Shown: one piece after another, positions 1-64,000 of the stretch
Layout: the number at the start of each line of letters is the position of its first letter
How positions within the stretch are numbered: the stretch's first letter is position 1
Origin: Lichenifustis flavocetrariae
Lineage (GTDB): Bacteria; Pseudomonadota; Alphaproteobacteria; Rhizobiales; Beijerinckiaceae
Assembly (NCBI RefSeq): GCF_026130545.1
Contig: NZ_JAMOIM010000008.1
Coordinates: 1-64,000 of the forward strand
Length of the DNA: 64,000 nt
Direction: 5' to 3'
The notes under the pieces: model-generated
What the model was told of the DNA's origin: nothing
What the model saw: the letters and a program-made list of their open reading frames with translations, nothing else
Database searches by the model: none
Program-made: the position numbers and the translations under genes

Positions 1-50
1 TGGGAGCCGAGTGCCCGAATTGGGCCCGCTCGGATCTGTGCGGGGGGCGC

Positions 51-578
51 TCAGCAATGAGCGTCCCTACCGCGATCGCGCCAAGCTGTCCCTCGCCCGT
101 GCTTGCGGCCGTGGCGCAGCAGGAAACCTTGAAGATGTTGATGCGCTCGGGTGACGACCTGTCGGACGACGCTGCGGAGCCGGACCAGGTCTCGCATGGC
201 CTCGTGATCCGCGTCAGGCACCCAGACCGGCGTCAGTTCTCCGGCGCGATGAAGGCGGGCCAACAGGGTGGCGTCACGGCGGTCTGTCTTCACCCGATCG
301 CCCGGCTTCATCGGAATGAGCGACGGGGCCACCACCTCACAGCGATGACCCAGGCTCGTGAGTTGGCGATGAACGCCATAACCGCACGGTCCCGCCTCGT
401 AGCAAAACGCCAACGGCTTGCCCTGACGCCCGAGCCGCTCGCATAACTTCCGGATCGCGCCAAGGTCGTTGTCGATCTCGCCGAGGTATTCGACAGCGCC
501 AGACCGCCCGCTCTCGGCGACCGCGATCGAGATCCGTTCCTTGTGAACATCCAAGCCAATAAATCGGGTATGGTCCAT
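51..578 (-). pseudogene. IS110-family transposase, N-terminal remnant
   Basis: The frame opens with an ATG and reads as the N-terminal DEDD (RuvC-like) domain of IS110 transposases: FIGLDVHKERISIAV near residues 6-20, CYEAGPCGYG near 59-68 and KTDRRDATLLARL near 97-109 are hallmark segments. After about residue 150 the similarity dissolves into a frameshifted tail and a stop, so the C-terminal transposase_20 half, with its serine motif, is absent. What remains is about 175 codons against roughly 320-400 for a complete family member. It cannot encode a working transposase. It borders another decayed gene on its upstream side, which suggests an old insertion and deletion site. Confidence 0.85.
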
Positions 579-960
579 GTGGCCCGTCTCCTATGCGTGA
601 GGCTCTGTGCCGGCGCGCCGGCTTAACCCTCGTACCGTCGCATATCGGATGACGGCCACCCTCAGGCCCAGCAATCATACGGTCTAGTCGGCATGCGGAT
701 GCTCGGTTCGTCATCGATAATCGACAGTGTTCCGGCTTGTCCAACGGATGGGGCGAGGCCCTCCTCTAATATTACTCAGTCAGAAGGCCACAAATGGCTG
801 CCAATGATTGATGTATTCTCGCCCCTCTGCTGTTGAGGGCTTCGGTCATGGACGACAGGGAAACGCAATTTCGGCCTATGTCGCGGCGCTTGTGGACGTA
901 GTGGGGCATGACGGTTCGGGGGGCGCCGTTGCTTGATTACTGTCTGGGCACTCCTTGGCG
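579..960. other. Gene-poor stretch beside the IS110 remnant
   Basis: No gene with recognisable homology is seen here. The part next to the IS110 start is probably the element's own 5' flank. A 44-codon minus-strand frame starting with MPHYVHKRRD lies at about 778-912, but it has no recognisable family and no convincing ribosome site. The right edge coincides with the point where the neighbouring transporter ATPase remnant loses homology, so this is most likely mobile-element debris. Confidence 0.4.
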
Positions 961-1424
961 AAGACCACCTTCTGCTGGTTGCCACCTGACAGGTTGACCA
1001 CCTTGGCCTCCGACAGGCGCGGGCGGATGTCACAGGTCTCGAGTGCGGTCGCCACATCCCGTCGCTCCAGCGCCCGGGATATGAGGCCGAATGGCATCAC
1101 GCGCCGCAGCGTCGACATCACGGCGTTCTGAGCCACCGTATGATTTAGCACGAGGCCGGTGCCCCGGCGGTCGTCGGTCACATAGGCGATGGCGGCGTGT
1201 CGCGCCGAGCGAGGCCGGCTTGCCGCGGACCTCGACCGTGCCGCGCCAGCGGCCGCTCGCTCGGAAGCCGTGCAGGGCCGACAGAAGCTCGGTGCGGCCG
1301 ACCCCCATCAGGCCCGTGAGGCCGACGATCACGCCCGCGTGCACGATCAGGGAGACATCATGCGGCGCCTGCCAGCCGGGCCGAGGGTGGCCGGGCTCGG
1401 CGAATTCAGGACTGCCCGTTAGGT
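961..1424 (-). pseudogene. Sugar ABC transporter ATPase (RbsA/MglA type), decayed internal fragment
   Basis: On the minus strand one frame reads PHDVSLIVHAG followed by VGLTGLMGVGRTELLSAL, the second-domain Walker A region of RbsA/MglA ATPases. Near 1190 the frame slips by one base, and the next frame continues AIAYVTDDRRGTGL and then LSGGNQQKVVFAKE, the ABC signature region. Homology stops right after the signature, so the Walker B segment is missing and the whole first ATPase domain is missing upstream. The gene is therefore truncated at both ends and frameshifted. It may be the relic of a second transporter like the intact one about 8 kb to the right. Confidence 0.85.
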
Positions 1425-1551
1425 AAGATCCTTATTCCTATCTTGCGTCCGGGCAAGCGGGACACTTCAACCTTCGTCGTTGCGCCGGAAACGGCCCAGT
1501 CTTGCAGTCCCGTTCCAAATGCCCGCAAAATACACAAAAAGAGGACTGCCC

Positions 1552-2079
1552 ATGACCACAGCCACGATAGACCGCCCCGGCTTTTACAAGAACATGCAGG
1601 GCACGACCCACGTGAACGCCCTGCCGGAAATCGCCGTACTGGCCATCCCCGAGGATGAGAGGGTGTGGGTGCCTCAGGCGCCCGACGTGTGGTTCCGGCC
1701 CCTCATGCTCAACCGTATGGCCGGGCAATGGTGCAACCTGCTGCGCGTGCGCAAGAGCGGCATCTTGAGCCGGCACCTGCATCCGAACCCGGTGCATGGC
1801 TTCGTGCTGCGCGGACGATGGAAATACTTCGAGCATGCGTGGATGGCCGAGACCGGCTCCTACGTGTTCGAGCCGCCGGGCGAGATCCACACGCTGTGGG
1901 TCCCCGAGGACGTTGAAGAGATGATCACCTTCTTCAACATCACCGGCAGCATGATCTACCTCGACGAGAACCAGCGCCACATTGGCTACGAGGACGTGTT
2001 CACCAAGATTGACATGTGCCGGGCGCACTATGCGGCCTGCGGGCTCGGGGCTGATTATGTCGATCAGTTCATACGCTGA
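1552..2079 (+). CDS. Cupin-type dioxygenase, 2,4'-dihydroxyacetophenone dioxygenase-like
   Basis: A 175-residue single-domain cupin. The first conserved motif, RHLHPNPVHGFVLRGRW (about 74-90), supplies His75 and His77, a Glu lies at 94, and EIHTLWV supplies His113. This spacing matches the metal ligands described for 2,4'-dihydroxyacetophenone dioxygenase, a non-haem iron C-C-cleaving cupin, as far as I recall. The ATG at 1552 is preferred over a longer upstream opening because it follows an AGAGGA ribosome site and begins the conserved sequence. Its end overlaps the start of the next gene by 23 bases, so the two are probably translated together. The exact substrate is not evident; a carbohydrate- or aromatic-derived ketone is possible. 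Confidence 0.75.
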   Translation: MTTATIDRPGFYKNMQGTTHVNALPEIAVLAIPEDERVWVPQAPDVWFRPLMLNRMAGQWCNLLRVRKSGILSRHLHPNPVHGFVLRGRWKYFEHAWMAETGSYVFEPPGEIHTLWVPEDVEEMITFFNITGSMIYLDENQRHIGYEDVFTKIDMCRAHYAACGLGADYVDQFIR

Positions 2080-2818
2080 AGCCGCGGTGGCGGTGTTCGC
2101 GCCGGAGCTCTTCGCGGGCCACCACGTCCTAGTGACGGGCGGCACGTCCGGCATCGGCGCCGCGATCGCACAAGGGTTCGTTGCGCTCGGAGCCACGGTC
2201 ACCGCCACCGGCGCCACGACCGGCGAGGTCGAGGCCGCGGCTCAGATCGAATCTGTGGCTTACGCGGAGCTCGACGTACGCGACGACCCGGGCGTGCGGG
2301 CGCTGGTCGAACGGCACGAGCGGCTCGACGTGGTCGTCAATTGCGCCGGGGTGATCCGCCGTGGCGACGAGCTCGACCCCGAGGTCTTCGCGTCTGTCGT
2401 GGACATCAATCTCACAGGCAGCATGCGGGTATGCGCGGCGGCGCGGTCGCGCCTCGCCGAGAGCAGCGGCAGCATCGTCAATACGGCTTCAATGCTGAGC
2501 TTTTTCGGGGGCGGCCTCGTCCCGGGCTACGCGGCCTCGAAGGGTGGCGTGGCACAGCTGACCAAGTCGCTGGCCATCGCCTATGCGGCCGAGGGTATCC
2601 GGGTCAATGCGGTCGCGCCGGGCTGGATCGAGACGCGGCTGACGAGCGCCCTGCAGAACGACCCGGCGCGTCATAAAGCCATAAGCGACCGCACGGCGCT
2701 CAAGCGCTGGGGAACGCCCGAAGACGTGGTGGCTGCGGCGCTGTTCCTTGCCTCGCCGGGCGCCGCCTACATCACCGGCGTCATCCTTCCGGTCGATGGC
2801 GGATATCTCGTCGTGTGA
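2057..2818 (+). CDS. SDR-family NAD(P)-dependent oxidoreductase
   Basis: A classical short-chain dehydrogenase of 253 residues. It has the dinucleotide motif TGGTSGIG near residues 27-34, the NCAG segment, the NTAS serine region, the active-site YAASK, and a C-terminal PVDGGY typical of the family. The proposed ATG lies inside the preceding cupin gene and gives a normal-length enzyme, whereas the longer upstream frame adds only shadow sequence. The overlap argues for translational coupling with the cupin, so the pair may oxidise or reduce and then cleave, or otherwise process, one substrate. The SDR fold does not reveal which alcohol or ketone is used. Confidence 0.85.
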   Translation: MSISSYAEAAVAVFAPELFAGHHVLVTGGTSGIGAAIAQGFVALGATVTATGATTGEVEAAAQIESVAYAELDVRDDPGVRALVERHERLDVVVNCAGVIRRGDELDPEVFASVVDINLTGSMRVCAAARSRLAESSGSIVNTASMLSFFGGGLVPGYAASKGGVAQLTKSLAIAYAAEGIRVNAVAPGWIETRLTSALQNDPARHKAISDRTALKRWGTPEDVVAAALFLASPGAAYITGVILPVDGGYLVV

Positions 2819-2904
2819 TCCCGGCCCGTGTTGATGCTTGGACACCTCGACACGGCAGAGACGCGGCCGAAAGTGCATCGCTGCTTGCACGCGAGAGATG
2901 CGGG

Positions 2905-2923
2905 ATCGCGGTGTCACCGCGAT
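2905..2923. terminator. Candidate bidirectional terminator hairpin
   Basis: Perfect inverted repeat ATCGCGGTG-T-CACCGCGAT (8-bp stem with a 3-base loop if folded) in the short gap between two convergent genes. There is no strong T-run on either side, so intrinsic termination is plausible but unproven. Confidence 0.45.
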
Positions 2924-2944
2924 GCGAACACCACCTCGGGCGGA

Positions 2945-4396
2945 TCAACCGAGGCCGCCCAGGCACGTGTATTTGAGATCGAGATAATCCTCGATGCCGT
3001 ATTTCGATCCTTCGCGGCCCATGCCGGATTCCTTGACGCCGCCGAAGGGGGCGACTTCGGTGGTGATGAGACCCTCGTTCACCCCGACCATGCCGTATTG
3101 CAGCGCTTCGGAGACCCGGAAGGCGCGGCCGAGGTCGCGGGTGTAGAAATAGGAGGCGAGGCCGAAGTCGGTGTCGTTGGCCATGGCCACGGCCTCTTCC
3201 TCGGTCTCTACCTTGAACACCGGCGACAGCGGGCCGAAGGTCTCGTCATTGGCCACCAGCGCGTCGGCCGGCACGCCGGTCAGCACCGTCGGCTGGAAGA
3301 AGGTGCCGCCGAGGGCGTGCCGCTTTCCACCGGTGACTACGCGGGCGCCCTTGGCGACGGCATCGCCGATATGTTCCTCCATCTTGGCGACCGCCTTCTC
3401 GTCGATCAGCGGGCCCTGCTGCGTGCCGGGCTCCATGCCGTTGCCGACCTTCAGGGCCTCGGAGGCCGCCACCAGTTTTTCGACGAAGCGGTCGTGGATG
3501 CCAGCCTGGACGATGAAGCGGTTGGTGCAGACGCAGGTCTGGCCGGAGTTGCGGTATTTGGCGATCATCGCGCCTTCGATGGCGCGATCGACGTCGGCAT
3601 CGTCGAAGACGATGAAGGGCGCGTTGCCGCCCAGTTCCATCGAGACCCGTTTGAGGGTCCGGGCCGATTGCTCCACCAGGATCTTGCCGACCGGGGTAGA
3701 GCCCGTGAAGGTGATCTTGCGCACCTGGCGGTTCGCCGTGAGTTCCCCCGCGATCGCCGTGGCCGATCCCGTCAGCACGTTGACGACGCCGGCCGGCAGG
3801 CCTGCCATCTCGGCCAGCACGCCCCATGCGAGGCCCGAATAGGGCGTCTGGGTCGCGGGCTTGATGACGATCGGGCAGCCCGCCGCCAAGGCCGGTGCGA
3901 GTTTGCGGGCGATCATCGAGGACGGGAAGTTCCATGGTGTGATCGCACCCACGACGCCGACCGGCTCGCGCGTCACCAGGATGCGCCGTCCAGGCCAGGG
4001 CGACGGGATGACGTCGCCATAGACCCGCTGGGCTTCCTCGGCGAACCAACGCACATAGGCGGCCGAGAACTGGACCTCGCCGCGCGCCTCGGCGAGCGAT
4101 TTCCCTTGTTCGCGCGTGAGCAGGGTGCCGAGATCGTCGGCATGGGCCTCAACGAGGTCCGCCAGCTTGTGCAGAAGCTTGCCGCGCGCCTTGGCGGTCT
4201 GCGCCCGCCAGGCCGGAAAGGCCGCATGCGCGGCCGCAACCGCACGCGCCGTCTCGGCCGCGCCGCAGTTCGGCACGGTGCCGAGCGTTTCGCCCGTCGC
4301 GGGATCGGTCACGGCGATCGTTCCGCCCGCATCGGCCGCAATCCACTTGCCGTCCACGAAGGCGGCCTGTTTCAGGAATGGAAGAGTTTGGGACAT
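2945..4396 (-). CDS. gabD: NAD(P)-dependent succinate-semialdehyde dehydrogenase
   Basis: A 483-residue aldehyde dehydrogenase that looks complete. Visible elements are PWNFPSSMIARK (about 155-166), the cofactor loop FTGSTPVGK (230-238), the general base Glu254 in SMELGGNAPF, and the catalytic nucleophile Cys288 in NSGQTCVC. The Cys-Val-Cys arrangement and overall sequence fit the GabD/succinate-semialdehyde dehydrogenase branch, which oxidises succinate or glutarate semialdehyde to the diacid. The ATG at 4396 follows a CCGGAG ribosome site; an upstream start adds twelve unconserved residues. It is the last gene of a leftward operon, 32 bases after a lactonase. With that lactonase and an alcohol dehydrogenase it could complete lactone to hydroxyacid to semialdehyde to dicarboxylate. 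Whether the substrate is C4 or a related chain is inferred only. Confidence 0.85.
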   Translation of the reverse strand: MSQTLPFLKQAAFVDGKWIAADAGGTIAVTDPATGETLGTVPNCGAAETARAVAAAHAAFPAWRAQTAKARGKLLHKLADLVEAHADDLGTLLTREQGKSLAEARGEVQFSAAYVRWFAEEAQRVYGDVIPSPWPGRRILVTREPVGVVGAITPWNFPSSMIARKLAPALAAGCPIVIKPATQTPYSGLAWGVLAEMAGLPAGVVNVLTGSATAIAGELTANRQVRKITFTGSTPVGKILVEQSARTLKRVSMELGGNAPFIVFDDADVDRAIEGAMIAKYRNSGQTCVCTNRFIVQAGIHDRFVEKLVAASEALKVGNGMEPGTQQGPLIDEKAVAKMEEHIGDAVAKGARVVTGGKRHALGGTFFQPTVLTGVPADALVANDETFGPLSPVFKVETEEEAVAMANDTDFGLASYFYTRDLGRAFRVSEALQYGMVGVNEGLITTEVAPFGGVKESGMGREGSKYGIEDYLDLKYTCLGGLG

Positions 4397-4428
4397 CGAG
4401 AAACTCCGGGGTCGGCTGGGGCCGATGG

Positions 4429-5349
4429 TCAATCGTAGAAGCTACGTGGGGCGTGCTTGACGTTCCGCCACGTGTCGGGGTCGTGCCCGGTCACCACCAT
4501 CGCGCCGGTCTCCTCGGCGATGCGGCGCAGCTTGCGGACCGAGTGGGCAGCGTCGACCGAGGAGCAGACGAGCCCGGGCAGCGCCTTGTCGTTCCAGTGG
4601 TCGAGGGTATAGGCGGCATCGATCGTGAGCAGCACCGGACCCGTGTTGGGGAGGCGCACCAGGAAGGACTGATGGCCGGGCGAATGGCCGGGTGTGAAAA
4701 TCATCCGGATCGCCCCGTCGCCGAACAGGTCGAAGTGATCCGTATATTCGCCGCCGAGGAACTTCCAGGTGAGGTTGGGACGGTCGAAGTCGCGGCGGAT
4801 GTAGGCGCCCTTGGTGAACCAGTCGGGCTTGAACGCATATTCGTGCTCGATCCGCTGCACGACATGGGTGGCGCGCGGGAAGCGGCCGATCGCCCCCGTA
4901 TGATCGAGGTGCAGGTGGGATTGCAGGACGTAGCGCACGTCTTCCGGCTCCACCCCGACGCTGCGGGCCTGGGCCACACAGGTCTCGTCACGGCTCATCA
5001 CCGGCTCGTAGGCGGCCAGCACGTCGCCCCAATGGCCGCGCGCGTCCTCAGCCACCTCCGCCGCATTGCCGCCGTCGATCACCACCGTGCCGAGCGGGTG
5101 CTTGATGAGGAACCAGGGCACCGGAATCTCGTAGTCGCCTTCGCCCTGGTTCATCTTGATGTATTTGAGCTTGGTGCGCAGCGTTCCGGTCTGGAACATG
5201 AAGAGCTGGATGTCGGACGCCGGCCGGGCGGGTGCCTGCATGGCTTGCCGACGCTGCGCGGCCGCAGGAGGCGGCGCGCCGAACTCGACCACCTTGAGCC
5301 GGTCCCGCTCGACGGGGCGGCCATCGTCGCCGAATTCCACGATCTTCAT
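4429..5349 (-). CDS. MBL-fold lactonase, AttM/AiiB (N-acyl homoserine lactonase) family
   Basis: Metallo-beta-lactamase-fold hydrolase of 306 residues. The zinc signature HLHLDH sits at 145-150, followed by TPGHSPGH (His222), Asp244 and a late TGHD near the C-terminus. This pattern is that of AttM/BlcC, AiiB and AhlD lactonases, which open gamma-lactones or acyl homoserine lactones. Because a semialdehyde dehydrogenase follows directly and an IclR gene heads the region, a catabolic gamma-lactone role is more likely than quorum quenching. The N-terminal 45 residues are an oddity: they carry MKIVEFGDDGRPVE and then RLKVVEFGAP, an imperfect internal repeat absent from the core fold, and a similar pair occurs in the C-terminal tail of the transporter ATPase nearby. 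Confidence 0.8.
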   Translation of the reverse strand: MKIVEFGDDGRPVERDRLKVVEFGAPPPAAAQRRQAMQAPARPASDIQLFMFQTGTLRTKLKYIKMNQGEGDYEIPVPWFLIKHPLGTVVIDGGNAAEVAEDARGHWGDVLAAYEPVMSRDETCVAQARSVGVEPEDVRYVLQSHLHLDHTGAIGRFPRATHVVQRIEHEYAFKPDWFTKGAYIRRDFDRPNLTWKFLGGEYTDHFDLFGDGAIRMIFTPGHSPGHQSFLVRLPNTGPVLLTIDAAYTLDHWNDKALPGLVCSSVDAAHSVRKLRRIAEETGAMVVTGHDPDTWRNVKHAPRSFYD

Positions 5350-5373
5350 CGATTCCGTCCTGGCTGTCGCGGC

Positions 5374-6228
5374 TCAGCCGCCCGTCTTCTCGCGGATAAT
5401 GCGGAGCGCTTCCTTGAGGTAGACCCGGAACACCGGATAGTTCTCGCTCATCGGAAAATGGCCGATGTCGGTCATCTCGATGTAGATGCCGCCTTTGATG
5501 CGGCGGGCAGTGTTCTCAGTCACCTCGGGCGGAGTGAGGAAATCATAGGTGCCCGTCATCATCACGACGGGGCAGCGACGCGCATCGATGCGGTCGAGGT
5601 CGCGTCGCAGGTCGTGGTCGACCGAATAGAAGTAGAGATCACCTTTGAAGACTTCCGAGCCCTGCGTGTAGTAGTGCCAAGTCAGCCAGCGATCCATGTC
5701 GGGCGACTGCGGCGCCATCAGGTCCCAGGTGCCGCTGGCGCAGACTTGGGCGGCATTGACGTGCGGATGCCGCCACCAATCGAGGAAGAACCCCGGCGCG
5801 TAGTCAGCGGCCTCGACCGGGATCACGGCACGGAACCGATCGGGATGGCGCATGGCGAGTTGCAGCGCGACGTTGCCGCCGAACGACGAGCCCATGAAGA
5901 TCGGGTTGTCGAGTTCGAGTGCATCGCAGAGCGTGGTGATGAAGTTCACGTAATGGTCGGCCGTGAGCTTGTACTCGGACTTCCACCACTCGACGTTGAG
6001 CGGCGGGTCGGACTTGCCGTGCCGCGCGAGATCGTAGGCGATCACGTTGTAGTCGCGGGTGATCTCCTCGTCCTCGAGCAGGCCGCGCCATTGGTGGTTG
6101 TGGCACCCGGCGGTGTGCTGGCAGACGAGCGGCGTGCCCTTTCCATTGTGAAGGTAGAACACTTTGTACTCGAGGCCGTCGACCTCGATGGTCACATAGC
6201 GACCCGTAACGGGGGAATGGCGAGCCAT
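5374..6228 (-). CDS. Alpha/beta-hydrolase
   Basis: A 284-residue alpha/beta hydrolase. The oxyanion region CQHTAGCHNHQW is near 36-47, DLARHGKSD near 66-74, and the nucleophile elbow GSSFGG places the serine at 115. An aspartate in TGTYDFLTPP and a histidine in IGHFP complete a plausible triad. Start: the ATG at 6228 is chosen over a TTG two codons upstream. The gene lies 24 bases before the lactonase start, in the same leftward operon, so it probably acts upstream of ring opening, for example by releasing a lactone or hydroxyacid from an ester. Family members include esterases, C-C hydrolases and lactonases, so the reaction remains open. Confidence 0.8.
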   Translation of the reverse strand: MARHSPVTGRYVTIEVDGLEYKVFYLHNGKGTPLVCQHTAGCHNHQWRGLLEDEEITRDYNVIAYDLARHGKSDPPLNVEWWKSEYKLTADHYVNFITTLCDALELDNPIFMGSSFGGNVALQLAMRHPDRFRAVIPVEAADYAPGFFLDWWRHPHVNAAQVCASGTWDLMAPQSPDMDRWLTWHYYTQGSEVFKGDLYFYSVDHDLRRDLDRIDARRCPVVMMTGTYDFLTPPEVTENTARRIKGGIYIEMTDIGHFPMSENYPVFRVYLKEALRIIREKTGG

Positions 6229-6274
6229 GGTCAACCTGCGATGGTGGGAACGGCGGGCGGGCGTCCGATGACGG

Positions 6275-6664
6275 TCAGACCGGCACGCCGCACTTGCGGA
6301 GCAGTTCGAACTGAACGGTGAAGTTGCGAAGGTTTTGCATCAGCACCGTGATGTTGCCCTCGATCTTCAGATCCTCGCGGAAGCTCGCGGCCCAGATGCC
6401 ATGGAAGTGTGGCCGGGGCACAGGCTTGCCGAACTCGCGCCAGCTCGCGGCACTCGCCCGCAACGCGAAGTCATAGGCGTCGAGCGGCGCCGGATTGGTG
6501 TTGATGTGTTTCACCTTGCCGTCGTGCATCTCGACGATGACCTTGGCGTCGCCCATGTCGTACATGAATGTGCAGGTGTAATATTTGGCCATCGCCCCGA
6601 TGGTCGCGTCGCTGTCGGTCAACGACTTGAACTTGCCGGCCCAATGTTTCAGGTCCGCGGCCAT
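6275..6664 (-). CDS. Small SCP2-like protein, function unknown
   Basis: A 129-residue soluble protein without signal peptide or membrane helix. The middle (KVIVEMHDGKVKHINTNP) and the end (DLKIEGNITVLMQNLRNF) resemble the strand-turn-helix pattern of SCP2 sterol-carrier-like domains, in which a DGK-type strand precedes a helix closing a hydrophobic pocket. The resemblance is modest. It is the first gene of the leftward operon, 46 bases before the hydrolase gene. If the SCP2 reading is right it may bind or present a hydrophobic lactone or ester to the hydrolase or lactonase; that role is inference only. Confidence 0.6.
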   Translation of the reverse strand: MAADLKHWAGKFKSLTDSDATIGAMAKYYTCTFMYDMGDAKVIVEMHDGKVKHINTNPAPLDAYDFALRASAASWREFGKPVPRPHFHGIWAASFREDLKIEGNITVLMQNLRNFTVQFELLRKCGVPV

Positions 6665-6867
6665 GACGGCGCTCCTTCCTTGACCTCAAGACGGGTCGCA
6701 CAGGCGTTCGCGTGATGAGGCAGCCGGTCTTTGAGCCCCAAGACGCAGATCTGGCGTGCGTGCGACCTGCCGCGGTCTTCGACCATGTTCGCCTCCCCCG
6801 GGGCCGTCACGGGCCCTCGAACCGCTGACTGCCTCTAGCGCGTCGATCGCCTTGGCAATGCGGTCTT

Positions 6868-6889
6868 GTTCATTGTATTGAACGACAAT
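6868..6889. promoter_or_regulatory. Candidate IclR operator A
   Basis: Between the divergent SCP2-like and iclR genes lies GTTCAT-N3-ATTGAACGAC, containing the inverted repeat TTCA-N6-TGAA (6869-6882) and overlapping ATTGT/ACAAT arms (6872-6889). The same 16 fixed bases recur upstream of the transporter operon. Position about 70-90 bases before the iclR start fits an autoregulatory and divergent operator. Confidence 0.6.
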
Positions 6890-6959
6890 CGTTGGGCTGA
6901 ATAGTGCATAGCCAGTTGGAAGCGTCAAGGCGTTCGCGGAGCCCCGTCGGAAGAGTGTC

Positions 6960-7745
6960 ATGAGTCAGTCCCCGCCCGAACGTCAGGTTCCCGCCCTCGT
7001 GCGTGCGCATGCCGTGCTGGATCTCGTAGCGCAGACGCGGACGGCGCTGACCGTGTCCGAACTCGCCCGTTCGCTGGATCTGCCCAAGAGCACGGTGCAC
7101 GGGCTTTGCGCGACGCTGCTTCACCTCGGCCTCCTGGCGCGCCGGGGCGAGACCGGCTTCAAGATCGGCCCGCACGTGATGCGATGGTCGAACGCCTTCG
7201 TGGCGGGCGCGGACATCACGACGGAATTCGCGGCGCTGTGGGACGGCCTCAATGTGCTGCCGGGCGAGACCATCACGCTGTCCACGCTGGAGGGCGCCGA
7301 AGTCGTTTATATCGCGTGTAGAAACAGCAGTTCGCCTCTGGGCGTCAGTTTTCGCGTCGGCATGCGCCTCCCGGCTCCCTTCACGGCCACCGGCAAGGCG
7401 ATCCTCAGCACCATGAGCGAGGGCGCGGTGCGGGGAGCCATGGCGAACCGCTGGCCGGAGCCTCTCACGGGCACAAGCGTGCGCGACATCGACAGCTTTC
7501 TCGTGGAGCTCGAGGATACACGGAAGCGCGGGTTCTCGATCGACAACGGGCAGGTGCGCGACGGCATGTGGTGCTTCGGCACAACGGTGCGTGATGCCGA
7601 GAACCAAGTGATCGCCGGCGTGGCGGTGTCCATGCTGTCGGGCCAGGTGGATCAACTCACGATCGACCTCGTGGCCCGCAACATTCAGCGCATCGCCGAC
7701 CTTTTGTCCGCGCGTCTCGGGGCGGACCTGCAGGCGCACGCCTGA
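6960..7745 (+). CDS. IclR-family transcriptional regulator
   Basis: A 261-residue regulator. The N-terminal winged helix-turn-helix covers about residues 12-75, with SELARSLDLPKSTVHGL as the recognition region. The C-terminal IclR effector domain includes VGMRLPAPFTATGKAIL and GFSIDNGQVRDGMWCFG, both usual family landmarks. It is transcribed away from the hydrolase/lactonase/semialdehyde dehydrogenase operon and toward the transporter operon. Matching inverted repeats lie in front of both, so it is the obvious local regulator, possibly a repressor released by a lactone or hydroxyacid as in the Agrobacterium BlcR (AttJ) case. Ligand and sign of control cannot be read from the sequence. Confidence 0.9.
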   Translation: MSQSPPERQVPALVRAHAVLDLVAQTRTALTVSELARSLDLPKSTVHGLCATLLHLGLLARRGETGFKIGPHVMRWSNAFVAGADITTEFAALWDGLNVLPGETITLSTLEGAEVVYIACRNSSSPLGVSFRVGMRLPAPFTATGKAILSTMSEGAVRGAMANRWPEPLTGTSVRDIDSFLVELEDTRKRGFSIDNGQVRDGMWCFGTTVRDAENQVIAGVAVSMLSGQVDQLTIDLVARNIQRIADLLSARLGADLQAHA

Positions 7746-7816
7746 GCAGATGCAGTCGCATGTGGAGCACTTGACGCGTCTTCAATTGTCAAACATAGTT
7801 CAGTAAGTTGGATTAT

Positions 7817-7835
7817 GTTCATCTAATTGAACGAC
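7817..7835. promoter_or_regulatory. Candidate IclR operator B
   Basis: GTTCAT-N3-ATTGAACGAC, identical at all 16 fixed positions to the site before iclR, lies 64-82 bases ahead of the binding-protein gene. It carries the same TTCA-N6-TGAA inverted repeat (7818-7831), and a further CAATTGAA follows. The match suggests that the transporter operon belongs to the IclR regulon. Confidence 0.6.
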
Positions 7836-7898
7836 CAATTGAAGAGCTCGTAAAGAGCCACGCCTGGTACGCTGGGCAATCCGTCTGGAGGAGACACG

Positions 7899-9068
7899 AT
7901 GCGAATCGCCCAATGCGCGCTCGCCTTGAGCGCGGTGCTGAGCCTGTCCGGGGTTGCCGCCGCCGCGGGCCTCGATGACATTGACCCGGCCGTTAAGGAC
8001 CGCCTGTACAATTCCAAGATGCTCGATCCGGCCCAGCCGATCGGGCAGAGCGCCTATGTGAACTGGAAGCCCAAGAAGGGGCCGCCGTGGACCATCGGTT
8101 ATGCGAGCTCCTACGCCGGCAACACCTGGCGGGCCGCCGTGATGCAGGAATTGCAGAACACGATCCTCCCGAAGTGGCAGAAGCTCGGCCTGATCAAGGA
8201 CGTGGTCATCACGCAGTCGAACCTCAACGACTCGACCCAGATCCAGCAGATGCGCCAGCTCGTCGACCAGGGCGTCGACGCCATCGTGGTCTGCTGCTCG
8301 AATCCGACCGCGCTCAACCAGACCGTCAAATACGCCTATGACCATGGCGTGCCGACCTTCTCGCTGACCGGCTACCTGACCTCGCCCTATTCGGTGAACG
8401 CGTCGGTGAACTACCAGCTCGCCGGCTACCAGATTGGCAAGTGGATGGCCGACGAGGTGGGCGGCAAAGGCAACATTCTGGTGGTCGAGGGCATCCCCGG
8501 CACGTCCGGCTCCGACTCGCAGGATCGTGGCGTCAAGGCCGGCCTCGCCAGCGCCCCCGGTATCCAAGTGGTGGGCGACGTGGCCGGCATGTGGACCGAC
8601 CAGGTGGCGCAGGGCGAGGTGCAGAAGTGGCTCGCCACCAATCCTGGCCAGCTCGACGGCATCGTGGTGCAGTCGGCCGCCGAGCTAGGCGTACTCCGGG
8701 CGCTGCAGCAATCCGGCCGCGACATGGTGCCGGTGGCACTCGGCGGCGAACTCGGTGCGCTCTGCTATTGGCGCCAGAACCCGAAGTTCATCAGCGCGGC
8801 CTACCAGGTCTGGCCGCCGGCCGATGAATTCGCGCTGATCTGGAACGTGATGATGCGCACGCTCGAGGGGCAGGGGCCGAAACTCCAGTCCATCATGGTC
8901 GATCCCATCAAGATCAACTACGCTGACGTCGAGAAGGCGCTTCCCGCCGATTGTAACCCCGATGCGGACAGCTGGCTCTCGGTCGGCAATGCCAAATGGG
9001 GCGGCGATCCGGCCTTCCTGGATCAGTTCTTTACAAAGCCGGCCAATCCGGAAGCCTTCAAGCCCTGA
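7899..9068 (+). CDS. Sugar-type ABC transporter periplasmic binding protein
   Basis: A 389-residue exported binding protein of the peripl_BP_4 (RbsB-like) superfamily. A Sec signal peptide with a hydrophobic core (CALALSAVLSLSGVAAAAG) occupies about residues 6-24. The mature part has the type I fold pattern: IGYASSYAGNTWRAAVMQEL, a DQGVDAIVVCC segment, then DRGVKAGLAS and a hinge at DGIVVQSAAELG. It is longer than RbsB (about 270 mature residues) because of an N-terminal lead (DDIDPAVKDRLYNSK) and a C-terminal extension. It heads a rightward operon with its ATPase and permeases, after a candidate IclR site. Neighbouring lactone-catabolic genes make a sugar lactone, polyol or hydroxyacid ligand plausible; the true ligand is unknown. 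Confidence 0.85.
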   Translation: MRIAQCALALSAVLSLSGVAAAAGLDDIDPAVKDRLYNSKMLDPAQPIGQSAYVNWKPKKGPPWTIGYASSYAGNTWRAAVMQELQNTILPKWQKLGLIKDVVITQSNLNDSTQIQQMRQLVDQGVDAIVVCCSNPTALNQTVKYAYDHGVPTFSLTGYLTSPYSVNASVNYQLAGYQIGKWMADEVGGKGNILVVEGIPGTSGSDSQDRGVKAGLASAPGIQVVGDVAGMWTDQVAQGEVQKWLATNPGQLDGIVVQSAAELGVLRALQQSGRDMVPVALGGELGALCYWRQNPKFISAAYQVWPPADEFALIWNVMMRTLEGQGPKLQSIMVDPIKINYADVEKALPADCNPDADSWLSVGNAKWGGDPAFLDQFFTKPANPEAFKP

Positions 9069-9142
9069 GGTCGATCCGGCCGCAGCGGCGGCCGGATCCG
9101 ACAAGGCGCGCTTCGACGACCCCGCCAATCGAGTCTGAGCCC

Positions 9143-10945
9143 ATGCCGTCGGACGCAGCACGGAGCGATCGAGCGCCAGCTACTGGCCCAAGCGGTGCCG
9201 GCAAGCCCGTCAGCATCAGCGTCGTCGGCGTCCGAAAGCATTTCGGCGTCACCCGGGCGCTCGATGGCTGCAACTTCTCCGCCTGCTTCGGCGAGATCCA
9301 TGCGATCGTCGGCGGCAATGGCTGCGGCAAGAGCACACTTGCCAAGATCCTGTCGGGCGTGCTGCCGGCCGATGGCGGTCGCGTCTCGGTCCTCGGCCAC
9401 GCGACGCTGACGCCCTACGAGGCGCGCGGTATCGGTGTCGCCACTGTGTTCCAGGAGGTGCTGGTCGCCGACGAATGCTCCGTCGTCGACAACCTTTTCA
9501 TGGGCTCCGACGGGCTCTTCACCCAGCGCCTGTCAGGCGCCGCCAAGCTGCGCGCCGCCGATGCGCTGATGCGAGACCTCGCCGGCGAGCGGGTCGACGT
9601 CCAGGCACTCGCCGGCACCTTGCCGCTCAATCTCAAGCAGTGGATCACCATCGGCCGCGCGCTGTTGCGCAACCCGCGCATCCTCATCCTCGATGAATCC
9701 TCGGCGGCGCTGGACCTCGACTCGACCGAGCGGCTGTTCGCCAAGATGCGCGCTCTGCGCGACGGTGGCGCGACCGTGCTGATCGTCACGCATCGGATCG
9801 CCGAACTGATCCGCATCAGCGATCGGGCGACCGTGCTGCGCGACGGGCGCGACGTGGGTGTCCTGGAAAAGTCTGAGATCACCGAGCACAACCTGTTGTC
9901 GCTGATGACCGGTAGGTCCGACCACGCCAAGCCGGTGTCCTCCGCCTCCGTCGAGGATGCGCTGCACGGCGAGGTGGTGCTGCGGACCCGAGGCCTGCGG
10001 ATCTGGCCCGAAAGCCCATCGCTCGACGTCGACCTGCACCGGGGCGAGATCCTCGGCGTCGCGGGGCTCGACGGCCAAGGGCAGAGCGAGTTCGTGCGCA
10101 TCCTGGCCGGGGTCCAGGCCGCGGCGGCGGGCCATCCGGAGGTGCGCACCGGCGACGGTCGCTTCGCGGCGATCCACGGGCTCGCGGAGGCGACCGGCCA
10201 CGGCGTGTCCTACGTTTCGGGAGACCGCAAGCGAGAGGGTATCTTCGCCAATCTCAGCATCTTCGAGAACATGCTGATGCCGCTCTACCGGCTCAAGGCG
10301 CGCGCCGGCAAGATCGCGACCATCGACTGGAAGGCGCTCGACGCCACCTTCGCCTACGAGGTCGACAACCTGCTCATCAAGATGGGGGCGCGCACCAATA
10401 AGATCACCTCGCTGTCGGGCGGCAATCAGCAGAAGGTGCTGATCGGCCGGGGCTTCGCCATGAACCCGGACATCATGGTGCTGAACGATCCCGCGCGCGG
10501 GATCGACGTCGGTGCCAAGGCCGAACTCTACCGACACTTGTCCGCCTTCGCGGCGCAGGGCCGCGCGGTCGTCTATATGTCGAGCGAGATCGAGGAATTC
10601 GTCGGCTTCTGCAGCCGCGTCATCGTGTTCCGCAACGGTGGCGCCTTCGATGCCTTCCGCGGCTCCGCGCTCGACCCCGCCGTGATCCTCGCCGCCATGT
10701 TCGGCCAGACCGATGGGCGGGGAACGCGGCTGCTGACGTCGAGCCAAGCCACGGCGGCCGCCACCACGGTCGGCCCGATCAAGATCCGCGAATTCGCGCC
10801 CACGGTTCGGCGAAGCGCCGCCGCCACCGCTGAAGGGCCCCGTTTCGGCACGGCCGACCGCGACAGCCGGCCGGCGATCAGGATCGTCGAATTCCAGGAC
10901 GGCCACCCGGTCGAGATCGGCCCCACGGACGGGGGCCAGCGATGA
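9143..10945 (+). CDS. Two-domain sugar ABC transporter ATPase (RbsA/MglA type) with unusual C-terminal tail
   Basis: A 600-residue tandem ATPase. Domain 1 has Walker A GGNGCGKST and Walker B ILILDESSAALD, but the usual LSxxxQQ signature is replaced by LPLNLKQWITIGRALL. Domain 2 has the degenerate Walker A GLDGQGQSEF (no lysine), a canonical signature LSGGNQQKVLIGRG and NDPARGIDVGAK, as is normal for the family. After the second domain an extra tail of about 70 residues carries IKIREFAP (546-553) and IRIVEFQDGHPVE (579-591), resembling the lactonase N-terminus. The ATG at 9143 is chosen because the longer frame overlaps the binding-protein gene. The stop overlaps the next start in ATGA fashion, implying coupled translation with the permease. 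Confidence 0.9.
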   Translation: MPSDAARSDRAPATGPSGAGKPVSISVVGVRKHFGVTRALDGCNFSACFGEIHAIVGGNGCGKSTLAKILSGVLPADGGRVSVLGHATLTPYEARGIGVATVFQEVLVADECSVVDNLFMGSDGLFTQRLSGAAKLRAADALMRDLAGERVDVQALAGTLPLNLKQWITIGRALLRNPRILILDESSAALDLDSTERLFAKMRALRDGGATVLIVTHRIAELIRISDRATVLRDGRDVGVLEKSEITEHNLLSLMTGRSDHAKPVSSASVEDALHGEVVLRTRGLRIWPESPSLDVDLHRGEILGVAGLDGQGQSEFVRILAGVQAAAAGHPEVRTGDGRFAAIHGLAEATGHGVSYVSGDRKREGIFANLSIFENMLMPLYRLKARAGKIATIDWKALDATFAYEVDNLLIKMGARTNKITSLSGGNQQKVLIGRGFAMNPDIMVLNDPARGIDVGAKAELYRHLSAFAAQGRAVVYMSSEIEEFVGFCSRVIVFRNGGAFDAFRGSALDPAVILAAMFGQTDGRGTRLLTSSQATAAATTVGPIKIREFAPTVRRSAAATAEGPRFGTADRDSRPAIRIVEFQDGHPVEIGPTDGGQR

Positions 10946-12327
10946 GCGCCGTCGCGCGCGATGCCGCCGAGGCCGACCCGATCGCTCCCAGCGGATCGAG
11001 CAGCACTTACCTGCTGGTGCCGATCACGCTGTTCTTCGCGCTGCTCTTCGTCGCCGTGCTGCGCAGTCCGCGCCTCGTCACCGTGTCGGGGCTCGGCAGC
11101 GCCATCATCGTCGCGGTGCCGCTCGTGCTCGCCACCTATGCCCTGATGGCCTCCACCATCGCGGGGCGCGGCACGGTCGATCTCTCGGTCGGTCCGCTGA
11201 TCGGTTTCATCAACGTCACGCTGATCCAGATCCATGGCGCCGGTGGACTGCAATCCGAGGCCGCCTTCATCCTCTACGCGCTCGCGAGCGGCGTCGCCTA
11301 TCAGGTTCTAATGGCGCTCATCGTCATCTTTGTGCGCGTGCAGCCCATCATCGTCGCGCTCAGCGGCTATCTCGCGCTGTCCGGCATCAACCTCGTCATC
11401 CTGCCGCGCCCCGGCGGCACCGCGCCCGAATGGATGTCGACCTGGGGCGCCGGCACCGAGGTGCTCTCGCCAGTCCTGGTCATCCTGCTGATCGCCACCG
11501 CCGGATGGCTGATCTTCACCCAGACGGCCTTCTACGGGCATTTGCGGCTGATGGGATCGGACGAGCGCGCCGCCTATACGAGTGGCGTCCGCATCACGGT
11601 GGTGCGGATCGGCGCCCATGCCATCTCGGGCCTGTTTGCCGGCCTGTCGGCCATCTGCTTCACCGCGCTGATCAGTTCGGGCGACCCCAACCAAGGCACG
11701 ACCTATACGCTGATCGCCGTGACGGCGCTGGTGCTCGGCGGCGCGAGTCTCGCAGGCGGACGGGGCGGCGTCGTGGGCTCCCTGCTCGGGGCCGTCAACA
11801 TCTACCTCATCACCTATGTGCTCGCGACCTTCAACTTCGGCGCGGTGCAGAGCTTCGTGACCGACCTGGCCTACGGGACCATCCTGGTGCTGTCGCTGAT
11901 GATCACGGTCGCGCTGCCGTTCCTGCAAAGGCACCTGCGCTTCGTGTCGCCGCTTCTCTACTTCGTGGTGCTCTCCGTGCTGACGCTCGGCGTCATCCTG
12001 CATGCCGGCTTCGATTACGCCCATCTCGCGCCGATGCCGCGGGCGGCGGGTTCCAATCCCGATGTCTTCATCTTCGAGGCTCCGGGGACCTACGCCGAAG
12101 CCGCGCAGGGCTCCCGTCTCGCCAAGCCCATCGTCTTCGCCCTCCTGGTCGTGATCGGCCTGACCGGATCGCTGCGCCTGCTCGTGCAGCGCAAGCGCCC
12201 GCTCAGCCTGTCGCCCGTGGTGTTCCTGCTCGCGGCCGGGCTGGTGCTGCTCGGCATCTACGCGATCAAGAATCCCCAACGCCTTGGCCACCTGCTCGGA
12301 CCAGCCGGCATAGAGCGCGCCTCATGA
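10942..12327 (+). CDS. Sugar ABC transporter permease (RbsC family), C-terminally extended
   Basis: An integral membrane protein of 461 residues. The first 330 or so match RbsC/BPD_transp_2 permeases: many hydrophobic helices, the AGRGTVDLSVGPLIGF segment and the cytoplasmic coupling region ALVLGGASLAGGRGGVVGSLLGA. Typical members end near 330 residues. Here about 120 more follow, predicted as a helix (SPLLYFVVLSVLTLGVILHAG), an exported loop and two more helices. It overlaps both neighbours by four bases, so it is part of a tightly coupled transporter operon. It probably forms a heterodimeric channel with the next permease. The added helices might dock the operon's extra membrane proteins; that is speculation. 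Confidence 0.9.
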   Translation: MSAVARDAAEADPIAPSGSSSTYLLVPITLFFALLFVAVLRSPRLVTVSGLGSAIIVAVPLVLATYALMASTIAGRGTVDLSVGPLIGFINVTLIQIHGAGGLQSEAAFILYALASGVAYQVLMALIVIFVRVQPIIVALSGYLALSGINLVILPRPGGTAPEWMSTWGAGTEVLSPVLVILLIATAGWLIFTQTAFYGHLRLMGSDERAAYTSGVRITVVRIGAHAISGLFAGLSAICFTALISSGDPNQGTTYTLIAVTALVLGGASLAGGRGGVVGSLLGAVNIYLITYVLATFNFGAVQSFVTDLAYGTILVLSLMITVALPFLQRHLRFVSPLLYFVVLSVLTLGVILHAGFDYAHLAPMPRAAGSNPDVFIFEAPGTYAEAAQGSRLAKPIVFALLVVIGLTGSLRLLVQRKRPLSLSPVVFLLAAGLVLLGIYAIKNPQRLGHLLGPAGIERAS

Positions 12328-13724
12328 GCATCGAGGCAGGATTCCGCCCCGTGGAACCGCCACTCGCACGATGGATCGGCTTCCTGCTGGCCGCGGCAGT
12401 GGCGGGGCTCGGCATCGGGTTCGGCATCTACCAGGGATTGCCGGCCCAGGAGATCATCCTTTTCGGGGTCGCGACCTTCGCGCTAGTGGCGTGGGGCGTC
12501 CGTTTCTATACTGCACGCGCACCGATCGACGTGGTGCGCCCCGAAGAGAACGCCCCAATCGCCCCGGCGCGGACTGCGGGCGGCGACCTGCGGATCTTCA
12601 TCGGCAGGAACCGGCTCCTGCTCGGGACTGCCCTGGCGCTCATCATCGCCTTCGCGATCGCGTCCTTCACCGTCACCGGCTTCTTCACGGTCGTCACCGT
12701 GATCTCGGCCCTGGTGCTGCTCGGCCTGCTCATCCTGGCCATGACGGTGAGCAAGTTCGTCGTCGACAACCGCAGCGCTTTCGTCGGCATCGTGGTGCTC
12801 GTCGGCCTCTTCGTCATCGGCGCCATCAACATCCGCGGCTTCTCGTCGGCCTTCAACATCAAATCGATGCTGCTGTTCGCCTCGTTCCTGGGCCTCGCCT
12901 GCGTCGGCCAGACGCTCGTGGCGCTCCTTGGGGGCCTCGATCTCTCCATCCCCTTCGTGATCGGATCGGCCAACGTTGGATTGCTCTACATCATCGGTCT
13001 CGGCACACCGCCATGGCTCGCCGTCATTCTCATCATCGCCCTCGGAACGCTGATCGGCACGATTAACGGCGCGCTCAGTTTCAGGCTGCAGGGCCAGGCC
13101 CTTATCCTCACGCTCGGCACGGGCTTCGCGGTGTCCGGGTCGACGCAGATTATCACCAGCATCGGCTCGTCTTTCGCCGGCAACGTCTTCGGCACCGTTC
13201 CGCCCTGGCTCAAGAACCTCGCCGCCATGAACGGCTCGACCTTCGGGCTCAAATTTCCCCCCGCCATCCTGATCTGGGTCGTGGTGTCGGTCCTGCTGAT
13301 CGTCGGGCTCCGCAACACCGTCTACGGCCGCTACCTCTACGCTCTCGGCGGCAACCGGACCTCGGCGGCGCGGCTGTCGATCTCGGAGCGGAAATACTGG
13401 ATCAGCGTCTATGCGATCAGCGGCGGCGTCTCGGCCCTGACCGGCTGTCTGCTGCTCGGCTGGAGCGGTGGCGGCTTCATCGGCGTGGGCCAGCCCTACC
13501 TGTTCATGACCCTCGCGGCCGTGGTGGTCGGCGGAACCTCGCTGCTGGGCGGCGCCGGCGGCTACGGCTTCACGGTGATCGGCGTGCTGGTCCTGCAGGT
13601 TCTGACCTCCTTTCTGGTCGGCATGGGCCTCAAGTTCGAGTGGCAGCAGTTCATCTTCGGCCTGCTGATCCTGCCCATGGTGGCGCTCTACGCGCGCTCG
13701 CCGCACGTGCGCTCGCAGATCTGA
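12324..13724 (+). CDS. Sugar ABC transporter permease (RbsC family), N-terminally extended
   Basis: A 466-residue permease. The ATG is embedded in the previous stop (ATGA), which sets the start; the frame is open far upstream but that part is shadow. The first 130 residues add two helix-rich segments separated by a polar linker (RPEENAPIAPARTAGGD) before the family core. The core shows GQTLVALLGGLDLSIPFVIG and VVVGGTSLLGGAGGYGF, the standard RbsC landmarks. With the preceding gene it makes a two-permease system, whereas ribose-type transporters often use one permease twice. The N-terminal extension mirrors the C-terminal extension of its partner. Confidence 0.9.
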   Translation: MSIEAGFRPVEPPLARWIGFLLAAAVAGLGIGFGIYQGLPAQEIILFGVATFALVAWGVRFYTARAPIDVVRPEENAPIAPARTAGGDLRIFIGRNRLLLGTALALIIAFAIASFTVTGFFTVVTVISALVLLGLLILAMTVSKFVVDNRSAFVGIVVLVGLFVIGAINIRGFSSAFNIKSMLLFASFLGLACVGQTLVALLGGLDLSIPFVIGSANVGLLYIIGLGTPPWLAVILIIALGTLIGTINGALSFRLQGQALILTLGTGFAVSGSTQIITSIGSSFAGNVFGTVPPWLKNLAAMNGSTFGLKFPPAILIWVVVSVLLIVGLRNTVYGRYLYALGGNRTSAARLSISERKYWISVYAISGGVSALTGCLLLGWSGGGFIGVGQPYLFMTLAAVVVGGTSLLGGAGGYGFTVIGVLVLQVLTSFLVGMGLKFEWQQFIFGLLILPMVALYARSPHVRSQI

Positions 13725-13772
13725 AGGGGAACGGAACGTGACGGCACGACGGATGGGTTCGGGGAGCGGGAC

Positions 13773-14495
13773 GTGAACGGCACAGTTCTTCAAGCGACCG
13801 ACGTGGCGGGTGGCACCTTCTCGGTCGCGCTCTTCGGCCTGATCGCGGAAGCCGTCCTGCTGCTGCTGGCGACCGGCTGGGTGGCCCGCGCCTGGAAGCT
13901 GCCGGTCGCCCTGTCGGCTGTCGTGGCGCTCGTGGCGGCCTTCGGTACGCTGCAGGCGCGCGACGTGTGGCTCGCGACCCATCAGATTCCAATCTCCTAT
14001 CAATACGTCGGCTGGGCGGTGACGATGCCGCTCCAGGTGCTCACCTTCTTCTTCTTCGTCGCCACGCTCGCGACGCCACCGGCGGCGCTGTTCTGGCGCC
14101 TGCTCGTCGTCAGCATCCTGATGGTTGTGGTGCGCTACATGGGCGAGGCGGGCTTCACCCATGCCGCGCTCAGCTTCCTGATCGGCATCGTCGGCTGGCT
14201 CTACATTCTGGGCGAACTGTTCTTCGGACGACTCAACGAGATCGTCGCCAACAGCCATGACGAGCCGGTCCAGCGTGGCTACTTCTGGATGCGCCTGATC
14301 GTGACGATCGGCTGGGCCATCTATCCGCTCTGCAACTTCATCGCCGGCTTCGGCGGCGGCGTGGGGGGCGGCAGCCTCGCGATTACCTACAACCTGGCCG
14401 ACTTCGTGAACCGGATCGCCTTCGGGCTCGCGGTTCTCGCCACCGCCATGCTGAAGACGGACGCGGCACCGCGACCGCAACAATCCCGCTTCTGA
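13773..14495 (+). CDS. Type-1 opsin (proteorhodopsin)-like membrane protein lacking the retinal lysine
   Basis: A 240-residue, seven-helix protein that aligns by eye with proteorhodopsin along its length: RYMGEAG (121-127), FLIGIVGWLYILGELF (135-150), GWAIYP (180-185) and YNLADFVNRIAFGL (206-219). In proteorhodopsin the last segment carries the Schiff-base lysine (K231); here that position is Arg214, while the preceding Asp210 is kept. Other pump residues are also gone: the H75 position is Gly58, R94 is Gln77, the D97 counterion is Gly80, the E108 donor is Thr91. It therefore cannot form the normal retinal Schiff base. A class of opsin-like proteins without this lysine is known in bacteria. 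The GTG start follows a GGGGAG ribosome site. It lies between transporter permease and flotillin genes, hinting at a membrane-assembly or sensing role. Confidence 0.88.
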   Translation: MNGTVLQATDVAGGTFSVALFGLIAEAVLLLLATGWVARAWKLPVALSAVVALVAAFGTLQARDVWLATHQIPISYQYVGWAVTMPLQVLTFFFFVATLATPPAALFWRLLVVSILMVVVRYMGEAGFTHAALSFLIGIVGWLYILGELFFGRLNEIVANSHDEPVQRGYFWMRLIVTIGWAIYPLCNFIAGFGGGVGGGSLAITYNLADFVNRIAFGLAVLATAMLKTDAAPRPQQSRF

Positions 14496-14556
14496 GGCGA
14501 ACGATGCACCTCCGCACCGCAGACCGGCGCTTGGCCACCAAGGGGGAGACCCGACG

Positions 14557-16275
14557 ATGAACGGCGCAGACATCATCGCCATCATGATCCTGATTGCGAT
14601 CATCATCGCGGTCCTGGCCTATCTGCTGCACTGGCTCTACCGCCGCTCGTCCAAGGACGTGTCCTTTGTGCGCACAGGCCTGGGCGGCGAGAAGGTGGTG
14701 ATGGGCGGCGGCGCCCTGGTGCTGCCCATCGTGCATGACGTGACGGACGTCAGCATGAACACGCTCCGCCTCGAAGTGCATCGCGCCCGGGAGAAGTCGC
14801 TGATCACCAAGGACCGCATGCGCATCGAACTCCAGGTGGAGTTCTATGTGCGGGTGATCCCGTCGGCCGAGGCGGTTGCGGCGGCGGCCCGCACCCTCGG
14901 CAACCGCACCATGAATCCCGAAAGCCTGCGCGATCTTGTGCAAGGCCGTTTCGTCGACGCCATGGGCGCGGTCGCGGCCTCCATGACGTTGGAGCAGATC
15001 CACGAACACCGTTCGGACTACATCCGCGACGTGAAGGCCCAAGTGGCCAATTCCATGACGCAGAACGGTTTGGAACTCGAGACCGCGTCGCTGACCAACC
15101 TCGACCAGGCCGACATGAAGCTCTTCAACCCGTCGAATGCCTTCGACGCGGAGGGCCTGACGCGGCTGACTGAGGAGATCGAAAGCCGCCGCAAGAAGCG
15201 CAACGATATCGAGCAGGACACGATGATCGCCGTGCGCAAGAAGAACCTCGAGGCCGAGCGCCTGGCCCTCGATATCCAGCGCGAGAGCGAATATGCGCGC
15301 CTCGAACAGGAACGCGAGGTCGCGCTGCGGCGCGCCCAGCAGCGGGCCGAGATAGCCCGCGAGAAGGTCCTGCGCGACCGAGAGGTCGAGGAGGCCGAGA
15401 TCCAGGCCCGGGAGGACATCGAGAAAGCGCGCATCGGTCAGGACCGGGCGATCGACGCCGAACGCATCGCCCGCGAACTCGACCTTGAGCGCCTGGAGAT
15501 CCAGCGCCAGAAGGCGCGGCAGATCGAGGAACAGGAGAGCGTCATCGCGGTGGCGCAGAAGTCGAAGGAGCAATCCGAGGCGCAGCAGGCCGCCGAGGGC
15601 GCGCGAGCCTTGATGATCGAGGCCCAGGAAAACGTCACCACCGTGCGCGACAGGGCCATCGCCGAGCGCCGCAAGCAGATCGACATCATCGTGGCCAGCC
15701 AGGAGGCCGAGCGCGAGGCGGTGAAAATCAAAGTGCGGGCGGAAGCCGAACGGCATGCCGCGACCGATCGCGCGGAAGCGGATCGCATCGAGGTCGCGGC
15801 CCTCGAGCGGCGCTTCGCCGTTGAGGCGGAGGGCAAGCGCAAGGCCAACGAGGCGGAAAACCTCCGCTCCGACGCGAGCCGCCGCAGCGCCCTGCATGTG
15901 CGCCTGATCGAGAACCTGCCGTCGATCATCCGGGAAAGCGTGAAACCGATGGAGCAGATCGAATCCATTCGCATCCTGCATGTCGAAGGACTGCCGGGCT
16001 TGTCTGGACCGGGGACGCAAGGCCCTGTCGGCTCCGGCGGGGACAAGGGCGGGACGGGTGACGATGCCGCCCGCGCACCCAACCTCGCCGAAAGCGTCGT
16101 CAACTCGGCCCTTCGCTACCGCGCCCAGGCTCCGTTCGTCGACACATTGCTGAACGAGATCGGCATGTCGCCGGCCTCCATCGGCATGGATGGGCTGGGA
16201 GGCCTCGGCAAGACCGAATATACGCCCGTGAAGGACGAGGCCGGCAAGCCCTCCAAGCTGCTCGAAACCAAGTGA
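14557..16275 (+). CDS. Flotillin-family (YqiK-like) membrane scaffold protein
   Basis: A 572-residue protein with one N-terminal membrane anchor (IIAIMILIAIIIAVLAYLLH, about 5-24). An SPFH/band-7 domain follows, recognisable from VRTGLGGEKVVMGGGALVLP and the ITKDRMRIELQVEFYVRV strand. A very long charged coiled coil rich in Glu, Arg and Ala runs from about 210 to 440, then a Gly-rich linker and a conserved tail. This architecture is that of bacterial flotillins and YqiK, which oligomerise at the membrane and organise microdomains. YqiK genes usually sit beside an NfeD-type protein (YqiJ), but none is present; the small four-helix protein downstream may take that place. The position inside a transporter operon is unusual and suggests a scaffold dedicated to these membrane proteins. 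Confidence 0.88.
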   Translation: MNGADIIAIMILIAIIIAVLAYLLHWLYRRSSKDVSFVRTGLGGEKVVMGGGALVLPIVHDVTDVSMNTLRLEVHRAREKSLITKDRMRIELQVEFYVRVIPSAEAVAAAARTLGNRTMNPESLRDLVQGRFVDAMGAVAASMTLEQIHEHRSDYIRDVKAQVANSMTQNGLELETASLTNLDQADMKLFNPSNAFDAEGLTRLTEEIESRRKKRNDIEQDTMIAVRKKNLEAERLALDIQRESEYARLEQEREVALRRAQQRAEIAREKVLRDREVEEAEIQAREDIEKARIGQDRAIDAERIARELDLERLEIQRQKARQIEEQESVIAVAQKSKEQSEAQQAAEGARALMIEAQENVTTVRDRAIAERRKQIDIIVASQEAEREAVKIKVRAEAERHAATDRAEADRIEVAALERRFAVEAEGKRKANEAENLRSDASRRSALHVRLIENLPSIIRESVKPMEQIESIRILHVEGLPGLSGPGTQGPVGSGGDKGGTGDDAARAPNLAESVVNSALRYRAQAPFVDTLLNEIGMSPASIGMDGLGGLGKTEYTPVKDEAGKPSKLLETK

Positions 16276-16282
16276 CGGCGCG

Positions 16283-16702
16283 GTGAGCGGCATGGTCAAC
16301 CCCATGAGCATCGAAAGCCGATTTGCCGTCATGACGAATTGGAGCCTCTTTGCTCCGTTCGGCGCCGGCTTCGTGCTGTCCGGATTCCGCGTCGCGGACC
16401 TGACGCTCGGCCTGTTCGGCTTCGCGCTTCTGGCGGCCGGCACTGTGTCCCACCTCGTGATCAACCGGGTCTACGGCATTGAATTCAGCGACGGACAGAT
16501 CGCGGTCGCGGCCGGGCTCTTCCTCGTGGCCCTGCTCGGCTTCCTGGCGAGTTGGATCGCCGCGCCCGCCTTCGCGCCCGCCAACGTCCTGCTCGGCCTC
16601 GCCGGCACCGCGATAGTGATCGCCGGGGCCTTCGCGTATGTGGCGACCCGCTATGGCCTGCGCGGCGCCTTCTCGATGTTCCACGCCAGGCGCCCGACCT
16701 GA
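16283..16702 (+). CDS. Small four-helix membrane protein, function unknown
   Basis: A 139-residue protein with about four hydrophobic segments (LFAPFGAGFVLSGFRV, LTLGLFGFALLAAGTVSHLVI, IAVAAGLFLVALLGFLASWI, LLGLAGTAIVIAGAFAYVAT) and short loops. No family is recognised. The GTG start is used here because it follows an AAGTGACGG-like site eight bases after the flotillin stop; an in-frame ATG three codons later is equally possible. It is sandwiched between the flotillin and symporter genes on the same strand with minimal gaps, so it is very likely co-transcribed. It may be a partner of the flotillin, by analogy with small membrane partners of YqiK. Confidence 0.65.
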   Translation: MSGMVNPMSIESRFAVMTNWSLFAPFGAGFVLSGFRVADLTLGLFGFALLAAGTVSHLVINRVYGIEFSDGQIAVAAGLFLVALLGFLASWIAAPAFAPANVLLGLAGTAIVIAGAFAYVATRYGLRGAFSMFHARRPT

Positions 16703-16762
16703 CATGATGCGCCTGCCTACCCGCGACGCGTGCAGCGGCCCGCCCTTCCGCCAAGGCCGACA

Positions 16763-18709
16763 ATGTCCGAAGCGCTGATCTGGCTCGTGGCGGCCCTGGC
16801 CTTGTCGAGCGCCTACTGGCTCTATTGCGGCGTAGCCTGCGCGCGATCGGCCGAAAGCCCCAGGAGCTTCTTCCTGGCCGACCGCGATCTGCCGGCCTGG
16901 ATGTTCGTTCTCGTCGCCACGGGTGCGAGCTTCCCGGCTTGGATCGTGCTCGGGCACGCTGCGCTCGTCGCCAGCGGCGGCCTCGCCTTCGCCGAAACCG
17001 CGCTCTGCGCCATCACGATCCCTCTCGCAGGAGTGTTGTTCCTCAAGCGGCAGTGGATGCTCGGCAAGCGCTATGGCTATGTGACGCCCGCCGAGATGCT
17101 GGGGGATTATTTCGGGGGCGAGGGGATCCGCCTCTGCACGGTGCTGATCGCCGTCGTCTTCGCCGTTCCCTTCATGGGAACACAGATGAGGGCGGCTGCG
17201 GACCTCCTCGCGGCCGTGTCGGGCGGCGCCGTCGATCCGATCCTTGCCCTTTGGGGAGTGACGGGGCTCGTCTTCGCTTACACCTGCGTGGGTGGGCTGC
17301 GGGCGGCTGCTGTCGCGGGCGCCTCGCAGAGCCTGCTGCTGGCGGCTGGCGCGATCATGATCGGGGTTCTCGCTCTCGCTGGCGGATTCGCGGACTTGGC
17401 GGGCGGCCTGGGCCAACAGGCCGGCGCGGGCGCGCCCACCGTTTCCGCGCCGCCGCTCGGCATTCCCGGCGTCATCCAATTCGTGCGCGGCCTGGGCGTT
17501 GAGCCGCCGCTCGGCAGTCCGTGGACGGCCACGATGATCTTCAGCTACTGCATCAGCCTGATGGGCCTGCAGCTTGCGCCGGCCTTCGGGTTGCTGGCTT
17601 TCGCGACGCGCAGCCCCAAGGGCTTTGTGGCCCAGCAGACCTGGGCTGCGGCCGGGGCCGCAGGGGTGCTGCTCGTGGTTGCCATTACGGCCGCCGGTTT
17701 GAGCCGGCACGGCGCCTCGACGAGCGATCCCGTGGCGAGGCTGATCGGGGGGCTGGCCGGGGCGGCTCCCTGGTTCGTCGGCATCCTTGCCGTCGCGATG
17801 CTGGCCGGTGCCCAAGTGTTCGCGTCACTCAACTTGTCGGCCGCCTCCACCATCCTGGTGCGCGACGTCTATCGCCGCTACCTCGATCCCGAGCTCGACG
17901 TCGCCGGCCAGCGCCGCGCCGCGCGGATCACCATGGGGCTGCTGGCCTTGGCGGCCCTGCTGCTCGCCACCTTCGCGCCGGCCGCCGAGCGGGCGCTCGC
18001 CGCGCTGGCCCTGGGGTTCGGCCTCCAACTCCTCCCGGCGCTTGCGGGCTTGTGCTGGCTGCGCTGGCTGACCCGGGAGGGCGTCGTGGTCGGGCTCGTG
18101 GCCGGCCTCGTCGCCGTGATCTTCACTGAGCCGCTGGGGGGAGCGGTGGCCGGCTTCTTCGGCATCCATCTGCCTTGGGGCCGCTGGCCCTGGACCCTGC
18201 ATTCCGGCGCCTGGGGCCTCGGGATCAACGCCGCCGCCTGTCTCGTCATCTCGTTGATCAGCCAGCGCGCGCGCGAGCACACACGACGGTCGGCGTTTCA
18301 TGTGTTTCTGACCGCCTTCGCGGGGCGGCCCCGATCGGGCCGCGCGCTCCGGCCGCTCGCCTGGGCCCTGACGCTCGCCTGGATGTTCTTCGCCATCGGG
18401 CCGGGCGCCATTTATGGCAACAGCGCATTCGGTGACGGCTCGGCCTCGGCCGGCGCCCTCGCGACCGGCCTGCCGTCGCTATGGATCTGGCAGATCGTCT
18501 GGTGGGCGCTCGGCGTGCTGCTGATCTGGTTCCTGGCCCATCGCATGGCCCTGTCGACACGCCCGGTCCGCCCCATCGAGCCGCTGCCCCGCTCGCAACG
18601 TCCACGCTCGGACGTGGCCGCGCTGGCGCCTGGCGAGAGTCAGCGCTGGGCTCTGATCGCGATCGGCCTCGCAGGTCTCGCCATCCTGGCCAACTGGCTC
18701 TTCGACTGA
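16763..18709 (+). CDS. Sodium:solute symporter (SSS/SLC5) family protein
   Basis: A 648-residue membrane protein with about 13-15 hydrophobic helices. It has the SSS-type start (SFFLADRDLPAWMFVLVATGASFPAWIVLG), the TPAEMLGDYFGG segment typical of LeuT-fold solute:sodium symporters, VFAYTCVGGLRAAAVAG, and a late GAQVFASLNLSAASTILVRDVYRRY loop matching the family. The ATG at 16763 starts just before the first helix; an upstream start adds eleven Pro/Arg-rich residues. A second uptake system in an operon that already contains a full ABC transporter is notable. It could import the hydroxyacid or carboxylate product, or be coupled to sensing. Substrate cannot be told from sequence. Confidence 0.85.
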   Translation: MSEALIWLVAALALSSAYWLYCGVACARSAESPRSFFLADRDLPAWMFVLVATGASFPAWIVLGHAALVASGGLAFAETALCAITIPLAGVLFLKRQWMLGKRYGYVTPAEMLGDYFGGEGIRLCTVLIAVVFAVPFMGTQMRAAADLLAAVSGGAVDPILALWGVTGLVFAYTCVGGLRAAAVAGASQSLLLAAGAIMIGVLALAGGFADLAGGLGQQAGAGAPTVSAPPLGIPGVIQFVRGLGVEPPLGSPWTATMIFSYCISLMGLQLAPAFGLLAFATRSPKGFVAQQTWAAAGAAGVLLVVAITAAGLSRHGASTSDPVARLIGGLAGAAPWFVGILAVAMLAGAQVFASLNLSAASTILVRDVYRRYLDPELDVAGQRRAARITMGLLALAALLLATFAPAAERALAALALGFGLQLLPALAGLCWLRWLTREGVVVGLVAGLVAVIFTEPLGGAVAGFFGIHLPWGRWPWTLHSGAWGLGINAAACLVISLISQRAREHTRRSAFHVFLTAFAGRPRSGRALRPLAWALTLAWMFFAIGPGAIYGNSAFGDGSASAGALATGLPSLWIWQIVWWALGVLLIWFLAHRMALSTRPVRPIEPLPRSQRPRSDVAALAPGESQRWALIAIGLAGLAILANWLFD

Positions 18710-18721
18710 AAGGAACCCGCC

Positions 18722-19849
18722 ATGCAGATCAAGGCCGCGCTTCTGCGCCAAACCGGACTGGCGCATCCCTACCGTGACACGCGCCCGCTCGCGATCGAGA
18801 AAGTCGCCCTGGCCGGCCCCGGCCGCGGCGAGGTGCTGATCCGCATGAAGGCGGCCGGACTGTGCCATTCGGATCTCTCTGTCATCGACGGGAGCCGGCC
18901 GCGGCCCATGCCGATGGTGCTCGGCCACGAGGCGGCCGGGATCGTGGTCGAAGTCGGCCCGGATGTCTCCGACCTCGCGGTGGACGACCACGTGGTCCTG
19001 GTCTTCATTCCGAGCTGCGGCCAGTGCCTGCCTTGCGCGACCGGCCGGCCCGCCCTGTGTGAACCCGGCGCCAAGGCCAATGGCGCGGGCACGCTGCTGC
19101 GCGGCGACCGCCGCCTGTCCTTGTCCTGCGACGCCGTCAACCACCACATCGGGGTCTCGGCCTTCGCCGACCACGCCGTCGTGTCGCGGGAATCCTGCGT
19201 CAAAGTCGACAAATCCCTGGCCTTCGACCATGCGGCACTGTTCGGCTGCGCGGTGCTCACGGGGGTCGGGGCCGTGGTCAACACCGCCAAGGTCCCGGCC
19301 GGGGCCTCGGTGGCGGTCGCGGGCCTCGGGGGCGTGGGCCTCAGCGCGATCCTCGGCGCCGTCGCCTGCGGCGCGCGCCAGATCATCGCGGTCGACCTTT
19401 CGGAGGAGAAGCTTGCCTTCGCCCGGCAACTGGGAGCCACCCACACGGTGAATGCCGGGACACCAGACGCCGTTGCCGCCATCAAGGATCTGTCAGGTGG
19501 GGGCGTCGAGTTCTTCTTCGAGATGGCGGGGGCGGTTCCGGCGCTCGAACTCGCCTATGCGGCCACGGCGCGCGGCGGCACGACGGTCACGGCCGGCCTG
19601 CCGCATCCCGACCGCAAGCTGTCCATCCAGGCCGTCAGCCTCGTGGCCGAGGAGCGGACCCTGAAAGGGTCCTATATCGGTTCCTGCGTGCCCCGGCGCG
19701 ACCTGCCGCACTATGTGGCGCTCTTCCAAAACGGCCGCCTCCCGGTCGATCGCCTCCTGACCCACAGGCTAAAGCTCGACGAGATCAACGAAGGCTTCGA
19801 CCGCCTCCACGATGGCTCGGCGATCCGACAGGTCGTGCTCTTCGATTGA
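18722..19849 (+). CDS. Zinc-dependent alcohol dehydrogenase
   Basis: A 375-residue medium-chain dehydrogenase. Catalytic-zinc residues are visible in AAGLCHSDLS (Cys near 43) and GHEAAG (His near 65). The structural-zinc loop CGQCLPCATGRPALC gives four cysteines, and the NAD-binding motif VAGLGGVGLS is near 199-208. It starts with ATG after a GAAAGGA ribosome site, 12 bases behind the symporter gene, and closes the operon. It is most similar in style to class III/aryl-alcohol type enzymes. In context it could oxidise a hydroxyacid to the semialdehyde that the nearby GabD-like enzyme uses, the role filled by BlcB in Agrobacterium (a different family). That functional link is inference. Confidence 0.88.
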   Translation: MQIKAALLRQTGLAHPYRDTRPLAIEKVALAGPGRGEVLIRMKAAGLCHSDLSVIDGSRPRPMPMVLGHEAAGIVVEVGPDVSDLAVDDHVVLVFIPSCGQCLPCATGRPALCEPGAKANGAGTLLRGDRRLSLSCDAVNHHIGVSAFADHAVVSRESCVKVDKSLAFDHAALFGCAVLTGVGAVVNTAKVPAGASVAVAGLGGVGLSAILGAVACGARQIIAVDLSEEKLAFARQLGATHTVNAGTPDAVAAIKDLSGGGVEFFFEMAGAVPALELAYAATARGGTTVTAGLPHPDRKLSIQAVSLVAEERTLKGSYIGSCVPRRDLPHYVALFQNGRLPVDRLLTHRLKLDEINEGFDRLHDGSAIRQVVLFD

Positions 19850-19944
19850 TCCGCAGCGGATATCTGCTGTCGGATTGTGCCGAGACAGATGCGAAGGGCG
19901 GGTTGGGCGCTTCGGCCTTCGGCTCCATCGCGGCACCCTCCGCA

Positions 19945-20140
19945 GAGATTGGATGCGCGGCACATCGAAGTCTCGCTGAAAGGCATAGATCAGGACGTGC
20001 GTCATCGAATCGACCTGATCGTCGTGAGGCCCGTTTGCGAACTGCAAGATCTCACGCTGGAACTCGCCGAGCCAAGGCGCCTCGGAGGGGATATACACCT
20101 GTCCGCCCACGATGCGAACCGACTGCGATGAGGCTCGCAC
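19945..20140 (-). pseudogene. Phage terminase large subunit, C-terminal fragment
   Basis: The minus strand reads SQSVRIVGGQVYIPSEAPWL and then EFQREILQFANGPHDDQVDS, followed by MTHVLIYAF. This is the nuclease-domain end of phage or gene-transfer-agent large terminases, where the HDDQVD motif holds metal-binding aspartates. No ATPase domain or earlier part is present, and homology fades about 60 codons in. It is prophage debris lying directly downstream of a DNA methyltransferase fragment on the same strand. Confidence 0.8.
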
Positions 20141-20165
20141 GACTTGTTGCCTTGCGGCTCGATTG

Positions 20166-20336
20166 TCAGGTCATCGACGACCTGGGGTGGCTCGTGCGAC
20201 CGAGGCCGGAGACGTGGCCAGCGATCTTCACGTTATAGGGCGGATCAGAGAAGATGAGGTCCGCCCGTTCACCCGCCATCTGGGCGGCAAAGTTTGCCGC
20301 CTCAAAAGCCGAACCGCAGGCTCGTGATTTGAAGGC
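20166..20336 (-). pseudogene. DNA (adenine-N6/cytosine-N4) methyltransferase fragment
   Basis: The minus strand reads CGSAFEAANFAAQMAGERAD and then LIFSDPPYNVKIAGHVSGLG before a stop. DPPY is the catalytic motif IV of amino-methyltransferases, and the following PYNV-x-I-x-GHVSGLG is typical of the phage-associated ParB-methyltransferase group. Only about 56 codons survive. It precedes the terminase fragment on the same strand, the order often seen in prophages, so both are probably one degraded prophage segment. Confidence 0.8.
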
Positions 20337-20349
20337 TGACGAGATATCC

Positions 20350-20375
20350 GCGGCGCCTCCTCAAGAAGGCGCCGC
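20350..20375 (-). terminator. Candidate terminator hairpin after the polyol ABC operon
   Basis: GCGGCGCC and GGCGCCGC form a perfect 8-bp GC stem with a 10-base loop, only a few bases beyond the stop of the leftward binding-protein gene. No T-run follows on that strand, so it may need Rho or serve only as a 3' stabiliser. Confidence 0.5.
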
Positions 20376-20382
20376 ATAAGCC

Positions 20383-21693
20383 TTATTCGCCGTAGTGCGC
20401 CTTCCGCATCACGCTTTCCGTCGCGCTCTGAGCGTCCTTCAAAGCCTTGTCGACCGGGGTGCCGGCGAGTGCGGAGGCGACGTCTTGGCCGACATTTGTG
20501 CCGATCGACTGAAACTCCGGAATGGCGACGAATTGCACCCCGGTGTAGGGCACGGGCGTCGCGGTGGGGTGGGCTGGGTCAGCCGACAGGATTGCGTCGA
20601 GGGAGGCCTTCGCGAAAGGCGCGGCCTTCTGATAGTCGGGATTGTCATAGGTGGACTGACGCGTGCCGGGCGGTACCGCGACCCAGCCTTGGTAGTCGGC
20701 CACGAGCTTCACATAATCCTTGGACGTCGCCCATTTCAGAAAGCTCTTGGCTGCAGCCTGCTTCTTGGTCGAGGAAGGAATGCCGAGGGCCCAGGACCAG
20801 GCCCAGGCGGCGCCCTTCGGCGTGACAGCGATCGGCGCCTTGGCGAAACCTGTCTTGTCCGACACCTGGCTCTGCTTCGGGTCGAAGACACGGCCGGCAT
20901 TGGAGGTCGCGTCCACCCAGATGGCGCAGTGGCCGGATTGAAACAGCGCCGCATTCTCGTTGGCTCCGTTCGAGGTGGCGCCGGGAGGGCCGTCGGCCTT
21001 CATCAGGTCGACATAGTAGCTGATGGCCTGCTTCCACGCATCGGTGTCGATCGTTGGCTTCCACTTCATGTCGAACCAGGTACCACCATAGGTGTTCACG
21101 AGGGTGCCCACGAACGCCATGTTCTCGCCCCAACCTGGTTTGCCGCGCAGGCAGATGCCGTATTGATCCTTGGAACGATCGGTCAGCTTGTCGGCCATGT
21201 CCCGGATTTGTGCATAGGTCGGCTGCTCCGGCATTGTGAGGCCGGCCTTCTCGAACAGGTCCTTTCGATAGAAGGTCATCGAGCTTTCGGCGTAGAACGG
21301 CACCGCGAAAAGCGTACCTTGGTACGACAAGCCGTTCTTCACCGGCCCGAGAAGATCCGCATAGTCGTAGTCGGCGCCAAGGTCGTCGACTTTGACCAGC
21401 CAGCCGGCCTTGGCCCAGATTGGCGTCTCGTAAGCGCCGATCGTGATGATATCGAACGAGCCTCCTTTGGTCGCGATGTCGGTCGTCACGCGTTGCCGCA
21501 GGACGTTTTCTTCCAGGACGCTCCAATTGATCTTGTTGCCGGTCTGCTGCTCCCACTTCGGCGACAGCTTCTGCATGATGATCATGTCGGAGTTGTTCAC
21601 GGTCGCAATGGTAATCGCCTCGGCTCTGGCCGCAGCGCTTCCTCCAACCATGCAGGCAGCGCCAAGCGCCGCGAAGAGTTTCGCGTTGTCCAT
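20383..21693 (-). CDS. Polyol/sugar ABC transporter binding protein (SmoE-like)
   Basis: A 436-residue extracellular solute-binding protein of family 1. A Sec signal (LFAALGAACMVGGSAAARAEA) covers about residues 6-26. The mature sequence (ITIATVNNSDMIIMQKLSPK and then DIITIGAYETPIWAKAGWLV) strongly resembles the sorbitol/mannitol binding protein SmoE, as do NGLSYQGTLFAVPFYAESSM and YRKDLFEKAGLTMPEQPTY. The ATG follows a GGGAGGAAAAC ribosome site. It is the most downstream gene of the leftward cluster and is separated from it by a 304-base gap, so it may have its own promoter. A second, unrelated-looking binding protein heads the same cluster. Confidence 0.87.
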   Translation of the reverse strand: MDNAKLFAALGAACMVGGSAAARAEAITIATVNNSDMIIMQKLSPKWEQQTGNKINWSVLEENVLRQRVTTDIATKGGSFDIITIGAYETPIWAKAGWLVKVDDLGADYDYADLLGPVKNGLSYQGTLFAVPFYAESSMTFYRKDLFEKAGLTMPEQPTYAQIRDMADKLTDRSKDQYGICLRGKPGWGENMAFVGTLVNTYGGTWFDMKWKPTIDTDAWKQAISYYVDLMKADGPPGATSNGANENAALFQSGHCAIWVDATSNAGRVFDPKQSQVSDKTGFAKAPIAVTPKGAAWAWSWALGIPSSTKKQAAAKSFLKWATSKDYVKLVADYQGWVAVPPGTRQSTYDNPDYQKAAPFAKASLDAILSADPAHPTATPVPYTGVQFVAIPEFQSIGTNVGQDVASALAGTPVDKALKDAQSATESVMRKAHYGE

Positions 21694-21997
21694 GTTTTCC
21701 TCCCTGATGCCGTCCGGTAGCTCCGGAACTACGCCTGCTCATCCGAACAATTCGTCGGCAGGCTGCTTCGATGTCAGGACCGTTTGCATCGCATGTCAAG
21801 CAACGATCAAGTGATGCCGAACTGCTTCAAATCCGCTCAAAGGCAACTCGCTTGCCATGAACAAGATCGGGTTGGTGACGATCGTCACGAGTGTCCGGCT
21901 GCAAAACAACTCTTGGGCAGCGGAAACGTGACCTGAATGCTCGGCCATGAACCATATGCGGGCAGCACCCCACCTGGTCGCGCTTGGCTGGCTGAAT
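21694..21997. other. Intergenic region with regulatory palindrome
   Basis: About 300 bases between the SDR stop and the SmoE-like gene, both leftward. No open frame with codon-like character is seen. It contains the perfect palindrome described separately and is the likely promoter region of the binding-protein gene. Confidence 0.5.
21875..21888. promoter_or_regulatory. Perfect 14-bp palindrome GTGACGATCGTCAC
   Basis: The sequence is self-complementary over all 14 bases and lies about 180-195 bases upstream of the leftward SmoE-like gene. It could be an operator for a dimeric regulator. No regulator can be named from the site alone. Confidence 0.4.
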
Positions 21998-22726
21998 TCA
22001 GCACGATGTGAATCCGCCGTCGATCGGCAGGCAAACTCCTGTGATCATCGACGCAGCCTCGCTCAGCAGAAAGACGATCGGGGCCGCGATCTCATCTGCC
22101 GTGGCCCATCGGCCCAGCGGCATCTGCTGCAGAAAGCGGTCCTTGATCTCGGGGCGCCCCCAATAACCGGCCGACATTTCCGTCATGACGACGGTCGGGT
22201 TCACACTGTTGACGCGAATGTTGTATTTGCCGAGTTCAAGCGCCGACACCCGCGTGATTCCGTCGAGGGCGGCCTTGGAGGCTCCATAAGAGATATGGCC
22301 GTTTAGTGCCACCAGGGCCGCCTGGCTCGACACGTTGACGATCGCGCCGCCTCTCCCGAGCCGGACCATCGATTGCGAGGCATATTTGGTGACCAGCAAG
22401 GCGCCACGTGTGTTGATTGACATGACCTTGTCAAAGACCGCGATGTCGGTCTCCATGGGCGTCGCGATTTCTCCCCCGAAGCCGGCGCAATTGACCACGC
22501 CCCAGAGGTCCAGGTTTGTCATTGCATCCCGCACGCTCGCGTCCGATGTGAGATCGAATGGCAGCGTGCGGCAGCCGGTGTCGCGCGCCAGATCGGCCAG
22601 CAGGTTTTCGGCGCGACCATTGGCGATCACGTCGGCGCCCGCGGTCACGAGCTGACGCACGGTCGCGCCGCCAATGCCGCCGCTCGCGCCCGTGACGAGG
22701 ATCGTGCGGCCTTTCATGTCCCACAT
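21998..22726 (-). CDS. SDR-family oxidoreductase (polyol dehydrogenase-like)
   Basis: A 242-residue classical SDR: TGASGGIG near residues 11-18, NCAG near 81-84, NVSSQAAL with the catalytic serine, YGASK with the catalytic Tyr and Lys, and a C-terminal PIDGGFT. The sequence resembles L-xylulose/carbonyl reductase and sugar-alcohol dehydrogenases. The ATG at 22726 (MWDMKGRT) gives a normal length; the upstream extension in the same frame is unconserved. It follows the RpiR gene by 16 bases in the leftward polyol operon, so it probably oxidises the imported polyol to a ketose. Substrate assignment is by context only. Confidence 0.82.
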   Translation of the reverse strand: MWDMKGRTILVTGASGGIGGATVRQLVTAGADVIANGRAENLLADLARDTGCRTLPFDLTSDASVRDAMTNLDLWGVVNCAGFGGEIATPMETDIAVFDKVMSINTRGALLVTKYASQSMVRLGRGGAIVNVSSQAALVALNGHISYGASKAALDGITRVSALELGKYNIRVNSVNPTVVMTEMSAGYWGRPEIKDRFLQQMPLGRWATADEIAAPIVFLLSEAASMITGVCLPIDGGFTSC

Positions 22727-22742
22727 CAATCTGGTTCCTTCT

Positions 22743-23687
22743 CTATGCCATGCGGTCTGGCGGCAGGCGCTTCTTGGCAATTTCGGTGTCGTGTAGTGTC
22801 CTGCCCCGGGCCAGACGCTCAGGATCGGGATGCTGCAGAGCAAGTGCGACGCAGATCATCTCGACGATCGCAAGCTGCGAACTCCGCGTGCCGATCGTTT
22901 CGTGGGCGATGGGTGAGCGACGAACGGCGGAGATCAGGGTGATGTGGCTTGCCTTGGCGGCGGGACTGTCCCGGTCGCTCGTGATGGCCACGCACCGGCA
23001 GCCATGGGCACCGGCAGCTTCGAAGGCCTCGACGAGATCGCGTGTGCGGCCGGAACAGCTGATGCCGAAGAACAGCGACCGCGGTCGGGCGTTGGCGGTC
23101 ACGGCCGCGAGCACATGCGGGTCGGAATGGACGCTTACGGTCAGACCCAGCATGAGCAGGCGCTGATAGAAGTCGAAGGCGACCGGCGCGGAACTGCCAA
23201 ACCCCATGAGGTGCGTGTGCTCGGCCGCGAGCAACGCGTCCACGGTTTCCTGCAGGGCAGCGAGCGACACGAGGCTCATGGTCTTCAGCAAGGCTTCCGA
23301 ATTGACCTCGATCACGCTCCGCATGACGGAAGCAAGCACGTGCTCGCCTTCCGATCCCGGACCGGGTTTCGCGAGCTGCGTCCCGAACGCGAACCCCCGT
23401 CCCTCCGCGAGCGCGTAGCGCAGATCCTTGTATCCGGTGAGGCCAAGGGTCTTGCAGAACCGGAACACCGTCGTTTCGCTCACCTGAGCGTGTCGCGCCA
23501 CCGCCGAGATGGAGAGGCTCGCCACACGGGTCTGGTTGTCGATGACCCATTGTGACAGGCGCGCCATAATGCGATCCGGCGAACGCGAGGCGGCAACGAG
23601 TTTCTGAAAGATATCGACCGCGATCGATCCGCTGTCATCGGATCCGCTGTCATCGGGTTCGGTGCGGTCGAGATACTTCTGGCTCAT
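22743..23687 (-). CDS. RpiR-family transcriptional regulator
   Basis: A 314-residue regulator with an N-terminal HTH_6 domain (SISAVARHAQVSETTVFRFCKTLGLTGYK split over about 58-85) and a C-terminal SIS sugar-phosphate-binding domain (LMGFGSSAPVAFDFYQRL, then FFGISCSGRTRDLVEAFEAA). RpiR proteins sense sugar phosphates. The ATG at 23687 follows an AAGGACC ribosome site. Just after the start, a 15-base tandem duplication (23626-23655) encodes the repeated pentapeptide DDSGS, probably a recent slippage event in a disordered stretch. It lies between the ATPase and SDR genes of the polyol operon and most likely controls it. Confidence 0.88.
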   Translation of the reverse strand: MSQKYLDRTEPDDSGSDDSGSIAVDIFQKLVAASRSPDRIMARLSQWVIDNQTRVASLSISAVARHAQVSETTVFRFCKTLGLTGYKDLRYALAEGRGFAFGTQLAKPGPGSEGEHVLASVMRSVIEVNSEALLKTMSLVSLAALQETVDALLAAEHTHLMGFGSSAPVAFDFYQRLLMLGLTVSVHSDPHVLAAVTANARPRSLFFGISCSGRTRDLVEAFEAAGAHGCRCVAITSDRDSPAAKASHITLISAVRRSPIAHETIGTRSSQLAIVEMICVALALQHPDPERLARGRTLHDTEIAKKRLPPDRMA

Positions 23688-23721
23688 CAAAGGTCCTTCA
23701 ATGGGCTTCGTAGGCCGAGCT

Positions 23722-24840
23722 TCAAGCCGTCGCGTTCTGCGTCGGAGCTTCGGCCTCGCGGTCCAAAATCCATCGCCGTCCACCTTCGTCGAACAGGTGA
23801 CACTTCGCCTCGTCCCAGGACAGTGTAATCGGGTCGCCGCGATGCATGCGGCCGGCCGTTTTGTCTCGCACCACGACCATCTGTTCGCCGCAACGTGCAT
23901 ACACGAAGGTGTCGCTGCCGAGCATCTCGACCACTGCGGCCTCACCTCTCAGATTAATGTCGCCTCCCGTCGCGAGCCGGATGTGCTCGGGTCGGATCCC
24001 GACGGTCACTGGTACCGGAGTGGAGTGCGCTTCCTTGACCACGATGGGGAAGCTCGGACCACCTTCGAGCACGACCTGCGCTCCGCCGTCCGGCCGACGT
24101 TCCAGAAGCCCGGGCAGTAAATTCATGCTTGGCGAGCCGATGAAGCCGGCCACGAAAAGGTTCGCTGGGCTCTCGTAGAGGTCGAGCGGCGTGCCGATCT
24201 GCTCGATGCGGCCGCCATTCATGACGACAATACGGTCGGCGAGCGTCATTGCTTCGACCTGGTCATGGGTCACGTAGATCATGGTTGCGCCGAGTTCTGC
24301 CTTGAGCCGCGCTATCTCCACCCGCATTCCCACCCGCAAGGCCGCGTCGAGATTGGATAGAGGCTCGTCGAGCAGGAACAGTTTCGGACGCCGGGTAATG
24401 GCCCTGCCGATGGCCACGCGTTGCCGTTGGCCGCCGGAGAGCTCGCGCGGCTTGCGTTGAAGAAAGCTGTCGAGCCGCAGCTTTCGCGCCGCCTGCCCGA
24501 CCCGGCTCGCGATCTCGGCCTTCGCGGTGCGCGCGATCTCTAGTCCGAATCCCATGTTGCGATCGACGTTCATGTGTGGGTAGAGCGCATAGGATTGGAA
24601 CACCATGGCGATTCCCCGATCAGCGGGCTCTGCCCGGCTCACCTCCGCATCGTCGATGAGGATGCGGCCGGAGGTGATCGGCTCCAGGCCGGCGATGATC
24701 CGCAGCAGGGTGGACTTGCCGCAGCCCGACGGCCCGACCAGCACGCAGAATTCGCCGTCCTCCACCGCCAGGTCGAGCTTGGAGATGACCGAGACGACCC
24801 CATAGGATTTGGTGATGCCGTCGAGTGTGAGCGTGGCCAT
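23722..24840 (-). CDS. ABC transporter ATPase, UgpC/MalK/SmoK family
   Basis: A 372-residue single-domain ATPase with Walker [10 protein letters not shown] (about 37-45), signature [14 protein letters not shown], Walker [13 protein letters not shown] and a His-loop VTHDQVEAM. The C-terminal TOBE/OB part includes [11 protein letters not shown]. This is the carbohydrate-import subfamily (MalK, UgpC, SmoK), forming a homodimer with the two permeases encoded upstream. Start is an ATG placed directly before the conserved [11 protein letters not shown]. Its spacing of 25 bases from the permease gene supports one operon. Confidence 0.92.
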
Positions 24841-24865
24841 GCGGCCTCCCTGCAGTGAGGTTTCG

Positions 24866-25702
24866 TCAGCCCTTCACGGCTCCAGCCAGCAGGCCGCGCA
24901 CGAAGGCGCGCTGGACCAGAACGTAGAGGCCGATAAGCGGAAGGGCGATGATGGTGAGGATGGCGAAAAGGGCGCCAGGATTGGCCATGTAGAGTCCAGA
25001 ATATTGCATCGGTACGATGGTCACGGTCTTCATCTCGTTCTCGGTCATCACGATGAGCGCGAGGAAGAATTCGTTCCAGGTCACGATGAACTGCCAGATG
25101 GCGACGAAGACGAGCGCGGGCCGGACCAGCGGCAGCGTCACATGGATGAAGGTCTGCCAGGGGGTGCAGCCGTCGACACGCGCGGCCTCGAACAGTTCCT
25201 TCGGCGCATCCTCCATGAAGGCCTTCAGGATCACGACAGCGAATGGCGCACCGAGCGCCACATAGGGAAAGATCAGCCCGACATAGCGGTTGACCCAGCC
25301 GAAGGTTTTCAAAAGGATCGCCAACGGCAGCACCAGCGAGGCCATCGGCACCATCAGGGTGGTGAGCAGCACGGCATAAAGCACTGTCGTCCCAGGTAAT
25401 CTCAGCACTGCAACCGCGAATGCGAAGAGAGAAGATACCGCGAGGACGAGGATCACCGTCGCGACCGTAACGATGAGGCTGTTTAGAAAAAAGGACGGCA
25501 ACGGGTTGTCTTTGATTACCGTCACGAAGTTGTCGAAGGTCAGCGGCCAGGTGAACAACGTCGGGTCGAACACTGTTTCGGGTGCGCGCATGGCGATCGA
25601 CACCATGTAGGCTTCCGGCACCATCCATAGGAGGAGAACGAGCCCGAGGCCGAGATGAACCGTGAGGTTGGCCGGTTCGAGACCGGCAATCCGGGTTGTC
25701 AT
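24866..25702 (-). CDS. Carbohydrate ABC transporter permease (MalG/SmoG type)
   Basis: A 278-residue inner-membrane permease with about six helices. The cytoplasmic EAA loop reads [23 protein letters not shown] (split across about 178-200), the standard coupling region to the ATPase. The C-terminal [10 protein letters not shown] and Gly-containing tail match the MalG branch (CUT1). Its ATG overlaps the last four bases of the preceding permease gene, indicating translational coupling. Together with its partner it forms the translocation pore for the polyol or sugar bound by one or both binding proteins. Confidence 0.92.
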
Positions 25703-26643
25703 CGCGCGGCTCTCCGGCCACCGAGCCGCGCGCCGAGAAACACGATCTGCGCGAGGGTGAGCCCGAAGGCGAGCGCCAGCACGATCACCGACAAGGTTGC
25801 ACCGGTATTCGTGTCGCCCAGCACGAAACTCTGCCGGAATATGTCCGTTCCGAAGACCTCGCTCGAATGGCTCGGACCACCGCCGGTCATGAGCTGAACT
25901 ATGGGAAAGGTCTGCAGCGTGCCGATGATACCAAGGAGGAGCAGCGATTTGGTGACCGGCGCCAGCATGGGCACCACCACTGAACCCGCGAGCCTCATGC
26001 CACGCGCACCGTCAATTCGCGCGGCGTCGAGCACTTCGGAGGGCAAGTTCGCGATGCCGGCCACATACATAAGCATGGAAAACCCAGTCCACTGCCAGAT
26101 GTTGACGACGATCAGTGCGTAGATCGAGGTGGCCGGATTGCCGAGCGCCGAATCCGTCATGGTGATGCCTAGGACTTGAAGGTAGTTCTGGGCGATCCCG
26201 TAGTAGGGCGCGTAGATCTGTGCCCAGACGAGACTGACAACCGAGACGGAAGTGACGACAGGCAGAAAGAACATGGTGCGGAAGAAGCCGCGCCATTGCT
26301 GCGTGTGCCGTTCGATAAACCAGGCGATAAGCCCGCCGATCAGCATCTGCACGGGGATGGTAATGAGCCCCCACAGCGCCATATTGCGCAGCACAAGCCA
26401 GAATATGGGATCCTGCAACGTGGCCAGATAATTGCCGAGCCCGACGAAGTGCCGCACTCCGTCCGATCCGGCACGCATCAGGCTTTCGTCGAAGACCCAA
26501 AGGATCGGATAGGCGACGAACCCGATGAAGAAAGCGGTGGCGGGAAGCAGGAACAGGTAAACGGTCCCTTGGCGGCGTCCCCGGTGGGGCCGGATCTCCG
26601 CCAGGGTCCGGCCGGCCGGGCTTGCTGTGAGGGTCTGGGACAT
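25699..26643 (-). CDS. Carbohydrate ABC transporter permease (MalF/SmoF type)
   Basis: A 314-residue permease with six predicted helices, the first after a basic N-terminus (RPHRGRRQGTVYLFLLPATAFF). The EAA loop appears as EVLDAARIDGARGMRLAGSV, the usual MalF/UgpA-type coupling helix. The ATG start is clear. It lies between the binding-protein gene upstream and the MalG-type gene downstream, with a gap of about 180 bases from the former. Sequence alone does not separate sorbitol/mannitol from other CUT1 substrates. Confidence 0.92.
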   Translation of the reverse strand: MSQTLTASPAGRTLAEIRPHRGRRQGTVYLFLLPATAFFIGFVAYPILWVFDESLMRAGSDGVRHFVGLGNYLATLQDPIFWLVLRNMALWGLITIPVQMLIGGLIAWFIERHTQQWRGFFRTMFFLPVVTSVSVVSLVWAQIYAPYYGIAQNYLQVLGITMTDSALGNPATSIYALIVVNIWQWTGFSMLMYVAGIANLPSEVLDAARIDGARGMRLAGSVVVPMLAPVTKSLLLLGIIGTLQTFPIVQLMTGGGPSHSSEVFGTDIFRQSFVLGDTNTGATLSVIVLALAFGLTLAQIVFLGARLGGRRAAR

Positions 26644-26825
26644 GATGCCCTGTGCTGAGCCATGAAGATGGACGCGAAGGTCGTCGTTCCCCCGTGTCGG
26701 TCGAAGCGCACCCGTGACAGCCTTCGCGGATCAGCGCCCCTTTGCTTTAGCCCTTCTCAGCGCGACGAGAGAGGCGCTGTTTGGGGGAGGCGCTCACAGG
26801 CGAAAGCGGAGGGGGCCCTACCTGG

Positions 26826-28109
26826 TCAGGATTTCAGCGCTTTGTCGGTCGCATCCTGCACAGCCTTCAGAGCATCTTCGGGTTGCTGGCTGCCCGAGGC
26901 CACGGCCGCCAGCGCGCTATCAAGGGCATCGGCTATCGCGGGAATGGCGAAGCGTTGGTTCTCGGCCTTCGGAAGGTCGGCCATGAAACGGTCGTACATG
27001 GCTTTGACATGGGGAGAGACATCGCCCTTCGGCTCGTGACCCACGAAGGCCGGCAGGTCGTTGAGGTCGTTCAGTGCCTCCTGCAGTCCCTCACCGTTGG
27101 TAAGCGAGGCCAGGAACGTCCATGCTGAGGGGTTCCGGCCGCCGTTCTTGGTAAGGCCATAGCCGATGTCGACGCCACCGACCGGCGGTGAGGCGTGATC
27201 GGACCCATTCAGGGCAGGCATGTAGAAGAAGTCGAACCCGTCCATGTTCTGCACATATTGCGAGCGGGGCGGCGGGAACTTGCTCTCCTGCATCCACCAT
27301 GACCCAAGTGCCATCATACCGACGCGCCCTTGGGAAAAGAGCTGGGCGCCGGTCGGATAGGCATGGGCGCCTAGCGCACCCTGCTGGAAAACGCCGTCGG
27401 TAAACAGCGCGCGCCAGTCCTTCATGGCCTGTAAGAGCTCGGGCGAGCTCCAAGGTGCCTCGCCCTTCTGGGCCTTGTCGACGAGACCGGCGGCACGCTG
27501 GTTGGCAAGCATGAGATAGACGTTCTCGTTCTGCCAGCCGTCCGCAGCCCCTTGAAACATGGGAATGATGCCTCCCTTGGTGAGGGTCTTGGCGGCCGCC
27601 ACCAGGTCACCATAGGTCTTCGGGACTGTGATGCCGAGCTTCTCGAATATTTTGGTGTTATACCAGATCACGAGATCCTGCGATTCCTGCGGTAGGATAT
27701 AGATGTTCTGGTCGCCAGGCGGATTTCCCATCAGTATCTGCTTGCGGTTGACGGGAAACATCTTGTCCTGCCAGCCGTCGCCCCAGTCCTTCGCGGCCGG
27801 TCCGTTCAACGCTTCAAGCTGTGGACGATATTGCTGGGTGAGTGATCCGGGCTGCAGGCCGATGACGTCCGGCAGACTGTCTGAGGCCGATGCCGCCTTG
27901 AGAGCCGTGATGTATTCAGGCGAGTAGTTATAATAGGTGTATTTGACCTTGATGTCCGGATGCGCCTTTTCAAAAGCTTTGATGGAGTTCTGCATCGTGC
28001 TTTGCACGAACCAAGACCAGACAGTGACCTCCTTCTGGTCGGCTTTCAGTGGTGCGAAACCCGCGACAGAGGTTAACAGGATCGTGGCGAGGGCAATCGT
28101 TCGTTTCAT
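26826..28109 (-). CDS. Extracellular sugar-binding protein of the CUT1 ABC operon
   Basis: A 427-residue family 1 solute-binding protein. The signal peptide (MKRTIALATILLTSVAGFAPLKA split at the start) is followed by VTVWSWFVQSTMQNSIKAFE and PDVIGLQPGSLTQQYRPQLE, with the aromatic-rich pocket segment DGWQNENVYLMLANQRAAGL. The ATG at 28109 follows a GGGAGAACG site; the frame is open upstream but that part lacks a signal-like start. It heads the leftward operon of permeases, ATPase, RpiR and SDR. A second binding protein of the SmoE type closes the same cluster, so the transporter may use two receptors or one is an orphan. Confidence 0.88.
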   Translation of the reverse strand: MKRTIALATILLTSVAGFAPLKADQKEVTVWSWFVQSTMQNSIKAFEKAHPDIKVKYTYYNYSPEYITALKAASASDSLPDVIGLQPGSLTQQYRPQLEALNGPAAKDWGDGWQDKMFPVNRKQILMGNPPGDQNIYILPQESQDLVIWYNTKIFEKLGITVPKTYGDLVAAAKTLTKGGIIPMFQGAADGWQNENVYLMLANQRAAGLVDKAQKGEAPWSSPELLQAMKDWRALFTDGVFQQGALGAHAYPTGAQLFSQGRVGMMALGSWWMQESKFPPPRSQYVQNMDGFDFFYMPALNGSDHASPPVGGVDIGYGLTKNGGRNPSAWTFLASLTNGEGLQEALNDLNDLPAFVGHEPKGDVSPHVKAMYDRFMADLPKAENQRFAIPAIADALDSALAAVASGSQQPEDALKAVQDATDKALKS

Positions 28110-28435
28110 GACGTTCTCCCGGCTCTTACGACGTGGCCGGGATCGGCGGCGCTCGCGCACAACCTCTCCGCTCACCCATCGCTTCTGCCGGATCTCGGAC
28201 GACGCGCCCAGCCCGGCTTGCCGCCCAATAAAGCGCACTTTTCGCTCGAACAAAAGAAGAAAATTCTTTCTTTTTGGGTCGCAAGAAATCTGGTTCTTTC
28301 GACACTTCGCATCATTCACCAAAACGCACAGTGAACCTCATCGAATCTGCCGGAGGCTTATTTCATCAACTATGCGGCCATGAAGGCGACATAGACGAAC
28401 CCGTCCCAAGTAGAAACGTACTTAAATTCTGACAT
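28110..28435. other. Upstream region of the polyol ABC operon
   Basis: About 325 bases with no supported gene, bounded by the binding-protein start and an IS3 remnant. It is AT-richer than its surroundings and contains an imperfect AAAAGAA/TTCTTTT inverted repeat around GAAAATTC (28252-28275). That GAAA...TTTC character is compatible with an RpiR-type operator, though this is only a suggestion. It probably carries the operon promoter. Confidence 0.4.
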
Positions 28436-28921
28436 TTACAGCATATTTGGGCTCGGTGCGTGGAACTTCCTGTTGACGTGATCAAGCCGGCAAGTCGCGC
28501 CCTTGTCGCTCATCGTGGTCTTGATCGGCGTGCCCCGGATAGCGCCAGCCAATCTCATGCGACGCATTAGCCGGGCAAGCGTGCCGCGGGCCACATTGAC
28601 ATGTTCACGCCGGAACTGCCGCCATACCTTGCGCACGCCATAGACCGAGGAATTCTCGGCATGGAAGCGCTTGATCTCGGCGACCTGTGTCTCGTCGCGC
28701 TTCGCTCGCTTGGATCGCCCAGCGGGATCGACCCGTCTGGATTCGTGATCGTCATAGATCGACGGGGCGATCGGCAGATGGGCTCTACCCCGTGTCGGCC
28801 CGTGGTCTCACCGGTGAACGAGATCACTTCTTCAACGGGCAGTCGAGCTCCGCCTGGGCAAAATAGGCGCTCGCCTGGCGTAGAATGTCATTGGCCTGCC
28901 TGAGTTCCGGGTTCTCCCGCT
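28436..28921 (-). pseudogene. IS3-family transposase remnant (end of orfA, start of orfB)
   Basis: Reading leftward: [20 protein letters not shown] then [12 protein letters not shown] ends an IS3 orfA. The orfB part begins HGVEPICR, shifts frame near LPIAPSIYDDH, and continues with YGVRKVWRQFRREHVNVARG, LARLMRRMRLAGAIRG and FHAPSPNML. The DDE catalytic domain that should follow is missing. At least one frameshift and a large C-terminal deletion make it non-functional. Between this remnant and the aconitase X gene (28922-29076) no feature is recognised. Confidence 0.85.
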
Positions 28922-29076
28922 CAAGGCTGAAGCATGAAACTGCGTAACGAGTTGCCCTTTGCACGCAACAGTTTTGCTCCTTGAGCTTGTCGTCGACGGG
29001 AGAGTGCTACGGGCGCTGCCCTCGTTCTCGGCGTAGGCGGACGGAGCTGGCCTGCACTGAATACGTCTTCTTCGTT

Positions 29077-30768
29077 TCAGGACAGCCAGGTTGGCAGGCG
29101 GGCAGCGGCACTGCCTGTCAGAAGTGCCTCGACGCAGTCCGCGAGGGTGCCCAGACGAACCGCGCAACCTGAGAGGCCGGGTCCATAATGGGCGTACTTG
29201 CCGGACGTTGTGATTACCGTCTTGACGTCGACCGGGAAGACAGGCCGCGATATCGAACACCAGCAGAGATCGCCAATCATCTCGGCCCCGGAGGCCGCCA
29301 GGCTCTCGCGCGTTCCGTCGGCTTCGGCCGCGGCGAGAACCTGCCGTCCGGCCGTCACGATGGCCGCGACCGACGGGTTTCGGCTTCGGCCGTCGAGCAC
29401 CTTCGCGAGGGCCCGGCACTCTTCCAACGACGCGTGCGGGCTGCCAATTGCGACAAGGTCGACCTTCGCCGGCCCGTCGTTGAGCCGCCGCCAACCGGCC
29501 GCCAGGTCGTGGCGGGTAAGAGCTGCGCGAGCGGCGTCTGGAAGAGCTGCCCCGTCGGCTTCAGGTGTAACGCCTTCGACGTGCAGCATGGGCGCGGCCG
29601 ACGTCGTTCCGAAGGCGGCGCAGAGCGCCTTGAGGTCGTCCCGAGTTGGGTTGCCCTTGGCCACTCCCCTAAGCAACGGCACCCGCTCCTGCGCGAGGTG
29701 ACCGGAAAGGTAACCGATGAGGGGCCAGGCCTCCGGCCCGGCGCTTGTCGGCAGGTCGACGTCGATCACAAGGCGCGCGCGTCGTTCGGTGTCGAGGAAC
29801 GGACCCGCGAGCGGCGCCCGGCCGGTCATCGCAATGCAGAGATCCAGAAAGTCGGGATGCTTGGCGGTGCGCGCGCCCAGCACACTGTTGGCAAAGATCA
29901 CCGCATTCGACTCAGACCAGCCGATAAACTCGTCCAGTCTCGGGGCGTCGTCGAGGAGGTAGGGCGCGCACGTGAATGTCGGGCGGCACCCCATGCGCAC
30001 GTAGGCATCGGCGAGCCGTGCCGCCGGGCCACCGAACGCCGCCGGCACCCCCTGCCGTTCCCAATTCTCTCGGTCGACAGATATCGCGTTCATGGTGGTG
30101 GGCACGCGGACCCGCGCGCCCTTTGCCTCCATCGCCTCGGCAAAGATCAGGTTGGCGGGGCCAGCGTAGATGCAGCCATCGATATGGGCGCGGGACACAT
30201 CGGTGAGGCGTACGGCACCTTGCTGGCGGCCCATGGCGATGATGATGCGCATGGCCTGCGCGACCGCAACGCCTTCCTGGCCCGCCAGCATGGCGCGATC
30301 TGCGCCCGTCATCTCGAGCGCGACGTCTGGCATGGGAGTCAAGGGAACCTCAAGCCCATCGGCCGAGATCGACGTGTTCGTAATGCGGGCGAACGAGGTT
30401 CGGGCGAGCGCGTTGTAGGCGGCCGGCCGCAGCCGGAGCACGGGAAGGGCCCGCCCGAAGATCTCGGCGGCGACGAGCGCGCCCAAGGTCGCCACGTCTT
30501 CAGGTTCAGAAAACACCAGGGCCGCCGGGGCGCGACCCGTCAAGGCGAGTTCAAGCACGACGCCCGAACCTGAGCAGGAGCCGCGGCTTGTCGGCATCAT
30601 GACGATGGCACCGGTAAGCGCCGCGCCATGCTGAGGGTGGCGCGCATCTATGATGCGCCCTGTCGTTGGGTCGACACCGCCCCAGAAGCTGAGGCCTTCC
30701 GACAGGGCGATCACGGGTCCGTGCGCGGACCCGCTGAGAACCGAGAACCCTGTTTCCGTCGTGCTCAC
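29077..30768 (-). CDS. Aconitase X, fused swivelling and catalytic domains (cis-3-hydroxy-L-proline dehydratase-like)
   Basis: A 563-residue protein in which a DUF126-type swivelling domain comes first ([20 protein letters not shown] and [16 protein letters not shown], about 17-75). The DUF521 aconitase X catalytic domain follows (about 150-560), with [18 protein letters not shown] and [19 protein letters not shown] as landmarks. Aconitase X enzymes are dehydratases; characterised bacterial members act on cis-3-hydroxy-L-proline, archaeal ones on mevalonate 5-phosphate. In many genomes the two parts are separate genes, so this is the fused form. The GTG start follows GAGGCGAGGAAC. No proline-racemase or transport gene lies next to it, so the substrate stays uncertain. 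Confidence 0.85.
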
Positions 30769-30991
30769 GTTCCTCGCCTCTGTCGGGATGCAGGAACCAT
30801 AACCGAATCCACAAGGCCGGATGGGACAAGTTAAATAAAAGTGTCGCTATGACGCCATGGGGGGCAATTCTGCATACCTCCGACGCAACGCTGCGTTGCG
30901 GCGCGTCGTGTTGCGATGCACAACGGCATGGACTATTTCTGGGACAACTAGGGAGGTTCACCACATCGGTCACAGACCGGAGGAGAACCAA

Positions 30992-31156
30992 ATGATCAAA
31001 ACATTGATTTCCACCTTCCAGGCTCGGTTGGTCAAGCGCCGTGAATATCTCCGGCTCATCGCTGAAATCGAGTCGCTGAACGCACGGGATCTGCAGGAAC
31101 TGCGTGCCGATCCGGCGCAAATGCGGCAGGATGCTTGGCATAGCGTCTACGGTTGA
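30992..31156 (+). CDS. DUF1127 small arginine-rich protein
   Basis: A 54-residue protein, MIKTLISTFQARLVKRREYL at the start and ending near DAWHSVYG. The pattern of a basic amphipathic helix followed by LNARDLQELRAD fits DUF1127 (YjiS-like) proteins, common and often multicopy in alphaproteobacteria. Members have been linked to phosphate/carbon metabolism and RNA turnover regulation. The ATG follows a strong GGAGGAG site; the longer frame upstream has no such site. It is divergent from the aconitase X gene. Confidence 0.85.
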   Translation: MIKTLISTFQARLVKRREYLRLIAEIESLNARDLQELRADPAQMRQDAWHSVYG

Positions 31157-31389
31157 GGCACGGGCGACGCCGAGCGGCTTTTGTCGCTCGGACATCGTTA
31201 GACTGCGAGTTGGTCCCGCATACATTTTCCGCTACAATCCACTAGCTTTAGTTGCTGAAGCGGGAACGGTGTATGGGTTCGGCGCTATTCAGTTGGAGGC
31301 AGGACGGGAGAAACTCTTCACCCAGCTTTTGCAGCGTCCTCAAGGTCGGTGCGGCAGATGGGTGAGGGCTTGCCGGGACATTTGGCTCG

Positions 31390-32085
31390 ATGAGCGGCAC
31401 TACAAGACCCCGCTCCATTGCCTATGACAGGCAGACGCTACGACATCCAAATCCATTCGCGCGTTTCGCGCACGTCAGACGTCATAAGACCGCCGTGCGT
31501 TTCGCCACGCGGTACTTGGCCCCACACGGGAGCATCCTCGACGTGGGGGCCGGAACCGGTGCGCTCCTCGGTGAAATCGGTGCGGCACGGCCTGATGTCA
31601 CATGCACGGCGTTCGAGCCCTATATGGCCTTGAGCGCGCCGGGTCTACGTCATGTCACGGCGCTCGACGTCCTCCAACACCACAGCGTCGATGTCGTATC
31701 CGCCTTCGAGGTGTTCGAACATCTCACACCTTCTCGGGTGGACGGTTGCCTCGCGGAGGTGAAGCGGCTGCTGAAGCCCGACGGCCATTTCATCGTGTCG
31801 GTCCCCATCATGGAGGGGATTGCACTCCCTTTGAAGGAGGGATCGCGCGCAATCCTGTTCCGCCGATCGAGCGACTACAGTGGCGCTGAACTGATCGCCG
31901 GTATGTTCGGTCGCGCGGTTGCACGCACTGAGAATCCGCTCGTGTCCCACAAGGGATTTTCCCACCGCGGCCTCGCAGCCCGTTTGGCGAGTGACTTTCG
32001 GTTGATCGAGCGCCGGTTCAGTCCCTTCCCGTGGCTCCCGTGGTGGATGAATTCGCAGGTCTTCTTGGTCCTGAGGCATCCCTGA
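31390..32085 (+). CDS. Class I SAM-dependent methyltransferase
   Basis: A 231-residue methyltransferase. The SAM-binding motif I is ILDVGAGTGALLGEIG (about 49-64), an acidic post-I residue occurs in CTAFEPY, and motif VSAFEVFEHLTP plus LKPDGHFIVSVP are the usual motif II-III regions of Methyltransf_11/23 proteins. The start ATG has no strong ribosome site nearby. It is a single gene between a region with no recognised content (31157-31389) and a tRNA. The methyl acceptor is unknown; this branch often modifies lipids, sugars or quinone precursors. Confidence 0.8.
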   Translation: MSGTTRPRSIAYDRQTLRHPNPFARFAHVRRHKTAVRFATRYLAPHGSILDVGAGTGALLGEIGAARPDVTCTAFEPYMALSAPGLRHVTALDVLQHHSVDVVSAFEVFEHLTPSRVDGCLAEVKRLLKPDGHFIVSVPIMEGIALPLKEGSRAILFRRSSDYSGAELIAGMFGRAVARTENPLVSHKGFSHRGLAARLASDFRLIERRFSPFPWLPWWMNSQVFLVLRHP

Positions 32086-32168
32086 CGCCCGGGTTTGCCA
32101 CGAAGGGCTTGCACGCAACCCGCCGATACGGCAAACAGAGGCGGCGCGTATGGCTGCGGCCGCCGCAC

Positions 32169-32245
32169 AGGAGTGTAGCTCAATCGGCTAGAGCACCGGT
32201 CTCCAAAACCGGGGGTTGGGGGTTCGAGTCCCTCCTCTCCTGCCA
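32169..32245 (+). tRNA. tRNA-Trp (CCA anticodon)
   Basis: 77 bases including the encoded CCA end. The D arm GCTC/GAGC, the anticodon stem CCGGT/ACCGG around the loop CTCCAAA (anticodon CCA) and the T arm with GGTTCGAGTCC are all present. The acceptor stem AGGAGTG/CTCTCCT has one mismatch. In many bacteria tRNA-Trp precedes secE-nusG, but here a broken VOC gene follows. Confidence 0.95.
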
Positions 32246-32304
32246 AGCCGGCAGAGTAGGCCGAACGAAGCCCGTATTCCGAGATCGTTGAACCGGGTGT
32301 ACCG

Positions 32305-32533
32305 ATGAGGCTTGTAGGAGCTGCCGTTCTGGGCCTGAATCACATCACGTTGGCAGTGAGTTATTTTGCTCGCCCGGCTCTGGAAAACCAACCGAAGCGA
32401 GGGAGCTTCGCTGTATTTCCTCGACCCCGATGGCCGCAAGCTGGAGCTTCACGTCGGATCGCCGCAGTCTCGCCTGGCACATTACCGCGCTGAAGGAACT
32501 TCAGGGGTCGTCATCGACTGTGGTGAAGTCTAA
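32305..32533 (+). pseudogene. VOC/glyoxalase (FosA-like) remnant with internal deletion
   Basis: The start reads [12 protein letters not shown], the N-terminal metal-binding strand of FosA/glyoxalase-type proteins. After a short scrambled section another frame reads [20 protein letters not shown] and [16 protein letters not shown], the C-terminal strand with the metal-binding Glu. About 60-70 residues between them are missing and the frame differs, so the gene has lost its centre. It was probably a fosfomycin- or bleomycin-resistance-like thiol transferase or a relative. Confidence 0.75.
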
Positions 32534-32593
32534 CAAGAGTCACAGCGAAGCTCATCGCGCCGCCGCACGGCGCCGATAAACCGGGTTAGATCG

Positions 32594-32719
32594 ATGGATC
32601 GCAGAATCTTGTGGGTGTTGGTTCTGGTGATTCTCGTGATCATCCTGTGGCTCGCCCTCGACCACGTTCTGTTTCCGGCTCTACCGGTTCCGGCAGGTGT
32701 TCCGTCGATCACCAAATAA
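32594..32719 (+). CDS. Putative 41-residue single-helix membrane protein
   Basis: The frame encodes MDRRILWVLVLVILVIILWL as its first 20 residues and continues to a Pro-rich tail (VPAGVPSITK). A basic N-terminus plus a long hydrophobic helix suggest a small inner-membrane protein. The ribosome site is weak, no homologue is recognised, and the length is at the limit of what can be told from composition alone. It ends just before a convergent creatininase-family gene. Confidence 0.4.
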   Translation: MDRRILWVLVLVILVIILWLALDHVLFPALPVPAGVPSITK

Positions 32720-32753
32720 TCGGTGGAGTGAGGCGAGGCCGAGCGTCTCCTGC

Positions 32754-33569
32754 TCACCCTTTTCGCTTCAAAGGTCCGTTCGGCAGGCGCGCTGGATCGA
32801 AGGCCTGAAGATCCCGGATCAGTTCGATGAAGGCCGCCGCGCCGAAGTCTGCCGCGGTCTCGCCTTTCGCCGATGTGGCCGCAGCGGCATTGCCCATCGC
32901 GCCTGACCGCGAATTGTCCTGCGCCATCCATCCGAAGCCGATCGGCTGCGTGACGCGCAGCCATTTGAACTCCTGCTCGATGGCGACGCTCTCGGGGGTG
33001 AAATTCTCGGCCTGCGCCATGCGGACCAACTCGGGCCGATATGCCAGCATGAGCGACGTCTCGACCTCGCCGGCATGGATGCCGTGCGTGCGCTCGTGCG
33101 GCGAGGCGACCTCCTCGGGGTATCCGAATCGATGCCACGATACGGCGACGACCAGCATGCCGAGCCGCACGCGCAGGTCTCGGGCAACGATGTCGAGGCT
33201 GGTCACATTGCCACCGTGCGAATTGAGCAGCACGAGCTTGCGGACGCCCGCCCGATGCACGCTTTCACCGATTTCGGTCCAGGCCCGTATAACAGTCTCG
33301 GCCGACAATGTGAGAGTCCCGGGATATTCAATATGTTCGTTCGACTTGCCGATGGCCTGCACGGGTAGGAACAGAACCGGCAGGTCGGCAGGCAGGGTCG
33401 CGGCCACGCGGCGCAGATAGCCCTCCATGATGAACGTGTCGACGCCGACCGGCAGGTGTGGGCCATGCTGCTCGATGGCGGCGACCGGCAAGACCGCAAT
33501 GGTCTCGGCCATGTCGGTCGCCTCGAAGTCGGCCCAGGTCCATTCAGCCCAGAGTTTGGAGGAAGGCAT
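32754..33569 (-). CDS. Creatininase-family amidohydrolase
   Basis: A 271-residue protein with the metal ligands of the creatinine amidohydrolase family: AIEQHGPHLPVGVDT (Glu, His and Asp near 31-45), LLNSHGGN (His near 117) and HGIHAGEVETSLM (His and Glu near 164-168). The family includes creatininase, MftE-type peptidases and FAPy deformylases. The gene is transcribed just after a RidA-family gene (12-base gap), and RidA proteins deal with reactive enamine/imine intermediates. The pair may belong to a nitrogenous-compound degradation route. The substrate is not evident. Confidence 0.87.
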   Translation of the reverse strand: MPSSKLWAEWTWADFEATDMAETIAVLPVAAIEQHGPHLPVGVDTFIMEGYLRRVAATLPADLPVLFLPVQAIGKSNEHIEYPGTLTLSAETVIRAWTEIGESVHRAGVRKLVLLNSHGGNVTSLDIVARDLRVRLGMLVVAVSWHRFGYPEEVASPHERTHGIHAGEVETSLMLAYRPELVRMAQAENFTPESVAIEQEFKWLRVTQPIGFGWMAQDNSRSGAMGNAAAATSAKGETAADFGAAAFIELIRDLQAFDPARLPNGPLKRKG

Positions 33570-33581
33570 CAGGTTTTTCCG

Positions 33582-33968
33582 TTAGAGGCGCGCCGCCAAG
33601 GCTTCTATTTCCACCACGAATTCCGGTCGTGCGAAACCGGACACGATCATCAGCGTCGATGCCGGCGGGGTCTCACCGAAAAACCGGTCACGCACCCCCA
33701 TATAGCCCTTCAGGTGCTCGCGGCCGGTCACGAAGGCGTTGATGCGCACGACATCGCCGAGCCCCATACCGGCTTCGGCCAGAATGGCCGCGATAGCCGT
33801 GAAGCACAAAGCGGCCTGATCCTCGACACCGGCGGGAATGTCTCCCTCCTTCGAGATCCCCAACTGTCCCGAACATAGGACGAGCCGTGCGCCTGCCGGG
33901 ATCTCGATCCCGTGGGCATAGCGTGCGAAGGGCGGATGGATCGAAGGCGGGTTAAGTGGCTTTAGCAT
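33582..33968 (-). CDS. RidA-family (YjgF/YER057c/UK114) protein
   Basis: A 128-residue protein of the expected length. RLVLCSGQLGISKEG, QAALCFTAIAAILAEAGMGL and VVRINAFVTGREHLKGYM match the RidA fold segments. The arginine needed for enamine/imine deaminase activity is not in the usual C-terminal context: the end reads STLMIVSGFARPEFVVEIEA, where an RxxVEV type motif would give the arginine, so Arg in ARPEF is the candidate. It is co-transcribed with the creatininase-family gene. Activity is likely hydrolytic deamination of a reactive intermediate from that pathway, but this is unproven. Confidence 0.87.
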   Translation of the reverse strand: MLKPLNPPSIHPPFARYAHGIEIPAGARLVLCSGQLGISKEGDIPAGVEDQAALCFTAIAAILAEAGMGLGDVVRINAFVTGREHLKGYMGVRDRFFGETPPASTLMIVSGFARPEFVVEIEALAARL

Positions 33969-34154
33969 AGGGGAGGGACTCGGCTTGGCTCGCGGATCTC
34001 AGCCGAGGTCGATGATGGCGCCGCGTGACGGCTTTAGCCAGCCCTCAGAACCATTTCGCGTGCTGCGAGACGGTTGTGTCGCGAGCTATCCCGCAAAGGT
34101 GTTCTGGCGGAATAGCTCACGAGAGGCCGCGACTTTGCAACATAGCCCAGTGCC

Positions 34155-35423
34155 TTAGCCACCCGTCGCAGCCGTCGTTGCCAGGGTGCTGGCCGGCGAC
34201 GCCAGCGGAGCGCTGGCGGACACGCCAGGCGGTGTCTCCGGCTGTACCAGTGGGGGGTTCGTCAGGGGTGGTGCCGCGTCCCACGGCCGGACTGACTTGC
34301 CTCGCTCGTACCCGAGGTTGAACAGCGACGTCATATATTCGGGACTGAATTGCTCCTGCGCACGATCGGCCGGCAGGTCCGCCACGCCGGCATCAATGAA
34401 GGCGAGGTGATAGCTGATATGATTGCGCGTGGCGTAAGCATAGGCGCTCATCACATTGTTGCGCCCCTCGCGCTTCAGGATCGTGGCGAGCGACCTGGCC
34501 CCGACCGCCACCGTCGCGTCCTCCACCACGGTGAAGGTCGGATCGATCTTGTTGTTCACCAAAATGTAGAGATCCTTGATGCCGGTGCTGCCGCTTCCGC
34601 CGCCATAGATCACTTCGTCGGGGGCCACGTAGAGTTGACGGAGGGTCCCCCCGTCGACGTGCATCTCCTTGAAGGACTGCCCCTCCGCCGAGACCTCGAT
34701 CAAACGCGGCGGAAACAGGCCCGGCACAGAGGCCGAGGCGGCCAGCACCTGGCGGAACAATGCGAGCGCATTGGGGGCGCCGCTCGTGGCAATGGCGCCC
34801 ATGTCCCAGACGTCCGATCGCTGCGTGTCCAGGTTCGTCGTGGCGATCAGGAGACGCCGTCCCTTGCGGTGCTCGGCTGCGATTTTCTGCAGGATGGAAT
34901 CATCGATGTAGCGCGCGATCAGCCGCCCGAGCTTGTCGCTATCGACCAGCGAATTGCCGAAAATGCCGTTCAGAACGTTGACGTCCTTGACCAGCGAAGC
35001 TCCGAAATCGGAGGTGTAGATGGTCTGCAGCGTGGCGTCGTAGGCTGGCCCGAGGAAGACGAATGGCGCCATCAGGGCGCCGGTGCTGACGCCCGACACG
35101 ATTGTGAATTCGGGACGGTGGCCGGTTTCCGAAAGGCCTTTTAGAAAGCCCGCGCCGTAGGCTCCGTCGCCTCCTCCACCCGACAGGGCGAGATAACTGA
35201 CCGATGCATGGCGGGCTGCGGCCTGCTGCACCACATCGCGACGCAAGCGGTCGAACTCTACGGCCGAGCCATCGCCGGAAAACCTGACGTTCCTCATATT
35301 CGGAATCTCGGCATGAGCCGCCTCGACCGGCGTATAGGCAACTCGTTCAATGGTCGAACAGCCAGCCATGGTCATGCCGATCAAAGCCGCCAACGCAGCG
35401 CGCCACGAACCTCCGTGTGCCAT
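34155..35423 (-). CDS. Patatin-like phospholipase lipoprotein
   Basis: A 422-residue protein. The ATG at 35423 gives a lipoprotein signal (LAALIGMTMAGCSTI, lipobox MAGC), which decides the start; the longer frame lacks any signal. The patatin domain has the oxyanion motif LSGGGGDGAYGAGFL (about 81-95), the nucleophile elbow SGVSTGAL and the dyad aspartate in HVDGGTL. Mature protein is thus anchored in the envelope by its cysteine and probably acts on phospholipids or acyl esters in the periplasm or outer membrane. The C-terminal Pro/Ala/Ser tail is low complexity. It stands alone on the minus strand. Confidence 0.88.
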   Translation of the reverse strand: MAHGGSWRAALAALIGMTMAGCSTIERVAYTPVEAAHAEIPNMRNVRFSGDGSAVEFDRLRRDVVQQAAARHASVSYLALSGGGGDGAYGAGFLKGLSETGHRPEFTIVSGVSTGALMAPFVFLGPAYDATLQTIYTSDFGASLVKDVNVLNGIFGNSLVDSDKLGRLIARYIDDSILQKIAAEHRKGRRLLIATTNLDTQRSDVWDMGAIATSGAPNALALFRQVLAASASVPGLFPPRLIEVSAEGQSFKEMHVDGGTLRQLYVAPDEVIYGGGSGSTGIKDLYILVNNKIDPTFTVVEDATVAVGARSLATILKREGRNNVMSAYAYATRNHISYHLAFIDAGVADLPADRAQEQFSPEYMTSLFNLGYERGKSVRPWDAAPPLTNPPLVQPETPPGVSASAPLASPASTLATTAATGG

Positions 35424-35576
35424 TATCCCTCTCGTCCGGTCGTCGTTCCAGCCGGGCCAGTCAACATGCGCCAGCGTTTCGTTTTCTAAAGGCACAACGG
35501 GGTCAACCGGAGAGTTTCTTCCTTTCCCGAATGTTTGAGGCGGCTTGTGTCTTTCGAGAGACATCCGCCAAGCATG

Positions 35577-36821
35577 CTATTGGTGGGCCGCACTATCGGC
35601 AAACAAACGGCTTCCGGCGGTGAGGAAACGCATGGGATCCACTGGCTCTCCATCGATACGCGTCTCGTAATGAAGATGCGGGCCGGTGGCGCGACCCGTG
35701 GCACCGACCCTGCCAATCACCTCTTCGGCCTCGACATGCTCGCCGAGTGCAACTGATATGGCGGACAGATGGGCGTAGCGGGTGGCCAGTCCGTTGCCGT
35801 GGTCGATCTCGACCATCGTTCCATAGCCGCTGGCAGAGCCCGCGAAGCTGACGCGCCCCGGTGCCGTCGCAAGCACGCTCGTGCCAGTCTCGTCCCGAAG
35901 ATCGAGACCCGTATGCATAGCAGCGCGGCCGAGGAACGGATCGATGCGGGCGCCGAAGGGCGACGTCACTTCCGGCGAGCCCTCCAGCGGCTTGCCGAAG
36001 GGCACGTGGGCCACAAGGCCTTTCATCTTTTCGGTTTCTGCGAGTGTTCCCAGGAGTTCGAGCGACGTCCGCTCGAACGGGGTCCGGGCTTTGGACGGAT
36101 CGAGTGGCACGAAGGGTCCACCCATGCCTGCTCCCGCGGGTGCGGCGAAGCGACCAGCCGTCAGCCCGACCCCGGTCAAAGCATCACGAAACCGGGTCAG
36201 GCGATCGGCTGCGGCGCTCTGTAGGCTGGTGAGGTCTTGCTGTTGGCGGGATGCGATCACGCCGAGATCGGACGAAAGGTTCGCTAATCGATCGGACAAG
36301 GGTTGCCCCGGGTCTGGTTCAATCCTGCCAGCGGTCTTTTCCAACGCGCCGTCGACTTGTCCCACCGACGGGGCAGGGTGAGAGAGGTCTTCCTGTAGGG
36401 TTCCGCTCGACCGAGCGGACAGGTGGAGCAACTGTTGAGCCAGGTGCGAGACCGTCCCGGCATTTCGCCTCAGTTCAACCTCCTGATTGGCCAGAGTTTC
36501 GAGCTTGGATCCGATCGCACGTTCTGTCTGCGCATGCTGGCTGAGGGCGCGTTCGAGCTGACGTTGCAGCGCGGCGATCTGGTCTTCATAGTCGAATTGC
36601 AGATCGCGTTCGCGGCGCGTCATGGCGCTCAGGAGCGTGTCGTGGGCCGCCACATAAAATGTGCAGCCGACCGACCAGAGGGTCGCGAAGACCAAAACGA
36701 TTGCCGCGGTCAGGGCGGTCCAGCGTGAGATCGCGATCGTTTTCTGCCGGTGGCCACGGGCGATCGTCAGGAATACATGGGAGGAGGGCAGGGCCGCATC
36801 GGCATCGTGCCACCCGGTCAT
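35577..36821 (-). CDS. M23-family peptidase with membrane anchor and coiled coil
   Basis: A 414-residue cell-wall hydrolase. A transmembrane helix (WTALTAAIVLVFATLWSVGC) lies near residues 34-53, then a periplasmic coiled coil (about 65-190, rich in Gln, Glu, Leu) and the C-terminal M23 LytM domain. The domain has GRAAMHTGLDLRD (His and Asp ligands) and GPHLHYETR (HxH), so the zinc site is intact and it should be an active endopeptidase against peptidoglycan cross-links. Start: ATGACC at 36821 follows GGAG six bases upstream; ATGs two codons and nineteen codons upstream are also possible. It resembles envelope-associated M23 proteins with an N-terminal anchor. Confidence 0.87.
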   Translation of the reverse strand: MTGWHDADAALPSSHVFLTIARGHRQKTIAISRWTALTAAIVLVFATLWSVGCTFYVAAHDTLLSAMTRRERDLQFDYEDQIAALQRQLERALSQHAQTERAIGSKLETLANQEVELRRNAGTVSHLAQQLLHLSARSSGTLQEDLSHPAPSVGQVDGALEKTAGRIEPDPGQPLSDRLANLSSDLGVIASRQQQDLTSLQSAAADRLTRFRDALTGVGLTAGRFAAPAGAGMGGPFVPLDPSKARTPFERTSLELLGTLAETEKMKGLVAHVPFGKPLEGSPEVTSPFGARIDPFLGRAAMHTGLDLRDETGTSVLATAPGRVSFAGSASGYGTMVEIDHGNGLATRYAHLSAISVALGEHVEAEEVIGRVGATGRATGPHLHYETRIDGEPVDPMRFLTAGSRLFADSAAHQ

Positions 36822-36998
36822 CGCCATCTCCGAAAAGGTGTTGCACCCGGGGCCGCCTCGTGCCCCATCCAGAATCATTGATCATTAAGGTTAATGGACC
36901 GGTAAGCGCCGACCCGCGTGTCGCGAGATGCAGGCTCGCGGTCACCTATGTTTCAAGGTACGATGAAATACGACCCTTGATCACGCTGCGAGGATTTC

Positions 36999-38366
36999 AT
37001 GCCTGCGAAGCAACTCGTTCTCGGCGCCTTCATGCGACCGGTCAGCATCCACACTGCGGCCTGGCGCTATCCGGGGGGCATTCCGGACGCCAATTTCAAC
37101 CTGCCCGCCCTGGTGCGCTTCGCCCAGACGCTGGAACGCGGCAAGTTCGATGCCTTCTTCATGGCGGATCATCTGGCCGTCATGAACATGCCGATGGCGG
37201 CACTCAAGCGAAGCGCCACCGTGACGTCTTTCGATCCGCTCACGCTGCTGCCCGCCCTCGCCATGGTGACGACCCGGCTCGGACTCATCGCGACAGCCTC
37301 GACGACCTATAACGAACCCTATCATGTCGCCCGCAAGTTCGCCTCGCTCGATCATATCAGCGGTGGCCGGGCGGGGTGGAACCTTGTGACCTCCGGCAAT
37401 CCCGCCGAGGCCATGAACTTCGGTCTCGACTCTCACGTCGAGCATTCCACCCGCTATCGGCGGGCGCGCGAGTTCTACGATGTCGTGACAGGTCTCTGGG
37501 ATTCCTGGGCTGACGACGCCTTCATCCGCGACGTCGAATCGGGCCAATTTTTCGACCCCGCCAAGCTTCACACGCTTGCCCATGAGGGCGAGTTCCTCAA
37601 GGTGCGGGGGCCGCTCAATATCGCGCGACCAATCCAGGGTTGGCCCGTGATCGTGCAGGCCGGTTCCTCGGAGGCCGGACGACAGATCGGCGCGGAAACC
37701 GCCGAAGCTATCTTCACATCTCAGAACAACATCGCGGATGCCAAGGCCTTCTATGCGGATGTGAAATCCCGCATGGCGGCGGTGGGGCGCGATCGGGACC
37801 ATCTCAAGATCATGCCCGGGGCTTTCGTGGTCGTCGGTGACAGCGTTTCGGAAGCGCAGGCCAAGAAGAAGCATCTCGACAGCCTCGTCCATCCGGACAG
37901 CGGGATGGCGAGCCTTTCCGTGCAACTCGGTACGGATGCGGCACGCTTCGACCTCGATGCGCCATTGCCGCGCGACCTGCCGGACACCAATGCCAGCAAG
38001 AGCGCCCGTGACCGGCTGATCCTGAAGGCCGAGCGCGAGAAGCTGACGGTGCGCGAACTGGCGCAATATGTCGGCGGAGCATTCGGCACGCTCGAGATGA
38101 TCGGGACACCCGCGACGATCGCGGACATGATGGAGGAATGGCTCGGCGGCGAGGCGGCCGACGGGTTCAACATCATGTTCCCGTTTTTGCCAGCCGGACT
38201 CGATGATTTCGTCGACAAGGTTGTGCCCGAGCTGCAGCGCCGCGGCTTGTTTCGTCGCGACTATGCGGGTCCGACGCTTCGCGAGAACATGGGCCTGCCA
38301 AGGCCTGCCAACCGCTATTTTCCGGATCCGACGAAGGAACATGTGGCGCCTACGGAGGCAGGTTAA
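36999..38366 (+). CDS. LLM-class flavin-dependent monooxygenase (NtaA/SnaA/DszA family)
   Basis: A 455-residue protein. LGAFMRPVSIHTAAWRYPGG at the start, FMADHLAV, ATASTTYNEPYHVARKFASL and GRAGWNLVTSGN are landmark segments of the NtaA/SnaA/DszA group. These FMNH2-using monooxygenases act on nitrilotriacetate, pristinamycin IIB, dibenzothiophene sulfone and similar compounds, normally with a separate flavin reductase. No reductase is seen next to it. The gene stands alone on the plus strand. Substrate is unknown; related genes in soil bacteria often serve organosulfur or aminopolycarboxylate use. Confidence 0.88.
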   Translation: MPAKQLVLGAFMRPVSIHTAAWRYPGGIPDANFNLPALVRFAQTLERGKFDAFFMADHLAVMNMPMAALKRSATVTSFDPLTLLPALAMVTTRLGLIATASTTYNEPYHVARKFASLDHISGGRAGWNLVTSGNPAEAMNFGLDSHVEHSTRYRRAREFYDVVTGLWDSWADDAFIRDVESGQFFDPAKLHTLAHEGEFLKVRGPLNIARPIQGWPVIVQAGSSEAGRQIGAETAEAIFTSQNNIADAKAFYADVKSRMAAVGRDRDHLKIMPGAFVVVGDSVSEAQAKKKHLDSLVHPDSGMASLSVQLGTDAARFDLDAPLPRDLPDTNASKSARDRLILKAEREKLTVRELAQYVGGAFGTLEMIGTPATIADMMEEWLGGEAADGFNIMFPFLPAGLDDFVDKVVPELQRRGLFRRDYAGPTLRENMGLPRPANRYFPDPTKEHVAPTEAG

Positions 38367-38466
38367 CCAACAATGACCGCCGAAACGCCTCATTGTTGGC
38401 CCAACTTCCCGCCTCGCTCCGTGCCGTCGACGGATGGCGCGTGTCGGAGCAGCGTGAAAGGACACT

Positions 38467-38868
38467 ATGACAAACCTCACTCGAACGGCCGGCATTGCGC
38501 TGACCGCGGCGACGATTCTGGCCAGCGCTTCGCAGGCCTTCGCGCAGCCTTACGGCTATGATGCAGGCGGTAACCCTCCGGTTGTCTACGCCGCACCTCC
38601 ACCCCTTGCCGGTCACCCGCTGACAGTCGCCCGTCGCCCGACCTACAATCCCTATGAAGGCCCGAAGGCCGTGGTGACAGCGCCGATCTATGTGGCGAGC
38701 GAATTGACGGCTCTACCGTTTCGCGTCGTTAACAGCATCTTCCCGGCTGACCCTCGGTCGCCTCTGGCGATCGTCGGCGCGCCTGTCTACGCGGCCGGCC
38801 AGATCGCCCAGATTCCGTTCCACGTGATCCAGGCGCCGTTCGGCGACCGAGCGATCTACGGGCAGTAA
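38467..38868 (+). CDS. Small exported protein, function unknown
   Basis: A 133-residue protein with a good Sec signal (TRTAGIALTAATILASASQAFA, cleavage near residue 26). The mature region is rich in Pro, Tyr, Val and Ala, and has two related segments, KAVVTAPIYVASELTALPFR and LAIVGAPVYAAGQIAQIPFH, which look like an internal repeat of about 45 residues. No family is recognised. The ATG follows GTGAAAGGACACT, a reasonable ribosome site. A strong hairpin follows its stop. Likely periplasmic or envelope-associated. Confidence 0.7.
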   Translation: MTNLTRTAGIALTAATILASASQAFAQPYGYDAGGNPPVVYAAPPPLAGHPLTVARRPTYNPYEGPKAVVTAPIYVASELTALPFRVVNSIFPADPRSPLAIVGAPVYAAGQIAQIPFHVIQAPFGDRAIYGQ

Positions 38869-38879
38869 TCAGTGAAACG

Positions 38880-38906
38880 CCTTCTCCCGCGAGACGCGGG
38901 AGAAGG
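38880..38906. terminator. Hairpin between convergent genes, probable bidirectional terminator
   Basis: CCTTCTCCCGC and GCGGGAGAAGG form a perfect 11-bp stem with loop GAGAC, between the stops of the small exported protein gene and the convergent edd gene. A related hairpin (CCTTCTCCCGC-GTGA-GCGGGGAAGG) occurs near 48.2 kb, so it may belong to a dispersed palindromic repeat family. Confidence 0.65.
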
Positions 38907-38958
38907 TCTTGAGCACTCATAGAGCCGCTTGGGACTGCCCTCAGTCGGCCCGATCGGC

Positions 38959-40779
38959 TTAAAAGGCAAAGACAGTCGCGCCGGCATCCGCCGGGCCGAC
39001 CGCCGCCCGGAACGGGGCGAAGAGTTCGCGGCCGACCCCGAACTGATTCGCGCTGAGATCCTCCGTCACGGTTTCGCGGCTCAGCCATTCGTCGCCGTCG
39101 ACCAGGATCTCGATCCGACCGCTTACGGCATCGACCCTGATCCGGTCACCGTCCCGCACCTTGGCGATGGCGCCGCCCTCCGCGGCTTCCGGCGTCACAT
39201 GAATCGCCGCCGGAACCTTGCCGGAGGCGCCTGAGAGCCGGCCGTCGGTCACGAGGGCGATCTTATGTCCACGATCCTGCAGGACGCCAAGCGGCGGCAT
39301 TAACTTATGCAATTCAGGCATCCCGTTCGCTTTCGGACCCTGGAACCGCACCACGGCCACCATATCCCCCGTCAACTCGCCCGCTTTGAAGGCCGCCTGC
39401 AGGGCTTCCTGTGAATGGAACACGCGGGCAGGCGCTTCGACGACATGGCGCTCCTGCGTGATCGCCGACGTCTTGATGATCGCGCGGCCGAGATCGCCGT
39501 CGAGCACCTTGAGGCCCCCCGTTGCATGAAACGGCTGGGCCGTGCCACGCAGCACCGCCGTATCCGCGCTCGCGGCCGGGCCGTCCCGCCACGTGATCGT
39601 GCCGTCGGGGTCGAGCGTCGGTTCCTTCGTATAGGAATCGAGGCCCTCGCCGAACACGGTCGTGACATCGCGGTGCAGGAGGCCGGCTGACAAAAGCTCG
39701 CGGATCACCACGCTCATGCCGCCCGCCGCATGGAAATGGTTCACATCGGCCTTGCCGTTCGGATAGACGCGCGTCAGCAGGGGCACGACCTCGGCGAGGT
39801 CGGAAAGGTCGTTCCAAGTCAGCTTGATGCCGGCCGCGGCCGCCATGGCGACCACATGCAGCGTGTGGTTGGTCGACCCACCAGTCGCATGCAGGCCGAC
39901 GATGCCGTTGACGAAGACCCGCTCGTTGAGCATGCGCCCGACAGGCGTGAAATGATTGCCGAGGGCCGTGACGCTCAGCGCCCGCTTGGTCGCCTCGACC
40001 GTGAGTGCCTCGCGGAGCGGCGTATTGGGGTTGACGAAGGATGATCCCGGCAAGTGCATGCCCATGATCTCCATCATCATCTGATTGGTATTGGCCGTGC
40101 CGTAGAACGTACAAGTGCCCGGTCCATGATAGGAGGCGGCTTCAGCTTCGAGCAAAGCGTCTCTCCCGACCTTGCCTTCCGCGTAAAGCTGCCGGACCCG
40201 CGATTTCTCATCGTTCGACAGGCCCGACGTCATGGGGCCGGCCGGGATGAACACCGCCGGCAGATGCCCGAAGGCGAGTGCGCCGATGATCAGTCCGGGT
40301 ACGATCTTGTCGCAGATCCCGAGGTAGACCACGGCGTCGAAGGTCTGGTGTGAGAGGGCGACGGCCGTGGCCAGCGCGATCACCTCGCGCGAGAACAGCG
40401 ACAATTCCATGCCGGCTTCACCCTGCGTAACGCCATCGCACATGGCGGGCACGCCGCCCGCCACTTGCGCGGTTGCTCCGACCGTGCGCGCCGCCGCGCG
40501 GATCAGGTCCGGGTAGGTCTCATAGGGCTGATGGGCCGACAGCATGTCGTTGTAGGCCGTCACGATCGCGAGATTGGCGCCTTCCCCTTCGCGCAGCATG
40601 GCCTTGTCGCGCGGGCCGCAGGCCGCGAAGCCATGCGCCTGGTTCGCACAACCGAGCCGCATGCGTCGTGGTCCGGCTTCGGCCGCGTCGCTGATCCGGT
40701 CGAGATAGCGGGCACGCGTGTCGTGGCTGCGGGCCGCGATCCTCGCCGTCACTTCGCCGATGCGGGCCTGAAGGGTCAT
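38959..40779 (-). CDS. edd: Phosphogluconate dehydratase (Entner-Doudoroff)
   Basis: A 606-residue IlvD/Edd-family dehydratase that makes 2-keto-3-deoxy-6-phosphogluconate from 6-phosphogluconate. The sequence shows [20 protein letters not shown] and [20 protein letters not shown] near the N-terminus, cluster-associated cysteines in [18 protein letters not shown] and [20 protein letters not shown], and [19 protein letters not shown] near the C-terminus. Cysteines in these contexts ligate the 4Fe-4S cluster in this family. Length and motif set fit Edd rather than IlvD (which is near 560-610 but differs in these segments). It is a single leftward gene; no eda or zwf is visible in the window. 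Confidence 0.93.
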
Positions 40780-40933
40780 GAAAGCACCTTTCCGTAGGTC
40801 ACGTCCGAGTTTTCAGCCGTAATCCGGGCGTTTGTCCAATGTGTGAACAAAAGCTCAAACGCTTGTGTGTCTTGACGGGATGTGGTCGCCACGCCCAATT
40901 TCGACCGACTGCAACGAAAGGGCAACAGCAACC

Positions 40934-42271
40934 ATGCGGCTTTGGCTTAAATCGCCGATGGCGATTCTTGCAAGCGGGGCCGATGGGGGCTTGGTGGTGG
41001 ACCAGGGCCGGATCGCCGAACTCGTGCCCAGGGGTGGTGCGCCCGCATCACCCGTCGACGAAACACTCGATCTGTCCCGTCATGTGGTGTTGCCAGGGCT
41101 GATCAATACCCATCATCACATGTATCAGACCCTGACCCGGGCGAACCCCGCTGCGATCAACCGTGAGTTGTTCGACTGGCTGAAGGCGCTCTATCCGATC
41201 TGGGCACGGGTCGTCACACCCGAGAGTTTTCGCCTGTCGACGCGGCTTGCCTTGACGGAACTCATGATGTCCGGCTGCACGACGGCGGCCGACCACCAAT
41301 ATCTGTTTCCCACGGGACTCGAGAACGCGCTCGACATTCAGGCCGAGGAGGCGACGGCGCTCGGCATCCGCATGACCCTGATGCGCGGCTCGATGAACCT
41401 GTCGGTCAAGGACGGCGGCCTGCCGCCCGACAGTGTCGTGCAGGACGAGGATATGATCCTGAGCGACTGCGAACGCGTGATCGGTCGCTATCACGACCTC
41501 AGTGACGGCGCGATGCTGCAGGTGGCGTTGGCGCCTTGCTCGCCTTTCTCGGTCACCAAATCCCTCATGCAGGCCTCGGCCGATCTGGCCACCCGCTGCA
41601 ATTGCCGGCTGCACACCCATCTCGCCGAAGCCCTCGACGAGGACGACTATTGCGTGTCGCGGTTCGGCTGCCGGCCGGTCGATTACCTGGAAGAGGTCGG
41701 CTGGATGTCGGACCGCGCTTGGCTGGCTCATGGGGTTCACTTCCAGCCGGACGAGATCACGCGGCTCGGCCGGGCAGGGGTCGGGGTCTGCCACTGCCCC
41801 ACGTCCAACATGCTGCTCGCCTCCGGCTCCTGCCGGACCCGCGACCTGGAGCAGGCCGGGGCCCCGCTCGGCCTCGGTGTCGATGGGTCGTCCTCGAATG
41901 ACGGCTCCAATCTGATGGAAGAAGTCCGCCACGCGCTTCTCCTCAATCGTCTCACCTATGGCACGAATGTCACCGACCGGGACGTGCTGCGCTGGGCCAC
42001 GGAAGGGTCCGCCCGATGTCTCGGCCGTGCAGATATTGGCGCGATCGCGGTTGGCAAACAGGCGGATCTGGCCTGCTTCACGCTGGATGATCTGCGCTTC
42101 TCGGGCGCCGGCGACCCGATCGCCGCGCTGGTACTCTGCGGTGCGAGCCGGGCGGATCGCGTGATGGTTGCAGGCACATGGAAGGTCGTCGACGGCATGC
42201 CGGTTGGAGTAGACGTCGAGCGGCTCCGGTGGGAGCATGGAGAAGCGGCGCGGCGGTTGATCGCGGACTAA
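40934..42271 (+). CDS. 8-oxoguanine deaminase-like amidohydrolase
   Basis: A 445-residue amidohydrolase of the cytosine/guanine-deaminase (ATZ/TRZ) group. Metal ligands appear in LPGLINTHHHMYQTLTRA (HxH), LHTHLAEALDE, WLAHGVHF and GLGVDGSSSNDGSNL (Asp). The arrangement matches proteins annotated 8-oxoguanine deaminase, which converts 8-oxoguanine to urate, or hydroxydechloroatrazine ethylaminohydrolase. Start: ATG at 40934, since the longer frame adds 23 unconserved residues. Guanine deaminase and a purine/nucleoside-type ABC transporter lie a little downstream, supporting a purine role. The two families overlap, so substrate is moderately sure. Confidence 0.85.
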   Translation: MRLWLKSPMAILASGADGGLVVDQGRIAELVPRGGAPASPVDETLDLSRHVVLPGLINTHHHMYQTLTRANPAAINRELFDWLKALYPIWARVVTPESFRLSTRLALTELMMSGCTTAADHQYLFPTGLENALDIQAEEATALGIRMTLMRGSMNLSVKDGGLPPDSVVQDEDMILSDCERVIGRYHDLSDGAMLQVALAPCSPFSVTKSLMQASADLATRCNCRLHTHLAEALDEDDYCVSRFGCRPVDYLEEVGWMSDRAWLAHGVHFQPDEITRLGRAGVGVCHCPTSNMLLASGSCRTRDLEQAGAPLGLGVDGSSSNDGSNLMEEVRHALLLNRLTYGTNVTDRDVLRWATEGSARCLGRADIGAIAVGKQADLACFTLDDLRFSGAGDPIAALVLCGASRADRVMVAGTWKVVDGMPVGVDVERLRWEHGEAARRLIAD

Positions 42272-42296
42272 AGGATCTGGGTGGTCCCGCCAAACC

Positions 42297-43259
42297 TTAC
42301 GAAGGATGCACGCCCATGGTGAACACGGTTCTCCGCATGCTGTCGTCGTTGCGCCAAGCGTGCTCTACCTCAGAGAGGGGAACGGGCGTGAACGCGACCT
42401 GAAAGGCGCGCGGCACCGTGGCTTCCAGGACCCCGGCAGCGGCTTTCAGAAGACGATCGAGGGGAATACTTCCGATGCCGCTGCCCATTAATTCGATCGC
42501 CGATGACCGCAACGCGGCGCTCGGCAACACGATGTTCGGCCCACTCGACGCGCCGATCTGCACAAAGCGAATGGGCACGGCATCGGCACCGGCTTTGGCT
42601 CCCGCGATCAGCAGGCTCTCGGCGCTCTGACCCCACAGATAGTCGATGACGACATCGACGCCGGCGGCAAATTGCTCTTCGAGCCGTTCTTCCAAGTCGC
42701 CCGCGACGAGCGAGATCGTCACATCGGCACCAAGAGCCGAGACGGCCCGCAGAGCATCGGCATTTCGGCCGGTCGCAATGACCTTCTTGGCCCCGAGATG
42801 CTCGGCGATCTGCACGGCAAGGCGGCCAGAGGTGCCCGTGGCACCGTTGATCAGCACGGTTTCGCCGGCTTTCAACTTCGCGCGTTCGGTCAAGGCAGCC
42901 CACGAGGACATGCCGGGATTGGCGATCGCGGCGGCGGTGAGGTCGTCGATGTCGTCGGGAAGCGCAATGCAGTGAGCTGAAGACGCGACCACCCGTTCCG
43001 CCATGCTGCCATACGGCGGTTGTGGAAGGACAAAATAGACTCGTTTGCCGTCATCAAGTCGTCCAACCCCGTCGATACCGGCGATGAAGGGGAACCGGGC
43101 TGAAGAACTATAATGCGTGCCGAGGGCACGGCTTTTCGCGAGGTGGCTCATCGCGGCGGCCGTGACAGTGACGCGGTTCTGGCCGGCGGACAGCGGGGGC
43201 TCCGGAAAGTCCCCGAAGACGGGTGTGTGGCCGGCGTCCCGAACGATGGCAGCTTTCAT
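42297..43259 (-). CDS. Quinone oxidoreductase-like MDR protein (zinc-independent)
   Basis: A 320-residue medium-chain dehydrogenase/reductase. The ATG (MKAAIVRDAGHTPVFGDFPE) begins the GroES-like part; the NADPH-binding fold is visible at INGATGTSGRLAVQIAEHLG (about 143-162). No cysteine cluster for zinc is present, so it belongs to the quinone oxidoreductase side of the superfamily. It is divergent from a marR gene with operator-like repeats between them, a common layout for oxidant- or xenobiotic-induced reductases. The physiological substrate is unknown. Confidence 0.85.
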   Translation of the reverse strand: MKAAIVRDAGHTPVFGDFPEPPLSAGQNRVTVTAAAMSHLAKSRALGTHYSSSARFPFIAGIDGVGRLDDGKRVYFVLPQPPYGSMAERVVASSAHCIALPDDIDDLTAAAIANPGMSSWAALTERAKLKAGETVLINGATGTSGRLAVQIAEHLGAKKVIATGRNADALRAVSALGADVTISLVAGDLEERLEEQFAAGVDVVIDYLWGQSAESLLIAGAKAGADAVPIRFVQIGASSGPNIVLPSAALRSSAIELMGSGIGSIPLDRLLKAAAGVLEATVPRAFQVAFTPVPLSEVEHAWRNDDSMRRTVFTMGVHPS

Positions 43260-43283
43260 GACGATTTCGCTTCTGCTGGTAAT

Positions 43284-43305
43284 ATATGCGTGTAAAATGC
43301 ACATA
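43284..43305. promoter_or_regulatory. Candidate MarR operator 1
   Basis: The imperfect inverted repeat ATATGCGTGTAAAATGCACATA lies in the 60-base gap between the divergent oxidoreductase and marR genes; its outer arms (TATGYGTG-like and TGCACATA) resemble the second site just inside marR. Position and symmetry suit a MarR dimer controlling both genes. In the reported span only the arms are conserved. Confidence 0.5.
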
Positions 43306-43319
43306 AATGGAGGAGGCGA

Positions 43320-43808
43320 ATGACGTCAATAGATAATGTGCATAATACACATATTGGTGGCCAGTTACGGGTGCTGCATGGGGCTGTTCTCGATATCGTG
43401 GCCACGATCAATCGGCCTCAGCGCGACGAGACATTGATCAGGGAGGCCGGCATCCCCCTCGACCGGGCACTGTTTCCGCTGCTTGTCGGCATCGAAAGGT
43501 TCGGGCCGGTTGGCGTTGTGGAGATGGCCGATCGGGTGGGACGCGACTACACCACGGTCAGCCGTCAGTTTGCGAAGCTCGAAGGCCTCGGCTTGGTCAC
43601 CCGCCAGGAAAGTGCCGCCGACCGGCGCGTGCGAGAGGCCGCCATTACGCCGAAGGGCAAGACGATGACGGATCGCGTCGATGCCGCGCGCGAGCGACTT
43701 GGGCGCGCGATTTTCGAGACTTGGGACGCGGACGAGATCGACGAACTCGTTCGTCTGATGCGAAAATTCGCGGATGCCGTAAAGGACGAGGCACCTGTCC
43801 GCGGCTAG
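43320..43808 (+). CDS. MarR-family transcriptional regulator
   Basis: A 162-residue winged-helix regulator. The recognition region VVEMADRVGRDYTTVSRQFA and wing LVTRQESAADRRVREAAITP (about 86-105) are typical, including the conserved Asp-Arg-Arg of the wing (DRRVRE). The ATG follows a GGAGGAG site. It is divergent from the MDR oxidoreductase gene and probably controls it and itself, as MarR proteins usually do, with release by a small aromatic or oxidant. A further inverted repeat lies in its first codons. Confidence 0.9.
   Translation: MTSIDNVHNTHIGGQLRVLHGAVLDIVATINRPQRDETLIREAGIPLDRALFPLLVGIERFGPVGVVEMADRVGRDYTTVSRQFAKLEGLGLVTRQESAADRRVREAAITPKGKTMTDRVDAARERLGRAIFETWDADEIDELVRLMRKFADAVKDEAPVRG
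43336..43352. promoter_or_regulatory. Candidate MarR operator 2
   Basis: ATGTG-CATAATA-CACAT is an inverted repeat with perfect 5-bp arms and near-symmetric core, located within the first 35 bases of marR. Binding here would block its own transcription. It resembles operator 1 about 50 bases upstream. Confidence 0.5.
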
Positions 43809-43986
43809 ACCAGGATGTTCCAACCGCAATCGAGTGCTTGAGGAACAAGGCGCTTGGAATATGCAAAAGTCTGATTCAAAGCGGCTTTGATCACGGCTCG
43901 CGTGTCCGACCGTCCAACACGGCCCTTGCGATCCACCGCCCGGATCTGTGAAACAAGAAGCTGACCAACGGGGAAGCATCGGCTGA

Positions 43987-45333
43987 ATGAGCGTCACAGC
44001 ACTGCGAGGCGCGGCGATCACGTTTCGCGACGATCCGTTCCAGGCCTCCCCGGGCGATTGCCTGGTGCATGAGCCCGATGCGCTTATCCTGATCGAGGAT
44101 GGTCGGATCACGGCGTTCGGGCCTTATGCCGACCTTCGGGAGAGCCTCCCCGAGGGCACTCTCGTCACGGAGTACAAGGACGCCATCATTTCCGCCGGAT
44201 TTGTGGATACGCACGTCCATTATCCGCAACTGCCCATGATCGGCGCTTACGGCGAGCAACTGCTCGAATGGCTCGAAAAATACGTCTTTCCGGTCGAAGC
44301 CAAGTTCGCAGATCCGGAACACGCCGCGCAGGTAGCCGCTGTGTTCCTGCGAGAATTGCTGCGGGCCGGGACCACGACGGCTGCGGTCTATTGCACCGTT
44401 CATCCGCAATCCGTGGAGGCGTTCTTCACGGAATCGGCGCGATTCGACACCCGCATGGTGGCCGGCAAGGTCTTGATGGACCGGCATGCCCCCGAGGTCC
44501 TGCGGGATACGGCGCAGCAAGGCTACGACGAAAGCGCGGCGCTCATCGCGCGTTGGCACGGACGAGGCCGTCAGCATTATTGTGTGACACCGCGCTTTGC
44601 TCCCACCAGCACTGAAGCGCAACTGGAGGCCGCCGGCGCTCTGTTGAAGACGGCTCACAACCTTTTCATGCAGACCCACATTGCCGAGAACCGCGCCGAA
44701 TGCGCCTGGGTCGAGGCCTTGTTTCCCGAGCGGTCCAACTATCTTGACGTCTATGCCCATGCGGGCCTGATCGGACACCGCTCGGTCCTGGGACACGGGA
44801 TCCATCTCGCGGAACAGGATTTCTGTACCTGTCATGCGACTGGCGCGGCCCTCGCTCATTGCCCGACCTCAAACCTGTTTCTCGGCAGCGGCCTGTTCCG
44901 ACTGTTCGACGCTATGGACCCGCGGCGCCCGGTGCGGGTCGGGCTCGGCACGGATGTGGGCGCCGGCACCAGCTTGAGCCAGCTCGCCTCCCTGAACGAG
45001 GCCTACAAGGTTGCCCAGCTCACAGGCCGGAGGCTGAGCGCGCTGCAATCCTTCTGGCTGGCGACGCTCGGCGGGGCACGAGCGCTCTATCTCGATGATC
45101 GTATCGGGCGCATCGCACCTGACTACGAAGCCGATCTCTGCGTGCTTGACCTCAAGGCCACCCCCCTGATGCGGTTCCGGATGCCTTTTTGTGAAAGCCT
45201 CGAGGACCAATTGTTCGTGCTCATGACCCTCGGCGACGATCGGGTCGTTCGGGCCACTTACGCGGCCGGACACAAAGTGTACGATCGGGACCAAGGATGC
45301 TTCATCTATGCCGGACGGCATGACCCTTGCTGA
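43987..45333 (+). CDS. guaD: Guanine deaminase
   Basis: A 448-residue amidohydrolase that converts guanine to xanthine and ammonia. Diagnostic segments are GFVDTHVHYPQLPMIGAYGE (HxH zinc ligands), VTPRFAPTST (the substrate-contact Arg/Phe of guanine deaminases), MQTHIAENRAECAWVEALFP, LGHGIHL and GLGTDVGAGTS (Asp ligand). The YPQ after HxH and CVTPRFAPT separate it from the 8-oxoguanine type upstream. It starts with ATG after GGGGAAGCATCGGC. A nucleoside-type ABC transporter follows on the same strand about 150 bases later, so the two are likely functionally paired. Confidence 0.92.
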   Translation: MSVTALRGAAITFRDDPFQASPGDCLVHEPDALILIEDGRITAFGPYADLRESLPEGTLVTEYKDAIISAGFVDTHVHYPQLPMIGAYGEQLLEWLEKYVFPVEAKFADPEHAAQVAAVFLRELLRAGTTTAAVYCTVHPQSVEAFFTESARFDTRMVAGKVLMDRHAPEVLRDTAQQGYDESAALIARWHGRGRQHYCVTPRFAPTSTEAQLEAAGALLKTAHNLFMQTHIAENRAECAWVEALFPERSNYLDVYAHAGLIGHRSVLGHGIHLAEQDFCTCHATGAALAHCPTSNLFLGSGLFRLFDAMDPRRPVRVGLGTDVGAGTSLSQLASLNEAYKVAQLTGRRLSALQSFWLATLGGARALYLDDRIGRIAPDYEADLCVLDLKATPLMRFRMPFCESLEDQLFVLMTLGDDRVVRATYAAGHKVYDRDQGCFIYAGRHDPC

Positions 45334-45485
45334 GCGGTCGCAAACCATGGAGAGTTCATCAAAGCTGAGATCGGCCGCTTCTCCAACGGACATGCGCCGG
45401 TACGCCAGTTGCACTGGCGGCTCGACATGAGGGTTGTTTGGATCATCCGCTTGGACCGATCCGAGCGCCGATCGAGAAAAGTCGC

Positions 45486-47090
45486 GTGGAGGGGAATCTG
45501 TCGCAAACGACGTTGACGGCAGGGCACACGGCCGGAACGGATGAACGGCTCGACCTGCGCGGGATCACCAAACGGTTTCCCGGGGTGGTCGCCAATGCCG
45601 ATGTCAGCCTCGCGATCCGCCCGGGCGAGATCCATGCGCTTCTCGGCGAGAACGGCGCCGGCAAATCGACCCTGGTCAAGATCATCTACGGCATCTTGCA
45701 GCCCGACGAGGGCGAGGTCCGCTGGAACGGCACACCGATGATCATCCCCAATCCCCATGCTGCGCGTGCGCTGGGGATCGGCATGGTGTTCCAGCACTTC
45801 TCGCTGTTCGAGGCCATGACGGTGCTCGAAAATGTGGCGATCGGTCTCGATTCTCCGGAAAAGCCCAGCAAGCTCGCCGAACGCATCCGCGGCGTCAGCG
45901 CCGCCTATGGTCTGCCTCTCGATCCGCTGCGGGACGTCCATACGCTCTCGGTCGGTGAGCGTCAGCGCATCGAAATCGTGCGGTGCCTGCTGCTTGAACC
46001 GAAGCTGTTGATCATGGACGAGCCGACATCCGTGCTGACTCCGCAGGAAGTCGGCAGGCTGTTCGAAACCTTGCGCAAGCTGGCCGCCGAGGGCTGCTCG
46101 ATTCTCTACATCAGCCACAAGCTTGCCGAGATCAAAGCCCTATGCGACCGGGCCACGATTCTGCGCGGCGGCCGGGTGGTGGGCGGATGCGACCCGAAGG
46201 TCGAGACGGCGAGCAGCATGGCGTCGCTGATGCTGGGCGCTCAGATCAAACCGCTCGCGCGCCGCGCCACGACGGCCCTCGGTCCATCGCGGCTGGTCGT
46301 CGGCGGTCTCGATCTGCCGGCCGATACGCCGCATGGCATTGGCCTGCGCGGGATCTCGCTCGACGTCAGGGCAGGGGAGATCCTCGGGATTGCGGGTGTT
46401 GCGGGCAACGGCCAGAACGAGCTGTTCCTGGCTCTCAGCGGCGAACGGACGGTGGAAACGCCCGGGACCATCATGATCGACAACACCCGGGTCGGGCACC
46501 TAGGGGCCGAGCGTCGGCGTGCGCTGGGCCTATGTGCTGTGCCGGAGGAGCGCAACGGCCACGCGGCCGTCCCGGAATTCTCGCTCGTCGACAATGCCGT
46601 GCTGAGCGGCCATCGTCGCGAAAAGCTCCTGGCGGGCGGCCTGATCAGGGCTGGTCGCGCTTTGGATTTCGCAACCCGCATCATCAAGAGTTTCGACGTC
46701 CGCACGCCGGGGCCGGGGGCCGCGGCGTCGAGCCTGTCGGGCGGCAATCTGCAGAAATTCATCGTCGGGCGGGAAATCCTGCAAAAGCCCGGTGTGCTGG
46801 TCGTTTCGCAGCCCACCTGGGGCGTCGATGCCGGTGCCGCCAGCGCAATCCACGCGGCTCTTCTGTCACTCACGAGCGAAGGATCGGCCATCGTCGTCAT
46901 CAGCCAGGATCTCGACGAACTGCTCGCCATCAGCGATCGCATCGCGGTGATCAATGTCGGCGTGTTGTCGGCCGCGAGGCCGACCGCCAGCGTCTCGTTG
47001 GAAGAACTCGGGTTGCTGATGGGCGGGATGCACGAAGCCGACGTGGCGAAGGCCGCGTCGCCCGAGCGGGAGATGGCGGATGCGCCTTAA
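45486..47090 (+). CDS. Nucleoside/purine-type ABC transporter ATPase (BMP-associated)
   Basis: Tandem-domain ATPase of about 534 residues. Domain 1 has GENGAGKST, signature LSVGERQRIEIVRCLL and LLIMDEPTSVLT. Domain 2 has the degenerate GVAGNGQNELF, signature LSGGNLQKFIVGREIL and VVSQPTWGVDAGAAS, as in YufO/NupA-type ATPases paired with BMP lipoproteins. The GTG at 45486 is used as start; a TTG 16 codons upstream and other non-ATG codons are possible because no strong ribosome site is visible. The last bases overlap the permease start. The transporter probably imports guanosine, guanine or related purines given guaD just upstream. Confidence 0.87.
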   Translation: MEGNLSQTTLTAGHTAGTDERLDLRGITKRFPGVVANADVSLAIRPGEIHALLGENGAGKSTLVKIIYGILQPDEGEVRWNGTPMIIPNPHAARALGIGMVFQHFSLFEAMTVLENVAIGLDSPEKPSKLAERIRGVSAAYGLPLDPLRDVHTLSVGERQRIEIVRCLLLEPKLLIMDEPTSVLTPQEVGRLFETLRKLAAEGCSILYISHKLAEIKALCDRATILRGGRVVGGCDPKVETASSMASLMLGAQIKPLARRATTALGPSRLVVGGLDLPADTPHGIGLRGISLDVRAGEILGIAGVAGNGQNELFLALSGERTVETPGTIMIDNTRVGHLGAERRRALGLCAVPEERNGHAAVPEFSLVDNAVLSGHRREKLLAGGLIRAGRALDFATRIIKSFDVRTPGPGAAASSLSGGNLQKFIVGREILQKPGVLVVSQPTWGVDAGAASAIHAALLSLTSEGSAIVVISQDLDELLAISDRIAVINVGVLSAARPTASVSLEELGLLMGGMHEADVAKAASPEREMADAP

Positions 47091-48183
47091 AGTTGAGCCT
47101 CGTCGACAGGTCTCCAAGCCGTTGCAATATGCGACGCCTCCGCTTTCTGTCCTCGGAACGGTCGTCGCGGCATTCGTCCTTTTCGCCATCATGGGCTACG
47201 ATCCGCTGCGCGCGCTGTATGACCTCTTCGTCGCGCCGCTGGGCAACGTACAGGGGCTCTCCGAGCTGGCCCTCAAAGCCTCACCGCTGGTGATGATTGG
47301 TGTCGGACTCGCGGCTGGCTTCCGGGCCAACGTCTGGAATATCGGGGCCGAAGGACAATTGATGATGGGCGCGATCGCGGGCGGCGGCGTCGCCCTGGCG
47401 TTCTATGGCCGGGAGGGTTGGTGGATTCTGCCACTGATGTCCCTCGCGGCGGTCGCGGGCGGCATGGCCTGGGCGGCCGTTCCGGCCTTTCTCAAGACAC
47501 GGTTCGGCGTGAGTGAGATCCTGGTCAGCCTCATGCTCACCTATGTGGCCGAGCAATTCCTCAGCTACCTGGTGCTGGGTCCCTGGAAGGATCCGGAAGG
47601 AATGAATTTTCCGCAATCGCGCATGTTCTCGGACTCGGCCCTCCTGCCGGTGCTGTTCGACGGCACGCGCGTCCATGCCGGGGTTCTGGTGTCCCTCCTC
47701 GTCGTCGTAGTGGCATGGGTCGTCATGTCCCGCTCGATCCTCGGGTTTGAGATACGGACAGTCGGATTAGCGCCCGCGGCTGCCCGCTATGCCGGCTTCA
47801 GCCAGACGCGGGTCGTGTGGCTGACGCTGCTGGCCACCGGCGGCTTGGCCGGGCTGGCAGGCCTGTTCGAAGTGGCGGGTCCCATCGGCCAACTCATCCC
47901 CAAGATCACGCCCGGATATGGGTTCACGGCCATCATCGTGGCCTTCCTGGGACGCCTGCACCCGTTGGGCATTCTGCTGGCCGGGCTCGTCATGGCTCTG
48001 TCCTACATCGGAGCCGATCAGGCTCAGGTCGACATGGGCCTTCCCAATGCGGCGACGGGTCTCGTGCAGGCCATGTTGCTGTTCTTTCTTTTGGCGTCGG
48101 ATTTCCTGGTGCGTTACCGGGTGCGGCTGGTTCGGCCTGCCGCAACGTCCGAGCCTGCGCCGGCCCAGAAGGCTACGGCGTAA
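47080..48183 (+). CDS. Nucleoside-type ABC transporter permease 1
   Basis: A 367-residue BPD_transp_2 permease with about ten hydrophobic segments. VGLAAGFRANVWNIGAEGQL (about 73-92) is a conserved marker of the YufP/NupB branch, and GFTAIIVAFLGRLHPLGILL near the C-terminus forms the cytoplasmic coupling region. Its ATG lies within the ATPase gene's last eleven bases, suggesting coupled translation. It should pair with the next permease to form a heterodimeric channel. Confidence 0.9.
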   Translation: MRLKVEPRRQVSKPLQYATPPLSVLGTVVAAFVLFAIMGYDPLRALYDLFVAPLGNVQGLSELALKASPLVMIGVGLAAGFRANVWNIGAEGQLMMGAIAGGGVALAFYGREGWWILPLMSLAAVAGGMAWAAVPAFLKTRFGVSEILVSLMLTYVAEQFLSYLVLGPWKDPEGMNFPQSRMFSDSALLPVLFDGTRVHAGVLVSLLVVVVAWVVMSRSILGFEIRTVGLAPAAARYAGFSQTRVVWLTLLATGGLAGLAGLFEVAGPIGQLIPKITPGYGFTAIIVAFLGRLHPLGILLAGLVMALSYIGADQAQVDMGLPNAATGLVQAMLLFFLLASDFLVRYRVRLVRPAATSEPAPAQKATA

Positions 48184-48195
48184 CCTGGAGACTTT

Positions 48196-48220
48196 CCTTC
48201 TCCCGCGTGAGCGGGGAAGG
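48196..48220. repeat. Palindromic repeat unit between permease genes
   Basis: CCTTCTCCCGC-GTGA-GCGGGGAAGG can fold into a GC-rich hairpin (one bulge). Its left arm is identical to that of the hairpin at about 38.9 kb. Because it lies between two genes of one operon it is better read as a dispersed palindromic repeat than as a terminator, though partial attenuation is possible. Confidence 0.55.
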
Positions 48221-48240
48221 GCCTATCGAGCCGAGGTTCC

Positions 48241-49170
48241 ATGAATTTGTCGATCCTGGTTCCGCTTCTCGTCTCCGTGATCACAGCGGCCACGCCGCTG
48301 CTCCTCGCGGCCACGGGCGAACTCGTGGTGGAACGCGCAGGCGTATTGAACCTCGGCGTCGAGGGCATGATGCTGGTCGGTGCGATCTGCGCCTTCGCGG
48401 CCATGTTCATCACCGGCAGCCCGATCCTGGCCATGCTCGCCGGAGCTGCCGCGGGTGCGGTCTTGTCGGCGCTCTTCGGCGTGCTGGTCTTGACGCTCGC
48501 CAGCAACCAAGTGGCGACGGGGCTCGCACTGACATTGTTCGGCCTCGGACTCAGCGCGCTCATGGGCGCGAATTTCGTCGGCCACCCGATCGTCCCTTTG
48601 GCCAAGCTCGCCATCCCCGGCTTGTCGAGTTTGCCAGTCATCGGCCCGCTCCTGTTCAGCCACGACGCGCTCGTCTATCTCTCGGTATTGATGACCGGTG
48701 CCGTCGGCTGGTTTCTCAACCACACCCGTGGCGGCCTCATCCTGCGCGGCGTCGGCGAATCGGACACGTCGGCCCATTCCATCGGCCATGATGTGATCCG
48801 CATCCGCTACTATGCCGTGCTGTTCGGCGGCGCCATGGCGGGCCTGGGCGGTGCGTATCTATCACTGGCCTACACGCCCATGTGGGTGGAAGGCATGACG
48901 GCCGGTCGGGGTTGGATCGCGCTCGCGCTCGTGGTCTTCGCGGCCTGGCGTCCGTGGCGCGTGCTGGCAGGGGCCTATCTGTTCGGGGGCGTTACGGTGC
49001 TGCAGCTCTACGCGCAAGGCAGCGGTTTCGTGCTCGTGCCCACGCAGTTTCTAACGATGCTGCCTTATCTCGCCACCATCGTGGTGCTGACCCTGATGTC
49101 CTCGGGTTCTGTGCGGAGCCGCCTCGCGGCGCCGGCCTGCCTTGGCAAGCCGTTCCGGCCTGTTTCTTAG
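48241..49170 (+). CDS. Nucleoside-type ABC transporter permease 2
   Basis: A 309-residue permease of the YufQ/NupC branch. GELVVERAGVLNLGVEGMML (about 28-47) is the family marker opposite the first permease's NIGAEGQL. About nine helices follow, with GVGESDTSAHSIGHDVIRIR as the coupling loop. It begins 57 bases after the first permease gene, with a palindromic repeat in the gap, and precedes the binding-protein gene. Confidence 0.9.
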   Translation: MNLSILVPLLVSVITAATPLLLAATGELVVERAGVLNLGVEGMMLVGAICAFAAMFITGSPILAMLAGAAAGAVLSALFGVLVLTLASNQVATGLALTLFGLGLSALMGANFVGHPIVPLAKLAIPGLSSLPVIGPLLFSHDALVYLSVLMTGAVGWFLNHTRGGLILRGVGESDTSAHSIGHDVIRIRYYAVLFGGAMAGLGGAYLSLAYTPMWVEGMTAGRGWIALALVVFAAWRPWRVLAGAYLFGGVTVLQLYAQGSGFVLVPTQFLTMLPYLATIVVLTLMSSGSVRSRLAAPACLGKPFRPVS

Positions 49171-49267
49171 GCAGCAATGCCAAAAAACTGCGCTTGGCCA
49201 AGCCTCGGCATCATGCTTTGACGAGGGAAGATGGGCGTCGCCTCGGACCCCTGGAGAAGGAAGCGAT

Positions 49268-50344
49268 ATGACTATTCTGATCCCTCGCCGGACGTTTCTG
49301 GTGGGTTCCGCGACGGCCGCAGCAGCGATGACGGTCGGCCAGGAGGCCCGTGCGGCAGGACCCGTCAAGGCCGCATGGGTCTATGTCGGACCGGTTGGCG
49401 ACTTCGGATGGTCCTATCAGCACGATCTCGGGCGCAAGGCCGTGGAAGCCGCTTTGGGCGACAAAGTGAAGACGTCCTTCGTCGAGAAGGTTGCCGAAGG
49501 TCCCGATTCCGAGCGTGTCATCCGCCAACTGGCCGGCGTCAACGACATCGTTTTCACGACGTCGTTCGGCTTCATGAACCCGACCGAACGGGTCGCGAAG
49601 CAGTTTCCGAAAGTCAAGTTCGAGCAGGCCACCGGCTACAAGACGGGGGCGAATTTCGCGGAATACAATGCACGGTTCTACCAGGGCCGCACGGTGGCGG
49701 GCACGCTGGCCGGCCTTCTCTCCAAGAAGGGCGTCGCGGGCTACGTCGGCTCCGTGCCGATTCCCGAGGTGGTGATGGGCATCAACGCCTTCACGATCGC
49801 GGCCCGCAAGATCAATCCGAACTTCCAGACCAAGGTCATCTGGGTCAATGCCTGGTTCGATCCCGGCAAGGAAGCTGATGCGGCGAAATCGCTGATCGAT
49901 CAAGGCGCCGACTTTATCAACCAGCACACCGACAGCCCGGCCGTCGTACAGACCGCGGAGGCGCGTGGCGTGATGGCGGTGGGCGAAGCCTCCAACATGC
50001 AGAACTTCGGCCCGAAGGCACAGGTTACGTCCAACATGGACGATTGGGGCCCCTACTATATCGAGCGGATCAAGGCCGTCATCGACGGAACCTGGAAATC
50101 CCAGAGTGTTTGGCTCGGCATGAAGGAGGGCGCGGTCGCCATGGCGCCCTATGGGCCTGCCGTGACGCCGGAAGCCGCGGCCGCGGCCGACAAGGTGAAA
50201 GCGGCCATCATTGCTGGCACGCTCGACCCGTTCGCGGGCCCGATCAAGAACCAGAAGGGCGAACTCAAAGTGGCGGCAGGTCAAACCATCGCAGACGCCG
50301 ACCTGCAGAAGATGGATTGGTACGTCGAAGGCGTACAGGCCTGA
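49268..50344 (+). CDS. BMP-family purine/nucleoside binding protein with Tat-like signal
   Basis: A 358-residue member of the Bmp/PnrA family. The N-terminus MTILIPRRTFLVGSATAAAA has the twin-arginine pattern RRTFLVG followed by a weakly hydrophobic stretch and ARA-A cleavage context, suggesting Tat export rather than lipoprotein anchoring (no lipobox). The mature domain shows VYVGPVGDFGWSYQHDLGRK, DIVFTTSFGFMNPTERVAKQ and INQHTDSPAVVQTAEARGVM, standard BMP segments for nucleoside binding. The ATG follows GAAGGAAGCGAT. It ends the purine transport operon; ligands are likely guanosine-type purines, by context. Confidence 0.88.
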   Translation: MTILIPRRTFLVGSATAAAAMTVGQEARAAGPVKAAWVYVGPVGDFGWSYQHDLGRKAVEAALGDKVKTSFVEKVAEGPDSERVIRQLAGVNDIVFTTSFGFMNPTERVAKQFPKVKFEQATGYKTGANFAEYNARFYQGRTVAGTLAGLLSKKGVAGYVGSVPIPEVVMGINAFTIAARKINPNFQTKVIWVNAWFDPGKEADAAKSLIDQGADFINQHTDSPAVVQTAEARGVMAVGEASNMQNFGPKAQVTSNMDDWGPYYIERIKAVIDGTWKSQSVWLGMKEGAVAMAPYGPAVTPEAAAAADKVKAAIIAGTLDPFAGPIKNQKGELKVAAGQTIADADLQKMDWYVEGVQA

Positions 50345-50439
50345 CCGAGGACTTCGATTAACAACGTGCCGGTCGGCCCGTAGAAGGTCTGACCGGTGCT
50401 TGGTTTCCACCCAAGTTGTGGGGAGGGCGGACGCCGGTG

Positions 50440-51774
50440 TTACGCTGGCCGAGGCGTCGGATTTGCCGCTTCGCCACTCCGATCCTCGCGACCGAGAACC
50501 GTGCAGATGACCCAGGTGACCGCGATCGTCGCGAGCCACCATGGATCCCAGGCCTGTACCCCCACAAGCCCCATCATGGTCGCGCTGGCGAGAAAGGCCA
50601 GCCGCGGGGCCCGGTCCCGCGGCGACAGGCCCCGCAGGCTCGCGAACAGGTGAGCGATCATCGCCAAAACCGCAACGGCCCCCACCGCGCCGAAGTCGAT
50701 CCACACCTGTAGCAGTTGATTGTGAGGGTGAATGCCCTGGATGACCTCTTCTCCGGGTCGTCCGGCAGGAGTGCCGGCCGCGTCGGCGACGCGGAAGCTC
50801 GCGTCGAATCCATGCCCGAGCCACGGACGCTCTTGGACCCGCTGTTCGAAGGCCGTCCAGATCGCGACACGTTGCTTCGCATGCTGCTCTTCGAGCAGCA
50901 TTTCGACGCGCGGCGGCAGCAGATGCGTCATGAATGTCCCTGTCCAGGGCGCGATGAGCAGGGCGACCGTCATGATCGCGGCATAGCCCCACAGCGTCAC
51001 GCGCGGTGCATAGAAGCTCAGGGCGTAGACCGCACCCCCGAGAAGAATCGCGACGATCGAAGCCGAAGAGTGAGACACGATCGCGCCGACCTCGGCAAAG
51101 ACCACGAGGCTTCCGGCGCGGTAGAATTGCCTGTCTCGATGACATAAGGCAAAAGCTGGCCAAAGCAGAAGCAGAGGTGGAATGGAGCTGCGCTTCAGGT
51201 CGAACGGGAGGGCACGCACTCTCACAAGTTGATGCAGTGGCATCCTTGTCGCGGCTTCGAACGCAATCAGCGACCCGGCGAGGACAATCCCCAAAACCAA
51301 CAGCTTCAGGTCGGAACGGCGCGCCACTATTGGCCATGCGGCGGCAGCGGCCCACCCGAAGACGACCTCGGGCAACATCTCGCGCAATCCCCGCGCCGTC
51401 ATCGGCACCGAGATGGTCCACGTGAACGAAAGGACCGCCAAGAGCAAAAAGATTGTCAGCAAAGCTCCCGACTTGGTCCAGAGCACGTTGCGGTAACGTT
51501 GAAGCAGCTCAACGCGGCGACCTGCCACGATCGCGGAGATATTTGCGAGCAGCGCCCCGACGCCGAGCGGCACCGGCGCCGATTTGTTCGACACGACCAT
51601 CACCACCGGAAGCAAGACACAGAACGTGACCGCCGCCGCTAGGCCGAAAGCTCTCGACCAGTCGATGCGCGTGGGCGCGATCTCGGGCTGCATGGCGCCG
51701 TCCCGAGGCAGTCGTGCCTCTCGATCCTGACTGGGATGGGGCTTAGGCATCGGTGGCAGGCGAAGGGACTTCAC
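50440..51774 (-). CDS. O-antigen ligase/polymerase-like membrane protein
   Basis: A 444-residue protein with about ten to twelve hydrophobic helices and the Wzy_C/WaaL-type large loop: RPWLGHGFDASF and HPHNQLLQVWIDFGAVGAVA (with the HxHN motif, about 353-356), which are the key residues of O-antigen ligases and polymerases. A GTG is used as start; an ATG eight codons later is equally possible since neither has a strong ribosome site. It marks the left edge of the polysaccharide locus and probably polymerises or transfers polysaccharide repeat units. Confidence 0.85.
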   Translation of the reverse strand: MKSLRLPPMPKPHPSQDREARLPRDGAMQPEIAPTRIDWSRAFGLAAAVTFCVLLPVVMVVSNKSAPVPLGVGALLANISAIVAGRRVELLQRYRNVLWTKSGALLTIFLLLAVLSFTWTISVPMTARGLREMLPEVVFGWAAAAAWPIVARRSDLKLLVLGIVLAGSLIAFEAATRMPLHQLVRVRALPFDLKRSSIPPLLLLWPAFALCHRDRQFYRAGSLVVFAEVGAIVSHSSASIVAILLGGAVYALSFYAPRVTLWGYAAIMTVALLIAPWTGTFMTHLLPPRVEMLLEEQHAKQRVAIWTAFEQRVQERPWLGHGFDASFRVADAAGTPAGRPGEEVIQGIHPHNQLLQVWIDFGAVGAVAVLAMIAHLFASLRGLSPRDRAPRLAFLASATMMGLVGVQAWDPWWLATIAVTWVICTVLGREDRSGEAANPTPRPA

Positions 51775-52007
51775 GAGAATTGACCAAGTGCGAGCATCTT
51801 GGAGTGTGGTTCAAACACCCAGGTCTGCTCTGACATGTTCGTAGCATATGCCTTCGGAATGTGTGACTGCACGGGCCACGTCGCCTTACGGGACGTCCCT
51901 AGCATGCCGTCCGTCGAATGCAATCATGCGCGCGAAAATGCTGCCGGGCGGATGGGAACTGATCCACATGGTTCGCATTGGCCTCGTGCCGCTGCGCAGG
52001 ACTTCAC

Positions 52008-52811
52008 ATGGCTTCACGTTCGTTTTGGAAAGGCTATCTCAAGCTTTCGCTCGTGACCTGTGCGGTGACGATGGCCCCCGCGACGACAGAGAGCGAACGC
52101 GTTCGCTTTCACACCCTCAATCGAAAGACGGGTCACCGCGTCGAAAGCCGCTATGTGGACGCCATCACGGGGCGCCCTGTAGACCCCGAAGACGAAGCGC
52201 GGGGCTACCAGCGTGGCGAGGGCGACTACGTGGTGATCGAGGATGAAGATCTTGCGGCGGTCGCCCTGGACAGCGCCCGGACGATCGACATCCAGACCTT
52301 CGTGCCAAAAAATTCCATCGGTTGGGTCTGGTACGATACGCCGCATTATCTGGCCCCGGCCGACCAAGTCGGAGAGGAGGCCTTTTCGGTGATCCGCGAG
52401 GCGATGACGGCGAGCGGGACGGTCGGGATCGCCCGGCTTGTGCTCTACCGGCGGGAGCGTGCCGTGCTGCTTGATCCGCGCGATCGAGGCATCGTGCTCT
52501 GGACGCTCAGATTCGGCGACGAAGTTCGCGAGGGCCCAAAGCCGGTCAAATCGCGTGAGGAGGACGGCAAGACCCTGGCGATGGTCAAGCGCTTGATCGA
52601 TACGCGCACCAAACCTTGGGACCCCGCGATGCTGACCGACCCCGTTCAGGGAAATCTACAGGACCTTATCGCGGCCAAAGAAAAAGCGGGACGTCCCGCT
52701 GCCAAGCGGAAGAAGGGAGAGGCCCCGGCTGCCACCAACGTCATCGATATCATGGACGCTTTGCGAAAAAGCGTAGCGGCGGAAACCGGCAAGAAAAAAA
52801 CGCGCCCTTGA
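52008..52811 (+). CDS. ku: Ku protein, non-homologous end joining
   Basis: A 267-residue bacterial Ku. The start MASRSFWKGYLKLSLVTCAV is characteristic, followed by RVESRYVDAITGRPVDPEDE, VIEDEDLAAVALDSARTIDI, GVARLV-like and LYRRERAVLLDPRDRGIVLW segments of the Ku core. A Lys-rich tail (AKRKKGEAPAA and KKKTRP) is typical and may contact DNA. Homodimers bind double-strand ends and recruit LigD. No ligD is visible in the window. The ATG at 52008 begins the conserved sequence; a 233-base gap without a recognised gene precedes it. Confidence 0.93.
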   Translation: MASRSFWKGYLKLSLVTCAVTMAPATTESERVRFHTLNRKTGHRVESRYVDAITGRPVDPEDEARGYQRGEGDYVVIEDEDLAAVALDSARTIDIQTFVPKNSIGWVWYDTPHYLAPADQVGEEAFSVIREAMTASGTVGIARLVLYRRERAVLLDPRDRGIVLWTLRFGDEVREGPKPVKSREEDGKTLAMVKRLIDTRTKPWDPAMLTDPVQGNLQDLIAAKEKAGRPAAKRKKGEAPAATNVIDIMDALRKSVAAETGKKKTRP

Positions 52812-52832
52812 CGTCCTCAATCGCCTAAGCCC

Positions 52833-52852
52833 AATTCAATTCCACTTGAATT
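52833..52852. promoter_or_regulatory. Inverted repeat downstream of ku
   Basis: AATTCAA-N6-TTGAATT, perfect 7-bp arms, in the AT-rich gap between ku and the aminotransferase gene. It could be a weak terminator for ku or an operator for the downstream pair. Confidence 0.35.
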
Positions 52853-52923
52853 TAATTCTCTCTAAAATTGTAAAAATTTCGTTAACAACCTTGCATTGCA
52901 CGTTCAAAGCGAATTACGCTCTC

Positions 52924-52933
52924 TAAATACTTG
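52924..52933 (-). promoter_or_regulatory. Shared EPS-locus motif CAAGTATTTA, copy 1
   Basis: The 10-mer CAAGTATTTA reads on the minus strand, inside a CTCTC/GAGAG inverted repeat (52919-52937) 34-50 bases before the aminotransferase start. Identical 10-mers lie in two other intergenic regions of the polysaccharide locus. Confidence 0.4.
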
Positions 52934-52970
52934 AGAGTCGTTATTCTGAGTTGAGCAAGGGTGTATTGCC

Positions 52971-54191
52971 ATGCATGCCGCCATACCGGTCGCAACATCG
53001 CAGGTTCAGGCCCCTCCCAAACTCGCTGCTCCTTTGTTCCCGCTCACCCGCCCAAACGCGCCCCGGCTGAGCGCCTATGTGGATGATTTGGCGGCGATCG
53101 AAGACTCCTGCTGGTTGTCGAACTATGGGCCGGTCAACGACCGACTTGAGCATCGCCTGGTCGAAAAGCTTTTCGCCGGTGTCGGCGAATGCCTGACGGT
53201 TTGCAATGCGACGATCGGGCTGATGATCGGGCTCAAGCTTGCCTCGGAGCGCAGCCGTAAGGGCCCTTATGTGCTGATGCCCTCCTTCACATTCGCGGCA
53301 GCGGCGCATGCAGTTCTCTGGGCCGGGCTCAAGCCGCTTCTCGTCGACATTGAGCCGGAGAGCTGGACTGCGGATCGTGCTCAGGAAGAGCGGCTTCTCG
53401 CGGCCCATGGCGATGAAATCGCGGCGATCATGCCCTATGCGACCTTCGGGACCTGCCTCGATCTGGATCGCTACGATCGGCTTTCGGACCGCTACGACGT
53501 GCCGGTCGTGATCGACGCGGCCGCCTCGCTCGGCAGTGTCGATGCACGCGGAATGGGTTTTGGCACCGGGTCGCGACACACGATCATCTATTCGATGCAT
53601 GCGACGAAAGCGTTCGGGGTGGGCGAAGCCGGTCTTGTTTACAGCTCCGACGCCGAGACAATCGCGCTGCTCCGCCGGATGGGTAATTTCGGGTTCGGGG
53701 CAGACCGGTCGGCGACGCTGCCTGGGCTGAACAGCAAGGTCAGCGAGGTCGCGGCCTTGTCGGCTCTGGTAAAACTTGCTGATTTTGAAGCGCAGATCGC
53801 GCACCGCACGGCTCTGGCCGAAACGTACCTCCAGGAGCTGCCCGGTTGGACAGCGCAGCGCACCGAAGGGCGGCGGATTGCTTATCAGTTCATGCCGATG
53901 TTGCTGCCGGCGGATCTGATCTCGGCGCGTGATCGCATTCGCACGGCTTTGTCCTCAGCCGGCGTCGGGACGGGTCAATATTTTACCCCGCATATCTTTG
54001 AGCAGCCCTACTTCCGAACGCGCTGTGCGGCGGAACCGCTTCCCGTCACCGAAGCTCTTTGCGCGCGCATCATGTCTCTTCCGATATCGGACTTCATGAC
54101 AGCCGATGACGTCGCGACCGTGTGTCAGATCGTGCGAGGCATTTGCGCCGAGATCCTCGGAGCCGATGCCGTCCAGGGTTTTCGAGCGTGA
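52971..54191 (+). CDS. DegT/DnrJ/EryC1/StrS-family aminotransferase
   Basis: A 406-residue PLP-dependent sugar aminotransferase-like protein. LPSFTFAAAAHAVLWAGLKP-type segment (MPSFTFAAAAHAVLWAG), IDAAASLGS (PLP-binding Asp) and SMHATKAFGVGEAG with the Schiff-base lysine are all visible, so it should be catalytically competent. Members usually aminate keto sugars for surface polysaccharides. Its stop overlaps the next GTG (GTGA), so it is coupled to a flavoprotein gene, an uncommon partner. AT-rich upstream DNA with inverted repeats suggests its own regulated promoter. Confidence 0.87.
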   Translation: MHAAIPVATSQVQAPPKLAAPLFPLTRPNAPRLSAYVDDLAAIEDSCWLSNYGPVNDRLEHRLVEKLFAGVGECLTVCNATIGLMIGLKLASERSRKGPYVLMPSFTFAAAAHAVLWAGLKPLLVDIEPESWTADRAQEERLLAAHGDEIAAIMPYATFGTCLDLDRYDRLSDRYDVPVVIDAAASLGSVDARGMGFGTGSRHTIIYSMHATKAFGVGEAGLVYSSDAETIALLRRMGNFGFGADRSATLPGLNSKVSEVAALSALVKLADFEAQIAHRTALAETYLQELPGWTAQRTEGRRIAYQFMPMLLPADLISARDRIRTALSSAGVGTGQYFTPHIFEQPYFRTRCAAEPLPVTEALCARIMSLPISDFMTADDVATVCQIVRGICAEILGADAVQGFRA

Positions 54192-55579
54192 CCGGTAAGC
54201 AGGCTCATTTTCGAACGATCATTGTTGGAAGCGGCCCCGCTGGGCTTGCGCCGCTCGTGTCGGCCTCGCGGGACGGCCGCCTCGACAAGTTGCTTGCGGG
54301 CGGTCTTGCGATCATCGAGTCGACAGATGCAATCGGCGCGGGCCGCCTTGGCCGTTACGCCATCACCTCCGACAGCACGGCCGAGACATTTCTGACGGCC
54401 GTCACGGGACATGCCGACAAGCGCCTCGAGCGCTTGCTTTCGACGCAACTCTGTCTCGACCTTGCCAAAGCGGGCCGAGGCGCCGTGCCTTTGGCACAGG
54501 CCGCAGCGCTGATGTCCGAGATCGGTACCGTCCTGGCTGAAGCCATTCTCGATACAGGCGGCAGCGTGTTGACGCGGCATGAAGCTCTCCAGGCGCGACA
54601 AGGTCGGGATGGCGCTTGGACGGTCACACTTCGCCAGCTCGACAGCGGTCTGGAATATGACATCACGGCTGACACGCTCCTGCTCGCGACCGGCGGAGAG
54701 CAAAGCCTTGAGCGTTTGCGCAGCGAGAAGGTTGCGGGTCTGCCCCTATGGCCAACCTACGAACAGACACTTCTCCTCTCCGACGATGCCTTGCAACCGT
54801 CCGGTCTGGCGCTCATCCGACACAGGCTCGCACAATCTCCGCGACCCCAGGTGGCGATCGCGGGAGGCAGTACGAGCGCGCTTGCGGCTGCGGGACTCCT
54901 GCTGCGAGCCTGCCCGGAGGCGACGAGCACCCCCGGCAGCATCACCATATTGCACCGGCGTCCCTTACGGGTCTTCTATCCGTCAGCGGATGCGGCCCTG
55001 GCCGACGGCTACACGGATTTCGGACCGGAGGACGTCTGTTCGCTCAGCGGCTTCGTGTTCCGTCTGGCTGGACTTCGCCTGGACTCCCGCGATCTTTTGA
55101 TGGGCATTCTTGGCCTCGGTGGACGGCCGCCGGAGCAGCGTGTCGTTCTGCATCGGCTGGATCACAGCACGTCTGCAGAGAGCCATCGTGTGTTGGCTTC
55201 CGCAGATGTCGTCATCGCGGCCCTGGGATACCGACCCCGTGCGCTGGCTCTTTATGATGCCGATGGCGACGATATCCTGCTGCGGGGTCGCCTCGGCAAA
55301 GAGCCTCTCGTGGACGATCGGTGTCGGATCTGTAACGCGGAGGGCCATCCGATCGCTAATCTATTCGGCATCGGGCTTGCGGCCGGCTTCAGGCCGCACG
55401 GTCCGCTTGGAGGCGAGCCGAGCTTCGTAGGGCAAGCCAACGGACTTTGGCTGTGGCAGACGGCGGTGGGGTCGATAATCGTCGATTCCCTGTTAGCCGC
55501 CTCCCTGCCTGAGCGAGCTCCGCTTGGGCTGGTGGTGTCATCTCTCAGCATGAGCCGCTCAGGCCAGCTAGCCGGTTGA
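54188..55579 (+). CDS. FAD/NAD(P)-binding oxidoreductase-like protein
   Basis: A 463-residue flavoprotein-like sequence. The FAD-binding motif TIIVGSGPAGLAPLV is at about 9-23; a second Rossmann segment VAIAGGSTSALAAAGLLLRA lies near 220-239, and VIAALGYRPRALALYD resembles the ATG-type motif of two-dinucleotide-domain oxidoreductases such as N-hydroxylases. A C-terminal GIGLAAGFRPHGPLGGEPSF fits this group. The GTG start is set by the overlap with the aminotransferase stop. The pair could act on one amino sugar, for example amination followed by N-oxidation, but the reaction is not established. Confidence 0.7.
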   Translation: MTGKQAHFRTIIVGSGPAGLAPLVSASRDGRLDKLLAGGLAIIESTDAIGAGRLGRYAITSDSTAETFLTAVTGHADKRLERLLSTQLCLDLAKAGRGAVPLAQAAALMSEIGTVLAEAILDTGGSVLTRHEALQARQGRDGAWTVTLRQLDSGLEYDITADTLLLATGGEQSLERLRSEKVAGLPLWPTYEQTLLLSDDALQPSGLALIRHRLAQSPRPQVAIAGGSTSALAAAGLLLRACPEATSTPGSITILHRRPLRVFYPSADAALADGYTDFGPEDVCSLSGFVFRLAGLRLDSRDLLMGILGLGGRPPEQRVVLHRLDHSTSAESHRVLASADVVIAALGYRPRALALYDADGDDILLRGRLGKEPLVDDRCRICNAEGHPIANLFGIGLAAGFRPHGPLGGEPSFVGQANGLWLWQTAVGSIIVDSLLAASLPERAPLGLVVSSLSMSRSGQLAG

Positions 55580-55581
55580 CG

Positions 55582-55600
55582 CCTCGGCCATCGGCCGAGG
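55582..55600. terminator. Hairpin terminator between convergent genes
   Basis: CCTCGGCC-ATC-GGCCGAGG is a perfect 8-bp stem with a 3-base loop two bases after the flavoprotein stop; TTGTGG follows. It lies between convergent genes (the flippase ends at 55710), so it may terminate from both sides. Confidence 0.6.
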
Positions 55601-55709
55601 TTGTGGTATCCCCCAGAACCGAAGCGATTCCAGGCGATCATTGCACCTATGCGACGCGGCCTGGGGTTACATCCATGATTACTCCATAACCGTCGTTGCT
55701 TGGGTCAAC

Positions 55710-57221
55710 TCATCCGAGGATGATGTGGGCCAGAGGCCCCGCGGTTCGGGCGAGGGGGAGCGGCAAAGCCCGCACGGCCGTTCGGAGGCGCTCTATATCT
55801 TCCGGCAATAGGGCCGACGACATTCTTACGGCTGCTAGATACACGATGGCTCCGGCCGGAATGGCGATCGCGAGCCCCAAGACACCATCGTGGGCCGCCA
55901 GTCCCAACTTCGCGGCGGCACCGCACAGCAGGGCCGCACCCAACAGCCTCAAAAGTGAGCCGATCGGCACCGCAAACCCGAGTCGGGACGCCAGGAACCA
56001 CGACGAGATCCCGACCGCTGCGGCCTGGGTGATGCCGCGGGAGAAGGCCGCCCCGATTTCGCCGAAGGGGGCGATGAGAAGCAGGCCGCCAACCACCGCC
56101 AGCGAGGCTCCGACCAGGCTTGCGTAGAAATCGACATCGCTGCGTTCCAGTGCCCAGACGAGGTTCGAACCCACGGCCGAGACGGCCGAGATCGATGCAG
56201 CGCAGATCAGGATCTGGGCGGCCGGGATCGCACCCACGAAAGCTTGGCCGTAAAGGAGTGGAAGAAGCGTCGGAAGCACGGCGGCAAGGCCGAAACAGGC
56301 CGGAAAGATCAGGAAGGCGAGAAGCCGGGTCCCGGTGCCGTACAGGTTTCGCATGCTCTCCCGGTCCTGACGGCCGTGCTGCTCGGCGAATTGCGGCAAC
56401 AAGGCCCAGGTCAACATCAGCGGCCCTTGCACCGCGAGGTTGGCGAGCGTGAGACCGACAGAGAAGAGGCCGATCGAGGCGACACCCCAAGTGAGTTGCA
56501 AGAACAGGATCTCGATCCGAGACCACACCAAAAACCCGAGCAGGTCCGAGGCCCAGCGATATCGGGTGTAGCGGATGATCCGCTGTGTCACATCCCCGCG
56601 CAGGTGCCCTTGAGGCGCCGGGAGTTCGGCCAACACCATCAAGGGCAGCAGGCTTGCCACGACATAGGCCGCGACCGCGCCGCGCGGGCCAAACAGAAAG
56701 CTCCCGAGTGCCAGGCCTCCGATCTGCAAGCAGGCTGAACTGCTGGTCAGCCTTGCCACGCGCCCGAATTCGTGCGTGCCGCGCAATACGCTCCGTGCGA
56801 AATCTCCGAGAGCCTGTGTCGTGCAATTGATCCCGATCAGCACGCAAATGACCGGATCTGCCAGTGGGGACGATTCGTTGCCGGCATGTGTCCCCAAGAG
56901 CCAAAGCGCATAGCTGGCAAACGCGAAGGTCGGCAGGGCGGTCCAGGCCGCGAAGGGTCGGAGTAATCCGGCAGCGAGGCGCCGAGCTTCGGCGAGACCG
57001 TCTCGTGCGATCACCTCCGGGAGATAGCGCGCCAGTGTGAAAGGCAGTCCGACATTGATGAATGTGGTTCCGAGCCAGACCAGCCAGATCGCGAAAGCGA
57101 CGCTTCCGGCGTGATCGACGCCCAGCAAGCGTGAGATGACGAGGCTCGACAGAAAATTGCCGAGCGTGGTGCTGATCCCTGCGAGCGTGCCGAACAACGA
57201 GTTGCGCACGAAGCGGCTCAT
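55710..57221 (-). CDS. Polysaccharide flippase (Wzx/MATE-like)
   Basis: A 503-residue membrane protein with about 12-14 helices. The N-terminus NSLFGTLAGISTTLGNFLSS and SRLLGVDHAGSVAFAIWLVW match the polysaccharide_synt (Wzx/RfbX) family, and GLTLANLAVQGPLMLTWALL and LIFPACFGLAAVLPTLLPLL fit the repeated bundle. It would flip undecaprenyl-linked repeat units across the inner membrane. It starts with ATG after GAAAGATCTTCC and is preceded by the second polymerase-like gene on the same strand with a 25-base gap. Confidence 0.88.
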   Translation of the reverse strand: MSRFVRNSLFGTLAGISTTLGNFLSSLVISRLLGVDHAGSVAFAIWLVWLGTTFINVGLPFTLARYLPEVIARDGLAEARRLAAGLLRPFAAWTALPTFAFASYALWLLGTHAGNESSPLADPVICVLIGINCTTQALGDFARSVLRGTHEFGRVARLTSSSACLQIGGLALGSFLFGPRGAVAAYVVASLLPLMVLAELPAPQGHLRGDVTQRIIRYTRYRWASDLLGFLVWSRIEILFLQLTWGVASIGLFSVGLTLANLAVQGPLMLTWALLPQFAEQHGRQDRESMRNLYGTGTRLLAFLIFPACFGLAAVLPTLLPLLYGQAFVGAIPAAQILICAASISAVSAVGSNLVWALERSDVDFYASLVGASLAVVGGLLLIAPFGEIGAAFSRGITQAAAVGISSWFLASRLGFAVPIGSLLRLLGAALLCGAAAKLGLAAHDGVLGLAIAIPAGAIVYLAAVRMSSALLPEDIERLRTAVRALPLPLARTAGPLAHIILG

Positions 57222-57246
57222 GGAAGATCTTTCAATAGCATGGCAG

Positions 57247-58710
57247 CTAGGGGGTCCCTTCGCGCGCGGCGGCCGGAAGTGGAAGGCCGAATGACCGCCG
57301 GAACCCCGTTACGCTCGGAAATGAAGGTGCAAAGCGGCGAGCGTCGACCGGTGCCGGCCTGCGACAGGCCAAGGCGGCGAAAATGAAGAAGGGCAGGCCG
57401 AGATCGACCATGGCGCCCGATACCGAGGCGCCGAGGAAGAGACCAAGGCACGCCATGCGACTTGCATCGCGAACTGCCGTCGCCGAACTGCCCATCGGGG
57501 CTGTTCGGACGCCGATGAGGACATAGGCGAGGAAGACCATCAGGAGCGCGAAACCGGGCGCGCCGGTGTTGGCCAAGAGAGCAATTGGAAAACTCGACGC
57601 CCGAACGCTGCCGAGCCCCGTGCCTATCCCTCCCGTGTCAAGGAAGTTTTGCCACGCGGTCACGTTCCATTGGGCTCGCTCGATGCCGGATTGGCTCGAA
57701 GCTTTATCGAACAGCAATACCGAAAGTGTGTCCGAGACCGCCGCCATGGCTCGCGGCGTGAGCAGGATGCAGGCCGTCACGGCGATGAGAAAAAGGGGCG
57801 CCAAGAGCACGAACGCATAGGCGGTTCCGGGCGAGCGCCGGTGCGCGGCGCGTATCAGCGTGCGTACATAGAGGACGGCCACGAGAACGGGTGTTGCCAC
57901 ATAGGCCGTGGTGGAGGTCGAAAGCACGAGAAGCAGGAACGAGACGAGCGCAATCGGCCCAGACAGGCGCGGCCGGATGCCGGCTAGCCAAAGTTCGGCG
58001 GCATAACCGAGAGCGCCGAGCGTCGCATAGGAGAAGGAAGAGGTTTCGGTGAAAGACCCGACGATCCGCTTCAAGCCGGTCACGAGTGTTTCAACGTGAA
58101 GCTGATAGTCGGCGTTGCGTATCGGATCGAGCAGATAGCTCGTATTGGTCCAGAAGGTCACCAGATCCAGCGCCGCGAAAGCGATGTTGAGCCCGCAATA
58201 GACGAGCATCACGCGGGCCAGCAGGCGAAAGCCGTCCGGGCGTCCGGCGAAGGCCGAGCACAGAACGAAGCAGACGAGGTCCGCAACGATATAGATGGAT
58301 TGTGTGACGTTGCCGGAGGTGGGACCGAGCGGCACTAGCAGCACGGACGGGCCATATTCGGTCGTGCCGATCGCGTTGATGAACGTCTCCTGAGCGAGAA
58401 GCCGCGGCAGAATCGCGGCGCCACACACGGCCAGGACCGTAAAGGCGGCAAGCCAGAAGCCGGCCCGCGGAAAAGCGAGGTCACGCCGGGCCGCGGACCA
58501 ATCGAGGCGACCCCAGCATGAGGCGGCCAAGAGGCCTAGCATGAGATGTCCGGGCTGGATCGTGCCCGATCCGCCGAGCAGGACGGCGCCGGCCGCCCCG
58601 AGCAAGGTCAAAGGCACGAACGCGACGAAGCCGAAGGCCGGGCCACGCAACAATGCGATGGCCCCGATAATAACCGTCACGAGGCCGATGACGCCGACGC
58701 TCAAGCTCAA
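57247..58710 (-). CDS. Polysaccharide polymerase-like membrane protein
   Basis: A 487-residue protein with ten or more hydrophobic helices and a long periplasmic loop near residues 190-220. NVTAWQNFLDTGGIGTGLGS (about 344-363) resembles the GxGxG-type loop of Wzy_C/EPS polymerases. The start is a TTG; CGAGG just upstream fits TTG at 58704 better than the one at 58710. It runs away from the GT8 gene with an AT-rich shared promoter region. Together with the flippase it forms a Wzx/Wzy-type pair; a second ligase-like protein lies at the left edge of the locus. Confidence 0.8.
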   Translation of the reverse strand: MSLSVGVIGLVTVIIGAIALLRGPAFGFVAFVPLTLLGAAGAVLLGGSGTIQPGHLMLGLLAASCWGRLDWSAARRDLAFPRAGFWLAAFTVLAVCGAAILPRLLAQETFINAIGTTEYGPSVLLVPLGPTSGNVTQSIYIVADLVCFVLCSAFAGRPDGFRLLARVMLVYCGLNIAFAALDLVTFWTNTSYLLDPIRNADYQLHVETLVTGLKRIVGSFTETSSFSYATLGALGYAAELWLAGIRPRLSGPIALVSFLLLVLSTSTTAYVATPVLVAVLYVRTLIRAAHRRSPGTAYAFVLLAPLFLIAVTACILLTPRAMAAVSDTLSVLLFDKASSQSGIERAQWNVTAWQNFLDTGGIGTGLGSVRASSFPIALLANTGAPGFALLMVFLAYVLIGVRTAPMGSSATAVRDASRMACLGLFLGASVSGAMVDLGLPFFIFAALACRRPAPVDARRFAPSFPSVTGFRRSFGLPLPAAAREGTP

Positions 58711-58802
58711 CCTCGTACAAGATGAAAAATGCTACGGCGATGCTTTACAGCTTGAAGAGATCACAAAAAAGAGTGATGAGGTCAATACAAGAACGTAGTA
58801 AG

Positions 58803-58812
58803 CAAGTATTTA
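58803..58812 (+). promoter_or_regulatory. Shared EPS-locus motif CAAGTATTTA, copy 2
   Basis: The 10-mer lies in the AT-rich divergent region between the polymerase-like and GT8 genes, 43-52 bases before the latter's start. It is one of three identical copies in intergenic DNA of this locus. Confidence 0.4.
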
Positions 58813-58854
58813 AAAAAAAGATAAATCCTCACAACCGGGACGTCTCCAAAATCA

Positions 58855-59796
58855 ATGGCCGCCGCCTGCTTTTGCTATACGACAAATGTCAACTACATGG
58901 GGGCGACGCTGCTGAGTGCCATGCAGGCCCGGCGCCAGTTGACCGCCGGCAAGGCCGATGTCCTGATCCTTTATCTTGGTCCGCAGGACCACGCGGCCGG
59001 TGTGTTCGCCGATATCTGCGCCCAGCACGACATCGTGTTCCAGCCGATCACCGCGCGATGCATCGACGATCTGCCGATCCAATTCGCGCGACATTTTCTC
59101 GATCGCCTTCTCGATCGCGGCTACGCGCACGTCATCCACGCCGATGGAGATACACAGGTCACAGGGCCCCTCGATCCGCTGTTTGACGTGTCACTGCCGT
59201 CGGGCCGCGTGTTGGTCACCCCCGATCCCATGGCGGTCATGATCCGCGAACCGAGCCGATCCTGGCAGGCCCGACGAGCCTATTTTCAGTCGATCGGCAT
59301 CCCGGATGCGCGCCTGGACCGCTACTTCAACTCGGGCATCTTTCGCCTCAACCGGACCGACCTCGCCGAGGTCGGCCGCGAATGTGTTCGTCTGTGCCGA
59401 CAGTACGGACCTGTCTTCCGCTTCAGCGAGCAGGACGCCTTCAACCTCGCCTTCGGGGAGGACGCGCAACTCATGTCGTTCAAATGGAATTTTCCGGTGT
59501 TCTTCTTGAACGGTGGTTACGATGCTACCATTCAACCCCGGCTGATCCACTACATGTCGAACCCCAGGCCTTGGCACGGCGCCTTTTTGCCGTGGGGTCG
59601 GACGACACATCGGGTGTACCGCGACCTCGTCGGCATGCATCCCGAACTCGCCGAATATCTGCAGCCGATGCGCGGACTGAAAGCCGTCAAATACAGAGCG
59701 CAGCAGCGCTACAAGCGCCTCGTGGAGCAACGGACCTGGACGCGTCCGGCCGTTCGCGAACGCGTTGCTCAGTTCGAGCGCAACGCCACGGTCTGA
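58855..59796 (+). CDS. GT8-family glycosyltransferase
   Basis: A 313-residue cytoplasmic glycosyltransferase. The start FCYTTNVNYMGATLLSAMQA is the nucleotide-sugar-binding strand and helix; ADGDTQVTGPLDPLF includes the DxD-type metal motif (Asp-Gly-Asp near 97-99), and QDAFNLAFGEDAQLMSFKWN plus a late HYMSNPRPWHGAF (H-x-x-x-x-x-P-W) match GT8 members. It would add a sugar, donor unknown, to the growing repeat unit. It opens the rightward part of the locus and precedes the export protein. Confidence 0.82.
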   Translation: MAAACFCYTTNVNYMGATLLSAMQARRQLTAGKADVLILYLGPQDHAAGVFADICAQHDIVFQPITARCIDDLPIQFARHFLDRLLDRGYAHVIHADGDTQVTGPLDPLFDVSLPSGRVLVTPDPMAVMIREPSRSWQARRAYFQSIGIPDARLDRYFNSGIFRLNRTDLAEVGRECVRLCRQYGPVFRFSEQDAFNLAFGEDAQLMSFKWNFPVFFLNGGYDATIQPRLIHYMSNPRPWHGAFLPWGRTTHRVYRDLVGMHPELAEYLQPMRGLKAVKYRAQQRYKRLVEQRTWTRPAVRERVAQFERNATV

Positions 59797-59919
59797 CTGC
59801 GGCAAGGCAGGTCTTCGCCGGTGCGCGATGTCGATGCGGCCGAACACGATCGGTCGAATGTCTTGGGAACTGCGGCGAGCCGCCGGTGGCGGTTTTGGAA
59901 GTCCGGAAAGGAGCGTGGG

Positions 59920-61227
59920 ATGAGATCGTTGTGCATCGTGAGTTTGCTGTTGGCCGTTGGGCTGGGGTTGTCCGCCGCTTATGCCGAACCGGTCGAGTAC
60001 CGACTTGGGCCGGAGGACAAGCTCCAAATCAAGGTCTTCGACTGGCGGACGGGCTCGGGTGAGGCTTATCAATGGCAGGCCCTCAACGGCGAGTTCATCG
60101 TCGGTTCCGGCGGCTCGCTGTCCCTGCCGCTGCTCGGCGACATCCCGGCCAACGATATGACGCCATCCGCCGTGGCCAATGTCATCGGAGAGCGGCTGCA
60201 GGCCAAGGTCGGCCTGGCCCAGAGGCCCGACGCCTCCGTTCAGGTGACCAAATATCGCCCCTTCTACATCATGGGCATGGTCGAGCGTCAGGGCGAATAC
60301 GATTTCCGACCAGATCTGTCGGTGTTGCAGGCGGTCAGCATTGCGGGCGGAATTGCGCGGGCGGGCGACGGTGGCGCGATGGGTCTTGAGCGGGACGCGA
60401 TCTCGGGACGTGGCGACCTTCGCGCGCTTATGGTCGAACGCACGGAGCTTCTGGTCCGGCAGGCGCGCCTGGATGCCGAGATCTCAGGGGCCGATTCGAT
60501 CACCCTGCCGCCGGAGCTCGCCAGCCGACAGACAGAGCCCGCCGTCGCCCGCGCGCTTCGTGAGGAGCAGGCGTTATTCGGCACCCGACGCGAATCTTTG
60601 ACCTCGCAAAGTGCGACGCTCGATCAGTCGCGTGCGCTTCTTGAACGGCAGATCGTCGCCCTGGCGGCCAAGGATGTCTCGCTTGCCCGGCAATTGGCTG
60701 TGACAAAACAGGAACTCGATCAAATTTCCGGCCTCGTCTCTCAGGGCCTTGCGGTGCTGCCGCGCAAGCTCGCCATTGAAGAAAATACAGCGCAATACGA
60801 GAGCAGTCGCCTCGACGTGCAACTGGCGACGCTGCGCGCGCAGCAAGACATCTCCAAGGCCATACGCGATAAATCGGAGTTGCAAGCCAAAGATCGCAAT
60901 GAAGCCTTGATTGAAGCGGCTCAGGTCCGCGCGCGATTGGGCGAGGTGGGCCAAAGGCTCGAAACCGCCCGGGCGCTGGTCTATCAGGCGGAGGTGAGGG
61001 AGCCGGCCGCCTTGGCGGCATCGACGCCGACCCGGCCAACCCCCGTCTACTCGATCGTCCGCAAGGTCGATGGGCATGCCACCACGCTGCAGGTGGAGGA
61101 CAGTGATCCTGTTTTGCCCGGCGATGTGGTCCAGGTCGATTTTACGGACTCGGATCAAACCGGTCCGAAGCATGAAGCCGTAGGAATTGCGGGCCGGGGG
61201 CCCGAGACTGCGGCGGTTAGCAATTGA
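59920..61227 (+). CDS. Polysaccharide export protein, ExoF-like
   Basis: A 435-residue exported protein. A Sec signal (SLCIVSLLLAVGLGLSAAYA, about 3-22) lacks a lipobox cysteine, as in rhizobial ExoF rather than lipoprotein Wza. The poly_export domain starts VEYRLGPEDKLQIKVFDW and the SLBB-type domain follows (YIMGMVERQGEYDFRPDLSV). A long coiled coil (about 150-330, QEALFGT..., LAVTKQELDQISGL) precedes a C-terminal domain ending QVEDSDPVLPGDVVQVDF. The ATG follows AAAGGAGCGTGGG. It would form or line the periplasmic-to-outer-membrane export channel for the polysaccharide. Confidence 0.87.
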   Translation: MRSLCIVSLLLAVGLGLSAAYAEPVEYRLGPEDKLQIKVFDWRTGSGEAYQWQALNGEFIVGSGGSLSLPLLGDIPANDMTPSAVANVIGERLQAKVGLAQRPDASVQVTKYRPFYIMGMVERQGEYDFRPDLSVLQAVSIAGGIARAGDGGAMGLERDAISGRGDLRALMVERTELLVRQARLDAEISGADSITLPPELASRQTEPAVARALREEQALFGTRRESLTSQSATLDQSRALLERQIVALAAKDVSLARQLAVTKQELDQISGLVSQGLAVLPRKLAIEENTAQYESSRLDVQLATLRAQQDISKAIRDKSELQAKDRNEALIEAAQVRARLGEVGQRLETARALVYQAEVREPAALAASTPTRPTPVYSIVRKVDGHATTLQVEDSDPVLPGDVVQVDFTDSDQTGPKHEAVGIAGRGPETAAVSN

Positions 61228-61297
61228 GCCGCGAGCTTGCTCGGCGATGGACAGCGGTCGATCCCAGCTGTCCGCAGTCGAATCGTCCAAGGTTCCG

Positions 61298-61618
61298 ATG
61301 ACGATTCATCGGATCTTTACCAAAACCCCGCAAAGTTCTTCAGGAGTGGCCGGAATCAGCACGAGAGCATCCATGGTGGCGACCCTCGTGGCTTTTTTTG
61401 CGTTGGGGTTCTTTTCCGCCACGCTCTTCCCGCTGTTCCAATTCCTTGCCGTTGTTCTGTCCGCCGCGCTCGTGGTGATGGTCGTTGCGATCGTTCAAGG
61501 AATGACCCTCATCGGGGGCTTGGGATTGGGCATTGCCGATTTGGCGCTGGCACAGGTGGGGTACGGCCTCGGCTTGGCGTGGGTGGCCTCGTCTCGGTCG
61601 CGCTGTGCTCGGGATTAA
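61298..61618 (+). CDS. Small membrane protein, possibly ExoX-like exopolysaccharide repressor
   Basis: A 106-residue protein with two to three hydrophobic helices (MVATLVAFFALGFFSATLFP, FLAVVLSAALVVMVVAIVQG, ALAQVGYGLGLAWVAS). Size, topology and the QVGY-type last helix recall ExoX, the small inner-membrane protein that lowers exopolysaccharide production by acting on ExoY. The nearby ExoF-like and ExoY-like genes support this. The similarity is by eye only. The ATG at 61298 follows AAGG; the frame is open upstream into the export gene but that part looks like shadow. Confidence 0.5.
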   Translation: MTIHRIFTKTPQSSSGVAGISTRASMVATLVAFFALGFFSATLFPLFQFLAVVLSAALVVMVVAIVQGMTLIGGLGLGIADLALAQVGYGLGLAWVASSRSRCARD

Positions 61619-61681
61619 ACCGGCGACCGGTTCCATCGGTCAGTTGGCGCAAAGGCGATCACGGAATCCGGTAGGTCGGCT

Positions 61682-62851
61682 TTAGTTCTGGGACGCAAAA
61701 CCGTCGGCGACAAAGTCGTGCATGGCTGCTTTGAAGACATCGGTGCCGAAGGACGCCGCATGGGCCGCGATGGCCGCCGGATCGAAGCTCATTCGCTCGA
61801 AAGAAGCGACAGCGGAGCAGATGGCATCGATCGACTGTTCGTCAAAAAACAGCCCCGTTTCTTCCTCCACGACGGTTTCAGTGGCTCCTCCACGGCGAAA
61901 CGCAATGACAGGGCGGCCGCTCGCCATGGCTTCGACCGGCACAATCCCGAAATCCTCTTCGCCGGGAAACACCAAGGCTTGGCAGTGAGCATAGAGTTTG
62001 CGGAGACCCTCTGCGGTCTGCGGCCCGAGCACGGACACGGTCGGACCGGCTAAGTTCCTTATGCGGGAAAGCATTTCCCCGCCGCCTGCGACGATCAGGG
62101 GTTTCTTCAGGAGATTGAACGCCTCCACGGCGAGATCGGGACGCTTGTAGGCGACCAGCTCGCCCGCCATGAGATAGAAGTCACCGCGTTGGTCGGCGCT
62201 TACGGGAGCGAAGGAGCGCGTGTCGACCGGTGGGTGGATCACCCGTGCCTCACGCCGGTAGTAGGTCCCAAGCCGGCGCGCGACCGTTCGAGAATTGGCC
62301 GCGAAGTGATGCACCCTTGTGGCCGATATGGCATCCCAGTTTCGCAGGTAGTGCGACAGCGGCGGCATCAGCAGCCGAGTGATCGGCCCACTCCGCTCGC
62401 GGTAATCATGAAACATGTTCCAGATGTAGCGCATCGGGGAATGGCAGTAGCAAAGGTGTAGCGCTCCCGCTGGGGGGATGATGCCCTTGCTGGGTCCCGA
62501 TTCGCTGCTGATAATGAGGTCGTAGCCCCGAAGATCGAGTTGCTCGAGCGCCATGGGCATCAGCGGAAGGTACCGCTGGTAGCGGGTGGAGGCGCGGGGC
62601 AGGCGGGCGATGAACGAAGTCTGCACCCGATGACTGGAAATGGTGGAAGACACGGCTTCGGGGACGTACACGTGGGTAAAGATGTCGGCCTGTGGAAACA
62701 TCTCGCACAGGGCTTCGATGACCTTCTCGCCCCCCCGCATGCCGACGAGCCAGTAATGAATGAACGCAACTCGGATGTCGGTTGGTAAACTGGCTCGCTC
62801 ATCTTGTCGATGCTGAGTAAAGGGGAGAACGACAGACGGGCTCAAAGGCAT
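61682..62851 (-). CDS. GT4-family glycosyltransferase
   Basis: A 389-residue GT-B enzyme. The acceptor domain begins VAFIHYWLVGMRGGEKVIEA and includes CYCHSPMRYIWNMFHDYRER. The donor domain has VSVLGPQTAEGLRKLYAHCQ and PGEEDFGIVPVEAMASGRPV, with the EDFG-I-x-x-x-E signature of this GT4 group (the final Glu binds the nucleotide sugar). An ATG near the beginning of an unconserved 25-residue lead is used. It is divergent from the ExoY-like gene across an AT-rich region. Confidence 0.88.
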   Translation of the reverse strand: MPLSPSVVLPFTQHRQDERASLPTDIRVAFIHYWLVGMRGGEKVIEALCEMFPQADIFTHVYVPEAVSSTISSHRVQTSFIARLPRASTRYQRYLPLMPMALEQLDLRGYDLIISSESGPSKGIIPPAGALHLCYCHSPMRYIWNMFHDYRERSGPITRLLMPPLSHYLRNWDAISATRVHHFAANSRTVARRLGTYYRREARVIHPPVDTRSFAPVSADQRGDFYLMAGELVAYKRPDLAVEAFNLLKKPLIVAGGGEMLSRIRNLAGPTVSVLGPQTAEGLRKLYAHCQALVFPGEEDFGIVPVEAMASGRPVIAFRRGGATETVVEEETGLFFDEQSIDAICSAVASFERMSFDPAAIAAHAASFGTDVFKAAMHDFVADGFASQN

Positions 62852-62947
62852 GTCGCGAATAATTCCCTTACGTCATGCACCCTCGAAACGGGTACTGGGT
62901 GATGCAAATTCTATAATAATGGAAAAAACGCTTTTGTGTTGCAATAT

Positions 62948-62957
62948 CAAGTATTTA
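62948..62957 (+). promoter_or_regulatory. Shared EPS-locus motif CAAGTATTTA, copy 3
   Basis: The third identical 10-mer lies in the AT-rich divergent region between the GT4 and ExoY-like genes, about 77-86 bases before the latter's start. AAATTTAATTT-type AT runs nearby make a MucR- or H-NS-like target plausible. Confidence 0.4.
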
Positions 62958-63033
62958 TCCGCAAATTTAATTTGAAGTTACTGGGCGTTTCTGGTTTATA
63001 TTAGCGAAATATTAACATGAATAGTGAAATCGC

Positions 63034-63744
63034 ATGAGTCTCGGGGTGTCTGAAGCGACGGGCTCAATAGAGGCGTCCGCTGAATTCTCTGCGGATGCGC
63101 CTTTCGACTGCGTCGACGGGTTGCAATCAGGAGCTCTTTCCGACGTCAAGCGTGGTTTTGACTTTGGTGTCGCACTGACTGCGCTGGTGCTGTTTGCGCC
63201 TCTCATAGCAACGATCGCGTTGGTTCTTCTGGTGAGCCAAGGGCGGCCGGTGCTCATTCGGCACCGCCGAATCGGGCGCAAGGGGAAGGATTTTCCCTGC
63301 TTCAAGTTCCGAACCATGGTGCGTGATGCTGACAAAGTGCTGCAGGGCGTCCTGGAGCAAAATCCGGCGATGCGGGCGGAGTGGGAATCGCGCCGGAAAT
63401 TGCAAAACGATCCGCGGATCACGAGTTTCGGCCGCGTCCTGCGTGAAACGAGCGTCGACGAAATTCCGCAGCTCTTCAATGTGCTGCTCGGCGACATGAG
63501 TTTGGTGGGGCCGCGCCCTATCGTGCAGGACGAGGTGGCGTTCTACGGGCCAAAGATCGCGCACTACCATCGCGTTCGTCCCGGCCTCACGGGTGCCTGG
63601 CAGGTCGGCGGCCGAAGCGATGTCAGCTTCAGTAAACGGGTCGAGCTCGATACGGCCTATGTGATGTCCTGGAGTTTCAAGGCGGACATCAGGATCCTGA
63701 TCAAGACCATTCCGGTCGTTCTGAACCGCAAAGGAAGCTGCTAG
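63034..63744 (+). CDS. Initiating sugar transferase (ExoY/PssY type)
   Basis: A 236-residue polyprenyl-phosphate phosphoglycosyltransferase. One membrane helix (ALTALVLFAPLIATIALVLL, about 50-69) is followed by the catalytic segment GRPVLIRHRRIGRKGKDFPC, FKFRTMVRDAD, and then FGRVLRETSVDEIPQLFNVL, GDMSLVGPRPIVQDEVAFYG and RPGLTGAWQVGGRS. DE in the RETSVDEIPQ segment is the Asp-Glu dyad. It transfers the first sugar-1-phosphate to undecaprenyl phosphate, starting each repeat unit. It begins with ATG and is followed by a further glycosyltransferase gene on the same strand. Confidence 0.92.
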   Translation: MSLGVSEATGSIEASAEFSADAPFDCVDGLQSGALSDVKRGFDFGVALTALVLFAPLIATIALVLLVSQGRPVLIRHRRIGRKGKDFPCFKFRTMVRDADKVLQGVLEQNPAMRAEWESRRKLQNDPRITSFGRVLRETSVDEIPQLFNVLLGDMSLVGPRPIVQDEVAFYGPKIAHYHRVRPGLTGAWQVGGRSDVSFSKRVELDTAYVMSWSFKADIRILIKTIPVVLNRKGSC

Positions 63745-63808
63745 CCATGCCCGCGTGTGACCAGTCCGCGAGTATGCGGTCGCGGGCAGATCTCGCGAGG
63801 CCGCGTTG

Positions 63809-64000
63809 ATGTTTGGCATGCGCTTTTTGCGTCCGGCCGGACAGGCGCGGCCAACGCCGGAAGCCTGGGATCGCGATCGTAGCCTGGCGCACCGGCGTCG
63901 AGAGGACGGCGACATTCTGATCAACGGCCGCTTCTACGGCCAACCCGTGACCGGCGTTCAGCGTTACGGCCGGGAGATTGTGGCTGCCCTCGACCCGCTC
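63809..64000 (+). CDS. Glycosyltransferase, probably GT4, truncated by the window end
   Basis: The first 64 codons are inside the window. After a variable lead, ILINGRFYGQPVTGVQRYGR and EIVAALDPL match the N-terminus of GT4 mannosyl/rhamnosyl-type transferases, where this segment forms the first strand and helix. The ATG lies 64 bases after the sugar transferase stop. The rest of the gene, with the donor-binding domain, is not visible. Confidence 0.75.
   Translation, partial: MFGMRFLRPAGQARPTPEAWDRDRSLAHRRREDGDILINGRFYGQPVTGVQRYGREIVAALDPL

Follow-up and report, generated by a model that had tools for sequence, protein, structure and literature searches.

A lysine-less flotillin-associated rhodopsin in a conserved ABC importer and flotillin gene cluster, and a terminal motif shared by unrelated proteins of the cluster

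The window, a 64,000-nucleotide stretch of Lichenifustis flavocetrariae DNA (contig NZ_JAMOIM010000008.1), contained a rhodopsin-like gene within a cluster of transport and metabolic genes. The minus strand encoded a succinate-semialdehyde dehydrogenase (2945..4432; TIGR01780 at 687 bits, cut-off 646), an AttM-family lactonase (4429..5349; NF045700 at 441 bits, cut-off 390), an alpha/beta hydrolase resembling PcaD (5374..6234; under cut-off) and a strongly conserved 129-aa SCP2-like protein (6275..6664). The plus strand encoded an IclR-family regulator (6960..7745), a periplasmic binding protein (Peripla_BP_4; 7899..9068), an ABC ATPase of the sugar-importer type (9131..10945; start chosen within the longer ORF 8996-10945), and two BPD_transp_2 permeases, permease 1 (10942..12327) and permease 2 (12318..13724; start chosen within the longer ORF 11430-13724). 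These were followed on the same strand by the opsin (13773..14495), a flotillin (14557..16275; Flot 1.4e-33, Band_7 7.2e-14), a 139-aa protein (16283..16702), a sodium:solute symporter (SSF; 16730..18709) and a zinc alcohol dehydrogenase (18722..19849). The regulator, binding protein, permeases, symporter and alcohol dehydrogenase were assigned from profile matches. The SCP2 match of the 129-aa protein was weak (E 0.05; 14.3 bits, under the 21.3 cut-off), as was its predicted structure (pLDDT 66.6), for which the best fold match was also SCP2 (E 0.18). The 139-aa protein matched no family in the profile search, and was kept in these clusters at 27-43% identity between clusters. Upstream of the cluster, a ChrR-type cupin protein was encoded at 1480-2079 on the plus strand (PF12973, 5.1e-18).

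The opsin gene was an open frame of 240 aa with a GTG start, separated from its neighbors by 48 and 61 bases, the latter being the distance to the flotillin. Residues 18-225 matched the Pfam Bac_rhodopsin profile (1.1e-17; 64.7 bits, cut-off 24.6). In alignment with the solved proteorhodopsin 4jq6, the Schiff-base lysine was replaced by Arg214, the counterion Asp by Gly80, the donor Glu by Thr91, the conserved His by Gly58 and the Arg by Gln77, while Asp210 was retained. The coordinates and residue assignments of an earlier note on this DNA were thus correct. A lysine aligned at the Schiff-base site had been named beforehand as the result that would overturn that note, and the alignment placed none there. 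Displacement of the lysine through misalignment was ruled out, helix G being gap-free (YNLADFVNR against YNLADLINK in 4jq6).

The structure predicted from a 27-sequence alignment consisted of seven long helices (mean pLDDT 89.5), and its top solved folds were the flotillin-associated rhodopsin PsFAR (9r23 and 9r21, TM 0.89) and proteorhodopsins. Together with the profile match, this upheld the proteorhodopsin-like fold first proposed from the sequence. The nearest PDB sequence was likewise PsFAR (9e-50), with 4jq6 at 1.3e-39. The window protein is almost certainly a lysine-less flotillin-associated rhodopsin (FArhodopsin). Seven related-locus pairs (six lysine-less, one lysine-bearing) gave opsin dN/dS values of 0.05-0.19, with dS reaching 1.7 in the widest pairs; the range of the neighboring genes was similar, indicating living genes and ruling out a pseudogene. 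The opsin cannot hold retinal by a Schiff-base bond in the customary position, and its gene is maintained by purifying selection.

The gene order around the opsin was conserved. In each of the distinct loci (33/33) the opsin was flanked on the same strand by permease 2, as the closest homologue ahead of it, and by flotillin, as the closest one behind it, which ruled out a chance neighborhood and confirmed that the opsin is tied to transporter and flotillin genes. Homologues never adjoining such genes had been the second outcome named as overturning the note, and these loci showed the reverse. Symporter homologues were found in 33 of these loci, binding-protein homologues in 28 and homologues of the 129-aa protein in 29; the misses of the latter two fell at cut contigs or locus edges. 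The opsin thus lies in a conserved cluster with an ABC importer, flotillin, 139-aa protein, symporter, SCP2-like protein and hydrolase. A sequence identical to another locus (L060, the same as L037) was excluded from the residue and gene-order counts and retained in the motif counts, and one locus (L046; cut contig, one TAG) was excluded from all counts.

The converse comparison began from flotillin. A match below 1e-199 was found in 10 of 397 genomes of the order, nine of them among the genomes with an opsin match; in the tenth (G334) the contig stopped about 80 bases from the flotillin start. Flotillins of the clusters with Leu or Lys at the Schiff-base site scored weaker, so this comparison covers the Arg type. 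At 1e-20, any flotillin match occurred in 96 of the 397 genomes, and no opsin lay beside the two more distant flotillins that were read (L144, L145). In the Pelagibacterales clusters read, the opsin, flotillin, 129-aa protein, hydrolase and symporter were retained, the homologues of the 129-aa protein and hydrolase at 72-82%. No binding-protein or permease match was obtained in these clusters at E 1e-4, and nothing matching the importer genes was seen.

The residue table comprised 49 distinct opsins: 31 lysine-less, seven lysine-bearing FArhodopsins and 11 proteorhodopsins. Judged by their residues, loci L043, L045, L047-L050 and L071-L130 were ordinary proteorhodopsins and had been set aside. 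Position 121 was Arg in 31/31 lysine-less opsins, Gly in 11/11 proteorhodopsins and Glu, Ala or Gln in 7/7 lysine-bearing FArhodopsins. It aligned with Glu120 of PsFAR, which the depositors of that structure had mutated to Gly in the double mutant H84V/E120G named in a structure title, probably to reopen the retinal pocket. The counterion Asp80 was missing from 30 of the 31 lysine-less opsins and retained in that of Tistlia (L052). Position 210 was Asp or Glu in 49/49 opsins. Position 214 of the lysine-less opsins was Arg in 22, Leu in six, Gln in two and Glu in one. A rule of neutral core charge over positions 77, 80, 210 and 214 was dropped because it was broken by L061 (R-A-D-E) and L064 (P-G-E-L).

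In a tree of 48 rows, which left out L038 (unread bases) and whose root was not fixed, every lysine-less opsin fell on one side of a branch with 100/100 support. The 11 proteorhodopsins formed a 100/99 group, and the lysine-bearing FArhodopsins joined these and not the lysine-less rows (100/100). Many separate lysine losses are unneeded, as the tree, its root not being fixed, allows one loss followed by change among Arg, Leu, Gln and Glu.

These positions bear on a ligand-binding role, the main rival of a dark scaffold or regulator. The old retinal cavity would bind an amphipathic carboxylate through Arg121 and Arg214, for example a hydroxy-acid from the lactonase or a fatty acid, and signal to the permease or flotillin. 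The invariance of Arg121 among the lysine-less opsins and of an acid at position 210 agrees with such a site. Precedents come from retinal-free proteoopsin, which binds decanoate with its carboxylate paired with the Schiff-base lysine (PMC11322631, available in part), and from haloarchaeal opsins with arginine at that site, which have chemotaxis transducers as neighbors and for which a sensory role other than light detection was proposed in the accessible part of PMC4915679. However, position 214 was Leu, Gln or Glu in 9/31 lysine-less opsins, so that a conserved acid site at this position does not hold for the group as a whole, and no transducer gene was recognized next to the window opsin. 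Ligand sensing, with either candidate ligand, is considered rather unlikely.

The scan of named genomes was read from its best 80 listed loci, of which 60 were ordinary proteorhodopsins and 20 (L051-L070) were FArhodopsin-like by residues; 19 of these 20 were lysine-less, and L070 had the lysine. Hosts among the 20 included Tistlia consotensis, Metarhizobium album, Rhizobium terricola, Pararhizobium antarcticum and Roseovarius litoreus, along with Rhizobacter and Oxalobacteraceae MAGs. Within the order of the window organism, 27 of 397 genomes matched the opsin at 1e-15, a good part of them with ordinary proteorhodopsins.

Exactly one rhodopsin per genome was found in 33/33 FArhodopsin genomes (31 lysine-less, two with lysine; several genomes incomplete), and the window's own genome gave a single Bac_rhodopsin match. 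PF15461, the beta-carotene dioxygenase family that includes retinal synthase, had no match in 32 of these 33 genomes, whereas the same search matched it in 14 of 20 genomes with ordinary proteorhodopsins. The sole match among the 33 was a fragment in the window's own genome covering 110 of 267 positions. It was a 162-aa frame at 62-550 on the minus strand of a 3,662-base contig (C18; L131), adjoining another sugar-type ABC importer. This fragment was read as a remnant, and retinal production by the window organism through this family was rejected. In a congener of the window organism, a further locus (L008/L133, 9109-9795) encoded a pump-like rhodopsin with lysine, Asp and Glu at the key sites, with no FAR cluster genes beside it.

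For marine FArhodopsins it has been proposed that the opsin associates with a proteorhodopsin inside flotillin rafts and adjusts its activity, the marine genomes in the portion of PMC10308929 available having always carried a pump. With one rhodopsin in 33/33 genomes (some incomplete) and no PF15461 in 32/33, such help to a light pump is very improbable here. A light pump or pump helper was rejected for these genomes, in keeping with the earlier reading of the protein as something other than a light pump: the window genome holds one lysine-less opsin and no second rhodopsin.

The dehydrogenase (2945-4432) and lactonase (4429-5349) genes lie on the minus strand beside the importer, and both products scored over curated cut-offs. 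The IclR family, to which the window regulator belongs, also contains BlcR. According to the part of PMC5924552 available, the BlcC (AttM) enzyme of Agrobacterium is the one that opens gamma-butyrolactone, and the blcABC route yields succinic semialdehyde. An AttM lactonase scoring above cut-off (399.7 bits) was also encoded in one Pelagibacterales cluster. In L041, both caprolactamase subunits, over curated cut-offs, were encoded at 1797-5892 on the plus strand, upstream of the permeases of a lysine-bearing FArhodopsin. The opening of cyclic esters or amides is the likely theme of the cluster. Against the sugar ABC equivalog models the importer scored far under cut-off throughout. The association with a lactone/sugar regulon claimed in the earlier note is backed for the lactone by the AttM-family lactonase over cut-off, and for the sugar comes from ABC family resemblance under cut-offs.

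A motif, [KR]I[VI][ED]F[DG], recurred near the ends of unrelated cluster proteins, namely lactonases, ABC-ATPase tails and a carboxyltransferase. The window lactonase began MKIVEFGDDG, followed by LKVVEFG, both within a 45-residue N-terminal extension preceding the family model, and the C-terminal tail of the window ATPase contained KIREF and RIVEF. The tally covered 34 loci, with the sequence of L037 present twice. Of the 31 readable ATPase tails, 25 carried the motif, as did 21 of 21 AttM-type lactonases of at least 62% identity, one duplicate locus being counted in each. It also occurred in both distant metallo-lactonases, those of L052 (best model AhlS, under cut-off) and L059, at 26-27% identity, and in neither of the lactonases of L041 and L070. 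The ATPase tails of L052 and L059 were untagged. In 24 of the 25 tagged ATPase tails, which spanned 65 to 174 residues, a motif copy began 14-25 residues from the end.

At least one tag was carried by 26/26 loci whose 129-aa protein was more than 60% identical and by 0/4 loci with a diverged one (28-30%), a contrast confounded by descent. In the Leu-type clusters (L040, L042, L044, L068), no motif was found in the ATPase tails and no lactonase was matched, with opsin, flotillin and ABC genes present; the tag is therefore not a requirement for all opsins of this type. ATPase tails of the Leu-type clusters were long, in L042, L044 and L068 as well as in L040, where the tail of 14736-16925 (minus strand) was a phosphatidylethanolamine-binding domain (PF01161), in the place occupied by the tag in other clusters. 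In the Pelagibacterales, a 374-aa frame with KIKI[VI]DFDK near its C-terminus occurred in 3/3 clusters read that far. The one such frame scanned was a PxpC-like carboxyltransferase (CT_A_B; TIGR00724 over cut-off, the match ending at residue 315). The start of the Pelagibacterales AttM lactonase (L178) was without the motif. Between the ATPase and permease of L070, a 116-aa frame (5632-5982, plus strand) consisted mostly of the motif, in four strict copies.

Among 297 genomes of the order there were 23 AttM matches, tagged in 9/9 with a FAR-type cluster and in 0/14 elsewhere; the opsin was seen in eight of the nine cluster genomes, and in G334 the flotillin lies where a contig ends. When the DNA of 16 whole genomes was searched for MKI[IV]EF, there were nine matches, each 4-9 kb from the opsin, and none with the pattern read backwards; eight lay at lactonase starts, one inside the L070 repeat protein and none elsewhere. 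Terminal motif matches numbered 60 in 521 kb of FAR loci (26/27 loci) and four in 1036 kb of proteorhodopsin loci (3/60), counted on mechanical ORFs with base composition not matched.

The motif may be something other than a docking tag, arising by chance or inheritance, through copying of tails inside the cluster or as beta-strand-like ends that have no partner. Most of the tagged ATPase tails and AttM lactonases compared are mutual orthologues, so their motifs are not independent events. A looser pattern searched in 397 genomes gave 14 matches in 13 genomes, 10 of them FAR lactonases and four outside the clusters, with two for the backwards control. The four lay inside a 538-aa frame (L219), about 38 residues before the end of a 108-aa frame (L211), at the start of a 42-aa frame (L213) and outside any frame of at least 40 aa (L221). 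Against this explanation, the motif occurs on the unrelated AttM lactonase, distant metallo-lactonase (L052, L059), ABC ATPase, PxpC-like carboxyltransferase and 116-aa repeat protein. In the AttM and carboxyltransferase proteins it is part of an extension not covered by the family model, and its distance from the end of 24 of the 25 tagged ATPase tails stays within 14-25 residues despite their range of lengths. An origin without a docking function is doubtful.

The preferred reading, given a probability of roughly 0.45, is that the opsin serves, independently of light, as a membrane subunit in a module for lactone uptake that is scaffolded by flotillin and equipped with docking tags. The flotillin would organize a membrane patch, and the opsin would act in the dark as an assembly or regulatory subunit tying the ABC permease to it. 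Ring-shaped esters similar to gamma-butyrolactone would be imported at the patch, opened by the lactonase and passed via the semialdehyde towards succinate. The motif that the lactonase has at its N-terminus and the ATPase in its C-terminal tail would be a docking tag holding the soluble parts at the patch, with the 129-aa SCP2-like protein as its favored receptor or hub. Arg121 and, in most members, Arg214 would fill the former retinal site. The absence of importer matches and the untagged L178 lactonase in the Pelagibacterales mean that a permease-flotillin tether cannot be a universal role.

More tentatively, FArhodopsin clusters might build a membrane metabolon with its own addressing peptide, the tag docking enzymes and the importer motor on a patch of opsin, flotillin and SCP2-like protein, with a rhodopsin fold turned scaffold. 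The tag carriers would then be the lactonases, ABC ATPases, biotin-carboxyltransferase and repeat protein.

FArhodopsins are widespread. In the named strains with a lysine-less opsin as the only rhodopsin, the confounding pump is gone and the question of their function is open to plain gene deletion. The terminal motif is a concrete handle on what the flotillin-opsin patch assembles. If the proposal is true, a microbial rhodopsin fold has been reused as a light-free scaffold, and the motif is a new kind of bacterial enzyme-docking tag. As far as the searches show, the lysine-less members in pump-free named strains (Tistlia, Metarhizobium, Rhizobium, Pararhizobium, Roseovarius) are new, as are Arg121, the permease-opsin-flotillin order, the ABC-lactonase setting and, most notably, the terminal motif. 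A literature search for the motif strings, or for flotillin, rhodopsin, lactonase and ABC transporter together, returned nothing relevant. No paper on the PsFAR structures was found in a search covering few subscription papers and no preprints.

The class to which the opsin of the earlier note belongs had been published in 2023, lysine-less members with arginine included (PMC10308929, here and below as far as accessible), and the opsin beside flotillin is therefore not new. The note had called the association with a lactone/sugar regulon undescribed, and the available text of that paper contains no word beginning with "lacton". FArhodopsins were described there in SAR11, HIMB59 and Pseudothioglobus. 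Most freshwater relatives were without the lysine, having Gln, Thr, Leu or Arg instead, and were adjoined by flotillin whenever the contig was long enough; a second rhodopsin in the freshwater hosts could not be judged, and FArhodopsins were proposed to complement a pump (PMC10308929). The marine cluster included a sterol-carrier-like protein, inner membrane translocator, sodium symporter, alpha/beta hydrolases and iron-dependent alcohol dehydrogenases (PMC10308929). As in FArhodopsins and PsFAR, the window opsin has a proteorhodopsin-family fold and flotillin as the next gene on the same strand, and as in FArhodopsin clusters the window has a sodium symporter, alpha/beta hydrolase and sterol-carrier-like protein (SCP2 match weak). 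In contrast to the marine FArhodopsins, it has Gly80-Thr84-Thr91 and not DTT, DTL or DNI, the freshwater members being more diverse (PMC10308929). It also differs from the FArhodopsins of that source in having Arg121 instead of Glu, Ala or Gln, an ABC importer directly upstream, a tagged lactonase, and hosts that are named strains with large genomes, not single cells or metagenomes (PMC10308929). Unlike the marine genomes, the window genome is without a pump proteorhodopsin.

Rh-noK, another microbial rhodopsin, was reportedly the subject of work by Yamauchi in 2019. As described in the accessible part of PMC10308929, it shares the missing lysine with the window opsin, but is related to xanthorhodopsin and has a functional rhodopsin in tandem with it. 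The window opsin is nearest to PsFAR and proteorhodopsins, with no second rhodopsin. The haloarchaeal opsin-related proteins of group A are similar in the replacement of lysine by arginine and in the light-independent role proposed for them; however, all but one of 16 adjoin chemotaxis transducers, whereas the window opsin adjoins a permease and flotillin (PMC4915679, in the part available). With blcABC (attKLM) of Agrobacterium, the window shares an AttM/BlcC-family lactonase, a semialdehyde dehydrogenase and a repressor gene (PMC5924552). In contrast to that operon, for which the available part of PMC5924552 mentions no opsin, flotillin or SCP2-like protein, the window has a zinc alcohol dehydrogenase and a lactonase with a tagged N-terminal extension.
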